Below, one piece after another: positions 1 to 64,000 of a stretch of DNA of 64,000 nt. How positions within the stretch are numbered: the first letter of the stretch is position 1; each line of letters starts with the position of its first letter. The stretch is from assembly GCF_036014215.1 (NCBI RefSeq), contig NZ_CP107921.1, positions 4,719,501 to 4,783,500 of the forward strand. Direction: 5' to 3'. A program made the position numbers and the translations under genes. A model generated the notes under the pieces. It was not told the origin of the DNA and did no database searches. It was given only the letters and a program-made list of their open reading frames with translations. The DNA is from Streptomyces sp. NBC_00440 (GTDB lineage: Bacteria > Actinomycetota > Actinomycetes > Streptomycetales > Streptomycetaceae).

Positions 1-368
1 AGGGCAAGATCGTGGTGTTCAACGTCTGGGGCTCCTGGTGCCCGCCGTGCCGCGCCGAGGCCGGGAACCTGGCGAAGGTCTCCAGGGACCTCAAGTCCAA
101 GGGCGTCGAGTTCGTCGGGATCAACACCCGTGACACCTCCACCGGTCCGGCCCAGGCGTTCGAGAAGAACTACGACGTCCCGTACCCGAGCCTCTACGAC
201 CCGAGCGGCAAGCTGCTGCTCCGCTTCCCGGCCGGCAGCCTGAACCCGCAGTCCATTCCCTCCACGGTCGTCGTCGACCGCAACGGGAAGATCGCGGCCC
301 GGAAGGCGGGCGGGGTCGAGGAGGACACGCTGCGCAAGATGATCGACCCGCTGCTCACGGAGAAGTGA
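1..368 (+). CDS. TlpA/ResA-like thioredoxin-family protein (5' end outside window)
   Basis: The reading frame is already open at base 3 and ends with TGA at 366-368, so only the C-terminal ~120 residues are present. The motif WCPPC near the left edge is the thioredoxin CXXC redox site, and VWGSWCPPC is typical of TlpA/ResA proteins. These are membrane-tethered extracytoplasmic thiol reductases that keep apocytochrome c CXXCH cysteines reduced. ccdA starts 4 bp downstream, followed by resB and ccsB, which fits a system II cytochrome c maturation operon with CcdA as electron donor. The N-terminal signal or anchor cannot be seen. Confidence 0.9.
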   Translation, partial: GKIVVFNVWGSWCPPCRAEAGNLAKVSRDLKSKGVEFVGINTRDTSTGPAQAFEKNYDVPYPSLYDPSGKLLLRFPAGSLNPQSIPSTVVVDRNGKIAARKAGGVEEDTLRKMIDPLLTEK

Positions 369-372
369 TCCG

Positions 373-1146
373 GTGAGCGCGCTCGTCACCGTCGCCGCCG
401 AATCCGGGATCAGCGGGACCGTCACCAACGGCGCCCTCCTGGTCGCCCTGCCCATCGCCGTACTGGGCGGGCTGATCTCCTTCTTCTCACCGTGCGTCCT
501 GCCGCTGGTCCCCGGATATCTGAGTTACGTCACCGGGGTCAGCGGATCCGATCTCGCGCAGGCCAGACGCGGCCGGATGGCTGCGGGCGCCGCGCTGTTC
601 GTCGTCGGCTTCACCGCCGTCTTCGTCTCGGGCGGTGCGCTCTTCGGTTACTTCGGGCACCGGCTCCAGGAGCACCAGAGCCTCATCAGCAGGATCCTCG
701 GTGTGCTGATGATCCTGCTCGGGATCTTCTTCATGGGCATGATGCCCTGGCTCACCCAGCGCGAATTCCGCTTCCACAAGCGGCCGGTGACCGGCCTGGT
801 CGGGGCCCCGCTGCTGGGGGCGCTGTTCGGTATCGGCTGGACACCGTGCCTGGGACCGACACTCGCGTCGGTGCAGGGCCTCGCCTTCGAGCAGGCGACC
901 GCCGGCCGCGGCGCCATACTGACCGTGGCCTACTGCCTCGGTCTCGGAGTGCCGTTCGTGCTCGCGGCAGTGGCCTTCCGCAAGGCGCTCGGCGCCTTCG
1001 GCTGGGTCAAGAAGCACTACGCCTGGGTCATGCGCATCGGCGGGATCATGATGATCGTGACCGGACTGCTGCTCGTCACCGGCGCCTGGGACCGCATCAT
1101 CCAGGAGATGCAGGTCTGGTCATCCGGCTACACGGTGGGGATCTGA
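373..1146 (+). CDS. ccdA: Cytochrome c biogenesis membrane protein CcdA
   Basis: A 257-residue polytopic membrane protein that moves reducing equivalents from cytoplasmic thioredoxin to extracytoplasmic thiol proteins such as the upstream ResA-like protein. Two conserved cysteines lie in duplicated helices: one in FFSPCVLPLVPGYLS (about residues 37-51) and one in IGWTPCLGPT (about residues 155-164). These form the membrane dithiol pair of the family. The length is normal for CcdA. GTG start, 4 bp after the previous stop; resB follows after 7 bp, so the genes are very probably co-transcribed. Confidence 0.93.
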   Translation: MSALVTVAAESGISGTVTNGALLVALPIAVLGGLISFFSPCVLPLVPGYLSYVTGVSGSDLAQARRGRMAAGAALFVVGFTAVFVSGGALFGYFGHRLQEHQSLISRILGVLMILLGIFFMGMMPWLTQREFRFHKRPVTGLVGAPLLGALFGIGWTPCLGPTLASVQGLAFEQATAGRGAILTVAYCLGLGVPFVLAAVAFRKALGAFGWVKKHYAWVMRIGGIMMIVTGLLLVTGAWDRIIQEMQVWSSGYTVGI

Positions 1147-1153
1147 GTTCCAC

Positions 1154-2920
1154 ATGAGCAAGACGACTGAAACGACGGACGCCACGAACCCGGAGGCCGA
1201 GAACCCGGAAGGCGCCCCTCCGGAAGAGGCCGCGGACACCGCCGGGAGCGACACCGCGGAGAGCGAGAACGACCTCGGCGCAGCCGGGTCGCAGCTCTCC
1301 ACCGCGCCCAGGGAGGAACCGGTCTCCAGCCTCCCCGCCATGGGTGTCATCGGCTGGATCCGCTGGTTCTGGCGGCAGCTGACCTCGATGCGGGTCGCGC
1401 TGCTCCTGCTGCTTCTGCTGTCGCTGGGTGCGATCCCCGGCTCACTGATCCCGCAGACGAGCATCGACGCCCTGAAGGTCACCGACTTCAAGGCCAAGCA
1501 CGATGTGCTCGCGCCGATCTACGACAAGCTGGGACTCTTCCACGTCTACAGCTCGGTCTGGTTCTCGGCGATCTACATCCTGCTGTTCATCTCCCTCATC
1601 GGCTGCATCGTGCCCCGCACCTGGCAGTTCGTCGGACAGCTGCGCGGCCGCCCGCCGGCCGCGCCCAAGCGGCTGACCCGGCTGCCCGCGTACACGACCT
1701 GGCGTACGGAGTCCGAGCCCGAGGCCGTCCGCGACGCCGCGCTCGCGATGATGAAGAAGCGCCGGTTCCGCGCGCACATCACCGGTGATGCCGTCGCGTC
1801 CGAGAAGGGCTTCCTGCGCGAGACCGGGAACCTGCTCTTCCATATCGCGCTGATCGTGCTCCTGGTCTCCTTCGCCAGCGGCCAGCTGTGGAAGTCCCAG
1901 GGCGGCAAGCTCGTCGTCGACGGCGACGGCTTCTCCAACACCCTCACCCAGTACGACGACTTCACGGCCGGCACGCTCTTCGACCCCGACAATCTGAAGC
2001 CGTTCAGCTTCACGCTGGACAAGTTCGTCGGCACGTACGAGAAGAACGGGCCCAACCGCGGCACGCCCCGCAAGTACGAAGCCCAGGTGACGTACTCCGA
2101 CGGCGCGAACGGCAAGGACAAGAAGGGCGTCATCAAGGTCAACACGCCCCTGGAGATCGAGGGCTCGAAGGTCTACCTGGTCTCGCACGGCTACGCGCCG
2201 ATCGTCGCGGTCAAGGACGCCAAGGGCAAGGAGATCTACCGCGACGCGGTGCCGCTGCTGCCGCTCGACTCCAACGCCACGTCGACCGGCGCCATCAAGG
2301 TGATGGACGGCTACCGCAACGCCGCGGGCAAGAAGGAGCAGCTCGGCTTCCAGACGATGTTCGTGCCGACCTACGCCGGCAAGGGCAAGGGCTCGATGTT
2401 CTCCACCTTCCCGGGGCTCGACTTCCCCGTGATGGCCGTCTCCGGCTTCCACGGCGACCTCGGGGTCGACTCCGGGCTGCCGCAGAGCGTGTACCAGCTC
2501 AACTCGAAGCACATGACGCAGTACAAGGACAGCAAGGGCAACAAGCTCGCCAAGCTCCTGCTGCCCGGCGAGACGATGAAGCTGCCGCACGGCGAGGGCT
2601 CGATCCAGTTCCTCGGTGTCAAGCAGTGGGCCAGCTTCAAGATCTCGCAGCAGCCCGGCACCGACTACGCGCTCGCCGGCGCGCTGGCGGCCATCGCGGG
2701 CCTCGCCGGATCGCTGTTCATCCAGCGCCGCCGTGTCTGGGTCCGCGCCGTACGGGGAGAGGACGGCGTGACCGTCGTGGAGATGGCCGGGCTCGGCCGG
2801 AGTGAATCCGCGAAGCTCCCCGAGGAGCTGGCCGACCTGGCCGCAACGCTCCATTCAGTGGCGCCGTCGGCGCCTGATTCCGCTGCATCCGCAGAGACTC
2901 CCGAAGGGGCCGAGAAGTGA
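1154..2920 (+). CDS. resB: Cytochrome c biogenesis protein ResB
   Basis: A 588-residue ResB/Ccs1-family protein, half of the system II cytochrome c synthase. An acidic, disordered N-terminus of about 65 residues precedes the first helix (LTSMRVALLLLLLLSLGAIP). Further helices occur at about 135-155 (SSVWFSAIYILLFISLIGC) and 223-242. A large extracytoplasmic domain follows, then a final helix near residues 505-525. The last helix is followed by a basic cytoplasmic stretch. Its GTGA overlap with ccsB indicates translational coupling of the two synthase subunits. Confidence 0.93.
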   Translation: MSKTTETTDATNPEAENPEGAPPEEAADTAGSDTAESENDLGAAGSQLSTAPREEPVSSLPAMGVIGWIRWFWRQLTSMRVALLLLLLLSLGAIPGSLIPQTSIDALKVTDFKAKHDVLAPIYDKLGLFHVYSSVWFSAIYILLFISLIGCIVPRTWQFVGQLRGRPPAAPKRLTRLPAYTTWRTESEPEAVRDAALAMMKKRRFRAHITGDAVASEKGFLRETGNLLFHIALIVLLVSFASGQLWKSQGGKLVVDGDGFSNTLTQYDDFTAGTLFDPDNLKPFSFTLDKFVGTYEKNGPNRGTPRKYEAQVTYSDGANGKDKKGVIKVNTPLEIEGSKVYLVSHGYAPIVAVKDAKGKEIYRDAVPLLPLDSNATSTGAIKVMDGYRNAAGKKEQLGFQTMFVPTYAGKGKGSMFSTFPGLDFPVMAVSGFHGDLGVDSGLPQSVYQLNSKHMTQYKDSKGNKLAKLLLPGETMKLPHGEGSIQFLGVKQWASFKISQQPGTDYALAGALAAIAGLAGSLFIQRRRVWVRAVRGEDGVTVVEMAGLGRSESAKLPEELADLAATLHSVAPSAPDSAASAETPEGAEK

Positions 2921-3993
2921 ATCTCGCCGCCGCAACCAATGAGCACCTGGCGAACATCAGCAACGTGCTCATCTATTCGTCGATGGCCGTCTACACGCTG
3001 GCCTTCTTCGCGCACATCGCGGAGTGGACGTTCGGCGCCCGCAGCAAGGTGGGCCGTACGGCCGCCGCGCTGACGACGACCACGGCCGCCGCCCCCGCCG
3101 TGCAGGTCAAGAAGCAGGGCGGTGGCACCGCCGTACTGGACCGGCCGAAGATCGTCACCCGGTCCGCGGCCGGCTCCCGCGATGTCCCCGACGGACCCGG
3201 CGCCGCCGGCGGCACCGAGAAGGGCGACCTGTACGGGCGGATGGCGATCTCGCTGACCGTCCTCGGGTTCCTCGTGGAGGCGGGCGGTGTGGTGGCCCGC
3301 GCCATGTCGGTGCAGCGGGCGCCGTGGGGCAACATGTACGAGTTCTCGATCACCTTCTCCTCGGTGGCGGTCGCGGCGTACCTGATCCTGCTCGTCACCA
3401 AGAAGAACGTCCGCTGGCTGGGGCTCGCCCTGGTCACCACGGTCCTGCTCGACCTCGGTGTGGCCACCACGGTGCTCTACACCAAGAGCGACCAGCTCGT
3501 CCCGGCGCTGCACTCGTACTGGCTGTGGATCCACGTCTCGACCGCGATCATCTGCGGCGCCATGTTCTACATGGGTTTCGTCGGCACCGCGCTCTACCTC
3601 TTCCGGGACCGCTACGAGGCCAAGCTCGCGCGGGGTGAGCAGCCGGGCGCCTTCGCCGATTCGGTGCTCTCGCGGCTGCCGTCCGCCGCGTCGCTCGACA
3701 AGTTCGCGTACCGCATCAACGCCGCGGTCTTCCCGCTCTGGACGTTCACGATCATCGCGGGCGCCATCTGGGCCGGCGACGCCTGGGGCACCTACTGGGG
3801 CTGGGACCCCAAGGAGACCTGGTCGTTCATCACCTGGGTCGTCTACGCCTGCTACCTGCACGCCCGCGCCACCGCGGGCTGGAAGGGCCGCAAGGCCGCC
3901 TATCTGGCGCTCTTCGCCTTCGCCTGCTGGATCTGGAACTACTACGGCGTGAACATCTTCATCAACGGCATGCACTCCTACGCCGGAGTCTGA
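2917..3993 (+). CDS. ccsB: c-type cytochrome biogenesis protein CcsB (ResC)
   Basis: A 358-residue membrane protein with the tryptophan-rich haem-handling motif of the CcsA/ResC family: GTYWGWDPKETWSFITW near residues 289-305. It presents haem, with ResB, to apocytochromes on the outer face of the membrane. The N-terminal helix is followed by an Ala/Thr-rich linker of about 60 residues before the conserved core, common in actinobacterial members. GTG start overlaps the resB stop by 4 bp. It is the last gene of the operon: tandem repeats and a strong hairpin follow. Confidence 0.93.
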   Translation: MNLAAATNEHLANISNVLIYSSMAVYTLAFFAHIAEWTFGARSKVGRTAAALTTTTAAAPAVQVKKQGGGTAVLDRPKIVTRSAAGSRDVPDGPGAAGGTEKGDLYGRMAISLTVLGFLVEAGGVVARAMSVQRAPWGNMYEFSITFSSVAVAAYLILLVTKKNVRWLGLALVTTVLLDLGVATTVLYTKSDQLVPALHSYWLWIHVSTAIICGAMFYMGFVGTALYLFRDRYEAKLARGEQPGAFADSVLSRLPSAASLDKFAYRINAAVFPLWTFTIIAGAIWAGDAWGTYWGWDPKETWSFITWVVYACYLHARATAGWKGRKAAYLALFAFACWIWNYYGVNIFINGMHSYAGV

Positions 3994-4048
3994 CAGCCGG
4001 CAGTCCGACAGCCACCAGTCCGACAGCCACCCAGTCCGACAGCCGGCA
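3988..4048 (+). repeat. Degenerate ~15-bp tandem repeat starting at the ccsB stop codon
   Basis: About four copies of a unit close to CAGTCCGACAGCCAC run from the stop codon context (GTCTGACAGCC) to the terminator. The first copy contains the TGA stop; later copies carry CGA at the same place. It looks like slippage expansion of the stop-codon region. Confidence 0.75.
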
Positions 4049-4087
4049 GAGGGCCGGTTCCCGACACGCGTCGGTGAACCGGCCCTC
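4049..4087 (+). terminator. Terminator of the cytochrome c maturation operon
   Basis: The 12-bp stem GAGGGCCGGTTC (4049-4060) pairs with GAACCGGCCCTC (4076-4087) and encloses a second 5-bp stem CCGAC/GTCGG. There is no clear T-run, which is usual for high-GC actinobacteria. Confidence 0.8.
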
Positions 4088-4127
4088 TTCCGGTGTGGAA
4101 CACGCCTCTTGGGGCGAGGCTTGAACC

Positions 4128-4661
4128 ATGACCGAGGCGATCGCACAGGGCACCAGCACCAGTCACGGGGACACCCACATCCTGCGGTTCGCCCTCTTCC
4201 TGCCGTACGCGGTGGCCCGGGTGTGGGGTGCGGTGGCCACCCCGGTGGGCCTGCGGCGGTGGCTCGCCACCGCCGATGTCTTCGAGTCGCGGCTCGGCGG
4301 CCGGGTCACGCTGCGCGGATCCGATGTGCCGGTGGTGGCCGCCGGGACCGTCACCGCCTGGGACGGCGAGCGGGTCGCCGAGTACACCTTCGCCGGACAC
4401 GGCCGTATCCGCTTCCATCTGGAATCCGTCGGGGCCGAGGCGACCGTGGTGCGCTTCACCCACGAGTTCACCGGCCCCGACGACCGGCGGCCGGACGCGC
4501 TGGCCTGCTGGCACGAGCACTTCGAGCTGCTGCACGAGGCCCTGGAGGGCCACCCCCTGCGGCCGGGCGGGCCGGGCGGACCGGCCGGGCCCGCCGGGAG
4601 CGCCGAGCGACGCGAGGAACTGCGGGCCGCCTACCGGCCGCGCGGCGGCAGGCACTCCTGA
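4128..4661 (+). CDS. SRPBCC (AHSA1/START-like) family protein
   Basis: A 177-residue protein whose layout fits the SRPBCC/AHSA1 fold. An N-terminal strand (ILRFALFLPYAVARVWGAVA) is followed by a helix and WLATADVFE. Antiparallel strands then follow (GTVTAWDGERVAEYTFAG; VVRFTHEFTG), and the long C-terminal helix is WHEHFELLHEALEG. These proteins bind hydrophobic ligands or act as co-chaperones; no specific ligand can be inferred. The C-terminal tail is Gly/Pro/Ala-rich. The 3' end overlaps the convergent gene at 4631 by 31 bp. Confidence 0.7.
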   Translation: MTEAIAQGTSTSHGDTHILRFALFLPYAVARVWGAVATPVGLRRWLATADVFESRLGGRVTLRGSDVPVVAAGTVTAWDGERVAEYTFAGHGRIRFHLESVGAEATVVRFTHEFTGPDDRRPDALACWHEHFELLHEALEGHPLRPGGPGGPAGPAGSAERREELRAAYRPRGGRHS

Positions 4662-6208
4662 GCCGGTGGCTTCTTCGTCTTCGCGGGCCAGGCGAGCTTC
4701 ACGAACTCCTGGGTCCCCGTCTGCGTCAACTGCACTATGGCCACGGCCTTGTCGTACGGGTTCCCGTAGTTGTCCAGGCAGATCCAGCCGCTCGCGCCGT
4801 TCACCCGCAGCGGCCCTTGCAGCTTCGACCAGACCGCGCCGACGTCCTCGATGTCCGGCAGGACGCTGCTGCTCGCCCTGGCCCTGCGGATCCCGGTCAC
4901 CGCGGTCGCCATTCCGTCGTACGCGATGATCGCCTGGCCGTCGGCCAGTGAGGCGTTGTCGATGGGGCCGATCGGCCCGACGCCGTTGCCCGAAGCCGTC
5001 GCCACCGCGTTGGTGAAGGCCGTGTAGTCGGCCGGGCTGCCGCCGGTCGCCGGCATGCCCGGGTCGGTGGCCTTCGACCAGGCGCCGGGGTGCGCGAGCG
5101 CGGCGTACTGGACGATGACCGGCTCCGCGCCCTTCTTGGGCTTCAGCGCCTTCTTGTTGAGCTTGGTGTCGTAGCCGAGGTACGAACCCTCGTCGCCGGT
5201 GAGGATGGTGAACTTCGTCCGTACACATATCCGGTTGCCCAGCGCGTTCACGAACTGCCGCAGCTGGGTGTGGCGGCCGGCGAAGAGGATCGTGTTCACA
5301 TTGCGGGCCGAGCAGATCGCGTCGGTGATCTGCGCGAAGGTGTTGGCGGTCGAGCCGTCCTCGGACTGGTCGGGCGGCGAGGTGTACACCCGGTCCTCGT
5401 ACGGGGCGCCCGCCAGCATTCCGTTGAAGGCGGCCCGCAGCGTCTCCGTGTAGTGGTCGCCGGGGTGCGTGTCGCGCACCAGGAGTGTCTTCTTCGGGTC
5501 GATGTCCGCGAAGTTCTTCAGCGCGTCGGCCTCGTCCTTGTTGGTCGGCGAGACCCGGGCGAGCCCCGGGAAGGGAATGCCGTTGGGGCCGTTGGAGATG
5601 TCGTCGGCCGTGATGGTGGTGCCGATCACCGGGATGTGGCTGGTGGTCAGCTCCTTGACCGCGTTGCGGGTGGCATCGCTGCTGGTCGCCACGCCGGAGA
5701 CGGCGCGCAGATTGTCCGGGGCGCCCGTCATGCCCTTGAGCTTGCGCACCGTCGTGGGCCACTGGTCGCTGCCGATACCGGTGTTCGCGAGGACCAGCCG
5801 GATCTTCGGCACCTGGTCGTTGTCGTCGTGGTTGGCGCGGTACTGCTCCACGAACGCGCCCTGCGCCTCGTGCAGCACCTTGTTCGCCATGTCGCTGTCC
5901 GTCGAGGTCAGCGGCAGCAGCAGCGCCACCGTCGCGTACTGGCCCTTCTTGAGCGTCCGGTTCTCGCGGGCGATGGCCTGCGCCACCTCGTGCAGCGCGG
6001 GCCGCCCGAAGTCGTAACCGTCGCCGTTGACCCCTATGCACTCCGCCCCCTTCTCGGGGCGGTCGACGCCCTTCGCGCAGTGCAGGTCCGGGGTGTAGAG
6101 GGCGTACGCGGCGATGCCCGCACCGGCGAGCAGGACCAGGACCACCGCCGAGGTGAGGATGCGGCGCAGACCCGTGTACCAGAAGAACTCGCGGAACCTG
6201 TTGCTCAC
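4631..6208 (-). CDS. Membrane-anchored type 1 periplasmic-binding-fold protein (ABC substrate-binding-like)
   Basis: A 525-residue protein with a cytoplasmic N-terminus and one transmembrane helix near residues 19-38. There is no lipobox. The extracytoplasmic domain resembles Leu/Ile/Val-binding receptors: it begins with TVALLLPLTS, continues with LVLANTGIGSD and HIPVIGTTITADDI, and ends with paired domains. Annotation pipelines would call it a branched-chain amino acid ABC transporter substrate-binding protein. No permease or ABC ATPase is adjacent. The partner is the P-loop protein encoded upstream, whose stop overlaps this start (ATGA). A receptor role rather than transport is possible; that is inference. 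Confidence 0.75.
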   Translation of the reverse strand: MSNRFREFFWYTGLRRILTSAVVLVLLAGAGIAAYALYTPDLHCAKGVDRPEKGAECIGVNGDGYDFGRPALHEVAQAIARENRTLKKGQYATVALLLPLTSTDSDMANKVLHEAQGAFVEQYRANHDDNDQVPKIRLVLANTGIGSDQWPTTVRKLKGMTGAPDNLRAVSGVATSSDATRNAVKELTTSHIPVIGTTITADDISNGPNGIPFPGLARVSPTNKDEADALKNFADIDPKKTLLVRDTHPGDHYTETLRAAFNGMLAGAPYEDRVYTSPPDQSEDGSTANTFAQITDAICSARNVNTILFAGRHTQLRQFVNALGNRICVRTKFTILTGDEGSYLGYDTKLNKKALKPKKGAEPVIVQYAALAHPGAWSKATDPGMPATGGSPADYTAFTNAVATASGNGVGPIGPIDNASLADGQAIIAYDGMATAVTGIRRARASSSVLPDIEDVGAVWSKLQGPLRVNGASGWICLDNYGNPYDKAVAIVQLTQTGTQEFVKLAWPAKTKKPPAQECLPPRGR

Positions 6209-8334
6209 GGCGTGATGCCCCCTGGGTCGCTAGCGGTACGGTCCGGGCTCCGCCACTCCCGGACGGCCGACGGCCAGGTCCTGGAGGCGTGCCAGAGCAC
6301 TTCGTTGCCGGTCGGATGCAGCGCCGACAGCTGGGCCAGCTCGTCGCCCATCTTCTCGGTGAGCCCTTCGTCGGGCAGCGCCAGCAGGTCGGTCAACTGC
6401 CATACGCAGTAGAGGAGTCGGCGGATGCGCAGATGGAACACGCGGTCGGTGCCGGGCGGCGGCTGCTGCGCGGAGTCGGTCCGTCCCAGCGCCACCGCGC
6501 GCCGTACGTCGTACTCCGCGAAGTGCGGCGCCGACGCGATGAAGCGCAGCTCGTCGAGCCAGGCGGCGGCGTCGGCCGCCCGGAAGGTGTCCCGCAGATG
6601 CGCGACGGCGTTCTCGGTGGTGCCGAGCGCCAGCTCGTGGTGGAGGCGGCGCGGAGCCAGCTCCGCGCAGTGGTCGCGCATCGTCTCCTGGACCTCGCGC
6701 CAGAGCTCCGAGGCCGACGCGGCCTCCCCGGTGGGGTGGCGCAGCCGGTGCAGCAGCAGGGTGCGCAGGAACGGGTCGCCGACGAAGTGGTCGGGCGCGG
6801 CCGGCCAGCACTCGTCGGCCAGCAGATCGCGCATCGGCAGGACGCCGGCCCGGCCGCCGTCGTGGTCGAGCCGGGCGGCGGCGAGCACTTCGGCGTCCGC
6901 CGTGCTGTGCGCTGCGGCCAGCACGGCGAGCCGGTCGAGCCTGGCCGGGGGCACCAGCTGCTGGAGCAGCTCGGTGGCGGTCGGGCGGCCCGGTTCGTCC
7001 TCGCGCAGCGCGACGGGCAGCGAGAGCAGCTCGCCCGGGGTGAGGTTCTCGGGGCCGCCGTCGACCGGCACGGTGGGCCCGGTCAGCTGGGCGGCCGCCT
7101 GCCCGGCGGCCTTCGTCAGCAGCGCCACCCCGAGCGGGCGCCCGCCGGTCAGCCGGTGGATGGAGCGGGCCAGCAGCGGCGGGGTCCGCATCCCCGGGTC
7201 CTCGCGGTCGAGCAGCTGGCTCACATGCTCCGGGCCCAGCTCCGTCAGCCCCACGGTGAGCGCGCCGGACGCGACTTCGGTGCCCCGCGTCCAGGGCGTG
7301 GAGTGGGTGACCTCGGGCAGCAGGCACCGCTCGGCCGAGTGCAGCGCCGGATGGTCGTCACCGCGCAGCGTGGCGATGAAGACGACCTGGTCAAGACGGC
7401 CCGCCGCACGGTCGCGCAGCACCGGCTCCAGGAGCCTGCGGCCCAGCGGCGCCTGCACGTTGTCGAGCAGCACCAGCGGCCTGCCGACCCGGCGCAGCCG
7501 CCCCATCCCCTGGTAGGCGGCCCGCAGATCGGCGCGGAGCGCCCCCACGAGATGCCGCTCGGCGAGCGCGCGGGCGTCGCTGTCGCGCTCCCGGTGGAAC
7601 TGCAGGGCCAGCAGACTCAGCCCGCGCTTGGCGTGGCCGCCGGCGCCCGGGTAGTCCCCGTACCAGTTGGCCGCGGCGCGCTGGCCCCGGTCGAAGAGGT
7701 CTTCGAGCAGGGACTCGACGGTGGTCTCCACGATGACGTCGAGACCGGGCGGCGCGCCCGTCCACAGTGCGGCGAACTTCGCCGTGAGCTTGACGAGCCA
7801 GCCCTTGCCCAGGCTCTTGAGCCGCGCCCCCGACTCCACCAGCAGGCCGAGCCGCAGCGCCTCGTCGTGCACCTGCTGGCTGTTGTTCGGGTCCCACCCG
7901 GTGGAGGCGATGGCCATCAGACCGGCGGCCAGCCGGGGGAACTCTATGGCTCCGGCGCCCCGCACGGCCGGACCCAGCTGCTCGCCGAGGACGGAGAGTG
8001 CCTCGGTGGCCGGCGACCAGAAGGGCGCGCGCCGGTGCCCTGACGGCAGCGCCGCGAAGTCCGGGTGCTCGCAGTCGATGAGTGCGACGGGGGTACGGCC
8101 GCGGTAGTTGGTGCGGAGCTGTTTGAGCACGACGGTCTTGCCCATGCCGCGCCCACCGGTGAGTACGGTCACCGGCAGGTCGTCCCGGCGGCCCCCGAAC
8201 GCCTCGACGGGCGTCTGCTGGAAACCGTGCGGCGGCAGACCGATGAGCCGCGGTGCGAGACCGTGGAGGAGACCGCCCCGTGCGTACAACTCCCTTTCCA
8301 CAGCACCTCCCACGCCGGTGTGCGCAGATGTCAC
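6205..8334 (-). CDS. P-loop (STAND/AAA-like) ATP-binding protein
   Basis: A 709-residue cytosolic protein. A Walker A motif, GGRGMGKT, lies at residues 60-67 after FGGRRDDLPVTVLT. A Walker B-like strand, RPLVLLDNVQ, is followed by a sensor-type segment (DQVVFIATLRGDD). The remainder is long, helical and Leu/Ala/Arg-rich, as in STAND/NACHT-like regulators, without a recognisable DNA-binding or catalytic effector domain. It is not an ABC-type ATPase: I see no LSGGQ signature. Its stop overlaps the start of the anchored binding protein by 4 bp, so the two are translationally coupled. Start chosen at GTG 8332-8334; no strong RBS is visible. Confidence 0.65.
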   Translation of the reverse strand: MTSAHTGVGGAVERELYARGGLLHGLAPRLIGLPPHGFQQTPVEAFGGRRDDLPVTVLTGGRGMGKTVVLKQLRTNYRGRTPVALIDCEHPDFAALPSGHRRAPFWSPATEALSVLGEQLGPAVRGAGAIEFPRLAAGLMAIASTGWDPNNSQQVHDEALRLGLLVESGARLKSLGKGWLVKLTAKFAALWTGAPPGLDVIVETTVESLLEDLFDRGQRAAANWYGDYPGAGGHAKRGLSLLALQFHRERDSDARALAERHLVGALRADLRAAYQGMGRLRRVGRPLVLLDNVQAPLGRRLLEPVLRDRAAGRLDQVVFIATLRGDDHPALHSAERCLLPEVTHSTPWTRGTEVASGALTVGLTELGPEHVSQLLDREDPGMRTPPLLARSIHRLTGGRPLGVALLTKAAGQAAAQLTGPTVPVDGGPENLTPGELLSLPVALREDEPGRPTATELLQQLVPPARLDRLAVLAAAHSTADAEVLAAARLDHDGGRAGVLPMRDLLADECWPAAPDHFVGDPFLRTLLLHRLRHPTGEAASASELWREVQETMRDHCAELAPRRLHHELALGTTENAVAHLRDTFRAADAAAWLDELRFIASAPHFAEYDVRRAVALGRTDSAQQPPPGTDRVFHLRIRRLLYCVWQLTDLLALPDEGLTEKMGDELAQLSALHPTGNEVLWHASRTWPSAVREWRSPDRTASDPGGITP

Positions 8335-8384
8335 TGCGTCAACATCAGCTTACCGAGGGTGGGTTGGCAGGGGCATAGGCTTTC

Positions 8385-8409
8385 GGGCGCCGGGAAGCGG
8401 ACGGCGCCC
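8385..8409 (-). terminator. Hairpin terminator after the deaminase gene
   Basis: GGGCGCC (8385-8391) pairs with GGCGCCC (8403-8409) around an 11-nt loop. It begins one base beyond the deaminase stop codon on the minus strand and separates it from the ATPase gene. Confidence 0.5.
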
Positions 8410-8410
8410 C

Positions 8411-8914
8411 TCACTCCGCGCCAATGTCCTCGTTCCACAGCTCCGGGCTGCGTGTGATGAAGTCCCGCATCAGCGCGGTGCATTCGGCGTCGTCGAGCAC
8501 GACGACGCGTACCCCGTGCTCCGCCAGCCAGTCGTGGCCGCCGTGGAAGGTGGCGGCCTCGCCGACCACCAGCCGGGAGATCCCGAACTGCCGGACCAGG
8601 CCGCTGCAGTACCAGCAGGGCGAGAGCGTGGTGACCATGGTCGTGCCCCGGTACGACCGCTGCCGCCCCGCGGCGCGGAAGGCGGACGTCTCGGCGTGCG
8701 TCGACGGATCGCCGTCCTGGACCCGCCGGTTGTGCCCGCGGCCCAGCAGCGTGCCGTCCGCCCCGTACAGCGCGGCCCCGATCGGGATGCCGCCCTCCGC
8801 GAGCCCGGCCCGCGCCTCGGCGACCGCCGTGGCCAGCCACCGCCGCGCCAGAGCGCGGTCCGGAACGGCCTGACCGATGCCCGTATCCATATCCATGTCC
8901 ATGCGCCTGTCCAT
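8411..8914 (-). CDS. Zinc-dependent cytosine/nucleoside deaminase, yeast FCY1-like
   Basis: A 167-residue member of the cytidine deaminase superfamily. Zinc ligands and the catalytic Glu lie in THAETS (HAE) and SPCWYC (PCxxC). Several stretches match what I recall of yeast cytosine deaminase: TTLSPCWYCSGLV, GISRLVVGEAATF, and the C-terminal W-x-EDIG ending (here WNEDIGAE). This favours cytosine-to-uracil deamination (pyrimidine salvage) over guanine or tRNA deamination. Starts are ambiguous because ATG-GAC/GAT codons repeat (MDRRMDMDMD); any of four in-frame ATGs could serve. The PLDc_N gene lies 44 bp upstream on the same strand. Confidence 0.8.
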   Translation of the reverse strand: MDRRMDMDMDTGIGQAVPDRALARRWLATAVAEARAGLAEGGIPIGAALYGADGTLLGRGHNRRVQDGDPSTHAETSAFRAAGRQRSYRGTTMVTTLSPCWYCSGLVRQFGISRLVVGEAATFHGGHDWLAEHGVRVVVLDDAECTALMRDFITRSPELWNEDIGAE

Positions 8915-8958
8915 CTCCGTCAGCCCCGTCCGTCAGCCCCGTCCGTCCGGCCCTGCTG

Positions 8959-9330
8959 TCAGGTCGCGTCCTCGCCGCTCTCGCGGCGGCGCAGCTCGTT
9001 CTCGCGGCGGCGCAGGTCCGCCTCCCAGTCCTTGAGCACCGATTCGTCCTTCGCGCTGTCCTTCTTGTTCCCCTTGCGCAGGCTGTTGAGGAACTCCGGA
9101 TTGTCGTCCGGCGCCGTCCAGACGGCCCGCCCGCCGCCCGCCCCGCGCCGTGTCCGGCCCACCGCGATCCATGCGACGGGCCCGACGAGCACCTCGCCGA
9201 AGAGCAGGATGACGATGACCCACACGACCTTGGGCAGACCGCGGACCTCCTCCTCGGGCGTGTTCAGGCAGTCGATGAACGCGTAGATCCAGAGCGCCAG
9301 GACCAGCAGGAAGGGCAGATACCTGAGCAT
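8959..9330 (-). CDS. PLDc_N domain membrane protein
   Basis: A 123-residue protein with two transmembrane helices (MLRYLPFLLVLALWIYAFID and VVWVIVILLFGEVLVGPVAW) in the pattern of the phospholipase D nuclease N-terminal (PLDc_N) domain. A charged C-terminus rich in Arg/Glu (LRRRENELRRRE) follows. No catalytic HKD motif is present, so no nuclease or lipase activity is implied. The start at ATG 9328-9330 was chosen because a GGGGGGAA ribosome site lies just upstream and the frame above it is low-complexity Arg/Ala sequence. Confidence 0.8.
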   Translation of the reverse strand: MLRYLPFLLVLALWIYAFIDCLNTPEEEVRGLPKVVWVIVILLFGEVLVGPVAWIAVGRTRRGAGGGRAVWTAPDDNPEFLNSLRKGNKKDSAKDESVLKDWEADLRRRENELRRRESGEDAT

Positions 9331-9508
9331 GGTCGAACGTTCCCCCCGGGAATTGCTGCGAGACGTCCGCAACGCCCCGATGACGGCCACAGGGTAGCGG
9401 TCGGACACCGGCCGCCGCGCGGCTCGCCGCCGCGCACCGGCCGGCCCCCGTCCCGCCCGGCACATGGCGGGCTCCGGCTTCACCGCTGGGGATGACAGAC
9501 TGGACCGC

Positions 9509-10966
9509 ATGGCTTACGACGATCTTCGCTCGCTGCTCAGGGCGCTGGAGCGCGACGGCGACCTCAAGCGCATCAAGGTCGAGGTCGACCCCCATCTGGA
9601 GGTCGGGGAGATCGTCGACCGCGTCAACAAGGCGGGCGGCCCGGCGCTGCTCTTCGAGAACGTCAAGGGCGCGTCGATGCCCCTGGCGATGAACGTCTTC
9701 GGCACCGACCGGCGGCTGCTCAAGGCCCTCGGCCTCAGCTCGTACGACGAGATCAGCGACCGGATCGGCGGCCTGCTCAAGCCCGAGCTGCCGCAGGGCT
9801 TCGTCGGCGTACGGGAAGCCTTCGGCAAGCTGGGCACGATGGTCCACGTACCGCCGAAGAAGGTGAAGCCGGAGGCCGCCCCCGTCCAGGAAGTGGTCCT
9901 CACCGGCGACGACGTGGACCTCGACCGCCTCCCGGCGCTCTTCACCTGGCCCGAGGACGGCGGCTCCTTCTTCAACCTCGGGCTCACGCACACCAAGCAC
10001 CCCGAGACCGGTATCCGCAACCTCGGGCTCTACCGGCTCCAGCGTCACGACAAGCGCACCATCGGGATGCACTGGCAGATCCACAAGGACAGCCGCAACC
10101 ACTACGCGGTGGCCGCCAGGAAGGGCGAGCGGCTGCCCGTCGCCATCGCCTTCGGCGCGCCGCCCGCCGTGACGTACGCCTCGACGGCCCCGCTCCCCGA
10201 GGACATCGACGAGTACCTCTTCGCCGGCTTCGTACAGGGCAAGCGGATCGAGCTGGTCGACTGCAGGACGGTCCCGCTCCAGGTCCCCGCCCAGGCCGAA
10301 GTCGTCCTGGAGGGCTGGCTGGAGCCCGGCGAGACGCTGCCCGAGGGCCCCTTCGGCGACCACACCGGCTTCTACACCCCGCAGGAACCGTTCCCCGCAC
10401 TGACGATCGACTGCGTCACGATGCGCCGCCGTCCGCTGCTCCAGTCGATCGTCGTCGGCCGCCCGCCGACCGAGGACGGCCCGCTGGGGAGGGCGACGGA
10501 ACGCTTCTTCCTGCCGCTGCTCAAGATCATCATTCCGGACATCGTGGACTACCACCTGCCCGAGTCGGGCGGCTTCCACAACTGCGCGATCGTCTCGATC
10601 GACAAGAAGTACCCGAAGCACGCCCAGAAGGTGATGCACGCCGTCTGGGGCGCGCACATGATGTCGCTCACCAAACTGATCGTCGTGGTGGACGCGGACT
10701 GCGATGTGCACGATCTGCACGAGGTGTCCTGGCGGGCCCTCGGCAACACGGACTACGCACGTGACCTGACCGTCGCCGAAGGCCCGGTCGACCACCTCGA
10801 CCACGCCTCCTACCAGCAGTTCTGGGGTGGCAAGGCCGGTATCGACGCGACCAGGAAGTGGCCCGAGGAGGGCTACACCCGGGACGGCGGCTGGCCCGAG
10901 ATGGTGCGGTCCGACCCTGCTGTCGCCGACCGGGTGACGAAGCGCTGGAAGGAGTACGGCCTGTGA
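9509..10966 (+). CDS. mqnL: UbiD-family menaquinone biosynthesis decarboxylase MqnL
   Basis: A 485-residue UbiD-like decarboxylase that uses prenylated FMN. In the Streptomyces futalosine pathway it removes the carboxylate from the prenylated 1,4-dihydroxy-6-naphthoate intermediate. Family features include GGPALLFENVKG near the N-terminus, TIGMHWQIHKDSRNHY in the centre, and EGPFGDHTGFY with its acidic catalytic region. The next genes encode the matching prenyltransferase and the UbiX-type cofactor enzyme. Start set at ATG 9509 (MAYDDLRSLL); a CAGACT -10-like box 7 nt upstream suggests a leaderless transcript. Translation is coupled to mqnP by a GTGA overlap. Confidence 0.92.
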   Translation: MAYDDLRSLLRALERDGDLKRIKVEVDPHLEVGEIVDRVNKAGGPALLFENVKGASMPLAMNVFGTDRRLLKALGLSSYDEISDRIGGLLKPELPQGFVGVREAFGKLGTMVHVPPKKVKPEAAPVQEVVLTGDDVDLDRLPALFTWPEDGGSFFNLGLTHTKHPETGIRNLGLYRLQRHDKRTIGMHWQIHKDSRNHYAVAARKGERLPVAIAFGAPPAVTYASTAPLPEDIDEYLFAGFVQGKRIELVDCRTVPLQVPAQAEVVLEGWLEPGETLPEGPFGDHTGFYTPQEPFPALTIDCVTMRRRPLLQSIVVGRPPTEDGPLGRATERFFLPLLKIIIPDIVDYHLPESGGFHNCAIVSIDKKYPKHAQKVMHAVWGAHMMSLTKLIVVVDADCDVHDLHEVSWRALGNTDYARDLTVAEGPVDHLDHASYQQFWGGKAGIDATRKWPEEGYTRDGGWPEMVRSDPAVADRVTKRWKEYGL

Positions 10967-11865
10967 GCGCATCCGCCGCCGCGCTGCCGCAACCGGGCAG
11001 GACCAAGGCGTTCCTCCGCCTGGTGATGATCGAGCACTCGGTCTTCGCGCTGCCCTTCGCGTACATCGCCGCACTGACCGCGATGTACCGGCTGGACGGC
11101 AACATCCACTGGGGGCGGCTGCTCCTGGTGACCGTCGCGATGGTCGGCATGCGTACCTTCGCGATGGCCTGCAACCGCATCATCGACCGGGAGATCGACG
11201 CCCGGAACCCGCGCACCGCCTCCCGCGAACTGGTCACCGGCGCGGTCTCGGTGAAGTCGGCCTGGACGGGGGCGGGGGTCGCGGTCGTCGTCTTCCTCGT
11301 CGCGGCGGCCGCGCTGAACCCGCTGTGCCTGGCGCTCGCGCCCATCGCGGTCATCCCGATGGTGGTCTATCCGTACGGGAAGCGCTTCACCAACTTCCCG
11401 CACGCGATCCTCGGCCTCGCGCAGGCCATCGGCCCGGTCGGCGCCTGGCTGGCGATCACCGGCCAGTGGTCCTGGGACGCGGTCATCCTCGGCCTCGCGG
11501 TCGGTATCTGGATCGGCGGCTTCGACCTGATCTTCGGCTGCCAGGACGTCCAGGCGGACCGCGCGGACGGAGTGAAGTCGGTGCCGGCCCGCTTCGGCAT
11601 CCCGGCCGCGCTGTACGGCGCCCGCGCCTGTCACGCGGTGACCACGGCCCTGCTGGTCTGGTACGGGGTGGCGACGGACGCCGGAGCGTTCTTCTGGGCC
11701 GGCCTGGTGATCGTCGCGGTGGCCTTCGTCTACGAGCACAACGTCGTGAAGCCGCACGACCTGTCCCGGCTGAACCGGGCCTTCTTCTCGGTCAACGGCT
11801 TCATCGGGATCGCCCTGTTCGTGTGCGCCCTGCTCGATCTGCTGGTGCGGGGCCTGACGGTGTGA
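10963..11865 (+). CDS. mqnP: UbiA-family prenyltransferase MqnP
   Basis: A 300-residue polytopic membrane protein of the UbiA superfamily. It attaches the polyprenyl chain to 1,4-dihydroxy-6-naphthoate in futalosine-pathway menaquinone synthesis. The two aspartate-rich Mg-diphosphate motifs are visible: NRIIDREIDARNPRT (about residues 70-84) and DLIFGCQDVQADRADG (about residues 187-202). GTG start overlaps the mqnL stop by 4 bp. Neighbours MqnL and MqnM supply the following decarboxylation step and its prenyl-FMN cofactor. Confidence 0.92.
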   Translation: MSASAAALPQPGRTKAFLRLVMIEHSVFALPFAYIAALTAMYRLDGNIHWGRLLLVTVAMVGMRTFAMACNRIIDREIDARNPRTASRELVTGAVSVKSAWTGAGVAVVVFLVAAAALNPLCLALAPIAVIPMVVYPYGKRFTNFPHAILGLAQAIGPVGAWLAITGQWSWDAVILGLAVGIWIGGFDLIFGCQDVQADRADGVKSVPARFGIPAALYGARACHAVTTALLVWYGVATDAGAFFWAGLVIVAVAFVYEHNVVKPHDLSRLNRAFFSVNGFIGIALFVCALLDLLVRGLTV

Positions 11866-11931
11866 CACCCGTCCGGGCCGCCCCTCGTCGGCGACCCGCC
11901 TCCCGTCTCCGGCCGGCCGGACGGGCCCGGA

Positions 11932-11937
11932 TAGGCT
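11932..11937 (+). promoter_or_regulatory. -10 box of a leaderless promoter for mqnM
   Basis: TAGGCT ends 7 nt before the GTG at 11945, so transcription would start at or next to the start codon. No Shine-Dalgarno sequence is present, which agrees with a leaderless mRNA separate from mqnLP. Confidence 0.55.
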
Positions 11938-11944
11938 CGGACAC

Positions 11945-12649
11945 GTGGAGCGCGTGAATGTACACAGTCAGCAGCCGCGGCGGCCGTGGATCGTCGGGGT
12001 CTCCGGGGCGTCCGGTACGCCCTACGCGGCGGCAGTGCTCCGCGGGCTGCTCGACGCGGGCGAGGCCGTGGACCTGGTGGTCAGCCGCTCGTCGCGGCTG
12101 ACGCTGCTGGACGAGACCGGGATCGCCTTCCGCGACGCGCACTGGCCGGAGGATCTGCGGACCTGGCTGGCCAGGGGCGCGGACGGGAAGCCGGACACCT
12201 TCGCGGTGGACCCGGGCCTCTTCGCGGAGGGGACCGGAGCGGTACGGCACTGGGCCGCCGGGGATCTGGCCGCCGGGCCGTCCTCCGGTTCGTACCCGGT
12301 CAAGGGCATGATCATCGTCCCGGCTTCCACCGCCTGCGTGGCGGGGGTCGCGCTCGGGCTCTCGAAGGACCTGCTCCAGCGGGTGGCGAGCGTGACGCTC
12401 AAGGAGCGGCGCCCGCTGGTGGTCGCGGTGCGGGAGACCCCGCTCAGCGGTCAGACCCTGCGCCACCTGGTGTCCCTGGACGAGGCGGGCGCCGTGGTGC
12501 TGCCCGCCTCTCCGGCGTTCTACGCGGGAGCGACGCACATCCAGGATCTGGTGGACTTCGTCGCGGGGCGGGTGCTCGATGCGGCAGGGGTGCCGCACCG
12601 GCTGTACCGCCGCTGGGAGGGAGAGCTCGGTGGCTCCCGCAAGGACTGA
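11945..12649 (+). CDS. mqnM: UbiX-family flavin prenyltransferase MqnM
   Basis: A 234-residue UbiX-like protein that makes prenyl-FMN, the cofactor of the UbiD-type decarboxylase MqnL. The FMN-binding signature is WIVGVSGASGTPYAA near the N-terminus. Further family motifs are PASTACVAGVALGLSKDLLQ and LVVAVRETPLS. The GTG at 11945 was preferred because a TAGGCT -10 box sits 7 nt upstream; GTG 11954 in the same frame is an alternative. It lies 79 bp after mqnP and ends in a short hairpin shared with a convergent small gene. Confidence 0.9.
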   Translation: MERVNVHSQQPRRPWIVGVSGASGTPYAAAVLRGLLDAGEAVDLVVSRSSRLTLLDETGIAFRDAHWPEDLRTWLARGADGKPDTFAVDPGLFAEGTGAVRHWAAGDLAAGPSSGSYPVKGMIIVPASTACVAGVALGLSKDLLQRVASVTLKERRPLVVAVRETPLSGQTLRHLVSLDEAGAVVLPASPAFYAGATHIQDLVDFVAGRVLDAAGVPHRLYRRWEGELGGSRKD

Positions 12650-12655
12650 CGTACT

Positions 12656-12677
12656 CGGGCGGTCATGGAACCGCCCG
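12656..12677. terminator. Bidirectional hairpin between mqnM and a small convergent gene
   Basis: CGGGCGGT (12656-12663) pairs with ACCGCCCG (12670-12677) around a 6-nt loop. It lies 6 bp after the mqnM stop and 4 bp after the stop of the minus-strand gene at 12682. Confidence 0.65.
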
Positions 12678-12681
12678 GCGG

Positions 12682-12819
12682 TCAGCGCTTCTTGGCGTGC
12701 CGCTTCGTACGGCGGGCCGGGGCTGCGGCGGCGAGCCGCTGGTCACGCGAACGGTTGGCCTGGTCCTGAAGCTCGCGCATCCGGGCGTAGGCCATCTCGA
12801 TCGTGTACACGGTGAACAT
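12682..12819 (-). CDS. Small basic protein, 45 residues, unknown function
   Basis: A 45-residue reading frame starting MFTVYTIEMAYARMRELQ, with a helical middle (RELQDQANRSRDQRLAAA) and a very basic tail ending TKRHAKKR. Codon use is GC3-rich like real genes nearby. An AGGAGT sequence lies immediately before the ATG, closer than ideal. Small basic proteins of this kind with MxxVYTIEMAYAR-like starts are, as far as I recall, common in Streptomyces, but I cannot name the family. Divergent from the Lrp gene, so the two share a 97-bp promoter region; it could be regulated with it. Confidence 0.6.
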   Translation of the reverse strand: MFTVYTIEMAYARMRELQDQANRSRDQRLAAAAPARRTKRHAKKR

Positions 12820-12871
12820 CACTCCTGATGGAAGATTCGCAGGGCGTTTTCCCTGCATGCCTTAGATTCTA

Positions 12872-12880
12872 TACGTAAAC
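12872..12880 (-). promoter_or_regulatory. Candidate Lrp operator in the lrp promoter region
   Basis: GTTTACGTA on the minus strand (TACGTAAAC on plus) lies in the AT-richer region between the small gene and the Lrp gene. The same nine bases occur before mqnE at 13465-13473. A shared operator is inferred from the match alone. Confidence 0.35.
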
Positions 12881-12916
12881 TCGCGATATTGCTGAACAAT
12901 GGAAGGCTTCAACAGT

Positions 12917-13372
12917 ATGGACGCGGTGGACAGGCAGCTCATCCAGGCGCTGCGGGAGAACGGCAGGGCCTCCTACGCCGAGCTCGGCCGGCTGGTCGGG
13001 CTCTCCGGGCCCAGCGTCACCGACCGCATCAACCGCCTTGAGGCGGCCGGAGTGATCACCGGTTACCGCGCCACCGTCGACGCCAAGTCCCTCGGCCTCG
13101 GGGTGACCGCGCTCATCGGTATCTCGCTCTCGGACGCCGCCGACCACGAGGACGTGGCCCACCGGCTCAAGGACCTGGCCGAGATCGAGGACGCCTGGTT
13201 CATCGCGGGCGACGACTCGTACATGCTCAAGGTCAGGGTGGACGACGTGGACGGTCTGGAGCGCACGATCCGCCGGCTCAGCGGCACCCGGGGCGTCTCC
13301 CGCACCCGCACCACGATCGTGCTCTCCACCAAGTGGGAGAACCGGGTCGGAGAGCTGCCCGAGCCGAGCTGA
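12917..13372 (+). CDS. Lrp/AsnC-family transcriptional regulator
   Basis: A 151-residue regulator. The N-terminal helix-turn-helix (MDAVDRQLIQALRENGRASYAELGRLVGLS, continuing SVTDRINRLEAAGVI) is followed by an AsnC-type ligand-binding RAM domain (about residues 60-145). ATG 12917 was chosen because GGAAGG lies 10 nt upstream; ATG 12899 in frame would place that site inside the gene. It sits between mqnM and mqnE, facing mqnE. A GTTTACGTA motif appears in its own promoter region and in the mqnE leader, suggesting autoregulation and control of mqnE. The ligand is unknown, probably an amino acid. Confidence 0.88.
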   Translation: MDAVDRQLIQALRENGRASYAELGRLVGLSGPSVTDRINRLEAAGVITGYRATVDAKSLGLGVTALIGISLSDAADHEDVAHRLKDLAEIEDAWFIAGDDSYMLKVRVDDVDGLERTIRRLSGTRGVSRTRTTIVLSTKWENRVGELPEPS

Positions 13373-13449
13373 CCCCGGCCCCGGCACCGGGAGCGAGGCG
13401 GTTGCCGGCCGGGTGCCAGCCGGGTCCCGGAGCCGCGCGGGCGGGGGAG

Positions 13450-13473
13450 TACGGTTGGCTGGTTGTTTACGTA
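13450..13473 (+). promoter_or_regulatory. mqnE promoter -10 box and candidate operator
   Basis: TACGGT at 13450-13455 is a plausible -10 box, giving a start near 13462 and a ~34-nt leader. GTTTACGTA (13465-13473) then falls just downstream of the start, a typical repressor position, and matches the site before the Lrp gene. Confidence 0.4.
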
Positions 13474-13495
13474 CGCATATGGGAGGCGGCCGCAC

Positions 13496-14674
13496 ATGAC
13501 TGCGTCGATCAACGATGTAGGCCTCAAGCGCGAGATCGAGGCAAAGGTCCGGGCCGGTGAGCGGCTGACCCGTGAGGACGGCGTCGCGCTCTACGAGACG
13601 GACGACCTGGCCTGGCTCGGCGGCCTCGCCCACGAGGTGCGTACGCGCAAGAACGGCGACGTTGTCCACTTCAACGTCAACCGGCACCTCAACATGACCA
13701 ATGTGTGCACCGCCTCGTGCGCCTACTGCTCGTTCCAGCGCAAGCCGGGCGAGAAGGACGCGTACACGATGCGTATCGAGGAGGCCGTCCGCCTCGCGAA
13801 GGCGATGGAGGGCGACAACCTCACCGAGCTGCACATCGTCAACGGCCTCCACCCGACGCTGCCGTGGCGGTACTACCCGCGCTCGCTCAGCGCGCTGAAG
13901 GAAGCCCTCCCGCAGGTCGCCCTCAAGGCGTTCACCGCGACGGAGATCCACCACTTCGAGACGATTTCCGGGCTCTCCGCTTCGGAGATCCTGGACGAGC
14001 TGATCGAGGCCGGCCTCGAATCGCTGACCGGTGGCGGCGCCGAGATCTTCGACTGGGAGGTCCGGCAGCACATCGTCGACCACGCCACCCACTGGGAGGA
14101 CTGGTCGCGCATCCACCGCCTCGCCCACGAGAAGGGTCTCAAGACCCCGGCGACGATGCTCTACGGCCACATCGAGGAGCCGCGCCACCGCGTGGACCAC
14201 GTCCTGCGACTGCGTGAACTCCAGGACGAGACCGGCGGCTTCCAGGTCTTCATCCCGCTGCGCTACCAGCACGACTTCGTGGACATGAAGGACGGCAAGG
14301 TCCGCAACAAGCTCCAGGTGCGGACCACGATGGCCACCGGCGCCGAGGCGCTGAAGACCTTCGCGGTGTCCCGGCTGCTCTTCGACAACGTCCCGCACGT
14401 GAAGGTCTTCTGGCCCATGCACGGCGTCCAGACCTCGCAGCTCGCGCTGCAGCACGGCGCCGACGACATGGACGGCTCGGTGGTCGAGTACAAGATCACC
14501 CACGACGCCGACAACTACGGCACGCCGAACAAGCTCGGCCGCGAGGACCTGCTCGAACTCATCCGTGATGCGGGCTTCCGCCCGGTCGAGCGCAACACGC
14601 AGTACGAGATCGTCCGCGAGTTCGACGGACCGGACCCGGCCCGCCGTGACGCCCCGCAGCCGATGCGCTTCTGA
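13496..14674 (+). CDS. mqnE: Aminofutalosine synthase MqnE (radical SAM)
   Basis: A 392-residue radical SAM enzyme. It adds the 5'-deoxyadenosyl radical to 3-[(1-carboxyvinyl)oxy]benzoate, the MqnA product, to make 6-amino-6-deoxyfutalosine. The CxxxCxxC cluster motif is C71-T-A-S-C75-A-Y-C78. The NGLHP, GGGAEI and VFIPLRYQHDF motifs are typical of the MqnE/MqnC group. MqnC also resembles this; the MTASINDVGLKREIEAK start and gene context favour MqnE. ATG 13496 was chosen over an in-frame TTG at 13463 because GGGAGG lies 9 nt upstream. A strong terminator follows. Confidence 0.92.
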   Translation: MTASINDVGLKREIEAKVRAGERLTREDGVALYETDDLAWLGGLAHEVRTRKNGDVVHFNVNRHLNMTNVCTASCAYCSFQRKPGEKDAYTMRIEEAVRLAKAMEGDNLTELHIVNGLHPTLPWRYYPRSLSALKEALPQVALKAFTATEIHHFETISGLSASEILDELIEAGLESLTGGGAEIFDWEVRQHIVDHATHWEDWSRIHRLAHEKGLKTPATMLYGHIEEPRHRVDHVLRLRELQDETGGFQVFIPLRYQHDFVDMKDGKVRNKLQVRTTMATGAEALKTFAVSRLLFDNVPHVKVFWPMHGVQTSQLALQHGADDMDGSVVEYKITHDADNYGTPNKLGREDLLELIRDAGFRPVERNTQYEIVREFDGPDPARRDAPQPMRF

Positions 14675-14703
14675 ACGGGTCGCGCTCTCCCTGCCTCGAT
14701 GAC

Positions 14704-14729
14704 GGAACCCCGGGCACGGCCGGGGTTCC
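14704..14729 (+). terminator. Terminator after mqnE
   Basis: GGAACCCCGG (14704-14713) pairs with CCGGGGTTCC (14720-14729) around GCACGG. It lies 30 bp after the mqnE stop. Confidence 0.8.
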
Positions 14730-14738
14730 GTGCTTTCC

Positions 14739-14744
14739 TACGCT
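14739..14744 (+). promoter_or_regulatory. -10 box of a leaderless promoter for the GNAT gene
   Basis: TACGCT ends 6 nt before ATG 14751, directly after the mqnE terminator. No ribosome binding site is visible, so a leaderless mRNA is likely. Confidence 0.55.
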
Positions 14745-14750
14745 GGTCGT

Positions 14751-15275
14751 ATGAGCCTCACGTTTGAACTGGACCCGCGGATGGACGCCAGGCTGCGGGA
14801 CGAAGTGGCCGCGCTCTGGGCGGATGTGTCGAACGCCGGCGGCGCCGTCGGCTTCGTCCCGCCGGTCACGTCCGACGACGTCCGCCCGGAACTGATCAAA
14901 CATCTGACCGCGATGACCGAGGGCCGGGTCCGGCTGCTGGTCGGCCGCGACGAGAGCGGCACGGTCGCCGCCACCGCTTTCCTCACGCTCAACACGCACC
15001 GCCTGATGCGCCACTGGATCTGGCTGTACACCGTGATGGTCCACCCCTCCCACCAGGGCAAGGGGTACGGCCGCCACCTGATGACAGCGGCGGCGGACGC
15101 CGCCCGCACCCTCGACGGCATCGAGGCGATCCGCCTCACCTGCCGGGGCGGCACCGGGGTGGACCGGTTCTACGAGTCCTGCGGCTACAAGGAAGTGGGC
15201 CGGGTGCCGGACGCGATCCGGGTCGCCCCCGGCGACGACCGCGACGACATCATCATGTACCTGCCGCTGCTCTGA
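14751..15275 (+). CDS. GNAT-family N-acetyltransferase
   Basis: A 174-residue acetyl-CoA-dependent acyltransferase. The acetyl-CoA loop is VMVHPSHQGKGYGRHLM (Q/RxxGxG/A motif), followed by helix AAADAARTLDG and the C-terminal VDRFYESCGYKEVGR, where the Tyr is the usual general acid. The substrate cannot be deduced. ATG 14751 is preferred because the TACGCT box just upstream fits a leaderless start; an in-frame codon at 14730 would overlap the mqnE terminator. It stands alone as a transcription unit. Confidence 0.88.
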   Translation: MSLTFELDPRMDARLRDEVAALWADVSNAGGAVGFVPPVTSDDVRPELIKHLTAMTEGRVRLLVGRDESGTVAATAFLTLNTHRLMRHWIWLYTVMVHPSHQGKGYGRHLMTAAADAARTLDGIEAIRLTCRGGTGVDRFYESCGYKEVGRVPDAIRVAPGDDRDDIIMYLPLL

Positions 15276-15391
15276 CCCCGACGCGCCGCACCCCTACCCC
15301 GGCCGGGGTGATCGCAAGTGGGGCGTGCTTCACTTGTCGGGCAGGTCCTGAAGCACCAGCGATCATCGGTACGAAGAGAGAGGCCCCACCC

Positions 15392-15688
15392 GTGTCTGTA
15401 GCCAACCCGGGCGCCACGATCCGCTACACCGCGATGCGGATCGTCATCTTCATGGGATCCCTGGTCTTCTGCGCGGTCCTCGTCCACTTCGGCATCATCC
15501 CCAAGGGACTCGGCGGCTCCAACTTCATCTGGACGATCCTGCTGGCGCTGGTCATCTCCGCGCCGCTCAGCTTCGTCCTGCTGCGCAAGCAGCGCGACAA
15601 GATGTCCGAGCAGCTGATCAACAAGGTCGAGCGGGCCAAGGTCAAGCTGGAGGCCAACCGTACGCAGGAGGACGGCCTCACCCAGTAG
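15392..15688 (+). CDS. DUF4229-like small membrane protein
   Basis: A 98-residue protein with two transmembrane helices (about residues 12-32 and 46-65), the second bounded by Arg/Lys residues. A basic coiled tail rich in Lys/Glu/Gln follows (KQRDKMSEQLINKVERAK). Size and layout match actinobacterial DUF4229 proteins, which have no assigned function. The GTG start is supported by GAGAGAGG 9 nt upstream. It stands alone, ahead of a strong terminator. The GTG at 15392 excludes about 28 codons of non-conserved upstream frame. Confidence 0.75.
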   Translation: MSVANPGATIRYTAMRIVIFMGSLVFCAVLVHFGIIPKGLGGSNFIWTILLALVISAPLSFVLLRKQRDKMSEQLINKVERAKVKLEANRTQEDGLTQ

Positions 15689-15764
15689 GCCGTCGGCTTC
15701 CGTTCCACCCGCGGCCCCGCAGCCGTCCCAAGGCGCGGGCAAGCACCGTAAGTTACGTCACACA

Positions 15765-15819
15765 CGCCGGGAACCCCGGGCCGGAGCGAGTCGCTCCAGC
15801 ACCGGGGTCCCGGCGTTTT
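15765..15819 (+). terminator. Terminator after the DUF4229-like gene
   Basis: A long stem (CGCCGGGAACCCCGG, 15765-15779, with CCGGGGTCCCGGCG, 15802-15815; one mismatch or bulge) encloses a second hairpin (GGAGCGA/TCGCTCC, 15783-15796) and is followed by TTTT. Confidence 0.8.
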
Positions 15820-15853
15820 CGCGTACTGCCGCGCCCCTGCCCCAAAGAACGGC

Positions 15854-15884
15854 TTTGAGGCACTCAAAGTTCAAGTGTTAACGT
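15854..15884 (+). promoter_or_regulatory. Promoter of the leader peptide/symporter unit, with inverted repeat
   Basis: TTGAGG (15855-15860) and TAACGT (15879-15884) are spaced 18 nt, and TAACGT ends 7 nt before the leader ATG, the leaderless arrangement seen elsewhere here. The -35 overlaps an inverted repeat TTTGAG-GCA-CTCAAA (15854-15868), a candidate regulator site. Confidence 0.5.
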
Positions 15885-15891
15885 GTTCGAC

Positions 15892-15993
15892 ATGAAGACA
15901 GCCGTGCGCCCGCATCCCAGGAGCCCTGCGCTCGTGGAGCGCCTGCATGTCGATCTCTGCCGCTGCATGTCCGCGGCCTGTCGCCGCTTCTGA
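15892..15993 (+). CDS. Cys-containing leader peptide (33 residues), candidate attenuator
   Basis: A 33-residue reading frame ending in LHVDLCRCMSAACRRF with three Cys codons (positions 23, 25, 30). The HVDL-x-R-x-x-SA-x-C-R pattern is that of the short leader peptides found before sulfur and amino-acid uptake genes in Streptomyces. The ATG lies 7 nt after a TAACGT box and has no ribosome site. A GC-rich hairpin follows 13 bp after the stop and then the symporter gene, so ribosome stalling at Cys codons could set downstream expression. Function is inferred; the peptide itself is probably not a working product. Confidence 0.7.
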   Translation: MKTAVRPHPRSPALVERLHVDLCRCMSAACRRF

Positions 15994-16006
15994 TCGGCCT
16001 CATGCG

Positions 16007-16032
16007 GCGGCGCCCCCACTGACAGGCGCCGC
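16007..16032 (+). promoter_or_regulatory. Hairpin between leader peptide and symporter gene
   Basis: GCGGCGCC (16007-16014) pairs with GGCGCCGC (16025-16032) around a 10-nt loop, without a T-run. It may be the attenuator structure controlled by translation of the leader peptide. Confidence 0.4.
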
Positions 16033-16092
16033 GCCCCCGTCCCCCCGTGCTCCGTACCGAGCACACAGCTGCGTCCTCACCGGAGTGTCCCC

Positions 16093-17499
16093 ATGTCCGC
16101 AGGTCCCGCGAGTTCCGAGGATTCCGCCGCGAATCCCACGGCGCCTTCCACCGCCGACTCGACCGGCAGTCCCAGCGCCGGTCCGGCGAAGTCCCGAATA
16201 TCCGACAAGTTCCCGTTCTGGGCCCAGATCATCGCCGGTCTGGTCCTGGGTGTCCTGCTCGGCTGGCTCGCCCGCAGCCAGGACATCAGCTGGCTCAAGT
16301 CCACGCTGGAGCACGTCGGCGGCATCTTCATCCAGCTGCTGAAGCTGGCGGTCGCCCCGCTCGTCTTCTTCGCGATCCTGGTGTCGATCACCAATCTCCG
16401 CAAGGTCAACAACGCGGCCCGGCTGGCCACCCGCACGGTGATGTGGTTCATGATCACGTCACTGATCGCGGTCGTCATCGGCCTCGCGATCGGCCTGATC
16501 ACCAACCCCGGCGCGGGCACCGGTCTCACGCCCAAGGACGGCAAGGCGCCCGACGGGTCCGGCTCCTGGATCGACTTCCTGACCGGCATCGTGCCGACGG
16601 ACGTCGTCACGCCGTTCACCCAGCTGAACGTCCTGCAGATCGTCTTCATGGCCGCCGTCGCCGGTATCGCCGCACTCCAGCTCGGCGCGAAGGCGGAGCC
16701 GATCCTCAAGATCAGCGAGGCCGTACTCGAACTGCTCCAGAAGGCCCTGTGGTGGGTCATCCGCCTCGCGCCGCTGGGCACCATCGGCCTGATCGGCTTC
16801 GCCATCGCCGACTACGGCTGGGACCTGATCGGCAAGTACGCGACGTTCACCGCCGACATCTACGTCGGTTGCGCGATCGTGCTGTTCGTGGTCTACCCGG
16901 TGCTGCTCGCGACGGTCGCCAAGGTCAACCCGCTGCAGTTCTTCAAGGGCGCCTGGCCCGCGATCCAGCTGGCGTTCGTCTCCCGCTCCTCGGTCGGCAC
17001 CATGCCGGTCACCCAGCGGGTCACCGAGCGCCTCGGGGTGCCGAAGGAGTACGCCTCCTTCGCGGTGCCGTTCGGCTCGACCACCAAGATGGACGGCTGC
17101 GCCTCGATCTACCCGGCGATCGCCGCGATCTTCATCGCGCAGATCTTCGACGTACACCTCGGAATCCAGGACTACGTGCTGATCGCCTTCGTCTCGGTCA
17201 TCGGCTCGGCGGCCACCGCCGGACTGACCGGTGCGACCGTGATGCTGACGCTGACCCTCTCCACGCTGGGGCTCCCGCTGGAGGGCGTGGGCCTGCTGAT
17301 GGCGATCGACCCGATCCTGGACATGATGCGCACCGCGACGAACGTCGCCGGCCAGGCTCTGATTCCGGTCATCGTCTCGGCGCGCGAGAAGATCCTGGAC
17401 CTCGACGCGTTCAACTCCGCTTCGGCCTCCCCGGTCGACGAGCGCGAGGTGCACGCCGCCGACGTCGAGGAGAAGCAGTCCGTTCCGGTCGCGGCCTGA
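16093..17499 (+). CDS. Cation:dicarboxylate/amino acid symporter, TcyP-like (probable cystine importer)
   Basis: A 468-residue DAACS-family membrane transporter. The re-entrant loop 1 region reads SRSSVGTMP (297-305), the unwound TM7 reads KMDGCASIYPA (332-342), and TM8 contains DPILDMMRTATNV (from 406). RSSxGTxP and the DGCAxIYPA-type segment resemble B. subtilis TcyP, a cystine symporter, more than glutamate or C4-dicarboxylate carriers. A Cys-codon leader peptide upstream points the same way. The Ala/Ser/Pro-rich N-terminus (~35 residues) is cytoplasmic. ATG start with GGAG 7 nt upstream. Dicarboxylate uptake remains possible. Confidence 0.85.
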   Translation: MSAGPASSEDSAANPTAPSTADSTGSPSAGPAKSRISDKFPFWAQIIAGLVLGVLLGWLARSQDISWLKSTLEHVGGIFIQLLKLAVAPLVFFAILVSITNLRKVNNAARLATRTVMWFMITSLIAVVIGLAIGLITNPGAGTGLTPKDGKAPDGSGSWIDFLTGIVPTDVVTPFTQLNVLQIVFMAAVAGIAALQLGAKAEPILKISEAVLELLQKALWWVIRLAPLGTIGLIGFAIADYGWDLIGKYATFTADIYVGCAIVLFVVYPVLLATVAKVNPLQFFKGAWPAIQLAFVSRSSVGTMPVTQRVTERLGVPKEYASFAVPFGSTTKMDGCASIYPAIAAIFIAQIFDVHLGIQDYVLIAFVSVIGSAATAGLTGATVMLTLTLSTLGLPLEGVGLLMAIDPILDMMRTATNVAGQALIPVIVSAREKILDLDAFNSASASPVDEREVHAADVEEKQSVPVAA

Positions 17500-17582
17500 C
17501 TCACCTGACAGGCCTGACACATCTGACCGGCCTGACAGACCTGGCAGTCCCGGCAGACCTGACAGTCCCAGCAGATCTGACC
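17497..17582 (+). repeat. 9-bp tandem repeat of stop codons after the symporter gene
   Basis: From the stop codon on, a nine-base unit close to CAGGCCTGA repeats about nine times. TGA recurs in frame at 17497, 17506, 17515, 17524 and later units. Two later units have TGG or CGG in its place. A terminator follows at 17611. Confidence 0.8.
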
Positions 17583-17610
17583 GCTGCTTGATCGTTCACT
17601 TCACGCCACC

Positions 17611-17641
17611 CGGCCCCTCTCCGTACGACGGAGAGGGGCCG
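17611..17641 (+). terminator. Terminator after the symporter gene
   Basis: CGGCCCCTCTCCG (17611-17623) pairs perfectly with CGGAGAGGGGCCG (17629-17641) around TACGA. Confidence 0.85.
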
Positions 17642-17690
17642 GACCCGTACCCTTGCCTGGTGTGTACCAACTGGCTGGAGGGGCTCTGAG

Positions 17691-18347
17691 GTGGGTGCAG
17701 TCAAGGCGGCCAAGGCCAAGCGGATGCCGAGGGCGGTGCGCGAGCGGCAGATGATGGACGCTGCCGTGCGGACCTTCGGGCAGCGCGGATACCGGGCCGC
17801 CTCGATGGACGAGATCGCCGAACTGGCGGGCGTGTCCAAGCCCTTGATCTATCTGTACCTGAACTCCAAGGAAGAGCTCTTCACTGCGTGCATCCGCCGG
17901 GAGGCCCAGTCCCTGGTCGCCGCGGTACGCGCCGGGGTGGACCCGGCGGACCCCGCGGACCAGCAGCTGTGGCACGGCGTCGGCGCCTTCTTCGAGCACA
18001 CCCGGGGCCATCAGGACGGCTGGAACATCCTGCACCACCAGGCGCGTACGCACGGGGAGCCGTTCGCCGCCGAAGCCGCAGCGATGCGCGACGAGATCAC
18101 GAACTTCGTGACGGGCCTGATCGCGGCGGCCGCCCGCGAGGCGCACCGCGACCCGGCCCTGCCGGACGGCGATGTGGCGGGACTCGCGCAGGCCTTGGTG
18201 GGTGCGGCGGAATCCCTCGCCGGATGGGCGAACGGGATGCCCGGAGTCCCGGCCAGGGAAGCCGCGTCGACGCTGATGAACTTCGCCTGGTCGGGCCTGG
18301 AGAACCTTATGAACGGGGAGCGCTGGGCGCCGTCACCGCGCCCGTGA
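17691..18347 (+). CDS. TetR-family transcriptional regulator
   Basis: A 218-residue TetR-type repressor. The N-terminal DNA-binding domain is ERQMMDAAVRTFGQRGYRAA followed by SMDEIAELAGVSKPLIYLYL and NSKEELF, a full TetR_N helix-turn-helix. The C-terminal half is a helical ligand and dimer domain. GTG start with GGAGGGG upstream. It converges on and overlaps the MaoC gene by 41 bp. It may bind the TTACTC-NN-GAGTAA palindromes before maoC and between fabG and thiolase, by analogy with acyl-CoA-responsive TetR repressors. That assignment is inference from position. Confidence 0.88.
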   Translation: MGAVKAAKAKRMPRAVRERQMMDAAVRTFGQRGYRAASMDEIAELAGVSKPLIYLYLNSKEELFTACIRREAQSLVAAVRAGVDPADPADQQLWHGVGAFFEHTRGHQDGWNILHHQARTHGEPFAAEAAAMRDEITNFVTGLIAAAAREAHRDPALPDGDVAGLAQALVGAAESLAGWANGMPGVPAREAASTLMNFAWSGLENLMNGERWAPSPRP

Positions 18348-19182
18348 GGTGGATCCGTTCCGCCCCGTGGGGCCCCTGGCTCAGGACCTGGAAGGCACCC
18401 GCTCCGGCGGTGTACGTCACGGTCCCCGGCAGCAGCACCGGCGCCCTGAACTCGACGCGTACGTGGACGTCTTCGGGGGTCCCGACGGCGGCCAGACAGC
18501 GTGCGGCGGTCCACATGCCGTGCGCGATGGCGCGCGGGAAGCCGAAGAGCTTCGCGGTGAGGGGGTGGAGGTGGATCGGGTTTCGGTCACCGGAGACGGC
18601 ACCGTACCGGCGGCCCAGGCCGGCGGGGAGCTCCCAGGTGGCGGTGGTGAGGGCGTGGCGCGCGGCCTGCGGCGGCGCGTCCGGCGTACGGGCTGCCACG
18701 CCTTCGGGCGCCGGGTGCCGGGCCAGATACGTACTCCGCGACTCCCAGACCGGCTCACCGGCCACCCGCGCCTCGGTCACCATGACGACTTCGGTACCAC
18801 GCCGGTGTGCCCTCAACCCGTCGGCGTAGACGGCGAGTTCGAGCTCATCGCCCGGATGCAGAGCCCGCCGCCGGGTGATCTCGATACCGGTATGGACGAG
18901 CCCGAGAACCGGCAGCGGGAAGGCCCGCGCGGACATCAGCCGCATGGCCTGCGGAAAGCCGAGGACATGCGGATACGTGAGGGGGAGCGGGCCGCCCCGC
19001 TCGAAGCCGCAGACCCGCGCGTACGAGTCAAGACGCCCGGGATCGATACGCACCCCGCCCCGCACCAGCCGGGTCGCGGGCAGGGGCGCCTCGGCCGACA
19101 CCCCACGCTTGAAGGGCGAGGCAACCGCCCCACGCACCATGGAGGGCAGCAGGCCGGGGGAGCGCGTGAGGCGGTCACTCAT
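18307..19182 (-). CDS. MaoC-like (R)-hydratase/dehydratase, HtdX-like
   Basis: A 291-residue double-hotdog protein. The hydratase-2 catalytic motif is in the C-terminal half: SGDRNPIHLHPLTAKLFGF followed by RAIAHGMW, with catalytic Asp and His. The N-terminal hotdog lacks the motif, as in two-domain MaoC proteins such as mycobacterial HtdX. It hydrates trans-2-enoyl-CoA or ACP thioesters. In mycobacteria the equivalent gene sits with a long FabG (FabG4) and thiolase FadA2, both found at 25.5-28.2 kb here. A palindromic operator lies 36 bp upstream of the start. Confidence 0.88.
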   Translation of the reverse strand: MSDRLTRSPGLLPSMVRGAVASPFKRGVSAEAPLPATRLVRGGVRIDPGRLDSYARVCGFERGGPLPLTYPHVLGFPQAMRLMSARAFPLPVLGLVHTGIEITRRRALHPGDELELAVYADGLRAHRRGTEVVMVTEARVAGEPVWESRSTYLARHPAPEGVAARTPDAPPQAARHALTTATWELPAGLGRRYGAVSGDRNPIHLHPLTAKLFGFPRAIAHGMWTAARCLAAVGTPEDVHVRVEFRAPVLLPGTVTYTAGAGAFQVLSQGPHGAERIHLTGAVTAPSAPRS

Positions 19183-19217
19183 GGTCCGGGCTCCGTGATC
19201 CGTAATCCGTAAGGTAT

Positions 19218-19231
19218 TTACTCCAGAGTAA
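19218..19231. promoter_or_regulatory. TTACTC-NN-GAGTAA operator before maoC
   Basis: TTACTCCAGAGTAA is a perfect 6+2+6 inverted repeat followed by GGTTAC. The same palindrome plus GGTTAC recurs at 26853. Probable TetR-type operator for fatty-acid genes. Confidence 0.7.
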
Positions 19232-19468
19232 GGTTACCCGCGGGTCGGGCGTTGGTCGAGGTGGCCGGGGTTCTGCGGCTGCGGGGTCCGTGTGCCCCGT
19301 TCCATCGCGGAGCTGAGGTCGAGCGCGACATGTGGCCCTGGCCAGTTCTTTCTGGCCGAGGCCGGCCAGTTCGGAGCCACAGCGTCTGCCGCAACCCAAG
19401 TGAGCCCGGATTGCGGGGTGTTAGCCTTACCGGTCGATCTGAGGGTTGACGGGGCTGGGGGACGCACC

Positions 19469-19807
19469 ATGGCACGACCGGACGAACCGGCGGGGGAAAC
19501 ACCGGAGCAGCTGAAAAAGCGCGCAGGCGATCTGCGCGCCTGTGCGCGCAGGGCTCGTACGCTCGCCAAGAAGCTCGGGCCCCATCTGGACGGCGCGGCG
19601 AAGAAGGCCCAGCAGACCGATCCTCCACTCTGGCGTGGGCCGTTCGCCACCCGATCGACGCAGCAGATCGCGAATCGCAAGAGCACGCTGGGGCAGATGG
19701 CGTCTGCGCTCATGCACGATGCGGGCCGCTGGGACACCGAGGCGGACCGGCTCGACGATGAGGCGAAGACGGGCTCGGCCAAACGGAAGACGGGACTGGG
19801 GCATTGA
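19469..19807 (+). CDS. Small helical protein encoded before a calpain-like protease (WXG100-like partner)
   Basis: A 112-residue protein, predicted mostly helical, with a heptad-rich basic helix (EQLKKRAGDLRACARRARTL). A second helix, QQIANRKSTLGQMASALM, and a charged tail (DTEADRLDDEA) follow. It has no signal peptide. Its size, helical hairpin character and 4-bp coupling to a protease with a similar helical N-terminus resemble type VII secretion partner proteins, but the central WxG turn is not clear (PPLWRGP is the nearest). ATG 19469 was chosen after a GGGG-rich ribosome site; the frame upstream is not coding-like. Confidence 0.7.
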   Translation: MARPDEPAGETPEQLKKRAGDLRACARRARTLAKKLGPHLDGAAKKAQQTDPPLWRGPFATRSTQQIANRKSTLGQMASALMHDAGRWDTEADRLDDEAKTGSAKRKTGLGH

Positions 19808-21324
19808 CCGAATTCCGTGGCTTCGACAGCACAGAGATACGTGCCCTCGCCGCCAGTCTGCGCAAACTGGGCGGCGACGCGCGTGGCTTGCACCGGGACC
19901 TGGCCTCCGTTCTCACCGAGGCGACCCAGCTCATGAAGGGCAAACCGGCTACCACCGACCCGCTCCTGCAGCCCCTGGTCGGCCAGGTCTTCTTCATGCC
20001 GTCGCTGTTCGGCGGGCCCGCGCAGATGCCCGGAGTGCTGGACGACGAACTGGGCAACATGGCCGGGTCGATGGATCGCCGCAGCAAGCAGCTCGACGAG
20101 TGCGAGATGCTCATCGAGCATGGCTACGCGGTCGACCCGGCTCTCCTCTTCGCGGACGAGGCCCCTGCCGACGAGCAGCACATCAAGGATGCGCTGAAGC
20201 AGATCAAGGAACTCGACGGCAAGGACTTCGGCACCAACGGGAACCGAGACGATCTGAAGAAGGTCGAGAGCATGCTGGACGGGATGACGTCCGCTGAACT
20301 GGACGCCTTCTTCGACCGTGTTCCCGAGGCCGATCTGAAGCGCTACAACGACCTGATCAACAACACGGATGACAGCGGCTGGAAGTGGTGGGACGAGAAC
20401 GGCCTGCCTGAGGGTGAGCGCCGTGACCATCTCAGCAGGATCCTGGCGAAGCTCGGCCCCGCCCACTGGGCCAAGGCCCAGGCGGCTTTTCCGGGAATGC
20501 AGCCGGGATTCGACACGACGGACGCTTATCTGGATGGCAAGAATTCCCAGTCCGGAGCGGACGCCAAGGGAATGCACTGGGGTATTCCGTCCGACCCTCT
20601 GTTCGCCCCTGGTTCCAACGGGCAGGACATCAACGCTGCCGACATCAACCAAGGACGGTTCGGCGATTGCTGGTACATCGCATCACTCACGTCGACGGCT
20701 CAGGTGAACCCGCAGTTCATCCGTGACGGGATCAAGCAGAATCCCAATGGCACCGTCAACGTCCGCATCTGGGACAAGGACGGTAATCAGCGATGGGTCA
20801 CCGTCACCCCGGACGTACCGCTGGACAAGGACGGCACTCCTATGACGGCTCATGCCAAGGGAGCCATGTGGCCCGCCTACTACGAGAAGGCGTTCGCTCT
20901 CGTCTACGGTGGCGACGACGGCGGCGCGCCGGACGGCCATGAAGGTGACAAGCGCTACGACCGTACGGAGCACGGGACGTACGGGGCGATCGAGTGGGAC
21001 TACAACGAGAAGGCCCCTCCTTATGTCACCGGTCACGATTCCAAGGGCATCGACAACAGCGTGGATTCGGTGCGGACGAGTTTCAACTCGGGGCATCCGG
21101 TGATTGTCAGCACAGGCAGCGGGGACGATGTGAACAAGAAGGGCCAGGACAAGTGGGGAACCACTTTCTCCACCCGTCACGTCTACTTCGTCAAGGGGTT
21201 CGAGAACGGGAACATCGTGCTCGGCAACCCATGGGGCCCGCCCAACAAGGACATCGTGGCCACCCCCGACGAGTACAAAGAGTTCTTCGGGAATCCGCAG
21301 GCTCTGGAGGTGCCCAAGTCATGA
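19804..21324 (+). CDS. Calpain-family (C2) cysteine protease with helical N-terminal domain
   Basis: A 506-residue protein. Residues 1-110 are helical and lack a signal peptide (FDSTEIRALAASLRKLGGDA), like WXG/LXG secretion domains. The calpain catalytic triad is visible: Cys289 in QGRFGDCWYIASL, His459 in TRHVYFVKGF, and Asn475 in VLGNPWGP. The centre (residues ~120-280) is Asp/Lys/Glu-rich. The start is TTG 19804, overlapping the previous stop (TTGA). The following lipoprotein gene overlaps by ATGA. Export through a type VII route, or action as an antibacterial toxin, is inference; an intracellular protease is the alternative. Confidence 0.82.
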   Translation: MTEFRGFDSTEIRALAASLRKLGGDARGLHRDLASVLTEATQLMKGKPATTDPLLQPLVGQVFFMPSLFGGPAQMPGVLDDELGNMAGSMDRRSKQLDECEMLIEHGYAVDPALLFADEAPADEQHIKDALKQIKELDGKDFGTNGNRDDLKKVESMLDGMTSAELDAFFDRVPEADLKRYNDLINNTDDSGWKWWDENGLPEGERRDHLSRILAKLGPAHWAKAQAAFPGMQPGFDTTDAYLDGKNSQSGADAKGMHWGIPSDPLFAPGSNGQDINAADINQGRFGDCWYIASLTSTAQVNPQFIRDGIKQNPNGTVNVRIWDKDGNQRWVTVTPDVPLDKDGTPMTAHAKGAMWPAYYEKAFALVYGGDDGGAPDGHEGDKRYDRTEHGTYGAIEWDYNEKAPPYVTGHDSKGIDNSVDSVRTSFNSGHPVIVSTGSGDDVNKKGQDKWGTTFSTRHVYFVKGFENGNIVLGNPWGPPNKDIVATPDEYKEFFGNPQALEVPKS

Positions 21325-22079
21325 AGGCAGCCCGATTTGCCGCAGTCGTCGGCTGTGTGCTGCTCGCGGCGGGCTGCGGCTCGTCCGGAAAGCAGTCCGG
21401 GCAGACCCCGCCCCCCGGCGCGTCCACGACGAGCCCCGCCCCGCCCCGCGACAAGGGCCCGGTGTGCGCGGGTAATTCCGCCGCGAAGGGGCTCCACGTG
21501 CTGCGCGGTGGTTTCGTCAAGCTGCCCGGCGGTGCCGGAAACGTGTCGTACAAGGAAGCCCGGTCGGACGGCTCGGCCCGTTCCGCTGTCCTGACCAACG
21601 GGACAGGGCTCGGCTCGGCGGAAGCCGGTACCCGGGCATGGACCGTGAAGCCGGGCCAGGCCGTCACCGTGGGCGGTGCCTCGTTCACGGTGGCGCAGAT
21701 CTGCACGTACCGAGTGGTACTCACACCGAAGGGCCAGAAGAACGTGACCGAGTCACCCCAGCCCAGCTCCGAGGCCACGTGGCCGTCTCTGGTCGACGGC
21801 CGCTTCCGCCTCAGGTGGCACGTGCCGAACAACGAGTACAGCGGGCAGTACAGCGCGGTGGTGACGGAGATCAACCAGGGCCCGCGCGCCGACATCGGCA
21901 TCGCGAGCCGTGACGGCGGGGACGCCGCCTACCGGGACGCCCGGGTGGGCGACACTCTCGAATTCGCCGGCCGCCTGTGGAAGGTGGCGGACATCGACGT
22001 CGGTGACGGCAGCCCCGCCGAGAGCAGTCCGCACTCCGGGTACGTGGACCTCCAGCTCATCGGGCCTGCCGGGGGCTGA
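21321..22079 (+). CDS. Lipoprotein coupled to the calpain-like protease
   Basis: A 252-residue protein with a lipoprotein signal (MKAARFAAVVGCVLLAAGC, lipobox LAAGC). A Ser/Pro/Thr-rich linker and a mainly beta domain (about residues 50-250) follow. That domain includes TYRVVLTPKGQ and YSGQYSAVVTEIN, without a family I recognise. ATGA overlap with the protease gene makes it the third gene of a coupled operon. It could be an inhibitor or surface partner of the protease. In that case it would protect the producer; no direct evidence exists in the sequence. Confidence 0.8.
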   Translation: MKAARFAAVVGCVLLAAGCGSSGKQSGQTPPPGASTTSPAPPRDKGPVCAGNSAAKGLHVLRGGFVKLPGGAGNVSYKEARSDGSARSAVLTNGTGLGSAEAGTRAWTVKPGQAVTVGGASFTVAQICTYRVVLTPKGQKNVTESPQPSSEATWPSLVDGRFRLRWHVPNNEYSGQYSAVVTEINQGPRADIGIASRDGGDAAYRDARVGDTLEFAGRLWKVADIDVGDGSPAESSPHSGYVDLQLIGPAGG

Positions 22080-22107
22080 TGCCACGAAGTGGTCTGGCCG
22101 CAGGACG

Positions 22108-22136
22108 CTCGGGTGGGCCACGGTGGCCCACCCGAG
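22108..22136. terminator. Bidirectional terminator between lipoprotein and reductase genes
   Basis: CTCGGGTGGGCCA (22108-22120) pairs perfectly with TGGCCCACCCGAG (22124-22136), 3-nt loop, between convergent genes. Confidence 0.85.
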
Positions 22137-22141
22137 GCCTG

Positions 22142-22786
22142 TCACTTCCGCCAGAACAGGTGGTGGGTCACCCCGCTCGGGCTGGGCACGACATCGAGGT
22201 GGAACCGGTCGAGCAGCTCATCGGGGGACTCCCACAGTCGCAGTCCGTACCCGAGCTTCACCGGTGAGACCGCCACATGCATGGTGTCGACGAGGTCGGC
22301 GTCGAGGAACTCCCGGATGGTGGTGACCCCGCCGCCGAGCCGGACGTCCTTGCCCTGTGCTGCTTCCCGCGCCTGCTCCAGGACCGTGGCCGGGTCGCCG
22401 TCGACGAAGTGGAACGTGGTGTCGGAGAGCGTGAACGAAGGGCGCTCATGGTGGGTCATGACGAACACCGGTGTGTGGAAAGGGGGTTCGTCGCCCCACC
22501 AGCCGCGCCACTCCTCGTTGGGCCAGGGTCCGCGCTGGGGGCCGAACTTGTTGCGGCCCATGATCTCGGCACCGATGTTGCGTGCGAAGTCGCGCGTCAG
22601 GTAGTCGTCCAGGCCCCGGCTCCCCCCGGAGTCGGTGCGCATGGGCCAGCTCGCCGTGGCGCCGGCCCAGGCGAACAGCCTCCCGGGATCGACGTGGCCG
22701 AAGGGGCGCTCAAGGGTCTGATCCTCGCCGGCGCCGATTCCGTCACTTGAGACGGTGAAGTTCTGCACTTTCAGCAGCTGAGCCAT
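22142..22786 (-). CDS. Dihydrofolate reductase-fold protein (RibD C-terminal family)
   Basis: A 214-residue protein of the RibD_C/DHFR-like family. Typical segments are KVQNFTVSSDGIGAG at the N-terminus, EIMGRNKFGPQRGPW and GWWGDEPPFHTPVFVMTHH. Also typical are VRLGGGVTTIREFLDADLVD and MHVAVSPVKLGYGLRLW. These are usually NADPH-dependent reductases of unknown substrate; the family is abundant in Streptomyces and not tied to riboflavin synthesis outside the rib operon. ATG 22786 was preferred because GGGAAGA lies just upstream and the extra upstream codons are not conserved. Divergent from the methyltransferase gene. Confidence 0.85.
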   Translation of the reverse strand: MAQLLKVQNFTVSSDGIGAGEDQTLERPFGHVDPGRLFAWAGATASWPMRTDSGGSRGLDDYLTRDFARNIGAEIMGRNKFGPQRGPWPNEEWRGWWGDEPPFHTPVFVMTHHERPSFTLSDTTFHFVDGDPATVLEQAREAAQGKDVRLGGGVTTIREFLDADLVDTMHVAVSPVKLGYGLRLWESPDELLDRFHLDVVPSPSGVTHHLFWRK

Positions 22787-22935
22787 TTGTTCTTCCCATG
22801 TCGTCGACAACGGTGGTCGGAGTGAGACTCCCCGGGCCGGCGGAACTCATCGCTCCCTCCCCGGGGACCGGCCGGAAGCCGGGCGGACCGGGGGATCGCA
22901 CTCTTGAAACGCAGGCACTCTCCTCCTTCTGCCGC

Positions 22936-22941
22936 TACGGT
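22936..22941 (+). promoter_or_regulatory. -10 box of a leaderless promoter for the methyltransferase
   Basis: TACGGT ends 6 nt before GTG 22948; no ribosome site is present. Confidence 0.55.
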
Positions 22942-22947
22942 CTCCGG

Positions 22948-23592
22948 GTGACCGAACCCGACACCCTGTGCGCCACCCGTGAGGCCTACAACGCCATCGC
23001 CACCACCTACGCGGAGCAGTTCCACGACTCCCTGCGTGACCGCCCTCTGGAGCGCGCCCTCCTGGGTGCCTTCGCGGAGCTGGTACGGGCGAACGGCGGC
23101 GGGGTCGCGGACCTCGGCTGCGGACCGGGCCACATCACAGCCCACCTCCGCGAGCTGGGCCTGAATGCCTTCGGAGTCGACGCCTCCCCTGTGATGGTCG
23201 AGCTGGCCCGCGAAGCCAACCCCGGGATGCGGTTCGAGGTCGGCTCGATGGCCGCGCTGGACATCGAGGACGGTGCGCTCGGCGGGGTGCTCTCGCGGTG
23301 GTCCGTCATCCACACTCCGCCGCAGGATCTGCCCGCCATCCTCGCCGAGTTCGCACGGGTCCTGGCTCCCGGCGGGCACCTGTTGATCGAGTTCCCCGCC
23401 ACTGACGGCCCCCACCACGAGACACAGTCCTACGACCATGTGGTCGCGACGGCCTACCGCTGGTATCCCGATCGCCTCGTTCAGCTCCTGCGCGACCATG
23501 GACTGGCCGAGTCGGCCCGCCTGGTGACCGAGCCGAAGCCCACGGACCGGCGGCAGTTCCAGGAAGTCCAGCTTCTCGCACACAAGGTGTAG
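22948..23592 (+). CDS. Class I SAM-dependent methyltransferase
   Basis: A 214-residue methyltransferase. Motif I is VADLGCGPGHITAHL with the SAM-binding GxGxG-like loop. FGVDASPVMVELA carries the acidic residue that binds the ribose, and the post-motifs are ALDIEDGALGGVLSRWSVIH and RVLAPGGHLLIEF. This is the UbiE/COQ5-like Methyltransf_11 type; the substrate is unknown. The GTG at 22948 is preferred to upstream in-frame codons because TACGGT sits 6 nt before it. The 50 extra codons above it are low-complexity and overlap the promoter. Confidence 0.85.
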   Translation: MTEPDTLCATREAYNAIATTYAEQFHDSLRDRPLERALLGAFAELVRANGGGVADLGCGPGHITAHLRELGLNAFGVDASPVMVELAREANPGMRFEVGSMAALDIEDGALGGVLSRWSVIHTPPQDLPAILAEFARVLAPGGHLLIEFPATDGPHHETQSYDHVVATAYRWYPDRLVQLLRDHGLAESARLVTEPKPTDRRQFQEVQLLAHKV

Positions 23593-23901
23593 ACCGGATG
23601 GACATCGGCGCATCGGGACGTCCCGGCATCGAAAACTTCCGCTACGCAACGGGCCGTCAAGTCGCCGCTACACGGCGTGCGTTGTGAGTAAAAGAAGTGC
23701 GTCGTGTGCCGAGTTTCTCGCTGTGAAGATTGTAATGGTCACAAGATGGTCACTAGGGTTGGGCCTCGAACCTTCGCGCGATTGATCACCCAACCGGGGT
23801 GTCAGCGGGGGTACCGCCGAGTCCGTGATGTGCACGGAGCCGGGGATGCACTTCCCCCCATGACCCGGTAGGCGGCTCTGAGGAAGAAGGAGCTCGCCTT
23901 C
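23593..23901 (+). promoter_or_regulatory. Leader region of the NlpC/P60 gene; possible shortened c-di-AMP (ydaO-type) riboswitch
   Basis: No gene was found in this 309-bp gap. A direct repeat ATGGTCAC-AAG-ATGGTCAC lies near 23732-23750 and overlaps a TAGGGT -10-like box. From about 23790 the sequence shows ACCGCCGAGTCCG, CACGGAGCCGGGGA and, close to the ribosome site, ACCCGGTAGGCGGC. These resemble, in order, conserved blocks of actinobacterial ydaO-type leaders that precede cell-wall hydrolase genes. The blocks between GCCGGGGA and ACCCGGTAGGCG that I expect in a full element (for example GGGGTGAATC) are missing. It is either a shortened variant or a degraded copy. Confidence 0.4.
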
Positions 23902-24927
23902 GTGGCGTCCCACCGTCGTCCCAAGCAGCCGAGCCGTGCCCGCGTGACCGTGCTGACCGCGACCGCCGCTGCGGCCGTGGCCCTGACCTCTCAGGCCGCT
24001 CACGCCGATCCCAAGCCGACCAAGAGCGAGGTGAAGGCGAAGGTCGACAAGCTCTACGACGAGGCAGAGGTGGCCACCGAGCAGTACAACGGGGCCAAGG
24101 AGCAGCAGGACAAGCTGGAGAAGCAGACCGACGCGCTGCAGGACAGGGTGGCCCGCGGCCAGCAGGAGCTCAACACGCTCCGCGCCGGCCTCGGTTCGAT
24201 CGCCGCATCGCAGTACCGCGACGGAGGGATCGACCCCTCGGTGAAGCTCTTCCTCGCCTCGGACCCGGACAGCTTCCTCGACCGGGCCACCGACCTGGAC
24301 CAGTTGACGGCCAGGCAGGCCGAGGCCCTGGCGAAGATCCAGAAGAAGCAGCGGACCCTCACGCAGGAGCGCACCGAGGCCCAGGGCAAACTGCGCGACC
24401 TCGCGGACGTCCGTAAGACGCTCGGGGAGCGCAAGAAGAAGCAGCAGGACAAGCTCGCCGAGGCGCGGAAAGTGCTCAACACCCTGACCGTCTCCGAGCG
24501 TACGAAGATGCACGATGACGACGTGCGCGCCAGCCGCGACGCGGGTGACCGGGTCAAACTCGACCACGAGGCCCCCGCATCCGCCCTCGGCGCCGCCGCC
24601 CTCCAGGCCGCCGAGACCCGGGTGGGCAAGCCGTACGTCCGCAGCGCCACCGGTCCCAACGCCTTCGACTGCTCGGGCCTGACCCAGTGGTCGTACGCCC
24701 AGGCCGGTGCCCAGATCACCCGCACCACGTACACCCAGATCAACGAGGGCACCCGCATCTCGCGCAGCCAGCTGAAGCCTGGCGACCTGGTCTTCTTCAA
24801 CAACACCCAGCACGTGGGGCTCTACGCGGGCAACAACACCGTGCTGCACGCCCCGTACCCGGGCGCCTATGTCCGCTACGAGTCGATGAACACCATCGGC
24901 AGCTTCCAGGCCGCGGTACGCATCTGA
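23902..24927 (+). CDS. Secreted NlpC/P60 cell-wall peptidase
   Basis: A 341-residue exported endopeptidase, probably cutting gamma-D-Glu/diamino acid bonds in peptidoglycan stem peptides. The signal peptide runs to about residue 36 (cleavage near SQAAHA). A long coiled-coil domain (about residues 40-215, rich in Lys/Gln/Glu) follows, as in RipA-like proteins. The C-terminal NlpC/P60 domain has catalytic Cys257 in FDCSGLTQWSYAQAG and His in QHVGLYAGNN. GTG start with AAGAAGGAG upstream. The 5' leader is unusually structured (see the leader-region entry). Confidence 0.93.
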   Translation: MASHRRPKQPSRARVTVLTATAAAAVALTSQAAHADPKPTKSEVKAKVDKLYDEAEVATEQYNGAKEQQDKLEKQTDALQDRVARGQQELNTLRAGLGSIAASQYRDGGIDPSVKLFLASDPDSFLDRATDLDQLTARQAEALAKIQKKQRTLTQERTEAQGKLRDLADVRKTLGERKKKQQDKLAEARKVLNTLTVSERTKMHDDDVRASRDAGDRVKLDHEAPASALGAAALQAAETRVGKPYVRSATGPNAFDCSGLTQWSYAQAGAQITRTTYTQINEGTRISRSQLKPGDLVFFNNTQHVGLYAGNNTVLHAPYPGAYVRYESMNTIGSFQAAVRI

Positions 24928-24988
24928 TCAACCACTGACGTGGGCGGGTCTGCTGTTGCTGTCGTGTCGGTGTTGATATGGGGGAGCG

Positions 24989-25384
24989 GTGCAGCACTTC
25001 GTGCGACCTGAAGGGGCGCCACCCGTGAACGGATACAGCCACGCTGTGGCGTTCACGGGGACGGTCGTCGCGGTCTCGGGTCAGGTTCCGGTGGACGGTG
25101 AGGGCCGTCCAGTGGGTGAGGGCGACGCCGAGGCCCAGGTGCGGCAGGTGTACGCGAACCTGGCCACCGCCCTGGAAGCGGCGGGTTCGAGTCTGGCGCG
25201 GGTGGTCAAGCTGACCGTGTTCCTCACCGACTTGCAGGATCTTCCGGCCTTCCGCCGGGTACGCGACGAGCACCAGGATCCGGCACATCCTCCGGCCTGC
25301 TCGCTGGTACAGGTCGCCGGGCTGGTGCATCCCGCCTTCCGGGTCGAGATCGAGGCATGGGCCGTGGCGCCTACCGGAGGGTGA
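24989..25384 (+). CDS. RidA-family (YjgF/YER057c/UK114) protein
   Basis: A 131-residue RidA-like enamine/imine deaminase. Family segments are YSHAVAFTGTVVAVSGQVP, EAQVRQVYANLATALEAAG, VVKLTVFLTD and PACSLVQVAGLVHPAFRVEIEAWA. The catalytic Arg normally within PxRxxxx is replaced here: the aligned stretch is PACSLVQV, so it belongs to the non-archetypal Rid subfamilies and may have another role. GTG start with GGGGGAG nearby, 61 bp after the NlpC gene, so it may be read from the same transcript. Confidence 0.85.
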   Translation: MQHFVRPEGAPPVNGYSHAVAFTGTVVAVSGQVPVDGEGRPVGEGDAEAQVRQVYANLATALEAAGSSLARVVKLTVFLTDLQDLPAFRRVRDEHQDPAHPPACSLVQVAGLVHPAFRVEIEAWAVAPTGG

Positions 25385-25441
25385 AGCGAGGCGGCGGGCC
25401 GGAGGGTGGAGCGAGGGCTCGCCCGGCGGGCAGAAGCGAGG
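25382..25441 (+). repeat. 25-bp tandem repeat starting at the RidA stop codon
   Basis: TGAAGCGAGG (25382), TGGAGCGAGG (25407) and AGAAGCGAGG (25432) recur at an exact 25-bp period with similar GGCGGGC-type spacers. The first copy contains the stop codon. Confidence 0.7.
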
Positions 25442-25468
25442 GGCCGGTGGCCGGGCGGTCGGCGCCCC

Positions 25469-26824
25469 TCATGCCCCCAGCAGGCTCTGGCCGCAGACCC
25501 GTACGACCTGGCCGTTGACGCCGCCCGACGCGGGGTGGGCGAACCAGGCGGTCGTCTCCGCGACGTCCACCGGGAGGCCACCCTGTCCCAGCGAGTTCAT
25601 GCGCCGTCCCGCTTCGCGGATGAAGAGCGGTACGGCGGCCGTCATCCTGGTCTCGATGAAGCCGGGGGCCACGGCGTTGAGCGTGATGTGCTGTTCTGCG
25701 AGCCGGGGGGCGAGGGTCCGGACCAGGCCGATGATGCCGGCCTTGCTGGCTGCGTAGTTGGTCTGGCCGGTGTTGCCCGCGATCCCGGCGATCGATGCCG
25801 TCGCGACGATGCGGCCGCCCGGTCGCAGTGTGCCGGACTTGAGCAGGCCGTCCGTCGTCCGCAGCACGCTGTCCAGGTTCACGTCGAGCACGCTCGCCCA
25901 GCGGTCGGCGGCCATGTTGGCGAGGCGGCGGTCGCGGGTGATGCCCGCGTTGTGGACCAGGATGTCCAGGCCGTCGGGGAGCGCGGCGGCGATCCGGTCC
26001 GCAGCGTCGGCCGCGGTGATGTCCAGGGGCAGGGCGGTTCCGCCGAGTGAGTCGGCCGTACGGGTCAACTCTGCCTGGGACTGCGGGACATCGAGGCAGA
26101 ACACCTTCGCCCCGTCACGGGCGAGAGTCGCGGCGACCGAGGCGCCGATGCCGCGTGCGGAGCCGGTGACCAACGCCGTGCGGCCGGCGAGCGGCAGGTC
26201 CCGGTTCGCGGGGGCCGCGGTGCCGGTGTCCGTCCCTGGCCCGCCGATCTCGATGACCTGCCCGCTCACGTACGCGGACTTCGGCGACAGCAGGAACCGC
26301 AGCGTCGACTCGGCCGCCGTCGCGGAGACCGTCCTGACCAGTTGGACGGTCCTGCCCCGGCCGATCTCCTTGCCCAGGGACCGTACGAAACCCTCCAGCG
26401 CCTGCTGCGCCGCAGCCTGGTGGTGGTCCTCGTCGGAGAGCGGGGCGCCCAGCACCACGACCCGGCCGCCCGGCGAGAGGGACCGTACGACGGGATGCAG
26501 CGCGCCGTGCACCTCCGCGAGACCGGCCACCGTGACGACACCGGTGGCGTCCAGGACCACGCCGGCCGGCCGTTCACCTTCCGCTGCGGGACCCGTGGGC
26601 TCTGTGGGCTCCGCGGCCTTCAGGCCGGTGCGGGCGAGCACCTCCGCCAGCCCCGGCAGCCCCGCGAGCGACGGTCCGCCCGCTGTCACATGGAGCAAGG
26701 GCCCTTCAAGGCACGGGCGTTCGGCCGACCAGCGGCGCAGCTCGGCCGGCTGGGGCAGGCCGAGCCTGCTGGTGAGGAAACGGCCGGGTGCTGTGCTGGT
26801 GAAGTGCAGATAGCGATCGGCCAT
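25469..26824 (-). CDS. fabG: High-molecular-weight 3-oxoacyl-ACP/CoA reductase (FabG4-like)
   Basis: A 451-residue long FabG. The C-terminal short-chain dehydrogenase domain (about residues 205-451) has TGSARGIG for NAD(P) binding. NAGITRDRRLANM and catalytic YAASK follow after VATASIAGIAGNTGQTN. The N-terminal ~200 residues form a degenerate Rossmann-like domain with no catalytic tetrad, as in mycobacterial FabG4. It reduces 3-oxoacyl thioesters. It is divergent from a thiolase gene across a 93-bp region carrying two TTACTC-type palindromes, the same arrangement as fabG4/fadA2 in mycobacteria. Confidence 0.9.
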   Translation of the reverse strand: MADRYLHFTSTAPGRFLTSRLGLPQPAELRRWSAERPCLEGPLLHVTAGGPSLAGLPGLAEVLARTGLKAAEPTEPTGPAAEGERPAGVVLDATGVVTVAGLAEVHGALHPVVRSLSPGGRVVVLGAPLSDEDHHQAAAQQALEGFVRSLGKEIGRGRTVQLVRTVSATAAESTLRFLLSPKSAYVSGQVIEIGGPGTDTGTAAPANRDLPLAGRTALVTGSARGIGASVAATLARDGAKVFCLDVPQSQAELTRTADSLGGTALPLDITAADAADRIAAALPDGLDILVHNAGITRDRRLANMAADRWASVLDVNLDSVLRTTDGLLKSGTLRPGGRIVATASIAGIAGNTGQTNYAASKAGIIGLVRTLAPRLAEQHITLNAVAPGFIETRMTAAVPLFIREAGRRMNSLGQGGLPVDVAETTAWFAHPASGGVNGQVVRVCGQSLLGA

Positions 26825-26852
26825 TGTCCAGGCTCCCTACGGCATCGTAGAT

Positions 26853-26882
26853 TTACTCTTGAGTAAGGTTACTCAAGAGTCA
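26853..26882. promoter_or_regulatory. Double palindromic operator between fabG and thiolase
   Basis: TTACTCTTGAGTAA (26853-26866) is a perfect palindrome. After GG, TTACTCAAGAGTCA (26869-26882) is a near-perfect second copy. The first, plus GGTTAC, matches the site before maoC at 19218. It lies between divergent start codons, so it can control both genes. Confidence 0.75.
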
Positions 26883-26917
26883 GGAGCTGGTCGAGATGAT
26901 GCCGAGATGAGGCCGCG

Positions 26918-28180
26918 ATGACGCCGGGCATGATGCCTCTCAAGGTCGCAGTGGTCGGCGGCAGCCGCATCCCGTTCGCCCGCTCGGACGGTCCGTACGC
27001 CACCGTGTCCAACCAGTCCATGCTGACAGCGGCGCTGGACGGACTGGTCGAGCGGTTCGGCCTGGAGGGCGAGCGGATCGGCGAGTTCGTCGCGGGCGCC
27101 GTCCTCAAGCACAGCCGCGACTTCAACCTCGCCCGGGAGACCGTGCTCGGCTCGCGTCTCGACCCGCGCACGCCCGCGTACGACATCCAGCAGGCCTGCG
27201 GTACGGGACTCCAGGCCGTCATCGCCACCGCCAACAAGATCGCCCTCGGCGCGGTCGACTCGGCGATCGCCGGCGGCTCGGACACCGCGAGCGATGCGCC
27301 TCTCGGCGTCAACGACGAGCTGCGGAAGATCCTCCTCGACGCACGCCGGGCCACGTCGGTGAGCGGGCGCCTCAGGGCTCTCTCCCGTGTACGCCCCGGC
27401 CACCTCGTCCCGGACATTCCGCGCAACGCCGAGCCCCGCACCGGGCTTTCGATGGGGGAGCACGCGGCGCGCACCGCCCGCGAATGGGACATCGGCCGCG
27501 CCGACCAGGACGCGCTGGCCGCCACCAGCCACCAGCGGCTGGCCGCCGCGTACGAACGCGGCTTCTTCCAGGACCTGGTGACTCCCTTCCACGGCCTGGC
27601 CCGGGACCAGAACCTCCGCCCGGAGTCCACTGTGGAGAAACTCGCCACGCTGAAGCCGGTGTTCGGCGCCAGAGAGCCCGGCGCGACCATGACCGCGGGC
27701 AACTCGACCCCGCTCACCGACGGCGCTGCGACCGTGCTGCTGGCGAGCGAGGAGTGGGCGCGCGAGCGCGGACTCGAACCGCTGGCGTATCTGACGCTGT
27801 ACGAGACGGCGGCCGTCGACTACGTCAACGGCCCCGACGGGCTGCTGATGGCGCCCGCGTACGCCGTTCCGCGAATGCTGGAGCGCGCCGGCCTCACCCT
27901 GGACGACTTCGATCTCTTCGAGATCCACGAGGCGTTCGCGTCCCAGGTGCTCGCCACGCTCGCCGCCTGGGAGAAGCAGGGACTCGCCCCGGTGGACCGG
28001 GCGAAGCTCAACGTCGCCGGCTCCTCGCTCGCGACGGGCCACCCCTTCGCTGCGACCGGCGCCCGCATCGTCGCCACCCTGGCCAAGCTGCTCGCGGAGC
28101 GGGAGGCTCCCGGGCGGGGGCTGATCTCCCTCTGCGCGGCGGGCGGCCAGGGCGTGACGGCAATCCTCGAACGCCCCTGA
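26918..28180 (+). CDS. Acetyl-CoA acyltransferase (thiolase, FadA2/FadI-like)
   Basis: A 420-residue thiolase. Catalytic residues are visible: acylated Cys94 in IQQACGTGLQ, His375 in LATGHPFAATGAR and Cys406 in LCAAGGQG. It cleaves 3-ketoacyl-CoA or condenses acetyl-CoA. The length and trifunctional-protein-like features (RIPFARSDGPYA start) fit FadA2/FadI. Several ATGs are possible (26918, 26930, 26933) and no strong ribosome site separates them. It is divergent from fabG and followed, after a tandem repeat, by fadD, so a fatty-acid operon is likely. Confidence 0.9.
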   Translation: MTPGMMPLKVAVVGGSRIPFARSDGPYATVSNQSMLTAALDGLVERFGLEGERIGEFVAGAVLKHSRDFNLARETVLGSRLDPRTPAYDIQQACGTGLQAVIATANKIALGAVDSAIAGGSDTASDAPLGVNDELRKILLDARRATSVSGRLRALSRVRPGHLVPDIPRNAEPRTGLSMGEHAARTAREWDIGRADQDALAATSHQRLAAAYERGFFQDLVTPFHGLARDQNLRPESTVEKLATLKPVFGAREPGATMTAGNSTPLTDGAATVLLASEEWARERGLEPLAYLTLYETAAVDYVNGPDGLLMAPAYAVPRMLERAGLTLDDFDLFEIHEAFASQVLATLAAWEKQGLAPVDRAKLNVAGSSLATGHPFAATGARIVATLAKLLAEREAPGRGLISLCAAGGQGVTAILERP

Positions 28181-28190
28181 CCTGCCTGGC

Positions 28191-28258
28191 GGAACACACC
28201 CCCGGGCAGAACACACCCCCGGACAGAACACACCTGCCGGGCAGAACACACCTGCCCG
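28191..28258 (+). repeat. 17-18-bp tandem repeat downstream of the thiolase stop
   Basis: Four copies of GAACACACC followed by a C/G-rich half (CCCGGGCA, CCCGGACA, TGCCGGGCA, TGCCCGGGA) begin about 10 bp after the stop. Fadd starts 52 bp beyond the array. Confidence 0.8.
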
Positions 28259-28309
28259 GGAGAGCGCCCTGGCTGACGTACCACGACATCACGACATGAG
28301 GAGCCGCAA

Positions 28310-30226
28310 GTGACCGTGCCCGTGTCAGTGCAGCAGCTGGAACCGCGCAAGCGGCGCGTGGACGGGACGGTGCGGGAGGTCTCCGTACCGCCACTGGTCC
28401 GGCCCGTCGAGTACGGTTCGCTCGCCGACATCCCCTTCGACAACGCCCACCAGGCCCCCGACGAACCGGTGCTCAGCCGGAAGCAGCCGGACGGCCGCTG
28501 GACCGATGTCTCGTCCATGGAGTTCGCCCTCGAAGTGCAGGCCGTCGCCAAGGGACTCATCGCAGCGGGCCTGGCGGCCGGCGACCGTATCGCGATCATG
28601 GCCAGGACCACCTACGAGTGGACGCTCCTCGACTTCGCCTCCTGGGCGGCGGGTCTGGTCACCGTCCCGGTCTATCCGACGTCCTCCGCCTTCCAGGTCC
28701 GCTGGATCCTCCAGGACTCCGGCGCGGTCGCCTGCGCCGTCGAGAACAAGGAGCAGGCCAGGCTGGTCAGCGTGGAGCGCCGTCAGCTGCCCGCCCTGGC
28801 GGACCTCTGGGAGTTCGACACCGGCGCGATCGGCATCCTGAAGGACGCGGGCCGGGACGTACCCGACGAAGCGGTGGCCGAACGCCGGGCCGGGCGCTCG
28901 CCGGCCGCCGTCGCCACCCTGATCTACACCTCGGGCACCACGGGCCGCCCCAAGGGCTGCGTCCTCACCCACGCCAACTTCTTCGCCGAGGTGGACAACG
29001 CGGTCGAACTGCTCCACCCGGTCTTCAGATCGGTGACCAAGGACCCGCCGTCGACGCTGCTCTTCCTGCCGCTCTCCCATGTCTTCGGCCGGATGGTGGC
29101 GATCGGCTGTATGCGGGCCCGGGTGCGCCTCGGGCACGCACCCAGCATCAGTACGGAGGACCTGCTGGCGGACCTTGCCGGGTTCCGTCCGACGTTCCTG
29201 CTGGCGATCCCGTACGTCCTGGAGAAGGTCTACAACACCGGCCGCGCCACCGCCGAGAAGATGGGCCGGGCCTCGTCCTTCGACCGCGCGGCGCGGATCG
29301 CGCAGCGGTACGGGCAGGCGCTGGAGGCCGCCGAGCACGGCACCGGCTCCGGGCCGGGGACGGGCCTGCGGCTGGCCCATGCCGTGTACGACCCGCTGGT
29401 CTACCGGCGGATACGTGCGGCGCTCGGCGGCCGGGTGAAGTACGCGATCTGCGGCGGTTCCCCGCTCGGCCACCGGCTGGCGGCGTTCTACGCGGGCGCC
29501 GGAATCCAGATCTTCGAGGGGTACGGCCTCACCGAGACGACGGCCGCCGCGACGGTCACCCCGCCGATGAAGCCGCGGCTCGGCACGGTCGGCTGGCCGC
29601 TGCCCGGCACGGCGGTCCGGATCGCGGACGACGGTGAGGTGCTGCTCAGCGGCGGCCAGGTCTTCAGCGGCTACTGGGACGGGCAGCGCGGCGAGAGCGC
29701 GGGGGCCGGGCAGTACGCGGGCAGCGCCGGGCTCGGCTCCGGCCAGTGGTTCGCCACGGGCGACGTGGGCGAGCTGGACGAGGACGGCTACCTCACGATC
29801 ACCGGCCGCAAGAAGGACCTCATCATCACGTCGGGCGGCAAGAACGTGGCGCCGGCGCCCCTGGAGGACTGGCTGCGGGCGCATCCGCTGGTCGGACAGT
29901 GCATGGTCGTCGGCGACAACCGCAGCTATGTCACGGCGCTGATCACCCTGGAGCCGGACGGCCTCGCGCACTGGCGGCTGATGCGGAAGAAGACGGGTGT
30001 CCCGATGCGGGAACTGGTCCACGACGAGGAGTTGAGGGGAGCACTGCAGCGGGCGGTCGACGAGGCGAACCGGCTGGTGTCGCGAGCCGAGTCGATCCGG
30101 AAGTTCGCGGTACTCCCGGTTGACTTCACGGAGGAGAGCGGGCATCTGACACCGTCGCTGAAGCTGAAGCGGGCGGTTATAGCCAAGGACTTCGGCGAGC
30201 AGATCGAGGAGATGTACCGGCGGTAG
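28310..30226 (+). CDS. fadD: Long-chain acyl-CoA synthetase
   Basis: A 638-residue AMP-forming ligase of the long-chain FadD15-like type. The AMP/ATP P-loop is LIYTSGTTGRPKG (about residues 204-216). Further motifs are YGLTETTAA, TGDVGELDEDGYLTITGRKKD and GGKNVAPAPLE with the C-terminal catalytic Lys region. It activates fatty acids to acyl-CoA for the thiolase, reductase and hydratase encoded nearby. GTG start with GAGGAG upstream; it lies 129 bp after the thiolase. The 3' end has a TAG-containing repeat and a perfect 19-bp terminator. Confidence 0.92.
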   Translation: MTVPVSVQQLEPRKRRVDGTVREVSVPPLVRPVEYGSLADIPFDNAHQAPDEPVLSRKQPDGRWTDVSSMEFALEVQAVAKGLIAAGLAAGDRIAIMARTTYEWTLLDFASWAAGLVTVPVYPTSSAFQVRWILQDSGAVACAVENKEQARLVSVERRQLPALADLWEFDTGAIGILKDAGRDVPDEAVAERRAGRSPAAVATLIYTSGTTGRPKGCVLTHANFFAEVDNAVELLHPVFRSVTKDPPSTLLFLPLSHVFGRMVAIGCMRARVRLGHAPSISTEDLLADLAGFRPTFLLAIPYVLEKVYNTGRATAEKMGRASSFDRAARIAQRYGQALEAAEHGTGSGPGTGLRLAHAVYDPLVYRRIRAALGGRVKYAICGGSPLGHRLAAFYAGAGIQIFEGYGLTETTAAATVTPPMKPRLGTVGWPLPGTAVRIADDGEVLLSGGQVFSGYWDGQRGESAGAGQYAGSAGLGSGQWFATGDVGELDEDGYLTITGRKKDLIITSGGKNVAPAPLEDWLRAHPLVGQCMVVGDNRSYVTALITLEPDGLAHWRLMRKKTGVPMRELVHDEELRGALQRAVDEANRLVSRAESIRKFAVLPVDFTEESGHLTPSLKLKRAVIAKDFGEQIEEMYRR

Positions 30227-30298
30227 TCGACAACCGGGGATAGGCGACAACCGGCGATAGGCGACAGCCAGTGGTAGGCGGCAATCGGCGGTCCATAG
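30224..30298 (+). repeat. 17-bp tandem repeat starting at the fadD stop codon
   Basis: Units close to TAGGCGACAACCGGCGA begin at 30224 (the stop codon itself), 30241, 30258 and 30275; a further TAG occurs at 30296. Each unit copies the TAG. Confidence 0.85.
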
Positions 30299-30316
30299 CC
30301 GGGTGCCGGAAAAGGC

Positions 30317-30358
30317 AGGAGCCCCTTTCCGTACGCGAACGTACGGAAAGGGGCTCCT
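30317..30358. terminator. Bidirectional terminator between fadD and the cold-shock gene
   Basis: A perfect 19-bp stem (30317-30335 with 30340-30358) closes on a CGAA loop. Both flanking genes point at it. Confidence 0.92.
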
Positions 30359-30400
30359 TGGGTGGTGCTATCCCGACCGCGATCCGATCGGCCCGGGCAA

Positions 30401-30604
30401 CTAGGCCGGGGTGACGTTCTCCGCCTGCGGACCCTTCGGGCCCTGCGTGACGTCGAAGTTCACGAGCTGGTTCTCCTCAAGCGAGCGGAAACCAGACGCG
30501 TTGATCGCGGAATAGTGGACGAAGACATCCGGGCCGCCGCCGTCCTGGGCGATGAAGCCGAAGCCCTTTTCAGCGTTGAACCACTTGACGGTTCCGGTAG
30601 CCAT
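30401..30604 (-). CDS. CspA-family cold-shock protein
   Basis: A 67-residue cold-shock domain protein that binds single-stranded nucleic acid. RNP1 is KGFGFI and RNP2 is VFVHY, in the standard order after [11 protein letters not shown]. It contains the usual [10 protein letters not shown] ending. ATG 30604 with GGAGGG just upstream. The leader is long (over 100 nt) and contains a terminator-like hairpin at 30671-30696, so expression may be controlled in the untranslated region, as is known for csp genes generally. Confidence 0.95.
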
Positions 30605-30659
30605 AAGCCCTCCTTGGGCCAAAGGGTTGCCCTGCTCCAGAACCTGCTAAGAAGTCTGA

Positions 30660-30696
30660 AAACTACAAAAGCCTGCGGGTCACATGCTCCGCAGGC
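30660..30696 (-). terminator. Terminator-like hairpin inside the cold-shock gene leader
   Basis: GCCTGCGG (30671-30678) pairs with CCGCAGGC (30689-30696). Read on the minus strand it is followed by TTTTGTAGTTTT, an intrinsic-terminator layout located about 65 bp before the csp start codon. Confidence 0.6.
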
Positions 30697-30851
30697 TCTG
30701 TACTGCAAGGGAAACCAAACTGCAACTTGCGGCGAGCCTAGCACGCGCCCGCGCGCCCGCGGTAGAGGCGAAGATCACTTCACCCGGACGTTTGGCCGCG
30801 GTGCGTCATGCTGACGGACCACCCTGCGTTTTCCAGCGTACAACGCGGGTC

Positions 30852-31817
<966 letters not shown>

Positions 31818-31853
31818 GGGCTGTTGCCGAACCCCGAACCCCGAACTCCGGAC

Positions 31854-31880
31854 CGTGGGCGCCGCTGTTGGGCGCCCACG
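31854..31880 (+). terminator. Terminator after mqnA
   Basis: CGTGGGCGCC (31854-31863) pairs with GGCGCCCACG (31871-31880), 7-nt loop. A CCGAACC-type 7-bp triplication (31828-31846) lies between the stop codon and this hairpin. Confidence 0.75.
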
Positions 31881-32136
31881 ATCGCCCCTGACGGCCCCCG
31901 GCCGCTCCCGTTACATGCCGTTCGGGCCGCTTTCCACTACGGGCCGATACGGACCGATGAGCGTTCCGGCCCGTACCGCCGTCCCGGGCGACCGTTCCAG
32001 CGGTACGGCGTTCCCACAGGTCAGAGGCCGTTTCGCCGTTCCAGTGTCCCTCCTTTCCGGTAGATCATTGCGGGTATGCCCGGCTCCCACGAAGCTCGTT
32101 GTCGTCGGCAGGGCGCGAGCCTGGCGCCGCGTCCGG

Positions 32137-32172
32137 CTGAAGCAGTCCGATCTCTGCTGAAGCAGTCCGATC
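32137..32172 (+). repeat. 16-bp direct repeat before the DUF4232-like lipoprotein gene
   Basis: CTGAAGCAGTCCGATC occurs at 32137-32152 and 32157-32172 (20-bp period), ending 18 bp before the start codon. The rest of the 373-bp gap (31818-32190) holds the mqnA terminator and no gene I can support. Confidence 0.7.
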
Positions 32173-32190
32173 ACTACGGGGAGCCCACCC

Positions 32191-32922
32191 ATGCGTAAGA
32201 ACCTCATCCGCACGTCCACCCTGGCCGCCATGGCGGTAGCCGCCGTCCTGTCGCTGACCGCCTGCCAGGGCGGGTCCGACTCGGCCGCCGCGGCACACTC
32301 CGCGGACCAGGCCCAGGACACCGCAGGCAAGGCCGGGAGCTCAGGCGGCAAGGACGTCTCGGCTGAGGCGGAGAAGGGCAAGTCGGCGGATGGCGCCACG
32401 TCCGGCGACGACAGCAGCGCATCCGGCAACAGCGGCACCTCGTCGAACGGCGCCGCAGCCAAGAGCAAGGGCAGCGGAAGCAGCAGCGGGGACAAGAGCG
32501 GCTACGGGCAGGCCTGCGGCGCCAACGACCTGAAGTGGGGCGCCAAGTCCGAGACCCAGGCCGGCGGCTACATCCTCATCTCGGTGAAGGCGAAGCCGGG
32601 TATCACCTGCACGCTCCCGTCCGCGCTCCCGATGGTGGCGTTCGGCTCCGACGGCACGGAAGCGGGACCGGCCGAGCAGTCCGTCGGAGACCCGGTGAAG
32701 CTGAGCGGCGCCACCACCGCCTACGCCGGGGTGAACCCCAAGACCACCAACACCGATGGCGGCAAGGAACTCAACGAGATCATCACCGCGGTGAGCCAGG
32801 ACGACCACACCGACCCGGTCAGCCTGCCCACCGGCAGCATCACCGTCGACAAGCCGATCGTCACCAACTGGCACGAGTCGCCCCAGAACGCCGTCCCCGG
32901 CGACGGCGTGGACAGCCACTGA
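32191..32922 (+). CDS. DUF4232-like lipoprotein
   Basis: A 243-residue lipoprotein. The signal (MRKNLIRTSTLAAMAVAAVLS) ends at lipobox LTAC. A ~75-residue Ser/Gly/Ala/Lys low-complexity linker precedes a beta-rich domain beginning CGANDLKWGAKSETQAGGY. The layout (two Cys framing a small beta sandwich, GYILISVKAKPGITCTL) matches DUF4232 proteins of actinobacteria, which have no assigned function. ATG start; CTACGGGGAG lies upstream. It stands alone before a near-ideal terminator. Confidence 0.8.
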   Translation: MRKNLIRTSTLAAMAVAAVLSLTACQGGSDSAAAAHSADQAQDTAGKAGSSGGKDVSAEAEKGKSADGATSGDDSSASGNSGTSSNGAAAKSKGSGSSSGDKSGYGQACGANDLKWGAKSETQAGGYILISVKAKPGITCTLPSALPMVAFGSDGTEAGPAEQSVGDPVKLSGATTAYAGVNPKTTNTDGGKELNEIITAVSQDDHTDPVSLPTGSITVDKPIVTNWHESPQNAVPGDGVDSH

Positions 32923-32992
32923 CGACCGAGCGGCGCCCCGGAGCGGAGGAAGGCGGGCGCGCCCCGCTGCCACCCGCCCGCCGAGGCCGATG

Positions 32993-33039
32993 ATGTCCCG
33001 TAATCCCTGAGCCCTCAGGGATTACGGGACATTTTCGTT
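32993..33039 (+). terminator. Strong terminator after the lipoprotein gene
   Basis: A perfect inverted repeat, ATGTCCCGTAATCCCTGAG (32993-33011) with its complement at 33014-33032, is followed by TTTTCGTT. The rest of the 316-bp gap to 33239 holds only a possible TAAGGT -10 box (33186-33191) for the kinase gene. Confidence 0.9.
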
Positions 33040-33238
33040 CGAGGCGGGCCGGAGAGCTCCCTCCGCGCCGGCGGCCGGAAATCCCGAGCGGGACGGTCCG
33101 GCGCTCGTGAACCCATGGTCGTGGGTCGTGGCGGGAGCCCGTCCCGTTTGCCGACCTTAGGCGTACGACGTCACACAGCACTCTCTAAGGTGTCGAAGGC
33201 ACCGAGCCTGACGAGCAGACACCCTAAGGAACACTGAC

Positions 33239-35494
33239 ATGGACCTGTTGCAGCCGGACGACCCCCGAACGCTGGGAAACTACCGGCTGTTGGGCCGGCT
33301 CGGTGCGGGCGGAATGGGCCGGGTGTACCTGGCCCGCTCACCCGGCGGCCGCACCGTCGCGGTGAAGGTGGTACGCCAGGACCTCGCCGCGGACCCGGCG
33401 TTCAGGGAACGGTTCCGCCACGAGGTGGACATGGCCCGCCGGGTCTCGGGCCGCTACACCGCACCGGTGGTCGACGCAGCTCCCGACGAGCCACTGCCCT
33501 GGCTGGCAACGGCGTACGTCCTCGGCCCGGACCTCACGGACGTTGTCGAGGCCCACGGGCCCCTGCCCGAGCACACCGTACGGGCCCTCGGCACGGGTCT
33601 CGCCGCGGCGCTGCAGGAGGTCCACGCGGCCGGCCTGATCCATCGCGACCTCAAGCCGTCCAATGTGCTGCTCGCCGCGGGCGGCCCGCGCGTCATCGAC
33701 TTCGGCATCGCGCGAGCGGTGGACGGAAACCGCCTGACACAGACGGGAGTTGTGGTCGGTTCACCCGGTTTCATGCCACCGGAGCAGGCGATGGGACAGG
33801 ACGTGGGCACGGCCGGAGACGTGTTCTCGCTCGGTGTGGTCCTCGCCTTCGCGGCGACCGGGCGCAATGTGTTCGGCGATGCGGTCGCCGCGGCGACGAT
33901 GCTCTACCAGGTGGTGCACGCCGAGCCGGACCTGACGGGTGTCCCCCAGATGCTGACCGGCCTGATCCGCGCCTGCCTGGCCAAGGATCCGGCGCAGCGC
34001 CCGACCCCGGCTGAGATCCTCCAGTCGCTCGACCCGAAAAACACGGGCGAGGTCTTCGCCGACTGGCTCCCCTCGGCGGTCTCCTCGACGATCGCCACAC
34101 ATGCCTCGCGCATCCTGGACCTCGACACCCCGACGGGGGGCGACATCCCGGTGCCGGCGCGGGCGGAGACCGTAACGGCCGCTGGCGCTGCCCACGGGCT
34201 GCCGACCGCCACGGCCTTCCCGGCGGCAGCTCCCCAGGGCTTCGGTCCAGTCCCGACCCTGGCGAACAGCGCGGGTGACACCAGCGCGCCCGCAGCCCCG
34301 AGCCGCCGCCGGTTCTTCCGTATAGCGGCGGGCAGTGTCACCGGGGTGGCGGTGGTGGGCGCCGGCGGAGCCTGGCTGGCCACCCGCGATAGCGGTACGA
34401 ATCCCGTCGTGAAGCCGACGGAGAAGCCCGAGGCCTTCACGACCCCGCCGAACGGAGTCGCCCCGCAGCCGCTCTGGCACAAGACTCCGGGTAACGACAA
34501 CCTCGATTACGATGTCCCGCCGCTCGTCATCGGTGATGTGGCAGTCATCAGTGGCGATGAGATGCAGGGTTTCGACGTGAAGTCCGGTGCCCGCCGATGG
34601 AAGACCGGAGAGCTGGAGACGACGGATGGCGCCGGGAAAATCGTCGCCTCGGGCGGGATGTTCTTCTGCGGCAGCGGCGATTACGACGGCACGCTCGTCG
34701 GTATCGACGCGAAGACCGGCAAAGAGGCGTGGCGCACCCGCCTCGGAGGGAAGCTGAGCGCGAAAGCTCCCATAGGCGCTGATGACAAGCGGATCTACGG
34801 CATCGCGGAGGTCCAGGACAGCGATATCAAGAAGAACCTCACCGCGATCGTGGCCATCGACATCAAAACCCGCAAACTCGCCTGGCAGCAACCGCGCGAC
34901 GAGGGAACGGAAGACTTCGGCTTTGCGCTGACGGTGGTGCCGGGCTGTCTCGTCTATACGGACGGACGAAAGAACCTCACCGTGCGTAACAGCGCCAACG
35001 GCGGGCAGCTGTGGAGCAAGAAGGTCGGCGACGGTTCCACTGCGAACAAGGTCGGGGTGCATGCGAACACCGTCATGGTCAGCGGTAAGACGATGCGCGC
35101 GTTCGACCTCAAGTCCGGAGATCCGCTCTGGACGCTTCCTCCTGCCGGGCGCCGGGGGTTCGAGCCTCCGTTCGTCTTCGACGGTGTGGCGTATGCCTTC
35201 GACTACGACAGCGGCGTCTGGGCCATCAACCCGAAGACCGGCAAGAAGATATGGATGAGCGGCGACCTCGCCCGCAAACCCTTCTCGGACAATCTGGTGA
35301 AGGTCGGCGACACCCTGTACGCGGCCTCGGTCTTCGAGAGCGGCGGCGTTTATGCCATCGACGCGAAGACGGGGAGCCTGCGCTGGACGTACAACGACGG
35401 CCGCAGCCTTGACGACCGTTACCGTGTCGCGGCAGCGGGCGCCCGGCTCATGGCCGCACACGGCAACGAGTTGTACGCCCTCCCGGCAGTCTAG
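33239..35494 (+). CDS. Membrane Ser/Thr protein kinase with PQQ-type beta-propeller sensor domain
   Basis: A 751-residue Hanks-type kinase. The glycine loop is GAGGMGRV (22-29), the ATP lysine is K43, the catalytic loop is HRDLKPSN (135-142), and DFG is at 154-156. A Pro/Ala-rich juxtamembrane segment precedes one transmembrane helix (about 360-382). The extracellular part (about 400-751) contains repeats of the PQQ/WD40-like type, such as GARRWKTGELE, GKEAWRTRLGG, NGGQLWSKKVG and SGDPLWTLP. It probably senses an envelope signal and phosphorylates cytoplasmic targets. It lies 331 bp before eccC; a link with secretion is suggested only by position. Confidence 0.92.
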   Translation: MDLLQPDDPRTLGNYRLLGRLGAGGMGRVYLARSPGGRTVAVKVVRQDLAADPAFRERFRHEVDMARRVSGRYTAPVVDAAPDEPLPWLATAYVLGPDLTDVVEAHGPLPEHTVRALGTGLAAALQEVHAAGLIHRDLKPSNVLLAAGGPRVIDFGIARAVDGNRLTQTGVVVGSPGFMPPEQAMGQDVGTAGDVFSLGVVLAFAATGRNVFGDAVAAATMLYQVVHAEPDLTGVPQMLTGLIRACLAKDPAQRPTPAEILQSLDPKNTGEVFADWLPSAVSSTIATHASRILDLDTPTGGDIPVPARAETVTAAGAAHGLPTATAFPAAAPQGFGPVPTLANSAGDTSAPAAPSRRRFFRIAAGSVTGVAVVGAGGAWLATRDSGTNPVVKPTEKPEAFTTPPNGVAPQPLWHKTPGNDNLDYDVPPLVIGDVAVISGDEMQGFDVKSGARRWKTGELETTDGAGKIVASGGMFFCGSGDYDGTLVGIDAKTGKEAWRTRLGGKLSAKAPIGADDKRIYGIAEVQDSDIKKNLTAIVAIDIKTRKLAWQQPRDEGTEDFGFALTVVPGCLVYTDGRKNLTVRNSANGGQLWSKKVGDGSTANKVGVHANTVMVSGKTMRAFDLKSGDPLWTLPPAGRRGFEPPFVFDGVAYAFDYDSGVWAINPKTGKKIWMSGDLARKPFSDNLVKVGDTLYAASVFESGGVYAIDAKTGSLRWTYNDGRSLDDRYRVAAAGARLMAAHGNELYALPAV

Positions 35495-35631
35495 CTGGTG
35501 CAGCTCCGGCTTCTCGATGTGCCTGGAGAGCCCCGTCCGGATCATCACCGGCGCAGCTCGCTCCTGACCGGCACCGTGCATCCCGCGGATCGCACACGAA
35601 GAGGCAATCTGCGAAGAGGAAATCAGGGCGA

Positions 35632-35659
35632 AGGGGGCACCCGGCTGGCCGGGCCCCCT
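35632..35659 (+). terminator. Hairpin terminator after the kinase gene
   Basis: AGGGGGC (35632-35638) pairs with GCCCCCT (35653-35659) and encloses CCGG-CTGG-CCGG. No T-run. Confidence 0.55.
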
Positions 35660-35723
35660 CGGCTGCGCCGACATCCGGTCGGACACCGCGCCGGTCCGCC
35701 TCCGCTGCCGTACGGGGCACGTG

Positions 35724-35752
35724 TTCCTGCCCGCGTTCGCAAGCATTAGCCT
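35724..35752 (+). promoter_or_regulatory. Possible eccC promoter
   Basis: TTCCTG (35724-35729) and TAGCCT (35747-35752) are spaced 17 nt; the start codon is at 35826 after GGGAGGAAG. No gene lies in the 331-bp kinase-eccC gap. Confidence 0.4.
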
Positions 35753-35825
35753 CAGTGAACCCATACGACAAGCGCGCCACCCAGGGCCGGCAGGCCACCG
35801 AGGACCGGCAGGGAGGAAGACGACC

Positions 35826-38800
35826 ATGCGAGTGCTGGTGACAGTCGTACGGGAGGGGGAGGAGCCGCAGGATGTCCTGGTCAACACAGACGACGCGGCC
35901 ACCGCCGGCGACGTGGCGGAGGTGCTCGCTGCGACCCGGGGAGCACAGCAGCGCCAGGCGCACGAAGCGGTCCCCTCCGTCGTCGTACCCATGCCGGGAA
36001 CGACCCTCGACCCCCGCTTCAGCTACGCGGGCCAGGCACCGGCCGCCCCCACCCTCTGGGCCGACGGGCACCGTTGTGACCCGCGCACCCCGGTGGGCTC
36101 CGTGCTGCGCGACGGCATGCGGATCTCCGTCGACGACTCCATCGGGCCGCTGCTGCGCCGGGGCGAACCCGTAGGGCGCTACGAAGTGCGCGTCGCGGGC
36201 GGAGCCTCCTCCGGGCGAGTGGTCAGGCTGGCTGCCGGGTCCGCGACCATCGGCTCGGCCCCGACCTGCACTCTGCCCGTCGCCGACACCCAACTCCCGC
36301 CCCTCGCACTCCGTTTGGCCATCGACGTACAGGGCAGGGCGACCGTCGCACCTCAGCCCGGGGCGGCCGTCCAGCTGGACGATGCCCCCGTCACCGGCGA
36401 GCAGGACTGGCCGCTGGGGGGAGTCGTCCGCGTAGGGGACTCGCTTCTCATACTCGACGAGGTCGGCGAACCGGACGCGCACCTCTCCGACACCGGCGAA
36501 GGCGGCCTCGCGTACAACCGGCCCCCGCGCCTCTCGCCGCTCAGGCCCCGCGCCCGGATCGTCATCCCCACACCGCCGTCCAAGGGCGAACGGGCACGTT
36601 TCCAGCTGATCGCCGCGATCATGCCGCTGTTCTTCGGCCTCGGCATGTACTTCGTCACCAAGCAGATCTACATGCTGATGTTCTGCCTGATGAGCCCGGT
36701 GATGATGCTTGGCCAGTGGATCAGCGAGAACCGCGAGGGCAAGAAGAAGAACAAGACCTCGGCCAAGCAGTACAAGAAGGACGTCGCGGCCTACGAGGCC
36801 GAGCTGGTCAGGGCGGGCAAGGACGAGCAGAAGCGGCTGCGCGCCCAGAACCCGGACCCGGCCGAGATCCTGCTCTTCGCCACCGGCCCGCGCCGCCGGC
36901 TCTGGGAGCGCAGGCTCACCGACCCGGACGTCCTCAAGCTGCGGATCGGTGTGGGCACCGCACTGGCCGACGTCGAACTTGTCGCGGGGCGCCGCGATCC
37001 CGGAGAGGAGGAACCGGAACCGCCCCGTATCCCGGATGTCCCGATCACGCTGCCCTTCCCCGAGCTGGGTGTCGTCGGCGTCGCGGGCGACCGGCCCCGC
37101 GCCCTGTCGTCGGCGCGCTGGCTCGCCGTCCAGGCGGCGGTGCTCCACAGCCCGCGCGAACTCTCGCTGGTCGTACTGTCCTCGGCCCGCGACGCAGCCG
37201 AGGAGTGGAACTGGGCGCACTGGATCCCGCACACCGCACCCCAGCAGGGCCAGGACTGCGTGGCCCTCATCGGATCGGACAACGAGGCCGTCACCCGGCG
37301 GGTCAATGAACTGCTCAACGAACTCGGCCGCCGCAAGGCCGTACGGGAGCACTCGGGCGGTATGGCCGGAGGGCTCGGGGGCGACCCGCACATCCTGCTG
37401 GTGCTCGACGGGGCACGGCTGCTGCGCCGGATGGCCGGAGTGCCCCAGCTCCTCCAGGAGGGCCCGGGCCTCGGTATCTTCGCTCTCTGCGTCGACGAGG
37501 ACGAGCGGCTGCTCCCCGAGGAGTGCCGGGCCGTGGTGTCCTGGACGCCCGAGTCGGCGGCGCACGTACGGCTGCGCGGCTCCGGCCTCGAACTGGCCGG
37601 TCAGGTACTCGCCGACCAGGTGGCCCCCGACTGGTGCGAGCTGCTGGCCCGTTCCCTCGCGCCGGTACGCGACGTCAGCCGTGACGACGCCGACAGCGCC
37701 CTGCCCACTGCGGCCAGGCTGCTCCACCTCCTCGGCCTGCCCGACCCGACCGGCGACGATATCGAACGGGTCTGGCTGGCCGGCGGGTCCACCACGGCCG
37801 CCCCGATCGGGGTGGCGGCGGACGGGCCCTTCGTCCTCGACATCCGTCGCGACGGACCGCACGCGCTCGTCGCGGGTACCACCGGTGCCGGTAAGTCCGA
37901 ACTGCTCCAGACCATCATCGCCTCGCTCGCGGTGGCCAACCGGCCCGACGCCCTCAACTATGTCCTCATCGACTACAAGGGCGGCAGCGCCTTCATGGAC
38001 TGCGCCCGGCTCCCGCACACCGTCGGCATGGTCAGCGACCTCGACGCGCATCTGACCGAGCGGGCCCTGGCCTCGCTCGCGGCCGAACTGCACCGTCGCG
38101 AGACGATCCTCTTCGACACCGGCACCAAGGACATCGAGGACTACAACGACACCCGCAGGCTCCGCCCGGAGCTCGAACCGATGCCCCGTCTGGTGCTGGT
38201 CATCGACGAGTTCGCCTCGCTGGTCGCCGAGCTTCCCGACTTCATCGCGGGACTGGTCGACATCGCCAGGCGAGGCCGTTCGCTGGGTGTGCACCTGGTG
38301 CTCGCGACCCAGCGCCCGGCCGGTGTGGTCAGCGCCGACATCCGGGCCAACACCAACCTCCGTATCGCCCTTCGAGTGACCGACGGTTCCGAATCGCAGG
38401 ACGTCATCGACGCCGCGGACGCCGGCGCCATCGCCAAGTCCACCCCTGGCCGCGCCTATGTGCGCTCCGGGGCACAGTCACTTGTCGGTGTGCAGTCGGC
38501 ACGTATCGGTGGCCGCAGGCCCGCCACCGGCGGCAGCGGCCCCAAGGCAACGCTCGCCCCGCTCACCTGGCCGATGTACAGCCGCCCCGCACCCAGGGGA
38601 GCGGCCGGGGCGGAGGACGACGGCACGATGGTCACGGACCTCGCCGTGCTGGTCGACGCGGTCCGGGCCGGCTCCGAGAAGATGGGCTTCCCTGCCCCGC
38701 GCAGCCCGTGGCTGCCGCCGCTCGGCGAACACGTCACGATCGACGAACTGGCCGAGTTCCAGGCCCCGTCGGCAGTACAGGACCCGGCAGCGCCCTTCCG

Positions 38801-40322
38801 CGACGTCGCGCCGATCGGCTACGGCCTCACCGACCTGCCCTCTCAGCAGGCCCGCAAGCCGCTCGCGGTCGACCTCGTCCACGGCGAGCACACCCTGCTC
38901 GTCGGCGGCGCCAGGTCGGGCCGCTCCACGGCGCTGCGGACCCTGGGCGGAGTCATCGGCCGGGAGACGTCTCCGTACGACGTCCATGTGTACGCCATCG
39001 ACTGCGGTTCCAACGCGCTGCTGCCGCTGGTGCGGATGCCCCACGTCGGCGGTGTGGTCAACCGCGACGAACCCGACCGGGTACGACGACTGATCGACCG
39101 GCTGCTCGGCGAGATCGCCAGGCGTCAGCAGATGCTCGCCATGGAGGGCGCGTCCAGCGCCGCCGAGCAGCGGGCCGCGGCCGCGCCGGAGGACCGGCTG
39201 CCGTGGATGGTGCTCCTGCTCGACAGCTGGGAGGGGTTCGTCTCCACCTTCGAGAACTTCAACTACGGCCAGCTGATCGAGCAGGTCCAGCGCATCTTCC
39301 GCGAAGGCTCGGCGGCCGGGATCAAGGTGGTCATGACCGCCGACCGTTCAGGTCTCACCGGCAATGTCGCATCAGCCTTCATGGACCGTCTCGTGATGCG
39401 CTTCGCCGACCCGAACGACTACGGCATGGCGGGGCTCCAGACCCGCGAGATCCCGAAGAACATGCCGCCGGGACGCGCCCTGCGCATCACGGACACCGGG
39501 GTCGACGAGACCCAGATCGGCCTGCTCGACGCCGACCCGGCCGGTCAGGCCCAGGTCCGCAGGCTGCGGGAGATCGCCGAGACGGCGCAGGCGCAGTACG
39601 GCAGGCTCCCGGCCGGGCGCGGTCCGATGCGGGTGGACGCGCTGCCCGCGCGCATCACCGCGGAGCAGGCGATGGCCCTCGACCCGGAAGCCGTGCCGCA
39701 GTCGCCGCTGTGGGCGCTGCTCTGCGTGGGCGGGGACGAACTGCGACCGATGGGTGTCGACCTGGTCGATTCAGGTCCTGGCTTCGTGATCGCGGGCCCG
39801 CCGAAGTCGGGGCGCTCCAACGCGCTGGTCTGCGCTGCGGAGTCGCTGCTGGCCAGGGGCACCCCGCTCGTCCTCATCACACCGCGCCGCTCGCCGCTGC
39901 GGGAACTGGAGGGGCGGCCGGGCGTGCTGGGGCTCCTCAACGGGGAGCACCGCGAGGGCGATCTGGAGGAATTGCTGGAGCAAGCGGAGGGGCGCCCGTA
40001 CGTGGTGGTCGTCGACGACGCGGAACTGCTCTACGACGGAAACTTGGACGAGGCCCTGGAGACGGTCATCAAGAGGGGCGCGGACGGAGACCACGGACTG
40101 ATCGCCGCCGGCACGACGGACTCGCTGTCCTCGCAGTACCGGGGCTTCGTCACGGAGGCCCGCAAGAGCCGTAACGGCCTGCTGCTGACACCGCAGACCC
40201 CTCAGGAGGGCGAGCTCTTCAGCATCCGTCTGCCGTCCAACTCGACCGCCGGGCCCGTGGGCAGCGGGCTGCTGGTGACGGGCGGGACGATGACACCGGT
40301 CCAGGGCGTGATGCGGGGCTGA
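35826..40322 (+). CDS. eccC: Type VII secretion ATPase EccC/EssC with FHA-like N-terminus
   Basis: A 1498-residue FtsK/SpoIIIE-family motor of type VII secretion. The N-terminal ~230 residues look like two EssC-type FHA domains, followed by two transmembrane helices (about 258-298). Three ATPase domains follow. The first has Walker A GTTGAGKSE (about 682-690) and Walker B LVLVIDEF. The second (GGARSGRST, from about 1025) and third (GPPKSGRSN, from about 1322) keep the P-loop Gly/Ser but have Arg or Ser where Lys is usual. ATG 35826 after GGGAGGAAG was preferred to an upstream frame. WXG100 substrates flank it; no EccB/D/E or mycosin is present. Confidence 0.93.
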   Translation: MRVLVTVVREGEEPQDVLVNTDDAATAGDVAEVLAATRGAQQRQAHEAVPSVVVPMPGTTLDPRFSYAGQAPAAPTLWADGHRCDPRTPVGSVLRDGMRISVDDSIGPLLRRGEPVGRYEVRVAGGASSGRVVRLAAGSATIGSAPTCTLPVADTQLPPLALRLAIDVQGRATVAPQPGAAVQLDDAPVTGEQDWPLGGVVRVGDSLLILDEVGEPDAHLSDTGEGGLAYNRPPRLSPLRPRARIVIPTPPSKGERARFQLIAAIMPLFFGLGMYFVTKQIYMLMFCLMSPVMMLGQWISENREGKKKNKTSAKQYKKDVAAYEAELVRAGKDEQKRLRAQNPDPAEILLFATGPRRRLWERRLTDPDVLKLRIGVGTALADVELVAGRRDPGEEEPEPPRIPDVPITLPFPELGVVGVAGDRPRALSSARWLAVQAAVLHSPRELSLVVLSSARDAAEEWNWAHWIPHTAPQQGQDCVALIGSDNEAVTRRVNELLNELGRRKAVREHSGGMAGGLGGDPHILLVLDGARLLRRMAGVPQLLQEGPGLGIFALCVDEDERLLPEECRAVVSWTPESAAHVRLRGSGLELAGQVLADQVAPDWCELLARSLAPVRDVSRDDADSALPTAARLLHLLGLPDPTGDDIERVWLAGGSTTAAPIGVAADGPFVLDIRRDGPHALVAGTTGAGKSELLQTIIASLAVANRPDALNYVLIDYKGGSAFMDCARLPHTVGMVSDLDAHLTERALASLAAELHRRETILFDTGTKDIEDYNDTRRLRPELEPMPRLVLVIDEFASLVAELPDFIAGLVDIARRGRSLGVHLVLATQRPAGVVSADIRANTNLRIALRVTDGSESQDVIDAADAGAIAKSTPGRAYVRSGAQSLVGVQSARIGGRRPATGGSGPKATLAPLTWPMYSRPAPRGAAGAEDDGTMVTDLAVLVDAVRAGSEKMGFPAPRSPWLPPLGEHVTIDELAEFQAPSAVQDPAAPFRDVAPIGYGLTDLPSQQARKPLAVDLVHGEHTLLVGGARSGRSTALRTLGGVIGRETSPYDVHVYAIDCGSNALLPLVRMPHVGGVVNRDEPDRVRRLIDRLLGEIARRQQMLAMEGASSAAEQRAAAAPEDRLPWMVLLLDSWEGFVSTFENFNYGQLIEQVQRIFREGSAAGIKVVMTADRSGLTGNVASAFMDRLVMRFADPNDYGMAGLQTREIPKNMPPGRALRITDTGVDETQIGLLDADPAGQAQVRRLREIAETAQAQYGRLPAGRGPMRVDALPARITAEQAMALDPEAVPQSPLWALLCVGGDELRPMGVDLVDSGPGFVIAGPPKSGRSNALVCAAESLLARGTPLVLITPRRSPLRELEGRPGVLGLLNGEHREGDLEELLEQAEGRPYVVVVDDAELLYDGNLDEALETVIKRGADGDHGLIAAGTTDSLSSQYRGFVTEARKSRNGLLLTPQTPQEGELFSIRLPSNSTAGPVGSGLLVTGGTMTPVQGVMRG

Positions 40323-40357
40323 ACCGGAGAGCCGGATGCCGGATACCCGGATACACA

Positions 40358-40398
40358 GACGCCGGGGCGGCCACCTGTCAGGTGACCGCCCCGGCGTC
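40358..40398. terminator. Bidirectional terminator between eccC and a WXG100 gene
   Basis: A 13-bp stem (GACGCCGGGGCGG, 40358-40370, with 40386-40398) encloses CACCT-GTC-AGGTG. Confidence 0.9.
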
Positions 40399-40418
40399 GT
40401 GCGTACAGCCAACCGTGC

Positions 40419-40679
40419 TCAGGTGGCACCTTCGATGTTGTCGGCGCTGGTGTTCGCCGACTTGTGGGCATCGCCCAGCGTTGTGACCCACTTCTCGAAG
40501 GTGGGACGAACGCTCTCCCAGTCACTGCGGAAGTTGTCGGCCTTGGGACCCTTCCAGAAGCCCGTGCTACTGGACGTCGCCGTGTTCAGGTGCTTGATGA
40601 GCGTGTGAAGGTCTCCAGAGCTGTGCTGGAACTTCTTCGCCAGGTCCCGGAGTTGACTAAGATCTGCGCCGCGATCCAT
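40419..40679 (-). CDS. WXG100-family type VII secretion substrate
   Basis: An 86-residue helical-hairpin protein with the turn W42-K-G44 in STGFWKGPKADNFRSDWE. Helices lie on either side and there is no signal peptide, as expected for EsxA/EsxB-like proteins exported by EccC. ATG 40679 with GGAGGAT upstream was chosen over upstream codons. It is convergent with eccC across a strong terminator. The promoter on the minus strand may use TAGCGT at 40734-40739. Confidence 0.92.
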   Translation of the reverse strand: MDRGADLSQLRDLAKKFQHSSGDLHTLIKHLNTATSSSTGFWKGPKADNFRSDWESVRPTFEKWVTTLGDAHKSANTSADNIEGAT

Positions 40680-41272
40680 CGCGATCCTCCCCGTTGTCAC
40701 TGAGGTAAACGGACTATCCGTTTGCAACAGTGGACGCTACCGCACAGCAGGCAGTTCCCGTAAAGACCCTTCGGGTATCGGGGTCAGTGAATCGGGCCGC
40801 GGGCAACGGGTCTCGGGCTCTGCGTGGGGGCAGAGTTGGGCGATCTTCGCCTTTTGGGTTGAGTAGGGCGATCTGCGCAATCATCACCCGATGGACTGTT
40901 TGTCAAGATTGACCGTCGAGGGCCGCGATGACGGGTGACCGGAGCAACTGCCCCTACGGACGCCGTCGTTCACGCCACCTCCGGCCTATTCCAGTTAGAT
41001 CTCCGCCCAACGAATACGGAACCAATCAGAGTCCGCCATGTTCAGGGGAATGAATGCCACCGGAACGCAGAAGAGGCATAAGAAGTGGGTGGTACGTAAT
41101 GGGTAAGGGTGTGGGGCACGCAGGGCGAGGCAGGGGAGTCGTGCGCGCGCACCGGAAGGGGCGCATGAGTCAGTTCGTACGCCGGGTGGTGCGCGTCCTT
41201 GAACTGCGCTTTGCCGTCTGTTGAAGTCCGTCTATGCTTGACGGCATCTGTGTGACAGCGGGGGAGGCTGCT
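40680..41272. promoter_or_regulatory. 593-bp divergent regulatory region between two WXG100 genes
   Basis: It holds no supported gene. Leftward, TAGCGT (complement at 40734-40739) is a plausible -10 box for the WXG100 gene at 40419. Rightward, TTGCCG (41211-41216) and TATGCT (41233-41238), spaced 16 nt, probably drive the gene at 41273. The middle is moderately AT-richer and includes TCACCCGATGGACTG near 40884. Confidence 0.45.
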
Positions 41273-41533
41273 ATGGGTAATCCGGACATCCAGGAACTAA
41301 ATTCGCGCGCCGCGTCTCTGAGGTCGCTGGCCGACCACATCGATTCGCTGGTCGACTCGCCCCACACCCAGAGCACCACGGTGATGAAGACGTGGGCCGG
41401 GCCGAACGCCGATTCTGTGCGTGGAAAGCTGAAGAGCTGGCGGACCACCTGCACCATGGTCGCCAAGTCGCTGCGTGAGGAGGCCCACAAGGCCTCTCAG
41501 TCCGCCAAGGACCTGCAGCATCCCAAGAAGTGA
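41273..41533 (+). CDS. WXG100-family type VII secretion substrate
   Basis: An 86-residue protein with turn W41-A-G43 in TVMKTWAGPNADSVRGKLKSW and flanking amphipathic helices. It is the same length as the divergent WXG100 gene, and the two may form a heterodimer of the EsxAB type. ATG 41273 after GGGGGAGG was chosen; an earlier in-frame codon lies in the promoter. The gene at 41573 follows after 39 bp and is probably co-transcribed. Confidence 0.92.
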   Translation: MGNPDIQELNSRAASLRSLADHIDSLVDSPHTQSTTVMKTWAGPNADSVRGKLKSWRTTCTMVAKSLREEAHKASQSAKDLQHPKK

Positions 41534-41572
41534 GCCGCGCGGCCGTCAGGCCCTGGGGGAGGAACGAGAGAC

Positions 41573-42406
41573 ATGCCTTCGTACGACAGTTCCCGAGGCC
41601 GCCTGCGCCTGGCCGACCGCCACATCGGTGTCTTCGCGCACCTGCTGGACGGCGAGACCCCGCCGGACGAGCTGTGGCCCTCGCTGGTCGAGCTCCAGCA
41701 GATCGGCCTGGTCGGCGAAGAGGGTGAACTCTCCCCGCTGATGCGTGACTTGCTGGGCGCGCTGGCCGACCCCATGGTCATGATCACGGTGGAGGTCACG
41801 GGCGAGCACGGCCCGGTCAACCACGGAGTCATCGTGGGCCAGGACGCGGTCATCTCCCACGACGGCTGGCCCGGCGACGAGGAGTCCGAGTACGTACCGC
41901 TGGAGCCGAGCACGCTGGTCTGGGAGCTGGCCAGGAAGGTCAACCTCCGCAGCGGCGACAGCGAGAAGCCGGCGGTCGACCGGATAGAGACGTCGATGGG
42001 GGCCCTGGACGCCGCCTTCGTGGCGCTGGGCGAGGGCGACGGAGTCGACGAGGACGCGACGCGCGAGCTGGTGCGTAAGGCACTGGTGGAGGCGGACAGC
42101 AACCTCAAGGACCCGGACCTGGCGCAGTTCACGAATCTCGTCCTCACCATGAACTCGACCTGGCGCATCACGACGGCCTGGGACGGCAAGCACGAGGACG
42201 AACGCGCGGCGATGCTCCGCGCCCTTGCGGTCTGGGACTGCGGCGCCCTCGGCTACTGGATCCGCGAAAAGCCGGAGGAGCCGATCCTGCCGGGCCAGGT
42301 GACCCCGGAGAGCGTGCTGGTACTGGCGCGGTCGAACGCGAGGGAAATCTGGGAGAAGCTGGCTGACCTGCTACCGGACAAGTCGGATCTGATCGACGAG
42401 GCGTGA
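41573..42406 (+). CDS. Type VII-associated cytosolic protein, unknown (EspG-like in layout)
   Basis: A 277-residue acidic, soluble protein without signal or membrane segment, encoded 39 bp after a WXG100 gene. Mixed alpha/beta pattern: MVMITVEVTGEHGPVNHGVIVG and DAVISHDGWPG in the first half; helical ELVRKALVEADSNLKD, then TWRITTAWDGKHEDERAAML and a helical end. EspG chaperones show a comparable arrangement next to secreted partners, but no diagnostic motif can be seen. Possible roles are chaperone or immunity protein for the WXG100 pair. A GGGGGAGG-like ribosome site precedes it. Confidence 0.7.
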   Translation: MPSYDSSRGRLRLADRHIGVFAHLLDGETPPDELWPSLVELQQIGLVGEEGELSPLMRDLLGALADPMVMITVEVTGEHGPVNHGVIVGQDAVISHDGWPGDEESEYVPLEPSTLVWELARKVNLRSGDSEKPAVDRIETSMGALDAAFVALGEGDGVDEDATRELVRKALVEADSNLKDPDLAQFTNLVLTMNSTWRITTAWDGKHEDERAAMLRALAVWDCGALGYWIREKPEEPILPGQVTPESVLVLARSNAREIWEKLADLLPDKSDLIDEA

Positions 42407-42979
42407 GCAGTTCGTAGGGGGTGGGCAGAGAGGGGGGCAGGAAGGCCCATCCGAACCGCTGATTCAGCTGATTCAGCGTGCCCACCCCCGGACCAGCCGG
42501 CCGCGCCGGCGGTCGGCGGCGCTCGGGATCCCGGGCCATTTCCCGTATACCCGGGTACTTGCAGGTCTCGGGTATACGGCGTGAGTCGGGGCACAGGCGT
42601 ACCGGCTTTCGCTTGGATCACTACCTGGGGCTGGTCACGGCGCAGCAGAGGAAATGCTCGGAGAAGCTACGTATTCACCGACCCCAATAATTCGGGGCAG
42701 TTCGCGCCCTGTACAGGCAAGGCAAGCTACTTCAAGCCAAGTTCGCCCCGGAACTCGGACGTCATTGCAGAATGCGATCTCACCCGCCCTTGCTGGTGCA
42801 GCATGATGGCGCCGGGGCAGGCCTGGGCCCTCAGGCGGACTGATATGGACCTGCGCGGGCCTCTTTGCCGCGATGGAAGCCTTCGTGCTGTACGGCAGGC
42901 TGCGCCGCCGGGACTGACGAGGTCCACAGGCCGGACGCCCTGTGGGCGCGGGGGGACGGGACCGGACAGGCCTGGAAGC
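42407..42979. other. Intergenic region with an inverted repeat, no gene seen
   Basis: CCGTATACCCG (42543-42553) and CGGGTATACGG (42569-42579) form an 11-bp stem with a 15-nt loop, possibly a terminator of the unit above. A GATTCAGCT duplication lies near 42462-42478. Open frames here lack start signals and coding-like third-position bias. Confidence 0.5.
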
Positions 42980-43005
42980 GGGCGCCGGCCCGAGAACCGG
43001 CGCCC
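42980..43005 (-). terminator. Terminator of the gene at 43010-44428
   Basis: GGGCGCCGG (42980-42988) pairs with CCGGCGCCC (42997-43005), 5 bp beyond the stop on the minus strand. Confidence 0.7.
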
Positions 43006-43009
43006 GGCG

Positions 43010-44428
43010 TCAGAACCAGCTCATCGGGTTCGCATGTTTGGCGATGCTCTTTGCGCCGTTCGCGATGCCGTCCCCGACCTTCTTCGCCTTGTCCCCGACC
43101 CAGTCCGCGGCCTTTCCAGCACCCTTCTTGATGTCGTCCCAGTGTTCGACGACCTTGGCGCCGCCGTAAATAAGACCCGTACCGACGGCGAGACCGATGG
43201 TGATCGGATTAGGGGCGATCATGGCGGCTGTCATGGAGGCGTTGAAGCCGACCTCCGCGACGTCCGCTACGTAACCCGCGCCCTTCTTCTTGAAGGCGGT
43301 GACCGGGTTGCCCTGCGCGATCACATTCGCCGCACTGAAGACAGTCGATGCCGCACTTCCGGCAATGCCCGCCCCGCGGAGGAGTCCAGATACCTTGCCA
43401 GCCGTCCCGATGCCCTTGCCGAGTGCGGCCAGCCGGGTGGATCCCAGGCCACGTGACTCAGTGAAGACCTTGCCGGTGACCTTGAGTAGGTTTGCGTTGC
43501 CGGCGCGGACGACGTTCGTTCCTGCGTGGGTTATCCCTCCGTACTGCGCGGCGAGCGAATCAGAGCCGACGATGAAGTCAATGGCACTGTTTGCCGTGAG
43601 GTCCTTCACGATCTTGGCATCCATGAAGGGGAGCTTGCGAAACTCATTGTAGAGTTCGCCGGTTACGTCGCCGATTTTACCTTTCGTGCCAGGGATCTTC
43701 TGTGCCCATTGGCTAAGTTTGCCCGGAAACCAACTCCCGGGGGCCCCGAGCGAGCGGATGGGAAGCTTCGCCTTGATGAGTTTGGTGCCTGACCATCGCA
43801 GAGCTCCGTTGCTGGACCCGCGCAACGAAACGCCGATGCGGGTCTTCCAGGTCCGCAGCGCCCCCTTGGCGAGAGAGTTACCCACCAGCACCTTGGTCAG
43901 CGCGGCGCCCTGCATGGTGACCGTTGCGGTTGTCTGTGTGACTGACCCCCAGTCGCCGTAAAGCCCGATCAAATACGCAATCGTCTTCTCGTGCGGATGA
44001 AGCCCCGGAATCTGTCCGATGGCTTGCGACTTGAGTCGGTCGAGCCAGTCGTTGAGGGATTCGTGCTTCTGCCGCTTGAAGGAGTCCGACTGCGGTTCGT
44101 CGCTGGCTGCTACCGAGTTGGCCAGAAGGATGACGTCCGGTCCGAGCTTTTCTCCCTTGTATTTTTTGAGATCAGCGTCGGTGAATCCGGCCCACTTCAA
44201 GCCGGCATCGGGATCGCCATTCTCCAGTCGGGCGAAGACGGCGCGCTTGCGCAGATCGGGCGCCGTGTCCGATACCCAGGACCGCAGTGGCTTGAGAGAC
44301 GCGAGATGGCTTGTAACGCCGAGATTCGACGCTCTAGTAAACGCTTCGTCAAGTTTGTCCTGTACACCGCCTTTGCCATCAATGAGCTTGGCGAGATGAT
44401 CGAGGTCATCTGGATTTGCCATTCTCAC
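43010..44428 (-). CDS. Large helical protein near type VII genes, possible secreted effector
   Basis: A 472-residue protein without signal peptide. The N-terminal ~110 residues are helical (DDLDHLAKLIDGKGG, VQDKLDEAFTRASNLG). The middle is Lys/Gly-rich, and the C-terminus (about 350-440) has long hydrophobic Gly/Ala helices (SMTAAMIAPNPITIGLAVG) ending in AKHANPMSWF. That layout, hydrophobic C-terminus after a helical secretion-like domain, resembles the 59776 gene. Third-position GC is visibly lower than in its neighbours (many AAA, GAT, ATT codons), suggesting transfer. GTG start with GGGGGAG 7 nt upstream. No toxin domain recognised. Confidence 0.75.
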   Translation of the reverse strand: MRMANPDDLDHLAKLIDGKGGVQDKLDEAFTRASNLGVTSHLASLKPLRSWVSDTAPDLRKRAVFARLENGDPDAGLKWAGFTDADLKKYKGEKLGPDVILLANSVAASDEPQSDSFKRQKHESLNDWLDRLKSQAIGQIPGLHPHEKTIAYLIGLYGDWGSVTQTTATVTMQGAALTKVLVGNSLAKGALRTWKTRIGVSLRGSSNGALRWSGTKLIKAKLPIRSLGAPGSWFPGKLSQWAQKIPGTKGKIGDVTGELYNEFRKLPFMDAKIVKDLTANSAIDFIVGSDSLAAQYGGITHAGTNVVRAGNANLLKVTGKVFTESRGLGSTRLAALGKGIGTAGKVSGLLRGAGIAGSAASTVFSAANVIAQGNPVTAFKKKGAGYVADVAEVGFNASMTAAMIAPNPITIGLAVGTGLIYGGAKVVEHWDDIKKGAGKAADWVGDKAKKVGDGIANGAKSIAKHANPMSWF

Positions 44429-44571
44429 GGTTTCTCTCCCCCTCAGGACTCTGCTAGGTATGACGACGTGGTGCAGCCCGCATCCTGCAACTCAGATTAT
44501 CCCTGTAATCTATCGCCCGGCGCGACGCCTGATTGCGCCCGGTGCCTGTTCTTCGCCGACGATTCACTGCC

Positions 44572-45267
44572 CTATTTGTCGCCAACAAGGGCGAATGCGA
44601 AGGCCAGTCGACGGTCGATCCAGTCGGCCTTGATTGATACTTCGACGCTGCCCTCCGACATCATCACTACCTTTTCTTCCACGCGCCACTCAAGAGTTCG
44701 AGGCTTTGTCGGCTGATCTCCATTACCACCACCGAAGTCGGCCAGTCCGGCTACGAATCCAATGGTCATCCGCGCAGCGGCACGGCCGACTACCTCCTTC
44801 GTCGAGTCGCCACTGGCCCACTCATTGCGGCCCACGATTTCCGCGTGCCCCGGCTGGTCTATACGCCAGGTATGCCGGAAGGGACGCTTGGGAGGAATAC
44901 GGCGCAAGGTGCCGATGGTCAGCCCCTGTGCGTCGTGCACGAGGTGGTGGCGTTCACCGTCGACCTCCTCGGGCGGCTCCACGTAGCACAACAGGTTTTG
45001 ACACTCGGGGTCTTCGTACAGGGTGAGATCGTTGTGGGAGGGGCCGTCCACCGGTCGGGAGGCGGGAGCGAGGTATGCGCAAGGGGTGTTGACGCGGTAG
45101 TCCTTGCCTCCCTTGGGTACGCGCACCGCGCGTGGTCCGTACACCGCCTTCTTGCGTTTGATGGTCTCCGGTCGCTCTACGGTGCCGATGATGAACTTGT
45201 GGACGTTCACCCACTCAATGGGCTCCACCGCAGGCTCCTCGGCCTTTCTGCCCTTGCCGAATGCCAC
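44572..45267 (-). CDS. Cytosolic protein of the Tad-flanking paralogous module (left copy)
   Basis: A 231-residue protein, paralogous to the one at 57406. Both begin MAFG, and both have a VEPxxW motif followed by VERPETIKRKKAVYGPRAVRV (here) or its counterpart. A middle HTWRIDQPGHAEIVGRNEW and a C-terminal DWIDRRLAFAFAL also match the right copy's HTWWLRQPGHPDVVAR and WLDLRLVFALAV. No signal peptide; function unknown; the repeated strands suggest a beta-rich fold. GTG start with AGGAGGT upstream. A -10-like TAGGGT lies on the minus strand at 45307-45312. Confidence 0.85.
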   Translation of the reverse strand: MAFGKGRKAEEPAVEPIEWVNVHKFIIGTVERPETIKRKKAVYGPRAVRVPKGGKDYRVNTPCAYLAPASRPVDGPSHNDLTLYEDPECQNLLCYVEPPEEVDGERHHLVHDAQGLTIGTLRRIPPKRPFRHTWRIDQPGHAEIVGRNEWASGDSTKEVVGRAAARMTIGFVAGLADFGGGNGDQPTKPRTLEWRVEEKVVMMSEGSVEVSIKADWIDRRLAFAFALVGDK

Positions 45268-45320
45268 CGTTACCTCCTGGACCGAACTGACGGGCGAGAC
45301 GGTCCGACCCTAGCGGCACG

Positions 45321-45357
45321 GCCTTCCGCCGAGACGCGCGGCGAGTCGGCGGAAGGC
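45321..45357 (-). terminator. Hairpin between 45394 gene and 45267 gene
   Basis: GCCTTCCGCCGA (45321-45332) pairs with TCGGCGGAAGGC (45346-45357). It lies just downstream of the 45394 stop on the minus strand and upstream of the next gene's promoter. Confidence 0.7.
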
Positions 45358-45393
45358 GCAGTCGGCCGGACCGGTCTCTGCGTAGTTGCTGGC

Positions 45394-45954
45394 TCAGGAG
45401 TTGCCGCGCCCTGCCGTCCCGTTCGCGAGGGCTGTCAGGAAGGCAGTGCGGTTCCGGGTGGCGATCAGCAGCAACTCCCCCTGACAGGTGGAGATCGTCA
45501 CGCTGTCCATGCCCATCGGGACGGCCCAGCCGCCGCCGACGAGGCGGGGTCCGGTGCGCTCGGCTGCCCGCAGACCCGGCGCCGGGGCATCGATGGCGGC
45601 CGCTGAGGTTGCGTTGCGTTCCATCGGCGTCGATACGGCGCCCTGGAGCGCGGCCTGAACCGAGGCCGGGTCCACATCGGCGAGCGGAATGCGCTCGCGG
45701 CCGACCCGGAGGGTTTCCCCGTCGATTCGGATGCGCTGGTAGATGGCCTTGGAGATGGGTACGGCCAGACACGGGAGCAGCACAACGAGGAATAGCGCCG
45801 ACAGCCCCAGCCACAGGCCGATTTCATCCGGAATGGAACCCACGCCCATGTAGGTGATCCCGACCAGGTAGAGGGCAATACAGATGGCCGACCAGGTCTT
45901 GGGGGACTTTTCCAGATACATGATTTTCGGGTCTGCCTCAGTGGTTGACGACAT
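45394..45954 (-). CDS. Two-helix membrane protein, DUF3093/PH-like layout
   Basis: A 186-residue protein. Two transmembrane helices (about 19-37 and 47-67) precede a cytosolic beta domain that starts RIRIDGETLRVGRERIPLADVD and ends LLIATRNRTAFLTAL. That order (ExP-type N-terminus, two helices, then a PH-like sheet with a closing R/AFLxAL helix) resembles DUF3093 or bacterial PH proteins. Function unknown. The ATG at 45954 follows a TAGCGT-type -10 box on the minus strand (46025-46030). It sits in the left arm of the Tad-flanking module; a possible counterpart is 58242 on the right. Confidence 0.7.
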   Translation of the reverse strand: MSSTTEADPKIMYLEKSPKTWSAICIALYLVGITYMGVGSIPDEIGLWLGLSALFLVVLLPCLAVPISKAIYQRIRIDGETLRVGRERIPLADVDPASVQAALQGAVSTPMERNATSAAAIDAPAPGLRAAERTGPRLVGGGWAVPMGMDSVTISTCQGELLLIATRNRTAFLTALANGTAGRGNS

Positions 45955-46022
45955 CGGATTTCGCGGGGGGACGGCGGCCTGGCCCGGGCCCGGGAGTCCT
46001 GGAGCGCCGACTCCAGCCGTAC

Positions 46023-46032
46023 GACGCTATCC
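46023..46032 (-). promoter_or_regulatory. Shared -10 region GGATAGCGTC before the 45394 gene
   Basis: GGATAGCGTC (minus strand) also occurs at 47873-47882 before the lipoprotein gene; TAGCGTC recurs at the WXG100 gene (40733-40739). It contains a TANNNT -10 box. The remainder of 45955-46159 shows nothing else. Confidence 0.45.
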
Positions 46033-46159
46033 ACTGAGGCTCCCGGTTCGCCAGCGCGGGAGTGGACCGGCCGGCCGGATGCAGGCCTTGCACCTGGATC
46101 GTCGCCGCGCTCGCCCGCCGGGATCCCGGTGGAGCCGATTCGGGCGGACTGAGGGGCGG

Positions 46160-47182
46160 TCAGCGGTTGATGGCCTGGATCTCGTCCACCGTCACGTCCT
46201 GGGTGGTGCCGAAGGTGCCGGTGCCCAGGGAGTGCTGCCCGGGGTTTCCCGTACCTGTCCAGGAGATCTTCCAGGTGATGGTGGCGCGCAGCTTGAAGGG
46301 ACCGCTGTCACCGGAAGCCCGGAGATAGGTGATTCCGCACGGTGGTGTCTTGTCGGCGTCACCAGGCTTGTAGGCGGTGCCGATGGAGCCGTCGGCGTTG
46401 AAGGTGCATTCGCCTGAGGCCGGGTGGAGTTCGGAGTCGTCCGTGCCCGGCTCCAGCTTCAGCGAGACGGGTTTGGCGGTCGTGGTGGCCGACATACCGG
46501 GTATGTAAGCCGTGACGGAGACCGGTTTGAACTGTGTCTTGTCGAGCCAGGCCCACGTCGGAAGATTGACCTTGGTGGCGCCTGCGGGAGCCAGCGTCAC
46601 GTGTGTGTCCGGGACGGTGGTGTGCGCGGATGCGAGTTCGGCGAGCATTTTCGGGGTGACGGCGTCGGGCCGGTCCGCCGGCGGTGGCTTACCGGTGTCG
46701 ACCCAGAAATCCTTTCGGTCCTGGCAGGCGTCCCAGCCCGGTGGGTAGCTCTTGTCCACGTATGAAGTCCACCAGTAGCCCTTGCCCGCTTTGGCCTTGT
46801 TGAAGTCCTTGTATGGATGGCCGCCGGCGTAGTAGTCACGCTGGATTGCATCCCACTGATAGCCGGTCGACTCCTCGTTCCAGACATCCTCATTCTTTTT
46901 TTGGAACTCGGCAGGGGAATACGTAGGGGCAAACCAACAGGCTGGCGGTGACCAGTCGCCTGCGGAAGCCAGGTTACCCGGACCGCTGTTGGCGGGGGAG
47001 TACTGGACTCCGCGACTACCCCCGCCACTCTTGCCTGAGTCTCCCGCGTGTGCTTCGAGATCGGTGCCGGAAGCTCCGCCCCCCGTTTCAAAGTCTGCCT
47101 GAGCTGGGCCGGCGTTGAGGAACAGCAGGCCAAGGGCCGCTGTTGCCGCCAACGCGCCGTACGAGCCTTTCAAGGCTGGCAC
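46160..47182 (-). CDS. Secreted protein of the Tad-flanking paralogous module (left copy)
   Basis: A 340-residue exported protein. A signal peptide (ALKGSYGALAATAALGLLFL, cleavage near AQA) is followed by a Gly-rich linker. Conserved motifs are PPACWFAPTYSP, a Lys/Gly/Trp stretch (KAGKGYWW), VNLPTWAWLDKTQFKPVSV and PGTDDSELHP. Then come SGECTFNADGSIGT, TPPCGITYLRASG and the end DEIQAINR. Paralogous to 56342 and 63158. Four conserved cysteines suggest disulfides. Function unknown. GTG 47182 was chosen after GGGGAG. It overlaps the lipoprotein gene by 13 bp, exactly as the right copy does. Confidence 0.88.
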   Translation of the reverse strand: MPALKGSYGALAATAALGLLFLNAGPAQADFETGGGASGTDLEAHAGDSGKSGGGSRGVQYSPANSGPGNLASAGDWSPPACWFAPTYSPAEFQKKNEDVWNEESTGYQWDAIQRDYYAGGHPYKDFNKAKAGKGYWWTSYVDKSYPPGWDACQDRKDFWVDTGKPPPADRPDAVTPKMLAELASAHTTVPDTHVTLAPAGATKVNLPTWAWLDKTQFKPVSVTAYIPGMSATTTAKPVSLKLEPGTDDSELHPASGECTFNADGSIGTAYKPGDADKTPPCGITYLRASGDSGPFKLRATITWKISWTGTGNPGQHSLGTGTFGTTQDVTVDEIQAINR

Positions 47183-47832
47183 TTTGAACTCCCCCTGTCG
47201 GAGTTCAAAGCCGTGGTAACCCACACGCCTTTGTCGTTCTTGCGTAGCGCTGAATTGTAGAGGACGTAGCTGTTCTTCGTCACTGGCGTCTTGTTGATCT
47301 TGTTCGTCTGCAGGTGAAGGTCATACCCCTTTCCCTGATCCTGGCAGAAGGCGAACGTAGCCTTGTCGGGACCATTGAGTGAAATGACCGGGCCGTAGTA
47401 GCGAATGGTTCCTGTGATGCGCGATTTCGCTTTGACATACGCCGCGACGTATTCCTGAGTCGATGCGGTGAGTTCCCCTTCGGTGTAGAACCGGTAACCC
47501 GCCTGGAGTGGGTCCTGCTTGACGATTGCGTAGTCCCTCGCCTTGATGAGTTGCTCGGCGTCGGACATGACGGCGTCTTTCTCCTTGTCGCCAGTCTTGG
47601 GCCACTCGAAGACGTACTTGATGTCCGACGGCAGGCTGAACTTGGGTCGATCGACGTCAGCTGAGGCTGAGGCGGAAGCCGAGGGTGAAGCTGACTTCGA
47701 TGCCCCCTGGTCCGCCCCGGCGATCTTGCCCGAGTCCTTCGACTTGCTGTCACCGCCTCCGCCGCACGCGGTCAGAAGAAGTGCCGCTGCGGTCGCGAGT
47801 GCTGCGGCAGCGGGCAAGGATCGGCGGTTCAC
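47170..47832 (-). CDS. Lipoprotein of the Tad-flanking paralogous module (left copy)
   Basis: A 220-residue lipoprotein: signal VNRRSLPAAAALATAAALLL then TAC-GGGG, followed by a Ser/Ala linker. The folded part runs from FSLPSDIKYVFEWPKTGD to the end SDRGSSKCQP. It matches the lipoprotein at 55668 across its length: LPxDxKxVFE, then GDxxxDAVxxD. A Cys in FAFCQDQ pairs in position with VTYCADE, and NSYVLYNSALRKNDKGVWVTT matches DDYILYNTQLKKNTKGVWQTV. Function unknown. The GTG start follows GGGAG. A GGATAGCGTC box lies upstream on the minus strand (47873-47882). Confidence 0.88.
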   Translation of the reverse strand: MNRRSLPAAAALATAAALLLTACGGGGDSKSKDSGKIAGADQGASKSASPSASASASADVDRPKFSLPSDIKYVFEWPKTGDKEKDAVMSDAEQLIKARDYAIVKQDPLQAGYRFYTEGELTASTQEYVAAYVKAKSRITGTIRYYGPVISLNGPDKATFAFCQDQGKGYDLHLQTNKINKTPVTKNSYVLYNSALRKNDKGVWVTTALNSDRGSSKCQP

Positions 47833-47901
47833 TGGCGACTCCCGGTGGGGCGGTTGTGGACTGGAGGTAATTGACGCTATCCGGGCGGCACTTGGTTTCA
47901 C

Positions 47902-48799
47902 CAGGCTGAATTCGCCGCGCAGGGTGAGGCCCGGGTGACGATTGGGGTGAATGGTGCGTGCGCGGGCGCGTGGGGGCCGGTGTTCGGCGGCTGTTGCCTG
48001 GGGTTCCTGGGGGGATCCGGGAGATTGGGCGCTGTCGGCCGGGGCGAAGGTTCCGTCTTGATTACGCTTTGTTCACGCTTCACATATTGCTGGGCTACCG
48101 GGCGGCTGGGCACCCGAACCGCACCCCGCTGCCGTCATCGCGCAGCCCGCGGTTCGGGCTCCGCCCGGGCTCGGCCCGGGCCTGGACCGCCCCCGGCTCG
48201 GGCCGCATCGGACCTCGCTGCGTGCCCGATCGGACCTCGGTCCGCGCCCCGATCGTGCCAAGTCCCAGCCAGGTCCGCGCCGGGCCGACCCCAACCGCGT
48301 GCCGAGGTTCCTGCCGGGGCTCGTTGCCGGGGCTCGCGTCGGGGCCCGAGCCTGTGTTCTCGGTGCAGCCCCGCCCCTCCCTCCCTGGCCCCCAACTGCC
48401 CAGTTGTGACGGTGATGCGGACGCCATGGCCCTCAGGAATTTGCGTGTGCATCGCCAGTCCCCGGGTTGGCTGCGGGCTGGCGGGCCCCGATCGGCGGAT
48501 CTCCGTGAAGGGTTGGCGGATGCAACGGGCGATGCCCTGTCGTGCAGCGGGTACGGGGAAATCTCGTGAATCTTTGGGTGGCCCTCAAGGCTCGTCGATT
48601 CTGACCGGTTTGGACCGATCCTGGCGATGCGCGTGAAGTTCGCGATCCTTATCTCGTCTTGAGGCGCTTATGTGCTGCTGCTACGGTGCGATGACTTGAC
48701 AGCCTCCGGTGGCCTGGGAATCGGAACCGGATAAATGGCGGCGAAGTCGACTCGCTATATGTCGCAGAGAAACATTTCGGGGATTCGGGGAGAAGCGGC
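47902..48799. other. 898-bp low-complexity intergenic region before the Tad operon
   Basis: I see no supported gene. From about 48130 to 48380 the sequence is built from degenerate GC-rich repeats of GGCTCGG/CGGGGCTCG and GGACCTCG types, so open frames there are compositional. The left end carries the lipoprotein promoter. The right end is AT-richer (48690-48780) and ends in GGGGAGAAG before the CpaB start. Confidence 0.6.
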
Positions 48800-49537
48800 G
48801 TGAAGGTCCAGGAGCGCACGGGTGCAGGCAACCACAGGGTTCCCTCACCCGCCCAGTCGGCCGGTGAGCGGCTTCCCACCGTCGCCCGTGAACGCAAACC
48901 CGCCCTCGCCGCGCTCGCCGTCCTGCTGATCCTCGTCGGCGCGCTGGGAGCCACCGTGCTGGTGCTCCGGGCCGGCAACCGGGTCGAGGTCGCCAAACTG
49001 ACGCACAACGTCGAGGCGGGCCAGGCCATCACGAGTAGCGACGTCACGTCGGTGATGGTCGCCAACGACAACTCGATCAACTACATCAAGTGGGACCAGC
49101 TCGGCACCGTCGAGAAGACCCTCACCGCCAGGAGCGCCCTCTACTCCGGGTCCCTCCTGGTGGGCGAGATGTTCACCGGCGAAAAGGGCACCCCCGCGGG
49201 CAAGGCCGTCGTCGGACTCTCCCTCAAGGACGGCCAGTACCCCGTCGGGATCAAGGCCGGCGACACCGTCACCGTCTACCGGGTGGGCGACCGTAGCGGC
49301 TCCAGCAGCTCCAGCAGCAGCGGCAGCCAGTCCGGTTCGTCCAGCAACTCCGGGTCCTCCGGTGGCGGCATCATCGTGAACCGGGCCACCGTCAGCCAGG
49401 CCGACAAGCCCAACGACTCCACCATCAGCAGCGGCAATCTCGCGGTCACCCTCCTGGTCGACAACGCCGACGCCGCTGCCCTGTCGCAGGCCGCATCCGC
49501 AGGGGAAGCAGCCGTGGTCACGGTTGCTTCCCACTAA
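48800..49537 (+). CDS. cpaB: Tad pilus assembly protein CpaB/RcpC (SAF domain)
   Basis: A 245-residue protein with one N-terminal transmembrane helix (about 38-56, ALAALAVLLILVGALGATVL). A SAF-type beta-clip domain follows, with NVEAGQAITSSDVTS and SALYSGSLLVGEM. The C-terminal RcpC-like part is interrupted by a ~35-residue Ser/Gly/Gln run (about 168-190). CpaB proteins sit outside the membrane in the pilus assembly. GTG start with GGGGAGAAG. It opens the Tad operon, 45 bp before the CpaE-like gene. Confidence 0.87.
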   Translation: MKVQERTGAGNHRVPSPAQSAGERLPTVARERKPALAALAVLLILVGALGATVLVLRAGNRVEVAKLTHNVEAGQAITSSDVTSVMVANDNSINYIKWDQLGTVEKTLTARSALYSGSLLVGEMFTGEKGTPAGKAVVGLSLKDGQYPVGIKAGDTVTVYRVGDRSGSSSSSSSGSQSGSSSNSGSSGGGIIVNRATVSQADKPNDSTISSGNLAVTLLVDNADAAALSQAASAGEAAVVTVASH

Positions 49538-49582
49538 CGGCTGACCGACGCCCCCAGAGGAACCCAGAGGAACGCAGAAGAC

Positions 49583-50410
49583 ATGGCGCTCATCGCCCTC
49601 GCCGCAGACAAGGGTTCGCCCGGAGTCACCACGGCCGCCCTCGCCCTCGCCGCCGTCTGGCCCCGGCGGGCGCTGCTCGCCGAAGCCGACCCGGCCGGCG
49701 GGGACCTCGTCTACCGCACCACCGCCTCCAACGGCGGCCCGCTCAACCCGAACACCGGCCTGCTCTCCATCGCCGCCGCAGCCCGCCGCGGGCTCGCCGC
49801 CGACCAGCTGTGGGACCACGCCCAGCCCATGGCCGGCGGCCTGGAGCTGCTCGTCGGGATCGGCTCCGCCGAGCAGGCCGCAGGCCTCGCCGGTGTCTGG
49901 CCCACCCTCGGGCACGCCTTCTCCACCCTCGGCGACTCACCGCACGCGCCCGCCGACGTGATCGCCGACATCGGCCGGATCGCCGGGGGTTCGCCCGCGC
50001 TCGACCTGCTGCCGCAGGCCGGCCTCGTGCTGCTCGTCGCCCGTACGGAACCGGAGCACATCGCCCGCGTACGGGACCGGGCCGCCGCCCTCGCCGCCCA
50101 GCTGCACGGCGGACAGCGCGGAATGTCGCAGCTGGCCACTCCGCTCATCGGCGTCCTGCTGGTCGTCGAGTCGAGCGCGTCCGCCAAGGTCGCCCACCAG
50201 GTCAACGACATGCTCGTCGCCGCCCAGACCGGCGCCCGGGTCATCGGCACACTCGCGCACGACACCTCCGGCGCCGCGCTGCTCTCCGGGCGCGGCCGCG
50301 GCCGGCTCGACAAGTCGCTGCTGATCCGCAGCGCCCGCAAGGTCGCCGCCGACGTCTACCAGCAGTTCGGCGCCGCCTGGTCACAGCCGGGCGCCGGGGC
50401 CGCTCGATGA
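49583..50410 (+). CDS. cpaE: CpaE-like MinD/ParA-family protein with degenerate P-loop
   Basis: A 275-residue MinD/ParA-like protein. The N-terminal deviant Walker A site is ADKGSPGVTTAALALA. The signature Lys of the family is present, but the P-loop Lys (in KGGxGKT) is replaced by Val. Switch-like segments follow (LLAEADPAGGDL, VLLVARTEPEHIARVRDRA). In Tad systems CpaE helps place the pilus machine at a pole. With this P-loop, ATP hydrolysis is doubtful. ATGA overlap with the CpaF gene. Confidence 0.82.
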   Translation: MALIALAADKGSPGVTTAALALAAVWPRRALLAEADPAGGDLVYRTTASNGGPLNPNTGLLSIAAAARRGLAADQLWDHAQPMAGGLELLVGIGSAEQAAGLAGVWPTLGHAFSTLGDSPHAPADVIADIGRIAGGSPALDLLPQAGLVLLVARTEPEHIARVRDRAAALAAQLHGGQRGMSQLATPLIGVLLVVESSASAKVAHQVNDMLVAAQTGARVIGTLAHDTSGAALLSGRGRGRLDKSLLIRSARKVAADVYQQFGAAWSQPGAGAAR

Positions 50411-51717
50411 GCGACGTCGTCGACCACAGCCTGGTCAAGCGGTACCGGCAGGAGGCCGGCGACCGGATCGCGGAACAGCGCCGTATCGACCAGGTCAGCA
50501 ACACGCCGCCGATGTCCGGGGAGGACGAGCGGCAGTACGCGCGCGCCGTCATCGCCCAGATACTTGAGGAGTACGCGCGCGCGGAGATCAACGCCGGGCG
50601 TACCCCTTTCGACGCGGAGACCGAGGAGCAGTACGCGGCGGCCGTGCACGCGGCGCTCTTCGGAGTCGGGCGCCTCCAGCCGCTGCTTGACGACCCCGAG
50701 GTCGAGAACATCGACATCAACGGCTGCGACCAGGTCTTCGTCGGTTACGCCGACGGGCGCGAGGCCCGCGTCGACCCGGTGGCCGACACCGACGAGGAAC
50801 TCGTCGAACTCATCCAGGTGCTCGGCGCCTACTCGGGACTCTCGTCCCGCCCCTTCGACTCCGCCAACCCCCAGCTCGACCTGCGGCTCCCCGACGGCTC
50901 CCGGCTCTCGGCCGTGATGGAGGTCGCCCGCAGGCCCGCGCTCTCCATCCGTCGCGCCCGGATGGGCAAGGTCTTCATGGCGGACCTCGTCGGCAACGGC
51001 ACGCTCACCCCCGAGCTGGCCCACTTCCTCGCCTGCGCGGTCCGCGCCCGTAAGAACATCATGATCGCGGGCGCCACCAACGCCGGCAAGACCACGCTCC
51101 TGCGGGCCCTCGCCAACGAGATCCCGCCGGTCGAGCGGCTCGTCACGGTGGAGCGCGCGCTGGAGCTCGGGCTCGACCAGTTCCCCGAACTCCACCCCAA
51201 CGTCGTGGCGTTCGAGGAACGGTTGCCCAACTCCGAAGGGCTCGGCCAGATCTCGATGGGCGAGCTGGTGCGCCGTTCGCTCCGTATGAACCCCTCGCGC
51301 GTCATCGTCGGTGAGGTGCTCGGCGACGAGATCGTGACCATGCTCAACGCGATGTCGCAGGGCAACGACGGCTCGCTCTCCACGATCCACGCCAACAGTT
51401 CGAGCGAAGTCTTCAACCGTATTTCCACCTACGCGCTCCAGGCCAACGAGCGGCTGCCCATCGAGGCCAGCCAGATGCTCATCGCCGGAGCCGTCAACTT
51501 CGTCGTCTTCGTGCAGCGCCGCAACAACTTCGAGAGCGGCGGCCGCCTCCAGCGTGCCGTCACCTCGGTCCGTGAGGTCAACGGCGTCGACGGCCGCGTC
51601 CTCTCCAGTGAGGTCTTCGCCGAGACGCCCGACGGGCGTGTCCTGCCGCACGCCCCGGTGGCGTGCCTCGACGACCTCGCCGTACACGGCTATCGCCCCT
51701 CAGGGGCCTGGGGGTGA
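50407..51717 (+). CDS. cpaF: Tad pilus secretion ATPase CpaF/TadA
   Basis: A 436-residue type II/IV secretion ATPase. The N-terminal helical domain (to about 140) is followed by GRxxSRPFDSANPQLDLRLPDGS-type elements. Walker A is GATNAGKTT (about 221-229), the Asp box reads TVERALELGL, and Walker B has RVIVGEVLG. A His box STIHANSS follows. It drives pilin polymerisation from the cytoplasmic face. The start overlaps the CpaE stop by 4 bp. TadB follows after 10 bp with GAAGGAG. Confidence 0.94.
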   Translation: MSDVVDHSLVKRYRQEAGDRIAEQRRIDQVSNTPPMSGEDERQYARAVIAQILEEYARAEINAGRTPFDAETEEQYAAAVHAALFGVGRLQPLLDDPEVENIDINGCDQVFVGYADGREARVDPVADTDEELVELIQVLGAYSGLSSRPFDSANPQLDLRLPDGSRLSAVMEVARRPALSIRRARMGKVFMADLVGNGTLTPELAHFLACAVRARKNIMIAGATNAGKTTLLRALANEIPPVERLVTVERALELGLDQFPELHPNVVAFEERLPNSEGLGQISMGELVRRSLRMNPSRVIVGEVLGDEIVTMLNAMSQGNDGSLSTIHANSSSEVFNRISTYALQANERLPIEASQMLIAGAVNFVVFVQRRNNFESGGRLQRAVTSVREVNGVDGRVLSSEVFAETPDGRVLPHAPVACLDDLAVHGYRPSGAWG

Positions 51718-51727
51718 AGGAGACCGT

Positions 51728-52867
51728 ATGAATGGAATCTCCTCGTTGGGCGGGTTCTTCGATCCGCAGCTGCTGCTCGGACTCGGGTGCGGCGTCGCGG
51801 CGGGTGGCGGTCTCGCGCTGCTGATCGTCGCGATCCGTGGTGTCGAGCCCAAGCCCGGCCATGTGAAGGCCGAGCGCGGCGAACGGGCCAGGGAACTGGT
51901 CCAGTTCATCGGGCGGCGCGGCTCCATCGCCGTCGGCGTCGGACTCGTCGTCCTGCTGCTGACCCGCTGGACCGTTGCCGGAGTCGCCGCCGGGCTGCTC
52001 GTCTTCTTCTGGGACCGCCTCTTCGGCGGCGCCGCCCAGGAGAAGATCGCCATGCGCCGGGTGGAGGCCCTCGCGGGCTGGACCGAGTCGCTCCGTGACA
52101 CCATCGCGGGCGCCGTCGGCCTCGAACAGGCCATCCCGGCCTCCGCACGCGCCGCCGCCCCCGCCCTGCGCCCGCACCTGGACGCGCTGGTCGACCGGCT
52201 CCGCGCCCGGATGCCGCTGCCGGAGGCCCTCCAGTACCTCGCCGACGAGATCAACGACGCGTCCGCCGACATCATCGTGGCCGCGCTCATCCTCAACGCC
52301 AAGCTGCGCGGACCCGGTCTGCGCCAGGTGCTCGGCGCGCTCTCCAAGTCGGCGCGCGAGGAGATCGACATGCGGCACCGGGTGATGGCACAGCGCTCGT
52401 CGACCCGGCGCAGCGTGCAGATCGTGGTCGTGGTCTCGGTGGCGTTCGTACTCGGACTCGCCGTGTTCAACCGGAGCTTCGTTTCCCCGTACGGTTCACC
52501 GATGGGCCAGCTGGTGCTGGCCGGGGTGTGCGGTCTGTTCGCGCTCGGCTTCTGGTGGCTGCGCAAGCTGTCGGTGATCGAGACGCCGGAGCGCTTCCTG
52601 ATCCGCGCCGAACCCGAGGTCCGGTTCGTACGGCCCGACGCGTCCCAGCACGGGTCCCAGCAGCAGGGCGGGCAGCAGGCTCCTGTCGGGCACCAGGCTC
52701 CTGTCGGGCACCAGGCTCCGGGCGGGCAGCCTGCTCCCGGTGGCCAGCAGGCTCCCGGTGGGCAGTACTCCGGTGGCCAGTATCCCGGCGGGGCGAATCC
52801 GGGCGGACAGCAGCAGACTCCTCCGCAGGCCTCGCCGTTCAACCATGGCCAGGGGGCGCCGCGATGA
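51728..52867 (+). CDS. tadB: Tad inner-membrane protein TadB with repeat tail
   Basis: A 379-residue TadB-like platform protein. The N-terminal helix (about 15-36), a pair at about 61-85 and two C-terminal helices (about 230-250 and 262-280) surround a type II secretion F domain. That domain contains LEQAIPASARAAAPALRPHL, RMPLPEALQYLADEINDAS and KLRGPGLRQVLGALS. The tail after residue ~300 is a Gln/Gly/Pro repeat (QAPVGHQAPVGH, QAPGGQPAPGGQ), unusual for TadB. ATGA overlap with tadC. Confidence 0.9.
   Translation: MNGISSLGGFFDPQLLLGLGCGVAAGGGLALLIVAIRGVEPKPGHVKAERGERARELVQFIGRRGSIAVGVGLVVLLLTRWTVAGVAAGLLVFFWDRLFGGAAQEKIAMRRVEALAGWTESLRDTIAGAVGLEQAIPASARAAAPALRPHLDALVDRLRARMPLPEALQYLADEINDASADIIVAALILNAKLRGPGLRQVLGALSKSAREEIDMRHRVMAQRSSTRRSVQIVVVVSVAFVLGLAVFNRSFVSPYGSPMGQLVLAGVCGLFALGFWWLRKLSVIETPERFLIRAEPEVRFVRPDASQHGSQQQGGQQAPVGHQAPVGHQAPGGQPAPGGQQAPGGQYSGGQYPGGANPGGQQQTPPQASPFNHGQGAPR
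52675..52790 (+). repeat. Coding tandem repeat in the TadB tail
   Basis: CAGGCTCCTGTCGGGCAC (18 bp) occurs twice exactly, then drifts (CAGGCTCCGGGCGGG, CAGGCTCCCGGTGGG), encoding QAPVGH/QAPGGQ hexapeptides. Copy number probably varies among strains. Confidence 0.85.
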
Positions 52868-53793
52868 TCGACATTCTCACCGCACCGGTACTGATCGGGG
52901 CCGTACTGGGCCTCGGTGTCTTCGTCCTCGTACGGGCCCTGTCGCGTACGAGGCGCTCCGCGGTCTCGCAGGTGCAGCGCATCGACGCGCTGCGGGCGGC
53001 CGGTTCCGGGTACGAGCGGCCGGGCGACCACGATTCCCACGACGGGCGGCTCGGCTCGCTGCGTGCGCGGGTGGGGGTGCGGATCGCCGACCTCTACTTC
53101 CAGCAGGGCTGGGAGCAGCGCTCGCTCCGCTCCGACCTGGCGGTCCTCGACCGCGGCTGGGAAGGGTTCCTGGCGACCAAGGTGCTGCTCGGCGTGGTCG
53201 GCCTGATCTTCGGCCCGATGCTCTTCGCCATCGCCGTGCTGATCGGCTTCGGCAAGAGCCCGATCATCCCGGTCTGGCTCGCACTGGTCTGCGGGCTGCT
53301 CTTCTTCTTCCTGCCGGACCTCGAAGTACGCCGGGACGCGACGGACAAGCGCAAGGACCTGCGCCGCGTCATCGGTGCGTATCTGGACCTGGTCTCGATG
53401 AACCTGGCCGGCGGGCGCGGTCTGCCCGAGGCGCTGATGGCCGCCGCCGAGGTGAGCGAAGGCTGGGCACTGCGCCGGATCCGCAACGCGCTCGCGGACG
53501 CCCGGATCACCGGTACCAGCCAGTGGCTCGCGCTCGGCAGGCTCGGCGAGGATCTGGGTATCGAGGAACTGAAGGACTTGTCGTCGTCGCTGGCGCTCGT
53601 CGCCGACGACGGGGCGAAGGTACGTGAGTCGCTGGCCTCCAGGGCCGAGACGATGCGGCACCGCGAAATGGCCGAGATCGAGGGAGCGGCTGGTGAGAAG
53701 TCGCAGTCGATGCTTGTCGCCCAGCTGCTTCTCTGCGCCGGGTTCCTGGTCTTCCTCATCTATCCGGCCGCGATGCGCGTCTTCCAGGTCTGA
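52864..53793 (+). CDS. tadC: Tad inner-membrane protein TadC
   Basis: A 309-residue protein with helices at about 5-25, 105-125 and 130-155 and at the C-terminus (AQLLLCAGFLVFLIYPAAM). The F domain includes DLVSMNLAGGRGLPEALMAAA and ITGTSQWLALGRLGEDLGIEE. It is the second platform protein of the Tad machine and overlaps tadB by 4 bp. The C-terminal LVFLIYPAAMRVFQV ending is typical of TadC. Confidence 0.92.
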   Translation: MIDILTAPVLIGAVLGLGVFVLVRALSRTRRSAVSQVQRIDALRAAGSGYERPGDHDSHDGRLGSLRARVGVRIADLYFQQGWEQRSLRSDLAVLDRGWEGFLATKVLLGVVGLIFGPMLFAIAVLIGFGKSPIIPVWLALVCGLLFFFLPDLEVRRDATDKRKDLRRVIGAYLDLVSMNLAGGRGLPEALMAAAEVSEGWALRRIRNALADARITGTSQWLALGRLGEDLGIEELKDLSSSLALVADDGAKVRESLASRAETMRHREMAEIEGAAGEKSQSMLVAQLLLCAGFLVFLIYPAAMRVFQV

Positions 53794-53828
53794 TCCCGCT
53801 TCCCCTTCTCTTGAGAGGATTTCATCCC

Positions 53829-54074
53829 ATGTTCGGACGCCGCTTCAGTCACCCGACTGTCGACTTCCTGATCACGTTCCTGCAGGCACGCGTCGAGCGT
53901 GCCCGCTCCGAAGACACCGACCGCGGCGCGTCAGCCGTGGAGTGGGTCATCATCTCGGCGGTCGTCGTGGCGATCGTCGGTGTGGTCGCCGCGATCATCA
54001 ACTCCGCGCTGAGTGACGGCGCCAACAAGGTCGGCAACTGCATCAAGGGAGCCAGCGCGAGCGGCACCTGCTGA
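53829..54074 (+). CDS. Flp-family type IVb pilin
   Basis: An 81-residue pilin. A basic leader (~38 residues, long for Flp) precedes the prepilin peptidase site RG|ASAVEW with the obligatory Glu at +5. The hydrophobic helix VIISAVVVAIVGVVAAIIN and a short tail with Cys residues follow (NCIKGASASGTC). It is the probable major subunit of the pilus. ATG 53829 follows GAGAGG. Hairpins with UUCG/UUCC loops lie just after the stop. Confidence 0.88.
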   Translation: MFGRRFSHPTVDFLITFLQARVERARSEDTDRGASAVEWVIISAVVVAIVGVVAAIINSALSDGANKVGNCIKGASASGTC

Positions 54075-54080
54075 GCCGGG

Positions 54081-54113
54081 CCCTTCGGGACCTTCCGGGA
54101 CCCTTCCGGGTCC
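54081..54113 (+). terminator. UUCG/UUCC hairpins after the pilin gene
   Basis: CCC-UUCG-GGG (54081-54090) and GGACCC-TTCC-GGGTCC (54098-54113) are stable small hairpins between pilin and pseudopilin genes. They may end part of the transcripts or protect pilin mRNA, so that pilin exceeds the minor subunits. Confidence 0.55.
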
Positions 54114-54154
54114 ACTGTTCATTTACGAGTCCGATCGATCGAGTCACTGAGTCG

Positions 54155-54601
54155 GTGCTGGTGCGTCAGAGGATCAGAGCGTTCGTACGCCGCAGGGTGG
54201 AGGCAGCCTCCGCCCGCGGTGACTCCGGCATGACCGCGATCGAGTTCGTCTTCCTGACGCCGGTCCTGTTCTTCATGATCTTCGCGACGGTGCAGTTCGC
54301 GCTGTACTTCTTCGCCGACCACGTGGCGCAGGCCGCCGCGCAGGCCGGTGCGCGCAAGGCACGGGCCGAGGCGGACGCGAACCCCGGGGGCTGGCGCGGG
54401 GACGCGGGCGACGTCGTACAGAGCTACATCCAGCAACTTGGCTCGAAGCTGGTGCTGGGCCCGAACGTGACGATGCTCCAGCCGGACAAGGACACGGTCG
54501 GCGTGGAGATCACCGCACGGGTCCCGAATGTCTTCCCCGGCCTGGGCCTCACGGTGCACGCGCAGTCGCGGGGGCCCGTCGAACGGTTCGTGCGGGACTG
54601 A
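54155..54601 (+). CDS. TadE-like pseudopilin
   Basis: A 148-residue minor pilin-like protein. The prepilin site is DSG|MTAIEFVFLTP (Glu +5), followed by a hydrophobic helix (FVFLTPVLFFMIFATVQFAL) and a soluble domain from about residue 60. The start is set at GTG 54155; no convincing ribosome site precedes it, and an internal start is possible. The TGA overlaps the next ATG (TGATG), so the two are coupled. Confidence 0.82.
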   Translation: MLVRQRIRAFVRRRVEAASARGDSGMTAIEFVFLTPVLFFMIFATVQFALYFFADHVAQAAAQAGARKARAEADANPGGWRGDAGDVVQSYIQQLGSKLVLGPNVTMLQPDKDTVGVEITARVPNVFPGLGLTVHAQSRGPVERFVRD

Positions 54602-55119
54602 TGAGAGGCCAACGGGTGGCGGGGCGGCAGGTGTTCGCGGGTGTATGTGCCCGTGCGGGTGTGGCGAGTGTGGATACGGGTGTGAGGTGCGCGTCGCGTG
54701 CCGTACGGATGCGGCTGGACCGCGCGGGAGTCGGGGCCGACCGCGGTCTGTCGACCATCGAAGTGGTCATCCTGGCCCCCATCATGATCCTTTTCATTCT
54801 GGTGCTGGTCGGCTTCGGGCAGCTGGTCGAGGGGCGCGGCGCCGTGGACAGCGCGGCGCGGGACGCCGCCCGTGCGGGTTCGATCCAGAAGGACGACGGC
54901 GTCGCGATGTCCGAGGCGCGCAGGGCCGCCGACGCGGATCTGACCGACGTCTGTTCCGGCCCGGTGTCCGTCACGGCCAAGGGGTTCGTCAAGGGCGGCT
55001 TCTTCACCGTCGACGTGAGCTGCCAGATCCGTGGCCTCGCCATGCTCGGCCTGAACATCCCCACCACCCTGAGCGGGCACTTCACCTCGCCGATCGACCC
55101 GTACCGGAGGACGCAGTGA
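54601..55119 (+). CDS. TadE/TadF-like pseudopilin
   Basis: A 172-residue protein with prepilin site DRG|LSTIEVVILAP, helix VVILAPIMILFILVLVGFG, and a domain ending SPIDPYRRTQ with two Cys (VCSGP, SCQIR). The first 36 residues before RMRLDRAG are Arg/Gly/Ala-rich; ATG 54709 is an alternative start that would give a leader like its neighbours. The first ATG is kept because it overlaps the previous stop. GTGA overlap with the next gene. Confidence 0.8.
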   Translation: MRGQRVAGRQVFAGVCARAGVASVDTGVRCASRAVRMRLDRAGVGADRGLSTIEVVILAPIMILFILVLVGFGQLVEGRGAVDSAARDAARAGSIQKDDGVAMSEARRAADADLTDVCSGPVSVTAKGFVKGGFFTVDVSCQIRGLAMLGLNIPTTLSGHFTSPIDPYRRTQ

Positions 55120-55574
55120 ACGCGCTCACCGGATGGATCGAGTCCCGCCGGGCCCAGCTGGACGACCGGGGGTCGGGCGCCGCGGCGGTCATCATCTTCG
55201 CGTTCGTGTTCCTGGCCCTGGCCGCGTTCGTGGTGGACGGCGGGCTGTCGATCTCGCAGCGGGAACGTGCCGCGGACATCGCGGAGCAGGCCGCACGGTA
55301 CGCGGCACAGGACATAGACCGGGAGGCCCTGTACGACAACCAGGGCGGACCCGCGCCGATCAACTACCAGAACTGCAACGCGCGCGTGCACGCCTTCGCG
55401 GTCGAGATGGGGATGTCCGGGCAGGACATCGGTGCTTCGCACTGCACGGCGGCCAACGCACAACGGGTCGAGGTGACAGTGCAGTTGACGTACCAGCCGG
55501 TGCTGACGGGCCTGTTCTACAGCCACTCGATAACCGTGCATGGTTCTTCGGTCGCCGAGTCCGTGACGGGCTGA
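55116..55574 (+). CDS. TadG-like (TadE-related) pilus protein
   Basis: A 152-residue protein. Its N-terminus DDRGSGAAAVIIFAFVFLAL contains an imperfect prepilin-like site without Glu at +5, followed by a transmembrane helix. The extracytoplasmic part begins DGGLSISQRERAADIAEQAARYAAQ, the region found at the start of TadG-like proteins. It is much shorter than full TadG and lacks a von Willebrand A domain. GTG start overlaps the previous stop and has CGGAGG. Last gene of the Tad operon. Confidence 0.8.
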   Translation: MNALTGWIESRRAQLDDRGSGAAAVIIFAFVFLALAAFVVDGGLSISQRERAADIAEQAARYAAQDIDREALYDNQGGPAPINYQNCNARVHAFAVEMGMSGQDIGASHCTAANAQRVEVTVQLTYQPVLTGLFYSHSITVHGSSVAESVTG

Positions 55575-55667
55575 TGGCGATCCGTTCGCTGGGGTATCCC
55601 CGGGCAGGCAGAGCAGCATGTGCGCGCGGCTGCGGGCCCCGTTTCAGATGGAAAGGCACACACCCTC

Positions 55668-56354
55668 ATGCATGACACATTCCCCTCACGTCCCGTGCGC
55701 CGGGGGGCCGGCGCGGCGTCGCTGGTGGTCGCGGCGGCACTGCTGCTGTCGGCGTGCGGCGGTGGTGACTCGGCGTCCTCCAACAAGGCGGACAAGGTGC
55801 CGGGAGCGGACACCGGTACGAAGACGGCGGCGCCTTCCGCTTCGGCTTCTGCGGACGGGATCGAGCGGCCGGACATCACCTTGCCCAAGGACGTAAAGAA
55901 CGTCTTCGAGGGCTGGCAGACCGGCGACCCTCAGCAAGACGCTGTGTTGGCGGACAGCCGCAGGCACATCAACGCCATCGACGCTGCCGTCACCGAGGGG
56001 ACTCCCCAGACGAAGAAGTTCCCCGCTGTCGACTTTTATACGAAGGACGCGGCGTTGCTGGACGCATACCAGTACATCGCCTCGTTCTACAAGGCAGGGC
56101 AGAGCTTCTCGGGGACGGCCCGCTATTACAACCAGCACGTCAAGCTCCAGAACACTGGTGCGGCATCCGTGACGTACTGCGCCGATGAAACCACGGCGTA
56201 CACGAAGGACCGTAAAACCGGCAAGGTGGAGAAAGGCACGCCTTCGTCCGACGACTACATCCTCTACAACACGCAGCTCAAGAAGAACACCAAGGGCGTA
56301 TGGCAGACGGTTGTGATCACATCTGACGGGGGAGCGAAGGCGTGCCAGCGTTGA
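55668..56354 (+). CDS. Lipoprotein of the Tad-flanking paralogous module (right copy)
   Basis: A 228-residue lipoprotein with signal RRGAGAASLVVAAALLLSAC, a Ser/Ala/Thr linker and a domain from ITLPKDVKNVFEGWQTGD to GGAKACQR. It is paralogous to 47170 throughout; the shared YxLYNxxLxKNxKGVW block near the C-terminus is the clearest. Function unknown; membrane-anchored on the outside. ATG 55668 after GGAAAGG was chosen over 55620, whose extra residues would disrupt the signal. The 3' end overlaps the secreted-protein gene by 13 bp. It starts 94 bp after the last Tad gene and may be co-transcribed. Confidence 0.88.
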   Translation: MHDTFPSRPVRRGAGAASLVVAAALLLSACGGGDSASSNKADKVPGADTGTKTAAPSASASADGIERPDITLPKDVKNVFEGWQTGDPQQDAVLADSRRHINAIDAAVTEGTPQTKKFPAVDFYTKDAALLDAYQYIASFYKAGQSFSGTARYYNQHVKLQNTGAASVTYCADETTAYTKDRKTGKVEKGTPSSDDYILYNTQLKKNTKGVWQTVVITSDGGAKACQR

Positions 56355-57373
56355 ATAGGACGGCTGGTCGTGTTCTCGCACTTGGCGCAGTATTGGTATC
56401 GGTCTCGGCTCTGGCATCACCTGCTTATGCGGGCAACAGGCATGACACTGCCCAACAGGGGAGCGCCAAGGGCGGGTCGGGCAACGGGAAAATTACCGTC
56501 CAGACTCGTATCCGGACGACCACCAACGGCGACCCCGGATCGGCGAAGACCGGCTCGCTGTCTCCTGCGGACAGCAACTGGACACCCCCCGCTTGCTGGT
56601 ATGAACCGGCCTTCTCGCCCAAGGAGATTCAGGCCAGCGTCAAAGAGTGGCGGGCCGTCGGGATCTTCGGGATCGGCGATGTGATCGGCAATGTACTCGA
56701 CAGCTATTACAAGGACGGCAAGTACAAGAACTACAACCTTGACCAGCAGGGCAAGGGAAAGTTCTGGGCAGCTGTCGTAAACCCCAAGCGCAAGGACGAA
56801 CCGGGCGCGACGGCCTGCGACAGGATGCCGTTCTGGGTGCCGAACAACACCACCCCGCACGAGCCCCTCGCCGTGAGCCCGAAGATCCTCGCCGAGTACG
56901 CGTACGACGAACTCCCCGTCCCCGAAACGCAGATCGAGGCAGCCCCGGCGGGCAAGTCCACAGTCAACCTGCCCACCTGGGTCTGGCTGGACAAGGCCCG
57001 CTTCAAGCCGGTCTCGGTGACCGCCTCGCTGCCCGGCACGGGACTCTCCGCGACGACGACCGCCACGCCCGTCGCCCTCCACCTGGACCCCGGTACGGAC
57101 GACGCGGAGGTCTATCCGGCGAGCGGCGACTGCCCGCTCAACGCGGACAAGTCGATCGGCACCCCGTACACCAAGGGCTCCGCCGACCGGACCCCGTCCT
57201 GCGGCGTGACGTACGAGCGCTCGTCCGGCGGGGGCACGTATCCGCTGCGGGCGACGCTCACCTGGGAGATCAACTGGACCAGCACCACGGGCGAGGGCGA
57301 CAGCCTGCCCAACGGAACCTACGGGGACACGAAGGACGTCGCCGTTCAGGAGATCCAGTCGGTCAACCGCTGA
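56342..57373 (+). CDS. Secreted protein of the Tad-flanking paralogous module (right copy)
   Basis: A 343-residue exported protein with signal peptide (VLALGAVLVSVSALASPAYA, cleavage after AYA). Conserved motifs are PPACWYEPAFSP, GKGKFWAAVV, VNLPTWVWLDKARFKPVSV, PGTDDAEVYP, SGDCPLNADKSIGT and TPSCGVTYERSSG. LRATLTWEINW and the end QEIQSVNR follow. It shares all of these with 46160 and 63158. The middle domain (about 200-260) and the closing beta segments suggest an all-beta body. GTG start inside the lipoprotein gene. Function unknown; no enzymatic motif found. Confidence 0.88.
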   Translation: MPALNRTAGRVLALGAVLVSVSALASPAYAGNRHDTAQQGSAKGGSGNGKITVQTRIRTTTNGDPGSAKTGSLSPADSNWTPPACWYEPAFSPKEIQASVKEWRAVGIFGIGDVIGNVLDSYYKDGKYKNYNLDQQGKGKFWAAVVNPKRKDEPGATACDRMPFWVPNNTTPHEPLAVSPKILAEYAYDELPVPETQIEAAPAGKSTVNLPTWVWLDKARFKPVSVTASLPGTGLSATTTATPVALHLDPGTDDAEVYPASGDCPLNADKSIGTPYTKGSADRTPSCGVTYERSSGGGTYPLRATLTWEINWTSTTGEGDSLPNGTYGDTKDVAVQEIQSVNR

Positions 57374-57405
57374 ACGCCCGCGCCACCTGAGGAGAGAAGC
57401 GAACG

Positions 57406-58125
57406 ATGGCATTCGGAAGACAGCGGCGTGCCCCGGAGCCGCCGGTCGAGCCGATGCCCTGGGAGGGCATCTCCTGGTTCGTGGTCAGCGAGGTGGAGCA
57501 GCCGGCCACGTTCCGCCGTAAAGCGGTGACCGGACCGCGGGCGATACGTGTGCGGTCGGTCGGCGGGCCCGTACGGTGTTTCGCGCCCGCCGTGTTTGTC
57601 GTACAGCCCGACCCGGAGATCAAGGCGTACGAGTTCTACGCGGCCCGGGATCCCCGTCAACAGATCTGTGCGCTCGCGCCCGTGACCGGCGGGAAGGGTG
57701 GCGAGCAGTACCGGGTCGCGGACGGAGCGGGGCAGGAGATCGGCGCCGCGCACCGGACCGTCGCCGCGAAACGCACGATCCAGCACACCTGGTGGCTCCG
57801 GCAGCCCGGTCACCCGGACGTCGTGGCCCGCTACCACTGGGCCAAGGGCAGTGCCAAGGAGGTCGCGGCGCGGGGCAAGGCGGCTGTGGCGCGGCAGGCG
57901 GGGAGCCTGGCCGAAAGCGTCGTGGATTCCTTGATCTTCGGTGGTGACGACAGCGGCGGCCAAAGCAGCAACCACATCCGCAAGCCGGTGACCTGGCGGG
58001 CGGGCGAGGACGAAGTGGCCCTCACGTCCGATCACACGGACCGCGGGGTCAGGACCTATATGCCGAAGGCCGGTTGGCTGGACCTGCGGCTGGTGTTCGC
58101 GCTGGCGGTACTGCGGGAGGGCTGA
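57406..58125 (+). CDS. Cytosolic protein of the Tad-flanking paralogous module (right copy)
   Basis: A 239-residue soluble protein, paralogous to 44572: shared MAFG start, VEPMPW, TFRRKAVTGPRAIRVR and HTWWLRQPGHPDVVAR. WLDLRLVFALAVLREG at the end also matches. No signal peptide and no known domain. It follows the secreted-protein gene by 32 bp with GAGGAGAG as ribosome site, giving the operon lipoprotein - secreted - cytosolic. The hairpin after it ends the unit. Confidence 0.85.
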   Translation: MAFGRQRRAPEPPVEPMPWEGISWFVVSEVEQPATFRRKAVTGPRAIRVRSVGGPVRCFAPAVFVVQPDPEIKAYEFYAARDPRQQICALAPVTGGKGGEQYRVADGAGQEIGAAHRTVAAKRTIQHTWWLRQPGHPDVVARYHWAKGSAKEVAARGKAAVARQAGSLAESVVDSLIFGGDDSGGQSSNHIRKPVTWRAGEDEVALTSDHTDRGVRTYMPKAGWLDLRLVFALAVLREG

Positions 58126-58149
58126 CCGTACGTGGGCAGGCTGCCGCCG

Positions 58150-58180
58150 CCGACGGGCAGCGGTTGTCCGTCGGTTTCTT
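58150..58180 (+). terminator. Terminator after the right module
   Basis: CCGACGG (58150-58156) pairs with CCGTCGG (58168-58174) and is followed by TTTCTT, between convergent genes. Confidence 0.7.
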
Positions 58181-58241
58181 CCGGGCCTCTTCGCGCTGGG
58201 CCCGGGCCTGGAACCGTACGTGAAGACTGGTGCCGTTCGTG

Positions 58242-58940
58242 TCAGCGCCGTGCCTGCGACCCCGCCTGCTCCAGCGCCGCGCGCAGCTTCTCCGGGTGGC
58301 GGGTCGGGGCCGACCAGACGGGGGAAGCCGCGAACTGCTGTGGTGCCGAGGTCTTCCAGAAGGACCGCTGCTCGGGAGGGCGGAATTCGGGAACACTCGC
58401 GGCGGTGAGATCGACGTTGATGACGATCGCCGCACGCATGTAGGGAGCTGTCAGCAACCCGAGCTTGATGGTGCCGGTGGCAGTCTCCAGGCGGGACGAT
58501 CCCACATCGCGGCCGACCTTGGCGATCTTCCGGATCTCTTGGTGATCACTGACCACTTCGACGCGCTGGACCGCGTCCCAGGGACAGAAGAAGACCTGTC
58601 GCCGGTGCGCCCGCGCCCGGGGCAGCTTCTTCCCTCCGGTCCTACCGCGAGCTTTCAGGCGCTCCGTCCGCTGAATGCCGCCGATCCAGATACCGGCCGC
58701 GTCGACACGGATCCCGATCGGCCGGTCCTCCGCCAGGTGGAGACCTCCGAGACTCACGGATCCGAAGATGCCCAGGATCACTCCGGGCATGAACACCGAT
58801 GAATTGTCGGTCAACAGCAGGGCAACGAACGAGCCGATCAGCAGCAGCGGCCAGAAGAAGCCGTGGAACACCAGCGGCCAGCGCAGCGCGCAGCGCTCCT
58901 CGGTGTAGTGGACGGGTTCGCTCATCGCAGGCAGGTTCAC
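58242..58940 (-). CDS. Two-helix membrane protein, PH-like, in a WXG operon
   Basis: A 232-residue protein. Two helices (about 20-60) precede a cytosolic beta domain (IGIRVDAAGIWIGGIQ, then CPWDAVQRVEVVSDHQ and GTIKLGLLTAPYMRAAIVINVD). This is a bacterial PH-like arrangement. It is similar in plan, though not clearly in sequence, to the 45394 protein. Start GTG 58940 overlaps the previous stop (GTGA), so translation is coupled to the gene at 58937; ATG 58925 is an alternative. Last gene of a four-gene operon with WXG-type proteins. Function unknown. Confidence 0.72.
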   Translation of the reverse strand: MNLPAMSEPVHYTEERCALRWPLVFHGFFWPLLLIGSFVALLLTDNSSVFMPGVILGIFGSVSLGGLHLAEDRPIGIRVDAAGIWIGGIQRTERLKARGRTGGKKLPRARAHRRQVFFCPWDAVQRVEVVSDHQEIRKIAKVGRDVGSSRLETATGTIKLGLLTAPYMRAAIVINVDLTAASVPEFRPPEQRSFWKTSAPQQFAASPVWSAPTRHPEKLRAALEQAGSQARR

Positions 58941-59752
58941 GCGGCAGATCCAGGTCCGGAAAGCAGCTCGCTCAGGTGGCGGCCGAGGGTTTCTTCGTCG
59001 CAGTCGATCGGGGTGCCGTCCTGGTTACGTTCGACGCTCAGCCCGGCGGAACTCCGTCGAACTTCGAAACGGTCCAGGTCAGGGCCCATGCCCTTGTTGG
59101 GCTGATACACGTCGATCACTTTGGAGGGGCGCCGGCCGAATCGGTGCCCGGCTGGAGGGCGGTCGACCCAGCGCAGCAGTGATCTGACAGCTTCCGCCGG
59201 GCTGGCGAGTACGTACTTGTAGGCCGGTCCGAACCGTGAGACATGGTTGCCGGTGGCTTCCTCTGCCAGCACTGCTCGCAGACCGCGCCCCTCCTCGGCG
59301 ATTCCGTACAGCCGTATCCGGTCGGGCTCGGCCTTGGCCCCCTCGCGGCGGACGACGATGAATGACGGCTGGGTGCGGCCTGCCAGGATCATGGCGAGCA
59401 GCGGGCGCACCGGAAGGCCGACGCTCTCGCCGGGGGCGTCCTCCGTCGCGCTTGCTCCGGATTCGTCACCGGGCCCGGGATCCTGCTCGGCAGGCCCGGT
59501 TTCCGGCTCGGCCAGCAGCCCACGGTGGACAAGGAACTTCAGCGCCATGGCCGAGAGTTCGAACCGTTCCGCCTCGGCTTTGCCGGACCACCATGACCAC
59601 GCGTCCTCGTCAACGAGTGTGGCCTGCATGGCTCCGAGTACGCACAGCTCCGCAGTCGACAGGGCGGGCAGTTGAACCGCGTCGTCCCGGTCGACCTGAT
59701 CCAGCAACGCCTGTGATGCTTCGACGTCCGCCTGTCGGGGGTCACCCGTCAT
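58937..59752 (-). CDS. Unknown protein coupled to a WXG-domain effector-like gene
   Basis: A 271-residue soluble protein without signal. Helical N-terminus (DVEASQALLDQVDRDDAVQL, then STAELCVLGAMQATLVDEDAW), an acidic Pro/Glu/Gly linker in the middle, and mixed strands (RTQPSFIVVRREG, PDRIRLYGIAEEG). The end is helical (DEETLGRHLSELLSG). Position between a WXG-domain gene and a membrane gene, as with EspG-type chaperones or immunity proteins, is the only functional hint. ATG 59752 after GGAGG was preferred; the frame above it overlaps the neighbouring gene. Confidence 0.75.
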   Translation of the reverse strand: MTGDPRQADVEASQALLDQVDRDDAVQLPALSTAELCVLGAMQATLVDEDAWSWWSGKAEAERFELSAMALKFLVHRGLLAEPETGPAEQDPGPGDESGASATEDAPGESVGLPVRPLLAMILAGRTQPSFIVVRREGAKAEPDRIRLYGIAEEGRGLRAVLAEEATGNHVSRFGPAYKYVLASPAEAVRSLLRWVDRPPAGHRFGRRPSKVIDVYQPNKGMGPDLDRFEVRRSSAGLSVERNQDGTPIDCDEETLGRHLSELLSGPGSAA

Positions 59753-59775
59753 GGTGTGCTGCCTCCATCGGCTGC

Positions 59776-61011
59776 TCAGAGAAAACTGGTGACCGCATGC
59801 CAGGTGCTCTTGGCTGCCGATGCCACGGCGTGACCGGTGGCGTTGCACACGTTCTTGAACGGTTTCCAGTGGTGGTAGAGGTAGGTGCCCCCCAGGTACA
59901 GGCCGGTGCCGACCATAACGACTTCGCCCACGCCGGGGACGGCATCCAAGGGGGTGAGGAGAGCGAGCGTGTCCCACGTGGCAAGTCCCGCGTTGACCCC
60001 GGCGGCGCCGCGGTCAACCCAGCCCATCGCGCCCTTGTCCTCGGGCTTCCACATGGTGTAGAGGTCGCCGGCGATGGCCAGCCCGTTCAGCCCGACACTG
60101 GCCCCGCGCAGCCACGGAAGCCGGGCCGCTTCCCCGAGGTTGGCGAGCTTCGTGCCCTCGTTCCACTTGCCGATCGCGTCCCAGTCCTTGGCGAAGTCCT
60201 CGATCGCCTGGGCGAGATCGGCTTCGGTGGCCGCACCGCTGCTCATGGCGTTCATGATCGGACGGGCCATCTTCGGGAAGTCGGCCTCCATCAGCTCGGG
60301 GATCCGCGCCGCGAACTCCTCAGCGGTCTTGACGCTCTCCTCCGCGCCCTCCGCACCGCTCATCAGCTTGAGCAGGACCATGTCGGCGTACGGAGCCGGT
60401 ACGGCGTGCAGCTTTTCGTCCCACTTCCGCAGTTCGCCCTCAGGGCCGAAGAGCTTCTCCCAGAGCCCCGGGTTCTCTTCCTTCAGCTCCTCGCCCGCCT
60501 TCGCCACCTGCTCCTTGAGCTGCTTGGCGGACAGGGTGTCAGGACAGGTCTTGGCGAGCGTCGTCTGCGCGTTGCTGAGCGCGGTCGCACACGTACCCGC
60601 GGCGCGGTTCAGGTCGGAACTCGCGTCGCTGACCTTCTGGCCGAGTGCTTTGGGGGACTGGCCCGGCGCGGTCGGCGCATGGCTGGAGGCATGGGAGTGG
60701 CTGTCGGCAGTGGTGTTGGCGCCCTTCACCGCTTTCTGCGCGCTCTCCAGCGCCCCGGCGTAGGTGTGCAGCGCGGAGTACGCGGCGCCCGCGGCCACAT
60801 GGACGGCCTTGAAGCGCGGGTACACACCTTCGGCCGCTGTCCGATACTGCTGGGACAGCGGGCCGGACCAGCCCTTGAGTACGGCTTCGACATGCCGCTG
60901 GAACGTCGTCAGCAGCGTGGAATGGTCATGGGCCAGCGATTTGAACCGGCCGGCGGCGGTCCGCAGGGTTTCTGGATCCCCGGACGGAACGGTGTAGGTG
61001 GGAGGCGTCAT
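59776..61011 (-). CDS. WXG100-domain fusion protein, probable type VII effector
   Basis: A 411-residue protein. An N-terminal WXG100-like domain (W48-S-G50 in VLKGWSGPLSQQYRTAAEG) is followed by helices to about residue 95. A His/Ser/Ala linker and a second helical domain (about 120-260) follow. The hydrophobic C-terminus contains PWLRGASVGLNGLAIAGD and VGEVVMVGTGLYLGGTYLYHH. This fusion layout is typical of type VII-exported polymorphic effectors; the end could be membrane-active, but no known toxin domain is visible. Its start overlaps the stop of the small gene upstream (ATGA). Confidence 0.82.
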   Translation of the reverse strand: MTPPTYTVPSGDPETLRTAAGRFKSLAHDHSTLLTTFQRHVEAVLKGWSGPLSQQYRTAAEGVYPRFKAVHVAAGAAYSALHTYAGALESAQKAVKGANTTADSHSHASSHAPTAPGQSPKALGQKVSDASSDLNRAAGTCATALSNAQTTLAKTCPDTLSAKQLKEQVAKAGEELKEENPGLWEKLFGPEGELRKWDEKLHAVPAPYADMVLLKLMSGAEGAEESVKTAEEFAARIPELMEADFPKMARPIMNAMSSGAATEADLAQAIEDFAKDWDAIGKWNEGTKLANLGEAARLPWLRGASVGLNGLAIAGDLYTMWKPEDKGAMGWVDRGAAGVNAGLATWDTLALLTPLDAVPGVGEVVMVGTGLYLGGTYLYHHWKPFKNVCNATGHAVASAAKSTWHAVTSFL

Positions 61012-61295
61012 TTGCCGCCTCCGCCTGCCTTCTTGAGGTTGGTGGCGGTCGTCTGGGCGACGTCACCGAGATCACTGACGGAGGTGCCGGTATCACCGGC
61101 TGCCTTCGCGATTGCACCGGCCAGCGAGCTGATCGCCGAGGCCACCCGGTGGTCCCCGGCGGCGCCGGCTGCCTGCTTGCCGGCCGCCGTTCCGGCCTTG
61201 GAATGACTGTTGGCCGAGGTAACGACCGATTTCATGGATGAAGCCGACGCCTGTATGTGCTCGGCGTCACCACCCCGGTAGCCCACTGATCCCAC
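61008..61295 (-). CDS. Small Ser/Ala/Gly helical protein, WXG-like partner
   Basis: A 95-residue protein of two low-complexity helices (SASSMKSVVTSANSHSKAG and VASAISSLAGAIAKAAGDTG) with a Gly/Lys tail and no Trp, so the WxG turn is absent. Size and ATGA coupling to the WXG-fusion gene suggest the small partner of that effector. Start set at GTG 61295; GTG 61286 is possible. Confidence 0.72.
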   Translation of the reverse strand: MGSVGYRGGDAEHIQASASSMKSVVTSANSHSKAGTAAGKQAAGAAGDHRVASAISSLAGAIAKAAGDTGTSVSDLGDVAQTTATNLKKAGGGGK

Positions 61296-61627
61296 ACCCC
61301 GTTTTCGGTACCCGGGCCCGGCTGATCCGTCGCAGCCCTGACCTCAGCCTCAGACGGTGCTTGGCGGGGCCGTTCGCAGTCAACGCCGGAAGGGGTGCAT
61401 CGCCCACTCTTGGCCGGGCGGTGAGCGGAACTTTGCAATTGTGTGGCCTGACGAAAAGGTTGCGGGCGGGGCCCCGCGTCCGGCTTCCGTGGCGGGGACC
61501 GGCCCCTTCGAGGTGCTCAGTGCCAGACAGCGCGCGCCGGTACTCGGAAGCCTTCGTGCGGGGATGGGCAGAGTTCACCGGTCTCTGTGCCGATGCTCAG
61601 GTCGGCGGCGTGCGGAATCAACGGACG
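61296..61627. other. 332-bp intergenic region, no gene seen
   Basis: No convincing coding bias, terminator or repeat. An AT-richer patch near 61430-61445 (TTTGCAATTGTG) may hold the promoter of the unit at 61295, but no clear -35/-10 pair is visible. Confidence 0.4.
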
Positions 61628-61912
61628 CTAACTCGCGCCGTGCATCTTCCTGTCCTGGGCGGACTGTTTTTTCTGGGCTTCATCCACCAGCCGGTTCTCC
61701 TCTGCCGGGAACGAATCGAAGAGGGTCTTCAGCCGCTTCATGCGCCCTTCGTGATCGGTACGCCATGTGTCGGCCTTCTTGCCGATCCAGGTATGCGGCA
61801 TCATGGCGTCGACGCGTTTCATGGCCGCTTTTATGTCCGTCACCGCCCTCTCGATCTCATTCATGTCCTGCCGGCACACGTAGTCGAGACGGTCCTGCTC
61901 GGGAATGCCCAT
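61628..61912 (-). CDS. WXG100-family protein
   Basis: A 94-residue protein with turn W42-I-G44 in MPHTWIGKKADTWRTDHEGR, two charged helices and a Gln/Lys-rich tail. ATG 61912 with AAAGGAG upstream. It stands alone, divergent to nothing, and could be a type VII substrate or partner of the gene set to its left. Codon use is less GC3-biased than usual for Streptomyces. Confidence 0.88.
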   Translation of the reverse strand: MGIPEQDRLDYVCRQDMNEIERAVTDIKAAMKRVDAMMPHTWIGKKADTWRTDHEGRMKRLKTLFDSFPAEENRLVDEAQKKQSAQDRKMHGAS

Positions 61913-61989
61913 GAAGTACTCCTTTGCTGGGCGTATTTGCGGAGTGCGACTGCGGGGGACTTCTGCAACAGCACCGCCTTGGGTGACCG

Positions 61990-63051
61990 TTATTTTGTTG
62001 AGATCTTCAGTACGGCGGAAGTGAGCCCTGCCATGATGAGGCTGCCCGATGAGTAGGCCAGGGATGTTGGTATCTCGCAGGGAATATTCTTTGCGTCAAC
62101 TGGCTTCCCTGGCTTGCATGTGGAACCCGACTCGTTTTTCGATGAGTGCCTTGCCACGAGTTCGGTCTTTTTGGTAGCCAGGTGGAGCACGTAGGAGCCC
62201 GATGAGTTTCCCGCGTGGACGTAAATGCCGTCCGCACCGTCGTCGCTCATCCAGCGAACTTTGAGGGAGGCGGGGTCTCCGGGGACTCCGTCGATATGCC
62301 GGGGCAAGGCTATAGTGCGCGAGGAACCGTCTGCGCTGATGGCCGTTATGCCGCGGACCTGCGAAGGGCCGTTGGTGCTGGGGGAAACGTAGACCGTGTG
62401 CGTGCCACTCACCGCGCCACCGGGGGAGATAGCCGGCCAGTCCTTGACTGGGCCTCGACCTGGCACCTGGTAGATACGGGTGAGGTGTCCGTCCTTGAGT
62501 CGCCAGATAACGTTGTAGTCGGCGATCATGATCGAGCCGTCGGGCTCTGTCGCGAACGGGACGGGTTGGCTGGCGGCGAAGCGGTATTGGCTTGCCGATG
62601 CGGTTTTCGGGGCAGGGTCCCGTAGTTTTCGGTTCTTTCCCGCGACTCCTGCGAGAGCCGCTTTACGGCCGCCGGGCCCCAGTTCAATGAGCTGTGAATC
62701 GGCGCTTGTCAGGAACTTTCCGCCGGGCAGTGCTACCAGTCCTGCCATGCCCTCGATTTGGTCGTCGAGAACGACTTTCGCTTTGTGGTCCTTGGCGATG
62801 GCGACGAGGGATGTCCCCAGGCCGTAGACCAGGCCGTCGGGGCCGTAGGCAACCCCTTCCGGGGTGCCTCCGAACCCGTCGTAGGCAACCTCTTGGGCCT
62901 TGTTGTCCGCATCGGTCCGGAGAACGGCCACGGCTTGCCCCTTGGCGGGCTCCTTCCAGGTGTTTCCCGGCTTGCCGTCGCAGGCTGCCAGGCCGAGAAG
63001 GACCATCGGGGCCATCCCGGCCGACAGGTATGTCTTAACGCTTCGCCTCAC
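61990..63051 (-). CDS. Beta-propeller lipoprotein (NHL/SMP-30-like repeats)
   Basis: A 353-residue lipoprotein (lipobox LAAC after MAPMVLLGL). The rest consists of repeated strands such as TPEGVAYGPDGLVYGLGTSL, GMAGLVALPGGKFLTSADSQ, TEPDGSIMIADYNVIWRLKDG and ITAISADGSSRTIALP. These are consistent with a six-bladed NHL or SMP-30-like propeller. No catalytic residues recognised. The C-terminal part has a lower GC content. GTG start. It may interact with the secreted protein encoded upstream (63158). Confidence 0.82.
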   Translation of the reverse strand: MRRSVKTYLSAGMAPMVLLGLAACDGKPGNTWKEPAKGQAVAVLRTDADNKAQEVAYDGFGGTPEGVAYGPDGLVYGLGTSLVAIAKDHKAKVVLDDQIEGMAGLVALPGGKFLTSADSQLIELGPGGRKAALAGVAGKNRKLRDPAPKTASASQYRFAASQPVPFATEPDGSIMIADYNVIWRLKDGHLTRIYQVPGRGPVKDWPAISPGGAVSGTHTVYVSPSTNGPSQVRGITAISADGSSRTIALPRHIDGVPGDPASLKVRWMSDDGADGIYVHAGNSSGSYVLHLATKKTELVARHSSKNESGSTCKPGKPVDAKNIPCEIPTSLAYSSGSLIMAGLTSAVLKISTK

Positions 63052-63157
63052 GGCTGAACCCTTCGCTCAGTACGCACATGTGATCCCGCGGCGGCTGTGC
63101 GTCGGGGCGCGATGTGACAGCTGGAGGTACCGAACGGTGTCCGTTCGCGGCCCTTTG

Positions 63158-64000
63158 TCAGCGGTTGATCGTCTGGATTTCCTGGACGTTCATGTCCTGG
63201 GTGGTCTGGAAGGTTCCGTCGGGGAGGTCGCCATGTGCTCCGCCTGTGCCCCTCCAGCTGATCTTCCAGGTGATGGACGCCTTGAGCTGGTACGGGCTTC
63301 CGTCGGTGGCGTGCAGGTAGTTGATGCCGCACGGCGGGTTCTGGCTGGCGTCGCCTGCCTTGTACGGCGTGCCGATGGAGCCGTCCTTGTTGAACGTGCA
63401 GGTGCCGGAGGAGGGGAAGGTGTCCGCGTCGTCCGTGCCCGGGTCCAGGTGGAGGCTCACGGGTTTCGCGGTGGTCTCGGCCCAGAGCCCGGTGTTGGGG
63501 AGTTCGGCGCGTACGACGACGTCCTTGAAGGTGCCCTTGTCCAGCCAGACCCAGGTGGGCAGGTTCACGGTGGACTTGGTCTGCGGCTTCAGCTCGATCT
63601 TGGTCTCGGGGACCTTGACCTTGTTGTACGCGTACTCGGCGAGCATCTTCGGCGTGGGCGCGTGCGGGATCTTCGGGACCTGGCCGGCCGGCTGCCAGAA
63701 CATGATGCGGCCGCACTGCCATGAATCGGGATCCGACTCGTCCGGCGCTACGCTCCGCCAGAAGTAGCCGCCCTTGCCGATGTTGTAGTTCTTGTAGCCA
63801 TCGGCCATGGAGCTGGGGTCGTCGAAGTTGGCTTCGGGCTTGCCGTCCTTGTAGTGGTCGGTCCAGAGGCCAGTGCCGAACCAGGACTCGTGGATACCCA
63901 CATCGCCGTCGCCGCCGGACGACTTCACGAAACTCTTCAAGCCTTCGGGTGTGAAGACGGGCTCGTACCAGCAAGCGGGCGGTTTCCAGTTGGGATCGAT
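63158..64000 (-). CDS. Secreted protein of the Tad-flanking paralogous family (third copy, 5' end outside window)
   Basis: The reading frame stays open to the right edge, so only the C-terminal 280 residues are visible (stop at 63158-63160). Shared family motifs are PPACWYEPVFTP at the edge and GKGGYFWRSV. Others are VNLPTWVWLDKGTFKDVVV, PGTDDADTFP, SGTCTFNKDGSIGT, NPPCGINYLHATDG, and the end QEIQTINR. The missing N-terminus should contain the signal peptide. No module lipoprotein is visible here; a propeller lipoprotein lies downstream instead. Confidence 0.88.
   Translation of the reverse strand: MDPNWKPPACWYEPVFTPEGLKSFVKSSGGDGDVGIHESWFGTGLWTDHYKDGKPEANFDDPSSMADGYKNYNIGKGGYFWRSVAPDESDPDSWQCGRIMFWQPAGQVPKIPHAPTPKMLAEYAYNKVKVPETKIELKPQTKSTVNLPTWVWLDKGTFKDVVVRAELPNTGLWAETTAKPVSLHLDPGTDDADTFPSSGTCTFNKDGSIGTPYKAGDASQNPPCGINYLHATDGSPYQLKASITWKISWRGTGGAHGDLPDGTFQTTQDMNVQEIQTINR

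Follow-up and report, generated by a model that had tools for sequence, protein, structure and literature searches.

The outer-membrane secretin and pilotin of diderm Tad (type IVc, Flp) machines are expected to be absent from monoderm bacteria. Among the closest described systems, the Cpa system of Caulobacter includes CpaB, CpaI, CpaC, and CpaD, and CpaI is a wall-side β-sandwich protein that sits beside CpaB, according to the part of its description available (PMC13170226). The monoderm Tad machine was presented as minimal in the consulted sections of a 2019 review, with RcpB, RcpC, and TadD missing in monoderms (PMC6916266). In Rhodococcus equi, the rpl pilus locus is described, in the portion at hand, as containing nine genes, among them one for a "putative lipoprotein," rplD, which by its lettering directly precedes the CpaB gene rplE (PMC2947987). 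The tad plasmid of Cutibacterium acnes encodes a signal-peptide protein annotated without a function, APS60_12625, which was recovered along with TadE2 in sheared surface fractions, as stated in the available part of that study (PMC5696575). Our literature search, in which subscription papers were sparsely covered, returned, among the matches listed, no paper on the Tad genes of Streptomyces, nor any description of the pair of lipoprotein and secreted protein presented here.

The window, a stretch of 64,000 nucleotides from Streptomyces sp. NBC_00440, contains a Tad locus on the plus strand that is supported by Pfam matches above cut-off to T2SSE, T2SSF (two genes), TadE (two genes), and Tad (one gene). 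These belong to tadA, which encodes the Tad ATPase on which the co-occurrence survey below is based (50407..51717; PF00437, E 8.5e-29), the platform protein genes tadB (51728..52867; PF00482, E 5.3e-10) and tadC (52864..53793; PF00482, E 1.6e-9), the minor pilin gene tadE (54155..54601; PF07811, E 8.3e-13), a tadF/tadE-like minor pilin gene (54601..55119; PF07811, E 1.8e-9), and a gene for a tadG-like protein (55116..55574; PF13400, E 5.4e-8). The gene at 48800..49537 was designated cpaB/rcpC-like from its equivalent position in other Tad loci and a weak match to Pfam RcpC/CpaB (PF16976; 15.9 bits, cut-off 28.8), and the tadZ-like gene (49583..50410), for which the Pfam search gave no match, was named from its position and from homology between Tad loci. 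The Flp-type prepilin was assigned to 53811..54074 as a small ORF in the appropriate position; it carries a Flp-like stretch and contains GASAVEWVIISA, which we take to be the Flp cleavage motif, while its Pfam matches were all unrelated and below cut-off. An NCBIfam search yielded only matches below cut-off. Two prepilin peptidase matches (PF01478) above cut-off were found in this genome, both away from the Tad locus; using this peptidase as a positive control of the profile searches was uninformative, as 59 of 61 genomes carry one. The ATPase, two platform proteins, TadZ/CpaE-like protein, candidate Flp-like pilin, TadE/F/G-like pilins, and putative CpaB-like protein are shared with the diderm Cpa system of Caulobacter, and the core pilins, platform proteins, and ATPase with the monoderm Tad loci of Bifidobacterium breve and Micrococcus luteus, as far as the review covers them in its available part (PMC6916266).

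An earlier note on this DNA had described this intact pilus locus as flanked by two mirrored arms of three paralogous genes each. On the left, all on the minus strand, lie lipoL (47170..47832), the first gene of its pair, encoding a lipoprotein (lipobox LLLTAC) of a predicted NTF2-like family; secL (46160..47182), encoding a secreted protein with a signal peptide and a putative C-terminal PKD-like domain; and a gene for a cytosolic protein (44572..45267). A membrane-protein gene (45394-45954) with a weak DUF3093 match below cut-off lies between the secreted and cytosolic genes of this arm only. On the right, on the plus strand, are lipoR (55668..56354; predicted NTF2-like lipoprotein, lipobox LLLSAC), secR (56342..57373; secreted, putatively PKD-like), and a second cytosolic-protein gene (57406..58125). 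The ORFs, the Tad locus between them, and the 13-bp overlaps (47170-47182 and 56342-56354, with GTG starts) were all found as the note had them. The paralogy likewise held up, with 45% identity between the secreted proteins (E 2e-85), 35% between the lipoproteins (E 1e-40), and 34% between the cytosolic proteins (E 1e-36); it persisted under profile comparison, where distant homologs of two of the families also turned up. The right arm shares the strand of the Tad genes, lipoR starting 93 bp past the end of tadG. A simple promoter/terminator scan, uninformative overall (7 terminator-like sites found, 6.8 expected), placed none of them between the two.

The idea of a mirrored module did not survive. 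A third lipoprotein–secreted protein pair is present at the right end of the window, where sec3 (minus strand, 63158..64000) is cut by the window end; the whole gene extends to 64210 (L007:1158-2210), and its lipoprotein gene lies outside the window (L007:2207-about 2857). Two more pairs occur elsewhere in the same genome, at 5.99 Mb (C1) and at 2.97 Mb. In a tree of the secreted proteins, built with a quick method and containing one long branch (G037), the left, right, and third proteins fell into three separate subfamilies, each with relatives in other genomes. The arms are therefore not a local inverted duplication, and a mirror duplication was ruled out on the basis of this tree.

Within the genus, the secreted family was detected in 66 of 256 genomes, and the orthologous Tad ATPase in the same 66; the remaining 190 had neither. 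Weaker Tad-type ATPase paralogs were present in all 61 genomes of a smaller set, where a gap from 782 to 366 bits separated the ortholog from them and in which the lipoprotein family and this Tad occurred in the same 15. Some lipoprotein match at E ≤ 0.001 was found in 50 of these 61; matches below about 90 bits, which were mostly short and N-terminal, were set aside. Short partial matches to the secreted family, such as those in G023 (7.38 Mb, with a stop), G024 (C60/C126), G027 (577 kb), and G014 (C270), were counted as fragments. Unpartnered lipoprotein matches and partial secreted-gene matches were observed in loci L140, L143, L144, L160, L165, L168, and L176.

The combined Tad/pair trait was patchy on an rpoB-rpoC tree of the genus, from which G001 was omitted as its rpoB match was partial. 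Distances were compared in 28 genomes in which a copy and tadA were both placed on one large contig (G088, with no copies among the matches listed, falls outside this set): in 22 of them tadA had at least one copy no more than 15 kb away, and in the other 6 the nearest copy among the matches listed was 138-1772 kb away. The patchiness and proximity would fit a pair that merely hitch-hikes with the Tad locus during transfers, without a functional link. We disfavor this explanation as very unlikely, however, since the match of 66 to 66 genomes is exact and includes genomes whose copies among the matches listed sit far from Tad, and since the pair also accompanies divergent Tad loci on plasmids. 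Taken together, the link of the lipoprotein–secreted protein pair to Tad is strong.

The same does not apply to the cytosolic family. The note had proposed that all three families form an assembly outside the cell with a connection to the Tad pilus, a proposal that would be undermined if most of their occurrences lacked Tad genes. The secreted family (66 of 66 genomes with Tad, 0 of 190 without) and the lipoprotein family (the same 15 of 61) keep their place in it, whereas a strong copy of the cytosolic family was found in 7 of 61 genomes, 3 with this Tad and 4 without (p 0.35), ruling it out as a third, Tad-tied member. Four more of the 61 genomes had weak partial matches. As a cytosolic-family gene follows tadG in L123, L127, and L135, we consider it a recurrent neighbor.

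The two genes of the pair are closely coupled. In 78 of 79 named loci, the secreted gene was preceded by a lipoprotein match, with spacings of -4 in 44 pairs, +2 in 10, -1 in 8, -13 in 7, and other values in 9, counted from the start codon closest to the lipoprotein stop, which favors short spacings. The 13-bp overlap is thus one among several coupled spacings. No Pfam family above cut-off was found for near or distant proteins of the pair. The predicted model of mature lipoR, a curved sheet with packed helices, gave fold matches to NTF2-like proteins, suggesting that the lipoprotein is an NTF2-like domain anchored to the external side of the membrane. For the secreted protein, Foldseek alone, run on the model, gave no clear match, and neither secL, secR, nor four distant relatives had a Pfam PKD match; by model, its C-terminus is a putative PKD-like β-sandwich. 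One distant plasmid copy carries the annotation "PKD domain-containing protein" given by others. Distant members in plasmid records are often labeled "ATP/GTP-binding protein," although their appearance is that of proteins with a signal peptide and a β-sandwich end, and this widespread label is corrected here.

The mean share of the commonest residue in the secreted protein rose from 0.48 (mature residues 1-45) to 0.68 (46-150) and 0.83 (151-313), making the C-terminal domain its most conserved region, without a variable toxin end. This pattern speaks against an effector–immunity system, in which the secreted protein would be a toxin that leaves the cell through the Tad machine or together with it, and the lipoprotein would protect the producer. 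The paired and often overlapping genes, the unpartnered lipoprotein matches and partial secreted genes in several loci, and a Tad-like apparatus reported as prey-killing in predatory bacteria (PMC8460266, in the part available) all fit such a role, but the distant pairs also take their place in Tad operons as regular genes, and we regard it as highly improbable.

Those distant pairs were studied on plasmids and in other genomes. Of 14 plasmids picked at even steps, 9 were examined (H66, H68, H70, H72, and H74 were left out), and on 8 of these 9 a distant pair adjoined Tad genes. Distant pairs make up either the head of a Tad operon (lipoprotein, secreted protein, cpaB, tadZ, tadA, and onward) or its tail, after tadG. 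A LysM protein was present on nine plasmids examined. Outside the genus, the secreted family was found at 23 places in 20 genomes, of which 20 places in 17 genomes were examined (G386, G387, and G428 were left out). A lipoprotein-profile match was directly upstream in 9 of the 20, and a similar small anchored protein was recognized by eye in 7 (L204, L207, L215-L217, L219, and L220); 3 were cut by contig ends (L208, L211, and L213), and at L209 neither profile nor eye found an upstream lipoprotein-like gene. Twelve of the loci searched with this profile had also gone into building it, so their matches are expected from the outset; loci matched independently include L030, L061, L205, L206, L212, L214, L218, L241-L248, and L250, and the lipoprotein of L240 was matched with the near-type profile. 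All 16 of the distant genomes in which the secreted family occurs and a Tad ATPase was sought have one, which makes its presence there uninformative. Among 15 Tad ATPase loci mapped in 13 of those 16 genomes, 4 had a CpaB-type operon without the pair (L225, L229, L235, and L238), and cpaB was not detected in the other 11.

The plasmids also bear on whether the pair belongs to neighboring type VII (ESX) secretion genes instead of Tad. The window contains an EccC-like ATPase gene along with weak matches to EspG and WXG100, and EccC-like genes also occur in the Tad stretches L050, L052, L053, and L054, all of which points that way; the plasmid copies, however, lie within Tad operons, and no ESX-annotated gene was found in the plasmid regions examined, leaving this the least probable reading, with hardly any chance of being right. 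A better candidate, still doubtful in our view, is that the secreted protein is a pilus adhesin or a tip or coat subunit, with the NTF2-like lipoprotein as its membrane-bound chaperone and the diverged copies conferring differing binding specificities. Surface proteins often carry PKD-like domains, several copies from separate subfamilies occur per genome, and the N-terminal part is more variable than the C-terminal domain, as expected of a variable head on a conserved docking domain. Yet in the distant Tad operons examined the secreted gene either immediately precedes cpaB or follows tadG, as a constant part of the operon would, and the Pfam search gave no known binding domain.

As the pair occurs in the sampled genomes of the genus only with this Tad, and most of the plasmids examined have relatives of it next to pilus genes, its genes probably encode components, so far overlooked, of the machine that takes the Tad pilus across the thick wall. 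We propose an accessory extracytoplasmic complex of actinobacterial Tad (type IVc) machines, its exact role conjectural, that probably works with CpaB at the wall crossing. The lipoprotein and the secreted protein, as neighbors of CpaB, would make up the section of the machine that faces the wall: the lipoprotein may hold or load the β-sandwich protein, which in turn may brace or guide the pilus at its exit from the membrane and through the peptidoglycan. In monoderms, the pair would thereby do for CpaB what CpaI and the secretin side do in diderm Tad. On Streptomyces chromosomes, it would have lost its fixed place in the operon and expanded into several subfamilies, perhaps for use under different conditions or in different cell types. 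As a whole, mechanism included, we give the account of the pair as two extracytoplasmic parts of this machine class about an even chance.

The known systems resemble this arrangement in part. The pair may resemble CpaI, described as a wall-side β-sandwich beside CpaB, and differs from Caulobacter Cpa in having no Pfam family above cut-off and an NTF2-like lipoprotein by model. By description and gene order, R. equi rpl has a putative lipoprotein gene before its CpaB gene, while no second secreted protein is named in the portion at hand (PMC2947987). The C. acnes tad plasmids are likewise actinobacterial plasmids carrying a tad locus, in the available part of that study (PMC5696575). The VirB8/TcpC proteins of type IV secretion are NTF2-like and similar in fold only; this fold is widespread, higher scores went to other NTF2-like proteins, and unlike VirB8/TcpC the protein here has a lipid anchor. 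Compared with the monoderm Tad as reviewed in the sections consulted, a CpaB/RcpC-like gene is kept here, the lipoprotein–secreted protein pair is added, and a LysM protein is found on nine plasmids (PMC6916266).

These results touch on the question of how a Tad pilus passes the thick monoderm wall without a secretin, and provide two nearly always paired gene families that are open to deletion and tagging. Tentatively, and at somewhat less than even odds, a large class of actinobacterial Tad machines may have its own envelope module, consisting of an NTF2-like lipoprotein, a PKD-like secreted protein, and, on plasmids, a LysM protein, which would act with CpaB, replace the secretin side, and have become a set of exchangeable modules in Streptomyces. 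If this is true, the view of the monoderm Tad machine as simply stripped-down would be wrong for this class.

The open reading frames of the earlier note were found at their places in the window (C1:4719501-4783500 of an 8.68-Mb, two-contig genome), and the paralogy it had proposed for three families on either side of the Tad locus was borne out by pairwise comparison. The 13-bp overlap of the secreted-protein gene with the lipoprotein gene is exact in both arms (lipoL, 47170..47832, and secL, 46160..47182, minus strand; lipoR, 55668..56354, and secR, 56342..57373, plus strand). Between them, the Tad locus encodes, in order, CpaB-like, TadZ-like, TadA, TadB, TadC, Flp-like, TadE, TadF, and TadG-like proteins. 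The G+C content is 0.634 in the left arm (44001-48000) against about 0.70 in the Tad operon, and most left-arm open reading frames fail a simple codon-position score, together hinting at a different history for this arm.

A survey of 61 congeneric genomes found one identical set of 15 to carry secreted proteins with strong matches (>285 bits), lipoproteins at 90 bits or more, and the Tad ATPase ortholog (>780 bits); the ATPases showed 83-100% identity, with the next best match at 366 bits. With these cut-offs carried over to 256 genomes, including the 61, the secreted family was detected in 66 and the Tad ATPase in the same 66, while 190 had neither (51 and the same 51 among the 195 new genomes). 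This pattern is not explained by shared ancestry, since the trait is scattered over the 60 genomes placed on an rpoB-rpoC tree, with 9 changes and, on supported branches, 8 independent contrasts. Among the 28 genomes with tadA and a secreted copy both placed on one large contig, 22 carried at least one copy within 15 kb of tadA, and in 6 the nearest listed copy was 138-1772 kb away; this count covers copies among the matches listed, with the best 8 candidates per genome scored, and three genomes (G093, G105, and G184) have further copies.

The mirrored arrangement around the Tad locus did not hold up. A third lipoprotein-secreted pair, whose secreted protein we call sec3, starts at 63158 and extends past the window end, and two additional pairs lie elsewhere in the genome, near 5.99 and 2.97 Mb. 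The proteins secL, secR, and sec3 fall into separate groups in a tree, so the arms are not a duplicated mirror image: secR groups with the post-tadG copies of G009, L144, and L179 and with a G031 copy whose gene is divergent from cpaB, secL with its counterpart in G023, and sec3 with a widespread copy. Each arm instead represents an old subfamily of its own that happens to flank the Tad locus. Seven loci (L140, L143, L144, L160, L165, L168, and L176) carry partnerless extra lipoprotein matches and partial secreted-gene matches adjoining intact pairs, and look as if they are expanding and decaying. Directly downstream of sec3 lies a lipoprotein gene with a weak beta-propeller (NHL) match (61990-63051, minus strand); in L122, its 97% relative follows the secreted gene at a distance of about 3.3 kb.

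The pair also accompanies more distant Tad systems. Of 16 weak matches to the secreted C-terminal half in the 61 genomes, all except that of G029 precede a divergent Tad ATPase (37-49% identity) by 2.1-2.6 kb in the same orientation; the second contig of the present genome carries a distant secreted homolog 2.5 kb before a divergent Tad ATPase. Profile comparison identified these genes as homologous to the secreted family (99.5%, E 4.7e-23), and the small lipoprotein gene directly upstream in 10/10 examined as homologous to lipoL/lipoR (97.6%, E 4.6e-12). The distant operons read lipoprotein, secreted protein, cpaB, tadZ, tadA, tadB, tadC, (flp), tadE, tadF, and tadG. Across the phylum, the secreted family was matched in 25 of 198 genomes, 20 of them outside the genus. 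Of the 20 places opened there, 6 adjoin Tad genes; a lipoprotein partner was detected at 9 by profile and at 7 more by eye, 1 is without, and 3 are not assessable. Four genomes of one family have a CpaB-type Tad operon that lacks the pair and lies apart from it, much like Streptomyces chromosomes.

Matches were found in 201 of 72,556 plasmid records (150 from Streptomyces). Fourteen records were picked at even steps, and 9 were opened: Tad genes adjoin the pair on 8, the exception (L247) having an apparently broken pair, and the small upstream gene is present on all 9 (8 by profile, L249 by eye). All three plasmids picked by choice carry the pair within the Tad operon: a relative almost identical to the second contig of the present genome, a Kitasatospora NBC_00374 plasmid whose lipoprotein (2e-32) and secreted protein (7e-60), both of the near type, are encoded after tadG as in the right arm, and Arthrobacter pAL1. 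In these records, annotations of the distant secreted protein often read "ATP/GTP-binding protein", a label unsupported given its signal peptide and beta-sandwich C-terminus, and once "PKD domain-containing protein". On 9 of the 12 plasmids (L239, L242-L246, and L248-L250), the annotation places a LysM-domain protein downstream of tadG, mostly about 1,100-1,300 aa long but reduced to a short piece in L248; none was seen in the window's chromosomal Tad operon.

The cytosolic family (44572-45267 and 57406-58125) behaved differently from the pair. Strong copies occurred in 7 of the 61 genomes, only 3 of which had orthologous Tad, which argues against a part tied to Tad; a copy directly follows tadG in L123, L127, and L135, and a family search returned nothing over the cut-off. 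The extracellular assembly proposed by the earlier note is well supported for the co-occurring, coupled lipoprotein and secreted families, but not for the cytosolic one. Type VII (ESX)-like genes lie on both sides of the locus: an EccC-like FtsK/SpoIIIE ATPase (35721-40322) and a weak EspG match (41573-42406) on one, a weak match to WXG100 (59776-61011) along with a small open reading frame (61628-61912) on the other. As EccC-like genes also occur in four fetched Tad stretches (L050, L052, L053, and L054), the Tad locus recurs beside ESX.

That the pair is Tad-linked and extracytoplasmic is well supported, both proteins being predicted to act outside the membrane. The literature matches listed, from a search outside which most subscription papers fall, contained no account of this pair. 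In the Rhodococcus equi rpl locus, a putative lipoprotein gene is lettered before CpaB (PMC2947987), and in Cutibacterium acnes, sheared fractions contained, alongside the TadE2 pilin, a protein of unknown function with a signal peptide (PMC5696575). The main rival reading is that the secreted protein is an adhesin and the lipoprotein its chaperone. The predicted location and gene coupling, the occurrence with Tad even when unlinked, and the position adjoining cpaB in distant operons point to the wall side, as does an analogy with Caulobacter, where CpaB is described as an alignment cage and CpaI as a wall-associated beta-sandwich protein bridging it to the secretin (PMC13170226). Minimal Tad machines without RcpB, RcpC, and TadD are described in monoderms (PMC6916266); Denise and colleagues left many actinobacterial systems "generic" and considered that adaptation to monoderms would have meant secretin loss (PMC6668835). 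Most likely, the pair makes up the wall side of a secretin-less Tad machine; it would sit beside CpaB, and we infer that it may help the pilus to cross the wall.
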